From Dacryopinax spathularia (Eukaryota; Basidiomycota; Dacrymycetes; Dacrymycetales; Dacrymycetaceae), in NCBI GenBank assembly GCA_037974965.1, contig JBBPFI010000022.1:1-28000 (forward strand): 28,000 nucleotides of DNA, in the 5' to 3' direction. Of the stretch, positions 1-28,000 are shown piece after piece. Position 1 is the stretch's first letter; the number at the start of each line of letters is the position of its first letter. The translations under genes and the position numbers were made by a program. The notes below the pieces were generated by a model. That model was not told where the DNA came from. It searched no databases and worked only from the letters and a program-made list of their open reading frames with translations.

Positions 1-113
1 ACCCTAACCCTAACCCTAACCCTAACCCTAACCCTAACCCTAACCCTAACCCTAACCCTAACCCTAACCCTAACCCTAACCCTAACCCTAACCCTAACCC
101 TAACCCTAACCCT
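1..113. repeat. Telomere repeat array, (CCCTAA)n
   Basis: About 18 uninterrupted copies of CCCTAA start at the first base and break down at 'cctgagg' near 111. The C-rich strand reads 5' to 3' inwards, so this is the true left end of a chromosome with a TTAGGG-type telomere. TTAGGG telomeres are common in filamentous fungi, and also occur in animals and some protists, so this alone does not fix the lineage. The array is short, which may reflect real telomere length or assembly truncation. Confidence 0.97.
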
Positions 114-3100
114 GAGGCCAGGGTTCGAGTGCTTCAATAGACACACGCATGCCCCTGTTTCAAGAGGAGAGTACAGAATATAACTTGCTCCCCTACTATC
201 TGTTGACACCCATGCCAAGCGGTGTGACCGATAAAATGACGGTCGTGGAGATACGGAGACAACAAGAATGCTGCGCACCCTAGAAGCACCTATATTGTGC
301 CTGTGCCTGCGCCATGCAAGACACCACATCTTATACCGTGCCCCCAAGCGGTCCAGCGGTGGCCTGGACATGCCGGAGCACTTGGCAAGTGACATCGCAA
401 CCTTGGCTGCACTGGTTACGGACTGGCAGCATTATCAAGCATTCGCCTATGGTCTCACCTGCAGACAGCCTGCGCGCGCCCAGTTCACACCTCACCATCC
501 CGGTGCCAAAAGCTAAGTTGCTCCCCTACTATGCCCTGACACTCGTGCCAAGCGGTTTGGTTGGAAAAATTACGGTGGCGGAGATACGGACACAACAACA
601 CTGCAGCGCACCCGGATTCTACAAGCGCATGCGCCGCCCCACATCCTGCATATTATACTGTCCTCCCAATCGGTCCCCCAGTGGCCTGGATATGTCCAAC
701 CAGCTCGCAACTGAAATCGCGCCCCTCGCTGCCCTGGTGATGGAATCGCAGCGATAACAATGATTTCGCCAGGGTCTCACCTGCGGACAGCCTGCGCGCG
801 CCAAGTTCACACCTCACGCTATTGGTCCCATAAGCTAAGTTGATCCCCTAGTATGCCCTGATACCCATGCCAAGCGGTTTGGCGAGGAAAATCACGGTGG
901 CGGAGATACGCGCAGAGCAAGACTGCGGCGCACCCTGATTCTACAAGCGCATGCGCCGCCCCACATCCTGCATATTATACTGTCCTCCCAATCGGTCCCC
1001 CAGTGGCCTGGATATGTCCAACCAGCTCGCAACTGAAATCGCGCCCCTCGCTGCCCTGGTGATGGAATCGCAGCGATAACAATGATTTCGCCAGGGTCTC
1101 ACCTGCGGACAGCCTGCGCGCGCCAAGTTCACACCTCACGCTATCGGTCCCATAAGCTAAGTTGATCCCCTAGTATGCCCTGATACCCATGCCAAGCGGT
1201 TTGGCGAGGAAAATCACGGTGGCGGAGATACGCACAGAGCAAGACTGCGGCGCACCCTGATTCTACAAGCGCATGCGCCGCCCCACATCCTGCATATTAT
1301 ACTGTCCTCCCAATCGGTCCCCCAGTGGCCTGGATATGTCCAACCAGCTCGCAACTGAAATCGCGCCCCTCGCTGCCCTGGTGATGGAATCGCAGCGATA
1401 ACAATGATTTCGCCAGGGTCTCACCTGCGGACAGCCTGCGCGCGCCAAGTTCACACCTCACGCTATCGGTCCCATAAGCTAAGTTGATCCCCTAGTATGC
1501 CCTGATACCCATGCCAAGCGGTTTGGCGAGGAAAATCACGGTGGCGGAGATACGCACAGAGCAAGACTGCGGCGCACCCTGATTCTACAAGCGCATGCGC
1601 CGCCCCACATCCTGCATATTATACTGTCCTCCCAATCGGTCCCCCAGTGGCCTGGATATGTCCAACCAGCTCGCAACTGAAATCGGGCCCCTCGCTGCCC
1701 TGGTGATGGAATCGCAGCGATAACAATGATTTCGCCAGGGTCTCACCTGCGGACAGCCTGCGCGCGCCAAGTTCACACCTCACGCTATCGGTCCCATAAG
1801 CTAAGTTGATCCCCTAGTATGCCCTGATACCCATGCCAAGCGGTTTGGCGAGGAAAATCACGGTGGCGGAGATACGCACAGAGCAAGACTGCGGCGCACC
1901 CTGATTCTACAAGCGCATGCGCCGCCCCACATCCTGCATATTATACTGTCCTCCCAATCGGTCCCCCAGTGGCCTGGATATGTCCAACCAGCTCGCAACT
2001 GAAATCGGGCCCCTCGCTGCCCTGGTGATGGAATCGCAGCGATAACAATGATTTCGCCAGGGTCTCACCTGCGGACAGCCTGCGCGCGCCAAGTTCACAC
2101 CTCACGCTATCGGTCCCATAAGCTAAGTTGATCCCCTAGTATGCCCTGATACCCATGCCAAGCGGTTTGGCGAGGAAAATCACGGTGGCGGAGATACGCA
2201 CAGAGCAAGACTGCGGCGCACCCTGATTCTACAAGCGCATGCGCCGCCCCACATCCTGCATATTATACTGTCCTCCCAAGTGATCCACCAGTGGCCTGGA
2301 TATGTCCAACCAGCTCGCAACTGAAATCGGGCCCCTCGCTGCCCTGGTGATGGAATCGCAGCGATAACAATGATTTCGCCAGGGTCTCACCTGCGGACAG
2401 CCTGCGCGCGCCAAGTTCACCCCTCACAAAGTCGGTCCCATAAGCTACGTTGCTCCCCTAGTATGCCCTGCTACCCATGCCAAGCAGTTTGGCGAGGAAA
2501 ATCACGGTGGCGGAGATACGCACAGAGCAAGACTGCGGCGCACCCTGATTCTGCAAGTGCATGTGCCAGGCCACATTCAGCATATTATACTGTGCCGCCA
2601 AGCGGTCCACCAGTGGCCTAGATATGTCCAACCCGCTCGCAACCAAAATCGGGACCCTCGCTACCCTGGTTATGGAATCGCAGCGATAGCAAACTTCCCG
2701 CAAGGGTCTCACCTGCGGCCAGTCAGCACGCGCCAAGTTCACCCCTCACCCAGTCGGTCCCATAAGCTAAGTAGCTCTTCTACTATGCCCCAATGCTTGT
2801 GCCAATCGGTTTGGCTGGGAAAATCACGGTGGTGGAGATACGCACACAACAGGACTGCAGCACACCCTGATTCTGCAAGTGCATGCGCCAGGCCACATCC
2901 ATCATATTATACTGTGCCGCCAAGCGGTCCACCAGTGGCCTGGATATGTCCAACCAGCCTGCAACCACAATCGGGACCCTCGCTACCCTGGTTATGGAAT
3001 CGCAGCGATAGCAAACTTCCCGGAAGGGTCTCCCCTGCGGACAGTCAGCGCGTGCCCAGTTCACCCCTCACGAAGTCGGTCCCATAAGCTAAGTTGCTCC

Positions 3101-4700
3101 CCTACCATGCCCAAATTCCTGTGCCAAGCGATTTGGCCCGAAAAACTACGGTGGCGGAGATACGGGAGCCACAAGATCGCTGCGCAGCCTGATTCTGCAA
3201 GTGCATGCGCCAGGCCACATCCAGCATATTATACCAGACTCCCAAGCCGTTCAACAGTGGCCTGGATATGTCGGACCAACTGGCAACAGTGATCGGGCCC
3301 CTCGCTGCCCTGGTTATGGAATCGCAGCGTTAACAATAATCTCACCAGGGTCTCACCTGCGGACAGCCTGCACGCGCCAAATTCACACCGCACCATATCG
3401 GTCCCATAAGCTAAGTTGATCGCCCCGTATGCCCTGGTACCCATGCCAAGCGGTTTGGCGAGGAAAATCACGGTGGCGGAGGTACGCACAGAGCAAGATT
3501 GCTGCGCACCCTGATTCCGCAAGTGCATGCGCCAGGCCACATTCAGCATATTATACTGTGCCCCCAAGCGGTCCACCAGTGGCCTGGATATGTTCAACCA
3601 GCCTGCAACCACAATCGGGACCCTGGCTACCCTGGTTATGGAATCGCAGCGATAGCAAACTTCCCGCAAGGGTCTCCCCTGCGGACAGTCAGCGCGTGCC
3701 CAGTTCACCCCTCACGCACTTGGTCCCATAAGCTAAGTTGCTCCCCTACCATGCCCAAATTCCTGTGCCAAGCGATTTGGCCCGAAAAACTACGGTGGCG
3801 GAGATACGGGAGCCACAAGCTCGCTGCGCAGCCTGATTCTGCAAGTGCATGCGCCAGGCCACATCCAGCATATTATACCAGACTCCCAAGCGGTTCAACA
3901 GTGGCCTGGATATGTCGGACACACTGGCAACAGTGATCGGGACCCTCGCTGCCCTGGTTATGGAATCGCAGCGATAACAATTATCTCACCAGGGTCTCAC
4001 CTGCGGACAGCCCGCACGTGCCGAGTTCCCACCTCACCATCCCGGTCCCATAAGCTAAGTGGCTCCCCTACTATGCCCTGACACTCATGCCTCGCGGTTT
4101 GGTTGGAAAAATTACGGTGGGGGAGATACGGACAAAAGAAGATCCAAGCACACCCTGGGATCACACACCTGGTACAAGCACATGCGCCATGCGACATCCA
4201 GCATATTATACCAGACTCCCAAGCGGTTCAACAGTGGCCTGGAGATGTCGGACCCACGGGCAACTGAATTCGGGACCCTCGCTGCCCTGGTTATGGAATC
4301 GCAGAGATCGCAATTGTTTGGCGAGGGTCTCACCTGCGGCCAGCCAGCGCACACCCAGTTCACCCCTCACCATCCCGGTCCCCTAAGTTCAGTTGCTCCC
4401 CTACTATGCCCCAATGCCTGTGCCAAGTGGTTTGGCCGGAAAAACCATGGGGGTGGAGATACGGGAGCGACAAGATTGTAGCGTACGCTGATTCTGCAAG
4501 CGCATGTGCCAGGCCACATCCAGCATATTATGCCTGACTCCCAAGCGGTTCAACAGTGGCCTGGATATGTCGGATCAACTGGCAATGGAAATCGGGACCC
4601 TTGCTGCCCTGGTTATGGAATCGCAGAGATCGCAATTGTTTTGCGAGGATCTCCCTTGCGGACAGCCAGCGTGAGCCCAGTTCACACCTCACCCCTTATG
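114..4700. repeat. Subtelomeric satellite, about 14 copies of a 322-bp unit
   Basis: A unit of about 322 bp recurs with landmarks such as 'agctaagttg' near 509, 833, 1155, 1477, 1799, 2121, 2443, 2766, 3088, 3410, 3732 and 4055, with further diverged copies starting near 183 and 4387. The copies between about 615 and 2420 are nearly identical. Copies at both ends, including the one next to the telomere, are clearly diverged. A base difference in 'atcgSgccc' separates the first three core copies (C at about 718, 1040, 1362) from the next three (G at about 1684, 2006, 2328). Short open frames recur in each unit on both strands, but they show no codon-level constraint beyond the DNA identity, so I treat the array as non-coding. 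It resembles fungal telomere-associated repeats. Confidence 0.93.
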
Positions 4701-4799
4701 CATGCAGACCTCGCTGTTTACATCACAAAACGCAAGTGGTGATTGCTCTATATACATGGATTGGGACTACTACTCAGGCGCATGCAGGCGACCGTGCAC

Positions 4800-7700
4800 T
4801 CAATTGCCAAGGTCAGCGAGCATCATCTCCTGCCACAACGCATCCTCATCTTCTGGCGCCTGCAAGGGACTCTGCTGCCCAGATGGCCCTTGCGAGCCCG
4901 TATCTCCCTTGGGGGTCGTTGCTGGCTCAGCAACTGGTGTTGCAACGTGGCCGGAAGTGGCAGGACTGGTGGCAGGCTTGGGGGAGCGGCGTGGCTGGGC
5001 TGATGGCGGGGTATTCATCTTGCTGTGGATGGGAGAGGCGCCTTGAGTACCTGGTGCCTTGGGCGAGATGGGAGCCTTGGGCGAGATGGGAGCCTTGGGC
5101 GAGATGGGAGCCTTGGGCGAGATGGGAGCCTTGGGCGAGATGGGAGCCTTGGGCGACCCTGCAGTCGATGTGCTGCCATGCTCTTGGGATTGGCTCGCCT
5201 GCTTGGGGGACATCACTGGGGAGGGTGCGTTTGGCTTGACCTCGCTCACCGCCTGCGGTAACCCCCCCAGGTGCTCTGGATTCAGCCCTGGTGTGCGGAT
5301 CACTGCAGGGGACCCAGACACTGCGGGTGAAACCGCTGGAGGCACTCCCCTCCCCTCCGGTGCAAGCGGCTGGATGTCTGCCTGTCCATGCACCGTGTCT
5401 GTCGGCTGGGCTGGGTTGGCATCAGGCTGGCTTGGGAGCGGAGTCGCTGCTTTGGGCATTGCCGGAGAATGCGCTGGCCCCGGAGACTGTGCACTCCCTG
5501 CTGGCTGTGGGGATGCCGAGTGCCCCACCGGGGTGATGGGAGTGGGCGTGATGGCGGCTGGCGGGATGGCCCCCACAGTGGTCAATGCCCCTGGGGCTGT
5601 GTGGGCTCTGGGGACACGGCCTGGCTGCTGGCGGGCCTTTGCAACCCAGGGATTAGTGAGCGGACTCTGCCCGCCAATGGCCTGTGCAAGCAAGGCCACC
5701 TTGCTTTGTTGCGCTATGGGATCGTCTGTGAGTGTCCTTGCCCAGCTGCCCCCCGCATGGCCATGCTCACCTTGCTCCCATACACGCTCAGCCTCCAGAT
5801 TAGCGGCCTCCTTGGCGGCTGCTTTATCCAGCTTCTTTGACTCCTTCCGTTCCTCCGCCCTCTTTTTTTCCGCCTCTGCCCGTTCCTCTGTCATCCCACC
5901 TCTCAGCAATGGCGCATGGGTGTGCAAGCTGCACTCACCTGGTGTCCGCGCGGCAACCTGCTTGCTTATTTCCTGCAGATGCCCAAACTCCTGCTTACCC
6001 TTGAGAAGACGTTGCAAGCCAGGATCATCTGGTTAGGCAACACCGATTGAGCATACACGTATAACCATACAGGAGCCTCACTGACCGGAGGAGACCACAG
6101 GAAGGCGTGCCTCTGCCTCTGCACGCACCGCCCTCATTACCTCTGACGCAGCCCTCAACGCTTCCTTGATCTCCTTCTCCTGGGCCTCCCTTGCTTTAGC
6201 CTCGCGCACCTCCTTCTCCTTTTTCTCCTTCTCTGCCCTCGCCGTCTCAGCACGCTGTGCCTGCTCCCGCTTGCGTCCAGAGCGTGCCACAACATCCTGA
6301 ATCTGCGCGTTCAGGTCCGCTTCCGTTGCAGGCGGCTTGCGGTACTGCGCAGGTTGCTCCAAGTTGGCATCTTCCTCATCACTGTCATCCGATTCAGTGT
6401 CCACTATGCCATCCACATCTGCCAGGGGCTTGGTGTGGATCGCCTCTGTACAGGGATGTCAGTCTAGGTGCACCATGCGCAGTCCATCTGAGCACACTGA
6501 CCTGCCATTGCAGCCTGCTCATGCGAGCTCACCGTACCCTTGAGGGCGCTCAAGAAATCCTGAGGGGATGCTGCGGGCTTGGCCGCGCTGGTCGGCTCCT
6601 CCTGCTGAGGTTGAGCTGGTGGGGCTGGCAGGGACTCGGTTGGGGCAACCTCGATAGCCGCAGACGGTGGCTCCTCATCTGAGATCTCCATATCGGTGAT
6701 CTCAGTCTGGTCCAACGGGGTGTCGATCGGAAGCCAGGCGGGTGCGGTGGGGCCTGGAATGGTGAGGAGGGAGGACAGATAGTCAGTCCCATCCGGTGTT
6801 GCCTCGCGTTGCGTTGCGGGGGCCTCTTCTGGCCCTTTGGCCTTCTTGCGTGGTGGCTTGGCCTGCTCTGCTGGGGCCTTGGGTGCGATGGAGGGCACCG
6901 GTTTGGGGGGTGCGGGTGCCGGAGGGGGCCGCTTGAAGAAGGCTGCATCCGCTGCTGTCGGGCCACGGACGGGACCACGCATTGCCGCCTTTGCCTGTGC
7001 TTCCTCTCGCTGCAGATCTTCCTCACTGCTTACCGAAGTCCTTGGACGCTTTAACATGCGTTTGGCGGCAAGAACCATGGAATCCAAGTTGTCATCATGC
7101 ACCTGCCCGATGAGCTCTATTACCTTTGGCATCTCGAGCTCGATGCCCTGGGACTGGAGCTCTGCCTGCCAGTATGCCGGAGTCTTGACCACAAACGATG
7201 TCACGCGATCAGGGCGTGGGCCGGTCTTGGGTGCGGACGAGGTTGGCGTGATCTTCTTGCCCTTGTCAGACTCGTTCTGGAGCTTTTGCAGCTTCACCGA
7301 GGTCGTTGCCATCTTGTCAAGGACGCGCTCAAGCTCCCGCTCATGCAGTTCGATCGCCTTGGGGAGGACCAAGGGAACCAGGAGTTGATTAGCCTGGGCC
7401 TTTACCTGGGAGGCCAGATCCTTGGCAACCTTCTTGAGACCTCCCACGCGTGTACTTGCCACAAGCTCTTTGAGATCGACCTCGCCCACCGAATGCTCGC
7501 TGTTGGCGTCTGCCTCATCCTCAATCTCCTCCTGCCGTGGGTGAAATGGCTGTCGCACTTGATGGCCTACGCGCCAGCTTGTGGGCACAGTGATCCGGTC
7601 GCGCATGCTGAGCTCGAGATCATCGGCCGTCTTGAAGAAGGGGGGGAGATACCTCTGGCGAGTCTCCAAGCTGCTCCCGGTCACCACACGGCGGAAGACA

Positions 7701-10192
7701 CGATCCCATCGAGGCACACGGATCAACGTGTCGAACAGGATTTGCGTCTTGACCTCCTCAGTGAGCATGTCGTTCAGGTGCTGCCTGAGGTTGTGTTGGC
7801 GGGAGGTCTGCCGCCCGCTTACCGGCACCAGATTGTCGAGGTAATGGGAGAGGACAGGCTGATAGTGTTTCCATGCCGATGGGAAAATCTCCTGCTTGGC
7901 TGGATCCCTTGATCCCGCTTGCCAGAACAACCAGTTGATCACCTGGGCTCGCACTCCCTTCCTCTGCTCCTCAATGGCAAGTAAGGGATGCAGGGGTGGG
8001 TTCTCCAGCATGGGTGTGACACCGGCCTCGACGTAGTGGAATGAACGCGCCATGTCAGTCAGACGGCGTGTCTCCATGAGTGGATTGTAGAGTTTTACCA
8101 GCGGATAGATTAACTCCATCCGCTGTGCCGTGTCCATCGCCCTCCATTCTGGCCAGCGTGCCCGATACTGGGCAATCTGACCCAGCGCGCCTTCAATCAT
8201 TGGACGCCGTGCGCCATCGTTTCGGTGGGCCCTTGGTCCCAGAATGGGGTACAGCGAGCACAGGCTCTTGCCGATCTGTGAGTTCCATCAGCGGTCAGAC
8301 CCCCCACCAGACTTCCTGCCATGCACCCACCATTTCAAACATCTCCGAAAAGTCTTCCATGGAATCAAACATCTGCTGGATGACCTTCGGGGCCATGATG
8401 AACAGGTACGGCCGCTTGGCATAGACCCCGGAGACATGGCTGATCAGTTGGAGGGCGGCTCTGCGCAAGTTATCATCCATCCGGATCTCCCGTGCCCCGA
8501 TCTGGATCCTGCGCTCCCCAGAGGCCATCGTCTGCCCAGCGCGGGCTAGGATCTCTGCGATGAGATCGCCTCCATTCCCCTCCTCCCCCTCTTCCCCCTC
8601 CTCCCCCTCCTCCTCAGTGTCCCCCACCTCCGATCCATCCTCATCCTCATCCTCTGCCTCTCCCTGTCCTGCCTCGTCGTCGGATCCATGGACAGGCGAC
8701 CGTCGCACATCCTTGGAAGATGGGCCACGGGATCTCGTCTTCTTGTAGGGCACCGAGTCCACCACACTTTCCGTCTGGAAACCAAACAGGTGGAGGAAGC
8801 GGTCAATAACGTGCCTCAGGAGGGGCCGCTTGGGTGACTGCTTCACCCAGGCCGCCCATGCCTGTTCCACGGCCACCTCCCAGCCATGCCGGAGGATCAC
8901 CGGATCAATCTTACGGGTGCGCAATGTTCCCGGTGCAAACTGCACGGCCTGATACCACAGTGAAGCCATCCAGCCCTGGTCTCCGAGTCAGCATATGGCT
9001 CACCCAGAAATTCAGACTGGTGCGGTTGCATACCTCAGCGTAATGGGACGCTTCCATGCGCTTGATGGTGCGCCAGCTGAGGTCATCCCAGCCAGGAATG
9101 TCAAACAACTTAACCAAGATCGTGCGCCAGTCGCGGTGATTGAAGATGCGGATGGCAAGAGCATCGCCCCCAAACTCCTTTTCCGCCATCCTCTGCCGAT
9201 TGGCCTCATCGGGGAAGTTGACAGTGTCGTTCAGGATTGCCCATGCTGTCTGGACCTGGTTGCGCATGTTCTGGGGGAGGTGCAGATCGACCCGGTTGCT
9301 CGCAAGATGATAGACCAAGTTGTTCGCCTCGGGATCATTCAAAATCGCTGGAGAACGCTCAGCCATTACGCTCTTGCAGAGCATAGTGATGCCACTCACA
9401 CTTGGGGAAGATGCGCGCAGGCCACCAGTCGTTGCGGTGGGCAAACTGCGGGTGGTCCTTCGGATTGTTGCCATACCAGCCGATCGCAAGCTCCAATGCG
9501 GCCAAGCGGTGGGCCCCTGCAAGCAAGATGGCCTGTGAGCGGTCCGCAAATTGGATAACGTGGCCCGGCACAGTGTCGTCCTTCCAGACCAACCGCTGAC
9601 CATTAATCTCCTCCAAGTTCAGGACCTGATCGGGATCGACAAGGATGACAATGTAGTTCTCACGCCGACGGAGCTCGCTGCCAAAGTCGGTAGCGAGCTG
9701 TTCTACAGCTGACTGATCGAGGCGACGGTTATATCGATGGTCGGTGCTGAAGGGATGCGCCGTATCGAGGACCACAAGGGCCTCACCGAGCAAGACCTTT
9801 TCCATTTCTTGCACCCAGTTGGGTGCGGACGTGTCGGCCTTACTGGGCTTGATTGCCCTGCTTGCCTTGCCGGTTGTGGCTTTGGCTGCCGAGGTCGCCC
9901 GGGCTGCCTTCTTGACCTTCTTGGTCGTGCTGGGGCTGGTGACGACGGCGGCCTCGGGCTCCATCGAGATGTCGCCCTCATCATCGAAGAGGTACTCCAG
10001 GTCGTCGGCCTCATTGATTGCCTGGGCGGACCCCACCGGAGGCCCCGCCGCACCCTCCATGGACAGGAGAGATCCTTCGGAGGGCGCATCGGCCATGACA
10101 ATGTCGGCCTGTGCCGTGGCACCTACCGCCTGCAACGGCACGTCGCGCGCAGTGGCGGAGAGTGGCGATTCTTGCGGGGGAATGTCGGACAT
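4800..10192 (-). CDS. Gene A: large nuclear-type protein with ParB/Srx-like N-terminal domain, paralogue of B and C
   Basis: Seven exons: 10192-9400, 9347-9004, 8948-8331, 8275-6502, 6445-6086, 6028-5939, 5887-4800. They sum to 5067 nt (1688 aa plus stop), all in frame. Introns are 51-57 nt with GTGAGT, GTGAGC, GTGGGT or GTCAGT donors. The start is the first ATG after the leader acceptor at 10206. Residues 1-130 are low complexity, acidic and then Lys/Ala-rich like a histone H1 tail. Residues about 150-264 resemble the ParB/sulfiredoxin fold, with GAHR at 226-229. Residues about 265-800 form the helical core shared with genes B and C, interrupted by a Glu/Asp-rich insertion at about 470-506. 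A predicted coiled coil lies near 860-930. The rest is Pro-rich, then Lys/Glu/Ala-rich helix (about 1220-1340), then a Pro/Ser tail with SPKAPI repeats. No catalytic domain was recognised in the tail. The fold assignment is moderate; the gene model is strong. A 51-nt in-frame intron (5888-5938) is the least certain junction. The function is unknown; a DNA- or chromatin-associated role is inference. Confidence 0.8.
5061..5150 (-). repeat. Exact 18-bp coding repeat (SPKAPI hexapeptide) in gene A
   Basis: Five back-to-back identical 18-bp units, with partial units on both sides, lie in the last exon of gene A. They encode repeated SPKAPI at about residues 1573-1602. SP-K is a minimal proline-directed kinase site and also resembles the S/TPKK elements of histone H1 tails. 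The copies are identical at the nucleotide level, including third positions, so the expansion is recent. Confidence 0.9.
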
Positions 10193-10400
10193 CGTAGTTA
10201 TCAAACTGAGTGCGCATGTCAGCATGCAGCGCAAAAAAGAACCAGAAAAAGCATTCGCTTCCTGCGCAGAGCGTTTCGCATGCGCAGGAATGCAACGTGC
10301 GTTTACTTACAGTTCAAAAAAGATATTCAAAGTCTAGCACAAAGTCAGCCACCGGCCAGGACAAAAGTGACGAAAACGGGACTTACCGAATCGAGGTAGC
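10193..10400 (-). other. Gene A 5' leader: two non-coding introns and a 23-nt exon
   Basis: On the minus strand a donor GTAAGT starts at 10386 just after 'cctcgattcG'. A branch-like 'gctgac' precedes a CTAG acceptor ending at 10334, giving a 53-nt intron. A 23-nt exon (10333-10311) ends in 'gaact' followed by a second GTAAGT donor at 10310. The second intron (105 nt) ends at the 'cactcag' acceptor at 10206, 13 nt before the ATG. The first exon-donor motif recurs at genes B and C, and the 'gaact' donor motif recurs at gene C. This supports real, homologous leaders. Confidence 0.6.
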
Positions 10401-10465
10401 AATCAGGAAGAGAGCTGTAAGCCGGCCTATAGGGGGGATCAGGGTCCCTATAGCCGCGTCGCGCT

Positions 10466-10607
10466 GCACAGCCTCCGTTAGAATACGTCGCGACGTATTC
10501 TAACGGTGGCTGTGCGTTAGAATACGTCGCGACGCATTCTAACGGAGGCTGTGCGTTAGAATACGTCGCGACGCATTCTAACGGAGGCTGTGCGTTAGAA
10601 TGCGTCC
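10466..10607. promoter_or_regulatory. Palindrome cluster upstream of gene A, 39-bp period
   Basis: Three copies of a 28-bp palindrome, with half-site GTTAGAATACGTCG followed by its reverse complement (one base varies in the right arm of copies 2 and 3), occupy 10477-10504, 10516-10543 and 10555-10582. A truncated fourth copy starts at 10594. The copies are exactly 39 bp apart. The first is part of a longer 50-nt inverted repeat (10466-10515) with one mismatched pair. The cluster lies about 80 nt upstream of the first leader donor, so it is in the promoter or start of the transcript. It could be an operator for a dimeric DNA-binding protein or a hairpin in RNA. Confidence 0.75.
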
Positions 10608-10655
10608 AATCAAATGGGCCGATTTGGTAACCCCTGTAATGGGCGCTTTCCCAGG

Positions 10656-10678
10656 GGGGGGAGGGGGGGGGGGGGGGT
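10656..10678 (+). other. Near-continuous G run
   Basis: A run of G with a single interrupting A lies between the gene A palindrome cluster and the minisatellite. It could form G-quadruplex structures. Its exact length may be unreliable because such homopolymers are prone to sequencing error. Confidence 0.6.
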
Positions 10679-10716
10679 CCGATGGTGCCCCCCTGGGCAA
10701 AAGGGCCGTCTGGGAT

Positions 10717-13700
10717 GTGACGGCCTCATCATTGATGTCGATTGTCTCGGCGGGGTACAGCGGCATGCGGATATCGGTGATAATAACAACCGTGTGCGAC
10801 AGGATGCCGGACACAGATGTGACGGCATCGTCATTGATGTCGATTGTCTCGGCGGGGTACAGCGGCATGCGGATATCGGTGATAATAACAACCGTGTGCG
10901 ACAGGACGCCGGACACAGATGTGACGGCGTCGTCATTGATCTCGATTGTCTCAGCGGGGCACAATGGCATGCAGCGCCGCTGGTCCGCCCCCCCCCCCCA
11001 CCCCCAACCTGGTCGACTGATAATAACAACCGTGTGCGACAGGATGCCGGCGTGAAAGAGGTCTTTGTGATTGTCGATTGTGTCAGCGGCACAACGTGAC
11101 GCCCGTCAAAGACGTGAACGACGTAGTCGTGGGTGTCGATTGTCTGAGCGGCACGACGGGATGCCCGTGAAAGATGTGAATGCGGTCGTCGTGGATGTCG
11201 ATGGTCTCAGCGGCACCACGCGATGCCCGTGAACGATGTCGATTGTCTCAGCGGTGCAACGTGACACCCGTGAAAGACGTGAACGACGACGTCGTGGAGG
11301 TCGATTCTCTCAGCGGCGCGACGGAATGCCCGTCAGAGATGTGAACGACGTCGTCGTGGATGTTGATTGTCTCAGCGGCGCGACGGGATGCCTGTGAAAG
11401 ATGTGAATGCGGTCGTCGTGGATGTCGATGGTCTCAGCGGCACTACGCGATGCCCGTGAAAGATGTCGATGGTCTCAGCGGCGCGATGCAATGCCCGGGA
11501 ACGATGTCGATGGTCTCAGCGGCGCGATGCAATGCCCGTGAACGATGTCGATTGTCTCAGCGGTGCAACGTGACACCCGTGAAAGACGTGAACGAGGTAG
11601 TCATGGATGTCGATTCTCTCAGCGGCACGACGGGATGCCCGTGAAAGATGTGAACGCGGTCGTCGTGGATGTTGATTGTCTCAGCGGCACGACGGGATGC
11701 CCGTGAAAGATGTGAACGACGTCGTCGTGGATGTTGATTGTCTCAGCGGCGCGACGGGATGCCTGTGAAAGATGTGAACGCGGTCGTCGTGGATGTCGAT
11801 TGTCTCAGCGGCACGACGGGATGCCCGCGAGAGACGTGAACGACGTCGTCGTGGATGTCGATTCTCTCAGCGGCACGACGGGATGCCCGTGAAAGATGTG
11901 AACGCGGTCGTCGTGGATGTCGATTGTCTCAGCGGCACGACGGGATGCCCGTGAAAGATGTGAATGCGGTCGTCGTGGATGTCGATGGTCTCAGCGGCAC
12001 TACGCGATGCCCGTGAAAGATGTCGATGGTCTCAGCGGCGCGATGCAATGCCCGGGAACGATGTCGATGGTCTCAGCGGCGCGATGCAATGCCCGTGAAC
12101 GATGTCGATTCTCTCAGCGGTGCAACGTGACACCCGTGAAAGACGTGAACGAGGTAGTCATGGATGTCGATTCTCTCAGCGGCACGACGGGATGCCCGTG
12201 AAAGACGTGAACGAGGTCGTCGTGGATGTCGATTGTCTCAGCGGCACGACGGGATGCCCGTGAAAGATGTGAACGCGGTCGTCGTGGATGTCGATTGTCT
12301 CAGCGGCACGACGGGATGCCCGTGAAAGATGTGAACGCGGTCGTCGTGGACAATGGCATGCAGCGCCGCTGGGCCGCCCCCACCCCCACCCCCAACCTGG
12401 TCGACTGATAATAACAACCGTGTGCGACAGGATGCCGGCATGAAAGAGGTCTTTGTGATTGTCGATTGTGTCAGCGGCACAACGTGACGCCCGTCAAAGA
12501 CGTGAACGACGTAGTCGTGGGTGTCGATTGTCTCAGCGGCACGACGGGATGCCCGTGAAAGATGTGAATGCGGTCGTCGTGGATGTCGATGGTCTCAGCG
12601 GCACTACGCGATGCCCGTGAAAGATGTCGATGGTCTCAGCGGCGCGATGCAATGCCCGGGAACGATGTCGATGGTCTCAGCGGCGCGATGCAATGCCCGT
12701 GAACGATGTCGATTGTCTCAGCGGTGCAACGTGACACCCGTGAAAGACGTGAACGAGGTAGTCATGGATGTCGATTCTCTCAGCGGCACGACGGGATGCC
12801 CGTGAAAGATGTGAACGCGGTCGTCGTGGATGTCGATTGTCTCAGCGGCACGACGGGATGCCCGTGAAAGATGTGAACGCGGTCGTCGTGGATGTCGATT
12901 GTCTCAGCGGCACTACGCGATGCCCGTGAAAGATGTCGATGGTCTCAGCGGCACGATGCAATGCCCATGAAAGATGTCGATGGTCTCAACGGCGCAACAC
13001 GATGCCCGTGAAAGACGTGAACGATGTAGTTGTGGATGGCGATTGTCTCAGCGGCACAACGCGATGCCCGTGAAAGATGTCGATGGTCTCAGCGGCGCGA
13101 CGGGATGCCCATCAAAGATGTCAAAGACGTAGTCGTGGATGTCGATTGTCTCAGCGGCGCGACACAACGCCCGTGAAAGACGTGAACGACGTAGTCGTGG
13201 ATGGCAATTCTCTCAGCGGCGCGATGCAATGCCCGTGAAAGATGTCGATTGTCTCAGCAGCGCGATGCAATGCCCGTGAATGATGTTGATTGTCTCAGCG
13301 GCGCAACACAATACCCGTGAAAGATGTCGATTGTGTCAGCGGCACGATGCAATGCCCGTGAAAGATGTCGATTGTCTCAGCGGTGCAACGTGACACCCGT
13401 GAAAGACGTGAACGAGGTAGTCATGGATGTCGATGGTCTCAGCGGCGCAATGTGATGCCCATGAAAGATGTGGATTGACTCAGGCACGCAACGGGCTGCC
13501 CATGAAAGACGTGAACAACATAGTCATGGATGGCAATCGTCTCCGTGGTGCAACGCGACACCCGTGCAAGACGTGAATGATGTAGTCGTGGATGTCGATG
13601 GTCCCAGCGGTGCACAAGGGCATCCCAATACGGGCAATAACAGTCACCATGTGGAACGGGATGCCTGTGAAAGACATGAAAGATGTAGTCATGCATGTCG

Positions 13701-13860
13701 ATTGTCTTTGTGGTGCGACATGATGCCCATAAACGATATGAAAGATGTAGTGGCGCATGTTCATTGTCTCAGCGGGGTACAATTGTGTCTGGGTGGCGCA
13801 CAGCGTGACAGAGGTCATGAATGTCAAGCATCGTAGCGGGGTACAATGCCATGCAGTACC
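10717..13860. repeat. GC-rich minisatellite of 41-, 62- and 102-bp related units
   Basis: The stretch between genes A and B is an array built on a core 'gatgtcgattgtctcagcgg'. The left edge has three 102-bp units starting at 10717, 10819 and 10921. The bulk mixes 41-bp units and 62-bp units; the latter equal the 41-bp form plus a 21-bp segment 'gatgtgaacgcggtcgtcg..'. The right edge beyond about 13450 is degenerate. Neither 41 nor 62 is a multiple of three, so open frames through it are not conserved as protein. No gene is seen here. Confidence 0.92.
10964..11152. repeat. Higher-order duplicated block in minisatellite (copy 1; copy 2 at 12351-12539)
   Basis: A segment beginning 'caatggcatgcagcgccgct', containing a C-rich run and 'ggtcgactgataataacaac', recurs almost unchanged at 12351-12539. 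The block is not a simple multiple of the small units, so a longer stretch of array was duplicated. Another block of about 290 bp is present three times, near 11360, 11917 and 12521. Confidence 0.85.
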
Positions 13861-14034
13861 TGTGACTGCCATGAGTAACATACCAGGCACTGTCCATGAT
13901 GCCCTGCGATGTTCTGCCCAGGTGCTGATCGCTCTGCAGTGCTCATAGGGACATGTCATTCCTAAGGCTAATGGGCCAGCACATCATTCATCCCACCATG
14001 GCGGGGCTATCTATGCAATCGATTGTAAACCTCT

Positions 14035-17000
14035 TCAGCCACTATCCTCCTCCGATCCTGACTCGTCCTTGGCTTTCTTAGCCTTCTTCCTTGGGGGTGG
14101 AGAGGGACTGCTTGCAAATCCGGAGCGCGCCTTATTGGCTGAGCGGGTGAGGATACGGGAGGCATGAGGCCGCGCGACTGGGCTGCTCTCCTGACCGAGA
14201 GGGCCGGGATCACGCGCAGACCGTGGCTGAGTGCGATCTAGACCATCCATGAAGTCAGATTGGGGGGGAGAAAAGCATGAAGAACGTGTACCCTGGCGCC
14301 GGGCAGGCCGTGTGGTCTGCCTCCCAATTTTAGCCGGTACCTCAGCGGTTTGGCTGTCCTCACGATCCTCTGGATCTCCTTTGTCTTGGCCGGGTGGCCT
14401 CCTTGCAGAGGCCACCCGGGTGTTCCCGGAACGAATAGCTGCTGCGGTCACTAAAGCGCTTGATCAGCAGACAACCCACCGGTCAATGGGCGCACGCACA
14501 CATGGGAGCGTGCTCTCGGTTGTCATCTGCATGTGCACGGTCAAAGATGGCCTTCAGGCGCCCCCGCTCAATTGGGGTCACCTTGGGCAGCCCCTTGATT
14601 GACTTCTGTTCCACGGGCGCCTGGTCAAAGAGTGCCTTGATACGGCCATGCTGACCTGGGAGTGGTCCATAAACCTTGCGTGGTGGGCGTGGGCTCCCCA
14701 AGGCGGGTTCGGAAGTGGGCTCCTGCACCGCGGCCCTCCTCGGCGGGCGTGACTGCCTGCGGCGTGGGCGAGGTGCAGGAGTGGGGGTATCTGGTGGCGC
14801 ATCATCGGTCTCGGAAGAGGGTAGCATGCTTGCCAATTGCTTCCCATCCGGGTGCATGCTCTGAGCATGTTCACCCAGGGCGCCTTGCTCGTCCACGGTC
14901 TCACTCTGGACGGGCAAAGGAGGGGCCACTGGGATGCTGGCCCCTACACTGGCCGCTTCGGTCACGGTCAAGAAAGAGGCCCCGCTCACTTGAGGTGTCT
15001 CAGGCACCCATGAGCTCGGTGGCACGAGCAAGGTGGGTGGTGCATGCTCTATGCGCTCCATGGGGCTCATCGGTGGAGGGCCTGGCACCTGAGGAGGGGC
15101 CGCACCATTGCCAAGGACATGGTGGATGACATTGAGCAGCTGCGGAGAGCCATGAGATCAGATGGCTGGGCTCTCCGGGAAGGGGAGAGGACCCACAGAG
15201 GCAATGTGCTCTTGGACTTCCAAGTGCTCAAACACTGAGGATGGCAGCAGCCGACCGAGTGCAGCCATCACCTGCTCGGCCAGCTCACCCAGTTGAGGGG
15301 CGTCAGCAGGAGCTGGTGCTGCGTGGGAGCTCATCGGCAGGTGCAACTGGAGCGCTCCCACCGGAAGGTTGCCTGGCTGGTCACCCTGCAAGTCCAGCTG
15401 TCCAGCCTCGGCGGTAGGCAGCGCATGGGGGGAAGATGACTGGGATGATGGGGTGCTAGCCGGGGAGGCCCCAGCAAGGAGCAAGTCTTCAAACCTGGCA
15501 AGCACATCATTGGCCACTGAAAGATCTGCTCCAGGACATCCACTCACGGGTAGGGCAGGATGACATGAGGACCTGACCTTGTGCCATCACGCAAATACTC
15601 AAACAACCTTTGCCAGGCGGGGCACTGGGCGAGGTGGATCAAGAAGATGCGGTACTTGGGTGCTTCCGAGAGGACACGCAGGACGCCAAGTGTGAGCGCA
15701 TCGTGGCGCTGCCCGGGCTCAAAGCCTTGCATATAGAGCACAAATCGTCGGAACAGGGGGGCAACGCTGTGCCATTCCTGTGGGCAGGCCGGCCGGGCAG
15801 GCTGAGGACGGCCCCGCTGGGAGTCGATCACCTTCTGAACGAACCATGCCACCTGCATGCAAATGGCTTTGAACACCGCGGTCCCTTCCTTGGTCACCAG
15901 ATCACTCCCTGCGGCAACAATATCCGCCGCATGGGCAGCCCCTATGCGGTGATAAGACTGGTTTAGGTCCCGCCACCATGCGACCTCTGTGAATGGGTTG
16001 AGGTCAGCAACCATTTTGCGCCACGCCTGTGCACGCTCAGGGGGGCTCATCGCATGCACCTGCGCAACAGTGTGGAAGAGGTAGAGGACATGCCATAGCA
16101 CGCCTGGGATGGACCGCCTACGCTCATTCGGATTGGGCGGTGAGGGCAGGCGGAGCATGTACGACCCATTCAAATACTGTCCGATCTGGAACATGATCAG
16201 AGTGCGTCAGCGATGCACGTGTGTTTGGCCAACGTACCATGCGCAACATGGGCTGAAATTGATCCACATAGGCGAGGACACGAGGGAAGCTGTATGGATT
16301 CAGCTGGACCGCCCATGGGGTCTTCTTGGCCGCAAGGAGCAGGCTCAGACGAAACATGGTCGCCTGCACACGATCCTCACGTGGCACCAACTTGCGCTTC
16401 ACAGGCAGGTCAAACCCCATGTCCTCAGGAGGGTAAAACTCGGCGGGGATGCTGGCATATTCTTCCGCTTGCAGCTTTGCCAGGAGAGCACGGAGGCGTG
16501 CGATCCGCTCCTCCAAAGTATCGGCCACCACACGCGTTTCAGGGAAGCCAAAGTAAGCCGCCAAGCGTTCATCGAGCAGGAGCGCAAGGGGCGTGGGACC
16601 CCGATACTCTGTCCACGCCTGCATGCTGCCCAGCTCAGGCCCATCGGGGGTGTGCAATGCCTCCCAGAGGGCAAATGCATCGTCCACGATGGCCAAATAG
16701 TCGCGGTGGACAATGCGCGGATGATGCCAGGGGCGCTGTGTGAGATGGTTCACCGTGACCATCTCGATCGTACGCTCAATGAGGACCTGCCAGCCCTGGA
16801 AAAGCACCAGATCAACGGGGACCTCACAGAGGGTGCAGAGGGTGCGTACCTCGCAATAGTCAGAATCAAATGCCTCGATCAATGGGGCAATGTCATGCAC
16901 AATGTCCCACCGTGGCAGCCCCAGGAACCGTGGGAGGACGTCACGTGCACCAGGATGCATGAACAGGCGGATCAGGTCGGGATGATTGTTCAGTTCCAAC

Positions 17001-17761
17001 ATGGCGAGGGCGATGCGCTGTTGTTGGTCGCGTTCGGGGTGCGCATCATACTCCTTGCAGGCCGCAAGAAACTTGGACATCATCGGTGTCGGCTGAGTCA
17101 CAAGACGGCGGTTGGTGCGGATCTGGGCATAGAAGGCCTGACCGGCCAAGGAAGTGGCGATCGCTGGGGGTGTGTGTCAGTCTGTGGATGGCAGAGGCAC
17201 ATAGGCACATACTGGCATCCAGCACGACCACAGGCCACCACGCGGTCTGGGTCCGTGGATTGTCGGCATGGTGGAGGGTGTGGAGGAGGAGGATCGCATG
17301 ATACCGTTGGACACCATCCAATACGGTGACCTGTGTCAGATCATGGAACATCACCCATTCACTTGGCTGGAGATCGGTCGTGACCACGTTCTCACGGGGG
17401 CTCATAAGAACAAGCGGGTGGTGGGTGCGGTGCAAGCCGTAGAGCATAGAGTGATACAACCGCATCACGGTGGCATCTTGGGGTGGGTGATCAAAGACCG
17501 GATGCGGGGTCTCCACGTTGCAGGCGAATCGGGCCTGACACAGAATGAACGGGGCGATCATCGGCTGGAACTCGGCAAATTCGTCTTGTTCTGCCTGCTG
17601 AAGGCGCTCAGAGAGCGGGGCCAGAGGGGTAATCTGCGAGTCTGGCCAAAGACCGCTGTCGTTAACTGCGGGTCGGCCAGATAGCGTCTGCGTGCGCATC
17701 CGGCATCAGGAAAGATGGGACAGGACGGTGTCGTGCGACTTACATTGACAGGGGTTGACAT
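14035..17761 (-). CDS. Gene B: ParB/Srx-like domain protein with Pro-rich tail, paralogue of A and C
   Basis: Eight exons: 17761-17744, 17687-17213, 17163-16850, 16795-16238, 16185-15548, 15494-15197, 15139-14500, 14441-14035. They sum to 3348 nt (1115 aa plus stop). The first coding exon is only 18 nt. Introns are 49-58 nt. The 54-nt intron at 16796-16849 keeps the frame open, so it is easily missed; removing it aligns the flanking 'DYCE / GWQ' with 'AYCD / GWY' of gene C. Residues about 60-170 resemble the ParB/sulfiredoxin fold, with VTVLDGVQR ending at 134. Residues 170-668 are the helical core, with a conserved PTPLALLLDERL segment matching PTHIGLIVDERL in gene C, and IGQYL at 456 just after a conserved intron. 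Residues about 668-1115 are Pro/Ser-rich and end in a basic RKKAKKAK then acidic run, a plausible nuclear localisation signal. There is no protease domain. Junction positions near 16800 may be off by one base. The function is unknown. Confidence 0.8.
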
Positions 17762-17763
17762 GA

Positions 17764-17898
17764 CTGCACCAAGTCGTCAGCCCATACTGCTGATGGCATA
17801 GCCGCGGTACATGCACAGCCACCGTTAGAATACGTCGCGACGCATACTAACGGTGGCTGTGCGTATGCCGCGGCTATGTAGGCATAAATGGGACTTAC
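17764..17898 (-). other. Gene B leader intron containing an 82-nt hairpin
   Basis: The minus-strand donor GTAAGT at 17898 follows 'ccttgatttG', matching the leader donors of genes A and C. The acceptor 'gtgcag' ends at 17764, two bases before the ATG. The intron is 135 nt, against about 50 nt for coding introns here. The excess is accounted for by an imperfect inverted repeat at 17797-17878 whose arms start 'catagccgcgg' and whose centre is the same GTTAGAATACGTCG-type palindrome (17824-17851) found upstream of A and C. Confidence 0.65.
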
Positions 17899-18253
17899 CA
17901 AATCAAGGTAGGAAGGCGTGGAAGAGGAGCAAGTGGGCCCGGATGCAGTGCGGCTGCATGCATGTAAAGACCCTGGATGTGGCACATGCGCATTCCATGG
18001 CGCATGTCTGTGCACGCGCCGTGTGCGCATGGCACACGCCCTGCGCGCAATGTGGGTGCGCACATGGGGAATCTGTCCGGCGCATGGGACATTCATCGAG
18101 GGTCCCAGTGTGCGCTATCTGACCGCAACGGCATGCACATCGGTGGGAGACTCTGCGCCGGCTCTTTTCTCCGCACGTTGCCATGCCGATCTCAACAACG
18201 ATATGCACATGTACATTGCTGGCATTTACATTCTATTCACATTGCGCTATGCT
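17899..18253. other. Intergenic region between B and C
   Basis: This holds the promoter or first leader exon of gene B and the 3' end of gene C. It is rich in 'gcgcat' and 'tgcgca' words. I see no convincing coding frame, RNA gene or larger repeat. Confidence 0.5.
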
Positions 18254-21200
18254 CTAGCTAGATACTTGGCCTGGTACTGTGGGGTCCTCGGGCAAAGTGA
18301 GGGCGAGGCGGAACATCCAGTTGCGCATTGCCTGTATCTGTGCTGGCGTGGTCATCGATGACATCTCCCTCCCGCGAAGCAGTGCAAGGGTGTGCGCTAG
18401 CACCCACACCCCGCAGTCGCTGGCATTGCGCTGGTGGGGCACCTGGTGGGAGCATGAGCGAATGGACCCGAGCACGCATGCGTGCACATACCTTGACCCG
18501 CCGGACATGCCAATTGGACCACTGCTTGCCAGGGAAAGGGTTTCCGCTATAACGGAAGATGGTTTCCAGGATGGCCTGCACCCGCTGTATATATGGTCAG
18601 TCCATGTGATTGCACATAAGTGAGGAACGTACACCAAGGGGCTCTGCCTCGATGGCGTGGAGAAACGAGTCATAAATCAAGATGTGGCACGACTCCCAGT
18701 CCACACGGTAGAGGTACCAATGACTGTTAAAGAGGAGGGGGATAAGCCACCGTCTGTAGGACCTCAGACGGCGTGCCTCCGGGTCGGGTGTGCCCTCCTC
18801 AGGAGGGATGTGCCAGTTTAAGATCCAATTGGTGTACCACCGCTCCAGATCTTCCAGCGACTTAATCAAGTCCTCGTTGAACATCGAGATGGCCATAGCA
18901 GTGATGGGTGCTGCATGGACAGGTGGAGGCGTCAGGCCCTCCGGTTTGCCAAGGAGCCACAGGTTCGTCATATCGGACAGGTTGAACTGGCTGAGCCATT
19001 GGTCGCCCAGGAGGTTCTTAAGCTCCCCTACAGTCATCTGAATCACGCATGATCCCTCAACATATTTGCGGCCCGACTCGATTTTTTCCTGGCGCCCACG
19101 TGGGGGCGCCTCGGGTGGTGTCCACGAGTCAAGGTCGGACTGCAATCCCGAGTGAGCCAGGCTGTTGAACACGCAGTCCAGTGACTTACAATGACAAGCC
19201 AGCTGGAGTCGTGCTGGATGGCAGTACGGGCACCTGCGGAGACATGGATAGGGTCGTTCCATGGGTGGAACGTGCGGACAGGAGGGGGATGGTCAGTGAC
19301 AATGGCCACCGCGGGCGAGGAACCGCGCGAGCTGGGGGGGTTCACCTGTGCAGGCGGAGAACCGTGCCCACTATCTGGGCTCTTAAACCGGGGTGGGCCT
19401 GAGACCGGACTGGGCAGGAGGAGCTTGGCCTCATTCACCGTTTTCTCCAGCTTGGCATGCAGCCGCTCTTGTGAGGTCTGCATCGGCTTCATAGGCTGCT
19501 CTGATCCATTCCCCGGCTTGGGTCGGCCTGGCTTGTCTTCCTGTTGCGTGGACGCAAAGAGTGGGCGTGGGCGGGGCTGGGATGGCACCTTGCTCTTCTG
19601 GTTGACGGGGGGCAATGGCGATGGGGTGGCTGGTTTGCCTGCACGTAACAGCGTGGACCGGACCTGCTGGTCAATCGTGGGGCCGCTGCTCCGGACATCT
19701 GGTGGCGGCACTGTGGTATCCCTGTTAGCACACCATGCAATGAGTCACCACACACGTGCTTACAAGAAGGCATCTGGGAGACAGGAGTGGGGCGGGCCGC
19801 TGGGGTGGTGTGAGCGGGGCGCGCTGCAACAGAGTCCCGGTCATCGTCAGAAGTCACAGTGTCCTTGGACTTGTACACTACATGCAGAGTGAGCACAGTG
19901 AGCGGACACAAGACAAACACATGCTCACCTTTCTTGGTGCGGGACCGGGTCTCAATCTTGCGTGGCTCCGATGCCACTTTATCCTCCTTGTCAGAGGAAG
20001 AGGGCTCATACTCTGCATCACCACCTGCATATGGCATGAGCGGACAAAGGCCACAGCAGTCAAGGGACAAGGTGCCTACGCTTCCGTTCCTGGGCACGGC
20101 GACGATGCCTGCGAGCAGCTTCCCAATTATCGCGGTATTCAGCTTCAGCACGCCGTCCTGGTCGCACATCGTGAGGGCAGCATGCACAGGACATGGACAG
20201 ACACTCACGCTCAGCTTCCTCTGCATTGTTTGCTGGCGGGTTGGGCTTCGTGGGCCGAGGTGGGCGCGCCTGCGGGGGCCCAGAGGCCACGCGGACCCGT
20301 TTCACGGCTGGCTTGGGAGGTGCGGCCGGTGGAGCAGGAGCAGGAACAGCGGTAGATGGTGGAGCAGGCCCAGCTGCGGCGGTCGTTGGGAATCCGGATC
20401 CATCCAGGGAATGCTCTCGCTTCTTGCTGGTCGCAGGAGGCTCAGTGCGGATGGGCGGGGGTGCAGGCGGCAGAATCTGCGGAGGCCAGTGCGCCTTGGC
20501 AGCGACCCCCCTGGATGCAGTGTAGAGCAGCTGTGAAGACGGATTAGCGGCACGTCACATGCAAAAATCACTGCAGGCAGACCTCAAGCAAGGGTGGGAC
20601 AATGGCCTCCTTATCGGGAGTCTGGGGGAATGACTGGATCACCGTGGAGTGCAAGCGCTCCACCGCATTAAACTCAGCCTGCGTGGGGACCTCAAGGAGA
20701 GGTGCATCCAGGCTGTCGGCGATACTGGCGTGAAAAGGCAGCTTGACGGGCACCTGGTCCGGGGGCACCAAAGAGTCAAGGTAGCGAAAGATGGGGCGCC
20801 AGAGCTGGGTGCGTGCAAGATGGGCACAGAGCGTGCGGAAAGGGATATCGTGCGCAGTCACATGTTGGACAAGCGCAAGGAGTACCGCATCCACCTGCGT
20901 GGGCGGGTGGTTTTGGGTGAACAGATGGGCATGCAGGAACTGGATCCGCCAATAAGGCCAGACCGCATGGGGTGCAGGGGGAGGTGGCAGGGGCTGACGA
21001 TGGAGGCGGGCATTCATGCGGGCAAGCATGGACTTGAGGCTGGAAACCAGGATCTCGACCAGGTTGGCAGGAGCATGGGCCGCCACGGTCTCTGGACTGG
21101 TGACGGTGTGCGTCTTTGCGTACTCTTCCACAAAGAGCTGGGTCAGGTACAGCGTGTGCATGTCCAGCAACCGTGATGAAACATTGAACCGGTCAACAAG

Positions 21201-22814
21201 CGCGTGCATGATGCCATCGCGCTCGTCAGGGGGCTCGGAATACCAGGCTTGAGGGGTCCCACGGAGGGAGGCCAGTTGATGCAGAAGGCCGGGAACAGCC
21301 TGCTTGTGGCGGAGGGGAGGGATGTCGGAGGCTGTTCGCAAGGGGTAGCCAGGGATCACGTAGTGCCCGACCTAGTCACCATCAAGGTGCCATCCTGTGG
21401 AAGGAAAAGGGAAGACTCACCAGGTTGAGCAGCGGGTCAAAGCGCTTCATGCAGACAACCGCATGGGTCAGCAGCCAGGGTGTGAGAATCATGGCCCACG
21501 GCGTCTCCATCAGACCGCTCAGGATGGCGATGCGCAGGCGAGTGGACTGAAGCAATTGCGACCGCGGGATCGGAATCGGGGCAAAGTGAAAGCCATGCTC
21601 AGTCAGGGGCTGGTATTGCACTGGGACATGTTGCAAGCCGGCATCGATTTGGTCTTGAAACCGCCTGAGACGGGCGAGTCTTTCCACGGGACCATCCTTG
21701 ACATCCAACGTGTGTGCAAAGGTGCCGTAGAGATATGCAAGGCGCTCGTCCACAATCAATCCAATGTGGGTCGGCCCACGGTAGGCCGTCCTCTGCTGGA
21801 TCTCGGGGGTGACCTCAAAAGGGGTGGATTGGAGGAGATACTGGATGTGGAACGCTTGATCGGTTGCCGCAAAGAACAAACTGTTCAATGCATCCAGCCA
21901 AGGGGGAAGAGTGGGAGCATCAAGGCCGAGAAGCTCGATGTGGCGCTGAAGCAAGGTATACCAACCCTGGAGGAGGGATGAGCAAAGGGACAGGGAAGCA
22001 CAGAAGGGCTCACATCGCAATAGGCGCCATCAGCAGCATGGAGGAGAATGGCAATGTCAACGGCATTAGACCATGGGAAGGTCATGAAGAGCATCGGGAG
22101 AATGGCACGGGCAGGTGCGTAGCTGAAAAGGCGGCGACCGTGAGGGCTGTTATGGAACTCCCTCAGGGCCTGCGCCAACGCCTCCTGGTCATTCTGGGCC
22201 TCGCTGTTGATGTACGTGTCATGGGCCGCCATGAAGTAGACACGCAGGGGGGTGGGGCGGGAGACCGAAAGGCGATTGGAGCAAATGCGCAAGTAGACCG
22301 GACGCAACTGCGCGTGGTGCTCAATCGCACTATCGAGGACAATGACCGAGAAAACCGGACCACGGAGATCGGCGGGGAACAAATGGGGATAGTCGTACTT
22401 CTGGATCCAGAGGGCCTCGAGCGCCTTGATGCGTTTGACTCCATCGAGGACGGTCACCTCGGTGGTGTGGAAGAACTGGACAAGAGGCGGATAACTGTGG
22501 GACCAGTTGACGGGAGCCACCGCAGCAGGCTTGACGTTACTGCGGGCGGTCATGAGAACGATCGGATCATAGCCCAAGCCATAGCCCTCAAGCAGAGAGA
22601 TGAGCAACGCAAAGGAGTTGCCTCCATTGTCATGCTCAAATCGGAAGGGCTCGGTATCGGCAGTGAGCATGAAGGAGCCTTGCGTGATCACATGAGGCTG
22701 GAGCAGCGAGTGAACAACCTTGAACTGCAGCATGGCCTCTGCGTCAAGTTCACTGCGTAGCGCATCCAGGGCGGGATCACCGGAAACGGGGACTGTCGGT
22801 GTCGGGTTGGACAT
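18254..22814 (-). CDS. Gene C: ParB/Srx-like N-terminus fused to a C-terminal Ulp1-type (C48) SUMO-protease-like domain
   Basis: Eleven exons: 22814-22014, 21966-21421, 21371-20583, 20530-20209, 20157-20080, 20024-19929, 19877-19764, 19710-19190, 19139-18633, 18584-18492, 18442-18254. They sum to 4056 nt (1351 aa plus stop). Residues about 40-165 resemble the ParB/sulfiredoxin fold with VTVLDGVKR (DGVKR at 124-128). The helical core continues to about 712, with VGHYV at 450 after the intron shared with A and B. Residues 713-1089 are Pro-rich with basic patches and several small exons. Residues about 1110-1351 form a Ulp1/SENP-like peptidase. His1229 lies in NSHWYLYRVD, Asp1246 in IYDSF, Gln1293 and Cys1299 in HQRNASDCGVW. 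The His-Asp spacing (17) and Gln-Cys spacing (6) equal those of yeast Ulp1, so the catalytic set looks intact. The expected activity is cleavage of SUMO or another ubiquitin-like protein; this is not shown. The donor at 20582 (GTCTGC) is weak; other junctions are canonical. Confidence 0.83.
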
Positions 22815-23134
22815 TGTCGAAAGCCTGGATAGGAATGAATCAATCAGAACTCGTGGGACAAGAGGAGACGATGCGTGCGGGTGGAAAAGAGGGAAAGGGG
22901 GATACTCACAGTTCGCGTGTGAGTATCAAGAATGCACTATAACATGGGCGTGAGCATATCGATTCACAGAAAAAGAAAGCGATGCAAGCCCACGCGCGCG
23001 CGCCGGGGCCGCAAGACTGCAATAAAGAGAACACAAAAGGACACTTACAGATGGTAGAAGCAAGATGCTACAGTACAAAGATATTAGCACAGCCGCGATA
23101 GAATAGAACGAAAATGCGACTTACCGAATCGAGG
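22815..23134 (-). other. Gene C 5' leader with two or three non-coding introns
   Basis: The donor GTAAGT at 23124 follows 'cctcgattcG', the same motif as in gene A. A branch-like 'gtgctaat' and a TGTAG acceptor end the intron at 23068 (57 nt). A 19-nt exon (23067-23049) is followed by another GTAAGT donor at 23048. A further donor GTGAGT at 22909 follows 'gcgaact', as in gene A, and the acceptor 'tatccag' at 22825 leads to the ATG ten bases on. The acceptor paired with 23048 is uncertain; 'gttatag' near 22938 is one candidate. Confidence 0.5.
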
Positions 23135-23202
23135 TGAAGACCAGGAACAAGATGCACTGTCAGCCACTGGCTGACAAGGGTCCCTATAGCCGCGTCGCAT
23201 AT

Positions 23203-23320
23203 GCACAGCCACCGTTAGAATACGTCGCGACGTATTCTAACGGTGGCTGTGCGTTAGTATACGTCGCGACGTATTCTAACGGAGGCTGTGCGTTAGAATG
23301 CGTCGCGACGTATTCTAACG
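23203..23320. promoter_or_regulatory. Palindrome cluster upstream of gene C, 39-bp period
   Basis: Three copies of the GTTAGAATACGTCG-type 28-bp palindrome start at 23214, 23253 and 23292, exactly 39 bp apart. The first sits within a perfect 50-nt palindrome (23203-23252) whose arms extend outwards as 'gcacagccacc'. The flank 'gggtccctatagccgcgtcgc' just beside it is shared with the gene A cluster, so the two upstream regions are homologous. The cluster lies about 80 nt upstream of the first leader donor of gene C. Confidence 0.8.
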
Positions 23321-23376
23321 AAGGCTGTGCGGCAGCCTCGCGGATGCCCATTCGGTATGAGCGATATGCGACAGGA

Positions 23377-23426
23377 ACGCGATTGAATGGCAGGCACGCG
23401 ATTGAATGGCAGGCCCGCGATTGAAT
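23377..23426. repeat. Short 19-bp tandem repeat
   Basis: The unit 'acgcgattgaatggcaggc' occurs twice in a row and then partially, next to the gene C palindromes and within the shared upstream region of genes C and D. No function can be read from it. Confidence 0.7.
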
Positions 23427-23675
23427 ACGCTTGGTAATGCAACCATGCGGCATAAATGGAACCTTCCCGGGCATGCCAGTGGCTTCTGCCTTTCTCCCCC
23501 GCATTCCACCCCGATTGGGCAAGTCCGGAAATGGGAAGAAGGAGGGCTGGGTATGTCTTGTCAGGGTGAGAAGGGCATACGCTGAGTGTCTTGCAGCATA
23601 CAAAGGATGGGCCGTGCGGCGTACGAGTCTGATTCAGACGAAGACATAAGCTTTGTGCCCCCGGGGGCAGGCAAT

Positions 23676-24030
23676 ACGGGGTACGCCAAGACACTTCTGC
23701 AGAAAGAGTAACGGGGCTTAATAGGACGCACACAGGCATGGAGAGCATGGGTCAGAGTCGATTTCGGACAAGCAGAGCAATACGATAGGGAGCACGGGGT
23801 ACGCCAAAACACTTCTGCAGACAGAGTAACGGGGCTTAATAGGACGCACACAGGCATGGAGAGCATGGGTCAGAGTCGATTTCGGACAAGCAGAGCAATA
23901 CGATAGGGAGCACGGGGTACGCCAAAACACTTTTGCAGACAGAGTAACGGGGCTGAACAGGACACACACAGGCATGGAGAGCATGGGTCAGAGTCGATTT
24001 CGGACAAGCAGAGCAATACGATAGGGAGCA
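23676..24030. repeat. 118-bp tandem repeat, three copies
   Basis: Units start at 'acggggtacgcc' at 23676, 23794 and 23912 and are nearly identical. The third ends near 24030. The array lies between the divergent genes C and D, about 150 bp before the gene D start codon, so it may hold promoter elements of gene D. Open frames through it on the minus strand are a by-product of the repeat. Confidence 0.9.
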
Positions 24031-24181
24031 CTACGAGCGAGTCTGGGTATGCCGAGCGTGCGCTCCCAGAGGCAGGCACTTATATGCTTCACCCATCTGG
24101 ATAGGAAGGGCCAACCCGCACCCGGGTCTGGGGCGCGCAAGGATATCAGCAGGGTACAGGCACAGGGAAGCAAGCCCAAGT

Positions 24182-27100
24182 ATGTCACCGGACTGCCCCG
24201 TAAGCGTGAGCTCACAGGCATTCAGCCCACACTGGATTGACCTGCCGCCCTTTCTATCTGATTCTGAAGGGGAGACGGCCAAGCTGGGGCAAGACAAGGA
24301 GAAGGAGAGGTGCGTGCGGATAGGGTGTTGCGCAGATGGCACTGATCCTGGGGTCCAGTGCACGCAGCCCGGCACAAGCAAAGGGCAAGTGGGGAGCGCA
24401 GGACGACATCGAGGCCACTCCGATGTACCCAGAGCATCGGTAAGCATGGCCAAGTCGCTGCTGTGCAAGCACTGATTCCATGCATAGCAGGACTCTGATT
24501 GGCAGGGAGAGCGAGGGAGAAGAAGACAGCCGTGAGAGCATAGACAATGCCGAGCTTTCAATCAGTCTGGGCGCCGTCACCCCCCCGCGGTCCATGGCAA
24601 GCACAGACAGCCAGGGGGAGAGAGAGCCCTCGTGCGTGCACAGGAGACCACACGGTGACCAACACTCATGCAATCCACAGCCCATGGACAGCGCATGCGA
24701 ATGCCATTGAACAGTCCGACATCGTGGAGCCCATGCTGGCCAACATGAGCATGCATGCGCAGGCAAACCGTAGAGCCAAGAAGGCAAGGTTGCAAACCAA
24801 GTATGGCCCATCCATGATCTGCCGGGAGGATACGTCTGATTGCCAACAGGGCGGACCGCAGTGTGATCGTGATCAGCGACGATGAGGATCAGCCTGCAAC
24901 ACAGTCCCAACCAAAGGCAAACGCTGCAGGGGCCAAGTAGGTCACGCATGTGGTCGTCCTGCATGGTCAAGCTAACAGGCCACAGAGCGAGCCCTGTCAT
25001 CATCACGCTCAGCGATGACGAGGAGGATGATGACGCATTTTCGGGCAGGGTACCTGGCACAGAGAACCCGCCAGTCCATGGCGCAGCAGCAAACTTGGGG
25101 GACGACATGATTGACGACCATGTGGACCCGCAGCCCAACGTGGATTTCTTCGATCAGATCAAAGAAAAGAAGAAATCACCTTGGGGAAAGCCCACGGTGA
25201 TCACACCTCGCGCCCTTGCGGAGATACGCGATGACGAACGGCGGGAAGAGGATGAGCGATGCCATCCAATGGAAGCACTCTGCCATTCGCGACTGGTCCT
25301 GGAGCTGTATGACAAACAGGAGCCAGCGGCGTTCAGAGTGTCGGAGCACAAGGACCTCACCTGGGGGCCACGTGACGTGTACATGGACTCCTTTGGTGCG
25401 ATTTCCGCAGCACCTGGCCTGGGCGTCCTCTACCCTGGCCCGGTGTGGTTTTCGATGAACGAGTATGTCAAGATTCAGGCCAACCAGTTTGCCCGTATCT
25501 TCCGGGACAAGCATCAGTTCATCGGCTTTGACTCGGAACATCGCACCTTCTACTTTGGTGAATCTGAAGGGCGGTCGATCTGGTTTGTGTTCCGCCCAAT
25601 CGATGTGACAGAGCGTGGACGCGCCAACAGCGATGGATATGCAACATGGATCATACGCATGCGCCGCTTTGCTGCCTTCCTTTCCTATGTGTTTGCGCAC
25701 ATGCCCAGCAAGAACATCCCCGAGCATAGTCCATGGGCAGACGATGCCAGGACACTGAGCCCTTTCCTGTGCAGTGTGCTTCCAAAACAGTGGTGCTGAA
25801 TGGCTGACAATGAGTAACAGGAAGGGCCAGCTGAAGCTTTCCGTTGGAGAGGTCCGGCTGTTTGATAAGCTGTTTGGGCGCGCTTATGATCAGTGGGCTC
25901 AAGAGGCGCCATGGACCGATCCGTTCTTCCTCAGACATCAGGCATTCACCGTGACGCTCAAGTACGGCCAGGACACTCCCATCTTGGAGTCAATGGAGGA
26001 GTGGGAGCGGATGAAGGACAAATGGGATTCACAGTATGACGTCACCAAGATCGGGCGCTTTGTCTGTGCCATCGCCGTGAACCAAAGGTACGCAGGCCAA
26101 TGTGGGACGCAGCCAAGCTGACGCTGGGCAGTGTTCGTGATGCCAGCAAGAACGAGTGCAGCGCGCTGTGCAACTACCAAGTGATGAAGAAACAATTCGG
26201 TGCCCGGCAGGGCGGCGGTGATGGTGCTGCCTTCTATCCGCTTGGCTTCACGACAACCGCATGCAACATCCAGGCGAACGGCCTACCGGCAATGTTCGAG
26301 GAAGAACTCATCAAGGCCAACGAGCGCAGTCGGGTGGTCACCGTGGACGAAGAAGGCAACAGGAAGTACGGGGAGGACCCATTTGAATGCATCAAGTGGC
26401 AAGCCTACTCAGCCCAGAAAACCGTGTTCAGAAACTCGGAGAAGGAACATGATATCAGCTTGGGGCGAGAGGCGGCCGCACTGGGCATGTGTGGGATGGC
26501 AGGGAAAGCAATTGGCAAGGTGGCAAGTGAACTCCGAGAGCTTGAGGCCGAATCCAGCTTCCACCGCACTCAGCGTCGGATCGAGAGCAAGGAAGGAGGG
26601 ACAGCAGTGCGTTCCGAGATGGAGCTTGTCATCCACCCTCGCCATCTCAGGAAGGCCCACCGCAGCGGAGCGTAAGCCAACATGGCCAAACGCTAGCACA
26701 GAGCTGATCAATAGTAGTTACATTGTCAGCAAGCTCTTGAAGCCGATGACCACCGTCTATTGGGAAGCACTCGGGGAGACCTTCCAATCAACCCTGATCG
26801 TGCTGCGTCCAGGAGTGCGTGGACAGGGCATGCTCATCGGGCACAAGCGCTGAGAATGAAACAGGTCTTCCCACGGCTGTTGATCGATACCGGCTACTCC
26901 TGGGCAGTGAAGGCTGAAAGGCTGTGGAGAGACGCCCTGCGCATGGTCGACAGCGGCCGCCGGTTCTGCCCATGGTACCTGACCGAGGGCATCATGTTCT
27001 GCTTGCGTGTGGCGACGTTTGCGCAGACTGGGGATATGCGGCTCATCTCTGGACCAATCTTTCAGAATGCCGGCATTGTCCAATCGGTCAGGGAGACCGG

Positions 27101-28000
27101 TTATCCATCCATGCATGATGGCTGGTGGGATGAGAAGGACAGCAGGATCAACCCAGCAGACTGGCCTCTGCGCCGGAATGGAAGCGCGTTCCCCTCCGTG
27201 GCAGCCAGCGCCATCCGAAGCCGCTATGGGAAAGAGGCCGCTGAGCAGTATCTCGTCCGCATCGAGCTGGAATGGCACCTGGACATGATCAAAATGAGAG
27301 GGCAAGCTTCGACGACCAGGCTGCATGCGGCCGCTGCACAACAAATCATTCGTGCCTATCGGCTGGAGATTCGCGAACGGACAACGGTTGAGGCTGAGGC
27401 ATTGATCAGGGCAGAGCGGGCAAAAAGGGAGGAGCTGGTTGACCTCTCCCGCCATGCGCAAGCGGGGACGGTGATTGCCCGACGGGAGAAGGCACTGAAG
27501 GCGTGGCTCGAGAAAGAGGCCCCTCTGGATGGCGAGGGTTGGAGTCTGATCAGCGCCATGTTGGGGAGCAAGGCGCTGCCCCCCGAGTTCCCGTTGTCTC
27601 CGCGCGCCGAGCGGGTGGAAAGTGATGTGCTCACATCCAACTTGATTGAGATGGCCACGGGGAGCAAAAGCCTTGGGGCACCTTTGTTCAGTTCTCGCAG
27701 CCAGCTGACACTCTCGCTTATCCAAGCCGCGCTGGCCCACTTTGCAGGCGACGCGCATGAAGAGATCCAACTGCAGCACCGACAATGGCTGGCAAAAGCG
27801 ATGATCAACGAGTTTGCAGCCTCGGGCACAACCATTGTGCCATGGCAGACGACAGGCTCCCGTTTTGCCTCCGCTAAGGCATGGACGCACGTCACCCAGA
27901 GCCGCTCGATGAAGCGAACAAATCCTACAGGGAGGTATATCCCCCAGGATGAGGAAGAACTGCTGGCGATGAAAACGGCAGAGGCAAGAGAGAAGGCGAA
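24182..28000 (+). CDS. Gene D: large unrecognised protein with two SUMO-interacting motifs (3' end outside window)
   Basis: Ten exons in the window: 24182-24309, 24359-24439, 24488-24631, 24681-24800, 24850-24936, 24986-25768, 25821-26087, 26132-26671, 26715-26814, and 26865 onwards. The reading frame stays open for at least 1128 aa. Introns are 43-52 nt, and the first eight are all in phase 2. The ATG has an A at -3. Residues 1-160 are low complexity and charged. SVIVISDDED (about 162-171) and PVIITLSDDEEDDD (about 190-203) match the SUMO-interacting motif, a short hydrophobic strand followed by Ser and acidic residues. From about 230 the protein looks globular (WGPRDVYMDSFGAIS, WFVFRPIDV, TWIIRMRRFAAFLSYVF). 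Around residue 880 onwards it is helical and rich in Arg/Glu/Ala. I recognise no enzymatic domain. It is transcribed divergently from gene C across about 1.4 kb. Strong antisense open frames exist, but the splice-consistent plus-strand reading is far better. Confidence 0.75.

Follow-up and report, generated by a model that had tools for sequence, protein, structure and literature searches.

Features of the chromosome end

The window, meaning the whole stretch of 28,000 nt that was analysed, is a chromosome end adjoined by a W-type copy of a mobile unit that carries gene D. Three further genes, A, B and C, lie between the telomere and gene D. The features are as follows (^ marks a join).

1..113, no strand: telomere repeat (ACCCTA)n, 18.8 perfect copies, the chromosome end
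327..4693, no strand: subtelomeric satellite with a 322-bp period, 13.5 copies (TRF)
4800..10192, minus strand: gene A, spliced ORF, with a ParB/DGQHR-like N-terminal region (lead only) and a long low-complexity tail; relatives on C1, C6, C16 and C17
10380..10397, minus strand: shared leader with splice donor, gene A, consensus matched exactly
10466..10606, no strand: palindrome array CGTTAGAATACGTCGCGACGTATTCTAACG with a 39-bp step, upstream of A
10714..13543, no strand: another tandem-repeat block lying between A and B, unit lengths 41/62/103 bp (TRF)
14035..17761, minus strand: gene B, paralogue, spliced ORF
17797..17878, no strand: palindrome of 82 bp, arms 88% complementary, between the B leader and the B ATG
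17892..17909, minus strand: shared leader, gene B, 2 mismatches
18260..22814, minus strand: gene C, paralogue; the model covers 22814 to about 20060, and the 3' end is approximate
23118..23135, minus strand: shared leader, gene C
23201..23331, no strand: palindrome array between C and D
23600, no strand: position where a 98% identical copy on C17 breaks off and meets the inner terminus of a unit of a second type; target ...GCAT^ACAAAGG
24882..28000, plus strand: gene D of the W type, with an approximate start and truncated at the contig end

A satellite related to that of the window (about 74-84% by blastn) was present at C17:4745-7599, outside a ParB-like gene. Gene style and telomere repeat suggest a basidiomycete genome.

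Gene models and common ancestry of A, B and C

The first-pass annotation had proposed three spliced tandem paralogues on one strand, each with one frame from ATG to stop. On the minus strand, gene A could be modelled from an ATG at 10192 to a stop at 4800 (1687-1704 amino acids, 5-6 introns) and gene B from 17761 to 14035 (1097-1115 amino acids, depending on the choice at two junctions). The single frame was thus confirmed for A and B, whereas that of C, starting with the ATG at 22814, is open for at least 868 amino acids, to 20060, and its 3' end is approximate. The intron described earlier at one common site was found in all three genes, ending directly before IGKSL (A, 8276), IGQYL (B, 16186) and VGHYV (C, 21372), and a second common site, ending before GWMAS, GWQVL and GWYTL, was added to it. 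The common leader ACCTCGATTCGGTAAGTC was likewise found at each gene on the minus strand, at 10397, 17909 (2 mismatches) and 23135; in the 243 kb searched it occurred at one further place, with 3 mismatches (window position 23508, plus strand). The 'PT...DERL' segment reported for B and C was present in both.

Pairwise comparison of B and C gave an E value of 8.8e-11 across 97 amino acids, and that of A and B was weak (E 0.008 across 42 amino acids). When A and three relatives were aligned with B and C by hhalign, the probability was 99.0 and the E value 2e-18, and 20 column shuffles gave at most 0.6. In a six-row alignment, three residues were invariant: G and R in G-x-x-R, and N in 'SNR'. 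Judged by the gene models, the two intron sites, the leader and the hhalign match, these are spliced paralogues encoded on one strand, and their common ancestry goes beyond chance. The earlier view of an old paralogous family adjoining the telomere was upheld at the profile level, between the A group and B and C. The description as a subtelomeric gene family is correct as far as the family goes; it was set aside as incomplete once gene D, the palindromes and an exact inner terminus were found, and relatives also occur internally.

Family searches

The full architecture matched no named family, in line with the first-pass annotation: the A-C exons and domains scanned gave nothing above the curated thresholds in Pfam or NCBIfam, and a PDB profile search of the family gave no match at E 10. 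Among six proteins there was no significant profile match to the ParB/sulfiredoxin-like (ParBc, DGQHR) superfamily; the best, in one of the six and in none of the three window proteins, had an E value of 0.0022 and 17.8 bits against a cut-off of 58.85. Sub-threshold matches were also obtained between Pfam DndB and the C1 protein (E 0.12) and with the PHROG ParB-like family in one of the six proteins (E 0.18). The DGQHR/DndB and ParB families (TIGR03187, PF14072, PHROG 1033) resemble A-C in the G-x-x-R motif and in a weak match at the same domain position, but the A-C matches fall far below the curated cut-offs. The ParB-like assignment, which derives from the motif and these sub-threshold matches, is a lead only, and the term is used below in that sense.

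A eukaryotic transposon, Ectocarpus Sola1-1, is described as encoding a protein with a ParB-like domain, its gene being on the other strand from the main gene (PMC12477816). That element is of another transposon type, no methyltransferase domain was found in the exons scanned here, and the ParB likeness here has the status given above. A 'ParB' match in part of a Microbotryum paper was discarded, as it is apparently a table header for pseudo-autosomal regions.

Gene D and the units containing it

Gene D, a second conserved gene, lies beside A-C, and the units that contain it have a single, exact inner terminus; the copy at C2:44548-50373 reaches the inner terminus ...GGTATAGAT. It had no match above threshold in Pfam or PDB, and the PDB profile search was empty at E 10. 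Its introns were retained in the copies compared at C1, C2, C16 and C17. None of 106 pattern matches suggesting viral contigs that carry D was confirmed.

Relatives of A-C occur with D at other ends (C1, C6, C16 and C17), and T3-type matches were found at C5, C14 and C21. One long palindrome, with copies beside each of A, B and C, is common to the W-type unit. A second copy of the A-B-C part was not found. Because the remaining W copies break off short of gene C, the place of A-C in the D unit rests on the common palindrome, on adjacency and on the parallel with the C1 type, in which the ParB-like gene and D have been copied as one block at C1, C17 and C6 (97.5-98.9% identity). We infer from these that A-C form the outer portion of the W-type D unit.

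A, B and C could otherwise be host telomere or chromatin genes, such as end-binding proteins, that reside in the subtelomere, with the mobile D unit as a separate entity. An internal subgroup of A-C relatives, comprising three copies of lower GC (C2 twice, C9) with D not detectable within the 10 kb examined, would fit such genes, as would the single occurrence of A-C next to a W-type D. The wider distribution makes this improbable, more so than either of the two alternatives considered below: ParB-like genes adjoin D at C1, C5, C6, C16, C17 and C22, with the palindrome type of the unit where it was read (C1, C16, C17 and C22), they have been copied with D, and telomeres truncate them at C1 and C16. 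A-C are probably element-encoded, putative DNA-binding accessory proteins.

Inner termini and junctions

By pattern search, 55 inner termini of three types were found, occupying 27 of the 36 large contig ends and C21, that is, 28 contig ends. All but one faced inward (54/55, P 1.6e-15), and 53/55 lay at most 60 kb from a contig end (P 1.5e-57), both P values being generous as copies were treated as independent. The exceptions were an outward-facing terminus at C3:2613873 and two termini 135 kb from the end on C6. The mobile-element family thus appears, from these sequence patterns, to sit at most large contig ends of the genome, nearly always in one orientation.

Read outward, all four terminus types have the form A^TC; the three pattern searches contained these bases, so that the constancy of TC from copy to copy follows in part from the searches. 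Among 54 termini examined there were 51 distinct flanks, and the same base has therefore been joined many times; one flank was common to four copies on C3. The target ended in AT at 15 of the 17 junctions with a known intact target (14/15 plus 1/2, the latter one aligned by eye), against a chance expectation of 5.0%. The joins showed a 2-4 nt overlap, which extended to GAT in nine of 14 AT junctions (expected 0.32, P 0.013). The joins read lay in non-telomeric DNA. Each target has kept one side only, and where array joins were read (C17, C5 and C14) the distal part of the target was not seen. The termini showed no poly(A). Inverted blast matches between unit ends, which had raised the possibility of a terminal-inverted-repeat DNA transposon, proved to be the palindromes and not terminal inverted repeats.

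Outer ends and exchange between subtelomeres

On the outer side the units ended in a telomere or were cut by the next unit, and no outer end of their own was found. Telomere repeats were joined directly to unit interiors at C1, C5, C12, C14 and C16, and the left end of C14 and the right end of C5 had one T3 outer end in common, degenerate telomere included. Head-to-tail terminal arrays with a constant inner end were present.

Ordinary subtelomere exchange (break-induced replication, ectopic recombination), with breaks recurring close to a fragile palindrome, could also have spread end segments. Near-identical blocks (97-99%) on several ends and the flank shared on C3 are of the kind that it produces, and such exchange also happens here. 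As the source of the inner termini it is unlikely: one base is joined to 51 different flanks, the AT rule points to site-specific joining, and the palindromes of the W and C1 types are about 100 bp or more from the join.

Reverse transcriptase and telomeric retroelements

RVT_1 had 57 matches over the genome and none in the end units examined. Four of these lay between an inner terminus and the contig end, outside the units examined (C16:823871; C3:2584039, 2587496 and 2606894); that on C16 and one of the three on C3 scored like many internal copies of one family. Pfam scans found no reverse transcriptase in D, although an extremely diverged one could escape them.

The excerpted descriptions of HeT-A/TART (PMC5537684), MoTeRs (PMC7367193), FoTeRs (PMC12857005) and terminons (PMC6431247) resemble the present units in their chromosome-end arrays, constant inner end, and truncated outer end capped by telomere repeats. 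They differ from the units examined here, in which no reverse transcriptase was found, the joins are at AT in non-telomeric DNA, and introns are kept in the copies compared. If the units were telomere-attaching retroelements in the manner of HeT-A, terminons or MoTeRs, the template copied onto a broken end would be an RNA with ...GAU as its 3' end, with which the last bases of the broken end pair, with the reverse transcriptase supplied in trans or D itself being an unrecognised one. End-primed reverse transcription would yield the constant inner end, the head-to-tail arrays, the outer truncation and the short overlaps; the GAT overlap is also what RNA- or DNA-primed extension of broken ends would produce, and four RVT_1 matches do lie inside end arrays (C16 right, C3 right). 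Nevertheless, this reading was demoted because of the lack of reverse transcriptase in the units examined, the kept introns, which count against a D mRNA as template, and the A^TC form of the terminus. The failure of D to match Pfam or PDB above threshold, its reversed direction relative to the inner end in the C16 unit, the termini without poly(A) and the non-telomeric joins also speak against it, and we regard a retroelement as unlikely, about as much so as subtelomere exchange.

Comparison with Helitrons

The 3' end of a Helitron has CTRR, with a hairpin about 12 nt inside and a host T after it. The last 33-42 nt of the four termini contained no stem of 5 bp or more, so the termini are not canonical Helitron 3' ends.

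Two internal RepHel Helitrons were found, on C15 and C1 (Helitron_like_N, E 8e-63 and 3e-64; PIF1, E 3e-74 and 3e-75). Their 5' ends also read A^TC, and both have the W palindrome about 75-80 bp inside the 5' end. Five W copies contain a 60-bp block that matches the C1 Helitron's 5' end at 80-82% identity; the block runs in the direction opposite to the terminus of W itself and could be an unrelated insertion. Between the inner termini and the Helitrons, only A^TC and a short similarity are common. RepHel (HUH nuclease and PIF1 helicase) was not found in the end units examined, as tblastn against 26 sequences hit only these two Helitrons; mobilisation in trans is assumed for this reason. No ParB-like gene was detected within 10 kb around them (tblastn, E 0.01). 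A parS-like partition system, suggested by the ParB-like motif and the palindromes, was consequently demoted to a possible binding mode, because the W palindrome sits in Helitrons near which no such gene was detected.

According to an excerpt on Helraiser (PMC4778049), its 5' end is essential, with TC joined to host A, and its 3' end is dispensable, with read-through occurring. In excerpts on Oscheius tipulae, helitron-like sequences are reported on 11 of 12 telomere extensions (PMC8022731). Helitrons, including these subtelomere-specific elements, are like the present units in the 5' TC after host A, the A^T target, the near-end palindromes and the cargo genes. In contrast to these, the units examined yielded no RepHel, no 3' CTRR end or 3' hairpin was found, 54/55 termini face inward, and two other gene families are carried instead.

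Proposed mechanism

We propose, with a probability of roughly 0.55, that the units of A-C and D are rolling-circle elements akin to Helitrons: the inner terminus would serve as a functional 5' end, the chromosome end would take the place of the other, and one-ended transfer would replace the distal arm. The inward-facing termini near ends, the AT target, the A^TC form, the palindrome common to the RepHel Helitrons and the Helraiser precedent are consistent with such an element.

The unit would run from the telomere through satellite, ParB-like genes, palindromes, D and further palindromes to the inner terminus, which would be its 5' end at host A^TC; it would have no 3' end of its own. The 5' end would be nicked by a nuclease of RepHel type, which a palindrome-sharing Helitron perhaps provides in trans. 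The displaced strand would extend to the chromosome end, its 3' end being the telomeric G-strand, and its 5' end would be joined to the target A^T. Fill-in synthesis would then complete the second strand, and the former distal arm would be lost. As only inward-facing events close to an end would survive, no targeting device would be needed to account for location and orientation. Telomerase may heal broken copies. A, B and C would most likely act at the palindromes beside their own promoters, the promoter of D and the inner end, with D as their conserved partner.

Counting against the Helitron-like reading are the two of 17 junctions without AT, the outward terminus, the two termini 135 kb from an end, the overlap extending to GAT and the four RVT_1 matches in end arrays.

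More tentatively, and with some doubt on our part, the units may represent a class of eukaryotic mobile element that has given up its own second end and relies on the chromosome terminus and telomere in its place; its one-ended rolling-circle transfer would be run by, or together with, an enzyme set (D and ParB-like proteins reading type-specific palindromes) unseen in known transposons. If the proposed mechanism is correct, the 3' end skipped by a Helitron would here be the chromosome end itself, and a transposon would rebuild or replace chromosome arms without reverse transcriptase. One-ended transfer would offer a direct reason for single-orientation subtelomere arrays and their fast turnover, and two conserved protein families (A/B/C and D) would gain a testable context. 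With exact joins on 28 contig ends of a single genome, much of the mechanism would be readable from the sequence.

The palindromes are also situated at gene promoters and may serve regulation, not transposition.

Gene models and family of A, B and C

The 28,000-base window (C22, one of 24 contigs in the 29.2-Mb genome) opens with a telomere repeat of 113 bases. Adjoining it, three multi-exon paralogues were found on the minus strand where the first-pass annotation had placed them:

Gene A: ATG 10192 to stop 4800, minus strand, 1687-1704 aa, multi-exon
Gene B: 17761 to 14035, minus strand, 1097-1115 aa, multi-exon
Gene C: from 22814, open to at least 20060, minus strand, multi-exon

A frame from ATG to stop had been claimed for all three; it was recovered in the spliced models of A and B, while C was open only to at least 20060. 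The coding introns measured 47-58 nt except for the first B intron (56 or 110 nt). The predicted sharing of an intron site and leader was borne out, as two intron sites and the leader ACCTCGATTCGGTAAGTC were common to A, B and C; elsewhere in 243 kb of loaded sequence ACCTCGATTCGGTAAGTC occurred within 3 mismatches at one place. The tail of gene A contains an 18-bp perfect repeat (5.6 copies, window 5056-5156) encoding a repeated SPKAPI unit. A second tandem-repeat block, with 41-, 62- and 103-bp units and GATGTCGATTGTCTCAGCGGC cores, lies between A and B (10714-13543) and had no match of at least 150 bp among the other loci compared. Beside it, near the A promoter, a 15-base G run and a 12-base C run (10663-10677, 10988-10999) are possible assembly or G-quadruplex spots.

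The asserted relationship among the genes held. B matched C directly (E 8.8e-11), A matched genes at C1, C17, C6 and C16 (E 6e-14 to 1e-9), and a profile of the A group (A, C1, C16, C9) aligned with B+C at an hhalign probability of 99.0 (E 2e-18), all 20 column-shuffled control profiles giving 0.6 or less. A search of the window's own genome with these genes likewise found relatives, mostly at contig ends. In a six-row alignment, G and R were invariant in G-x-x-R, as was N in 'SNR', and we take the former motif to be reminiscent of ParB and DGQHR/DndB proteins. The DGQHR model matched one of six proteins, that of C1, weakly and below its cut-off (E 0.0022; 17.8 bits, cut-off 58.85); the DndB match was below threshold (E 0.12) and a ParB-like PHROG match was weak (E 0.18). 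Other sub-threshold matches of an A exon differed in family (Schlafen-type helicase model, E 0.004). Judged from sequence, the family may be ParB-like, which is a lead and not a finding.

Gene D and the end units

Beside relatives of A-C lies a second gene, D, which is bigger than these neighbours (its aligned exons span about 1,000 aa, and a C-terminal part comes in addition) and had no above-threshold relative in Pfam or PDB. Four types of unit, each an end segment with D and an exact inner terminus facing the contig interior, were read: W (window), C1-type (C1, C17, C6), T3 (C5) and C16. D exon identity was 38-68% when C16, C1 and W were compared with one another, and comparison with T3 gave about 30%. 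In C16 alone D points outward; in the other three types it points inward. A ParB-like gene is located telomere-proximal to D at C1, C5 (T3's own copy), C6 right, C16, C17 and C22; exon hits point to this order at C14 left and C21 as well, and to the opposite one at C6 left. In C1-type units the pair was copied as a single block at C1, C17 and C6. No further copy of A-C was found for W, the remaining W copies stopping short of gene C; A-C are putative members of the D unit. At C6:1790585-1790865, 135 kb inside the contig end, the final ~140 bp of the inner end of C1-type units form two successive tandem copies, adjoining a C1-type unit with a single stop in its D frame; this is an old array, now internal.

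The W palindrome CGTTAGAATACGTCGCGACGTATTCTAACG occurs next to each of the genes A, B, C and D, and again close to the inner end. Its counterparts are CGAACCCATCACGAGCTCGCGCGCGAGCTCGTGATGGGTTCG in C1-type and GGTGGGACGAGGAACATGTTCCTCGTCCCACC in C16; in T3, a single palindrome of 24 bp was found upstream of the ParB-like gene, and inverted repeats that are related but shorter lie close to the inner end. Three internal ParB-like genes (C2:1115334, C9:439483, C2:2532209) form a subgroup of lower GC (0.51) with 71-82% mutual identity in the domain, within duplicated blocks. A scan of these loci (30 kb) gave one palindrome, of 24 bp; none of at least 26 bp and no D gene was detectable. They may represent a different sort of mobile unit, or a form adopted by the host.

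Inner termini

Aligned copies defined three exact inner ends, ...CCCCTGTAGGAT, ...GGGGTATAGAT and ...CCTATAGAT; that of C16, ...GTATTAGAT, was aligned by eye from one copy. For the three ends defined by alignment, a genome-wide pattern search returned 30, 15 and 10 copies, respectively, and a reversed control pattern zero. They occupy 28 contig ends, including 27 of the 36 ends of C1-C18. Inward orientation was found in 54/55, and 26, 44 and 53 of the 55 lay within 10, 25 and 60 kb of a contig end; P values for orientation and distance assume independent copies, and some copies spread by segmental exchange. The two termini beyond 60 kb are both on C6, at a distance of 135 kb. The sole outward terminus (C3:2613873), on a contig without a telomere, shares its flank with three inward copies, a pattern suggestive of an inverted duplication or of a join made in assembly.

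Such exchange is exemplified by four C3 copies with one flank. Among 54 termini read (C13:21229 left out), 51 flanks were distinct, and plain end exchange does not readily account for that many different joins at one exact base.

Targets and telomere joins

Fifteen junctions were scored in which the target was another copied segment with a known intact form, mostly another unit. Terminus and target overlapped by at least 2 nt (AT) in 14 and at least 3 nt (GAT) in 9, against random expectations of 5.0% and 1.6%; with two further cases, one passing (by eye) and one failing, AT was the target in 15/17. GAT made up 9/14 of the AT junctions (expected 0.32, P 0.013). This excess would also fit end-primed synthesis. 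Of 57 matches to the reverse-transcriptase domain RVT_1, 4 lie between inner termini and contig ends, at C16 right and C3 right:

C16:823871, RVT_1 match
C3:2584039, RVT_1 match
C3:2587496, RVT_1 match
C3:2606894, RVT_1 match

The C16 match and one C3 match had scores near-identical to many internal copies, so these two are likely later insertions. The fetched units contained none of the 57 matches, and the D copies compared retain introns, both of which weaken a retroelement reading.

Where array joins were read, on C17, C5 and C14, no distal target DNA was seen; at C17 only the 322-bp satellite resembles the distal window (identity ~74-84%). Telomere repeats abut unit sequence directly at C1, C5, C12, C14 and C16, and C14 left and C5 right have the same T3 outer end, degenerate telomere included.

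Possible relation to Helitrons

Read outward, every terminus type gives host A, then TC. Two Helitrons with RepHel (HUH nuclease plus PIF1 helicase) are present in the genome, at C15:88155-92817 and C1:2178003-2182581, and start A|TCTACTA and A|TCATAAA, respectively. The W palindrome sits ~75-80 bp inside both, and five W copies contain a 60-bp stretch that matches the 5' block of the C1 Helitron at 80-82% identity. Within W this stretch is oriented opposite to W's own terminus, and RepHel is encoded by none of the loaded units; both points count against the rolling-circle reading given below. No hairpin was found beside the four termini, which are therefore not canonical 3' ends. Helitrons of Pleurotus are reported to begin with a 5' TC, to insert at AT and to carry a subterminal hairpin (PMC4289320); for reconstructed Helraiser, the 5' end is reported as necessary and the 3' end as unnecessary, with read-through (PMC4778049).

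An exact terminus, an AT target, the orientation of the termini, telomere caps and, where joins were read, missing distal DNA were all observed. Their simplest joint reading is rolling-circle transfer of a one-ended kind, with a displaced strand that would terminate at the telomere. Under such transfer, units should face inward, distal DNA should be lost and only events near ends should survive; its enzyme and strand, and the roles of D and A/B/C, are what we infer. Ectocarpus transposons encode ParB-like proteins proposed to bind the transposon's own DNA (PMC12477816), a precedent for an accessory role of A/B/C.

The end units are read as a further form within a known kind, the rolling-circle elements. 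That they are a new class of mobile element with no second end of its own, using the chromosome terminus and telomere with an enzyme set not seen elsewhere, is rather doubtful (roughly three chances in ten). In open-licence literature, the one precedent found for telomeric or subtelomeric helitrons was O. tipulae, where helitron-like genes are specific to subtelomeric extensions and the accessible account describes neither termini nor joins (PMC8022731). Searches there for ParB-like with telomere, fungal and transposon, and for Helitron with ParB, gave only the Ectocarpus case (PMC12477816), the latter with one false match besides.

Other features near contig ends

Between the T3 unit and the telomere, a tandem repeat (C5:2124219-2127977; APAEASFSEALEAYWIYNIAPT...) has one frame open for ~1,250 codons. 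On C18, ~7-9 kb from the contig end, a minus-strand helicase gene (7200-9500; Helicase_C E 1e-16, DEAD E 3e-11) is reminiscent of the helicase genes found in subtelomeres of other fungi.
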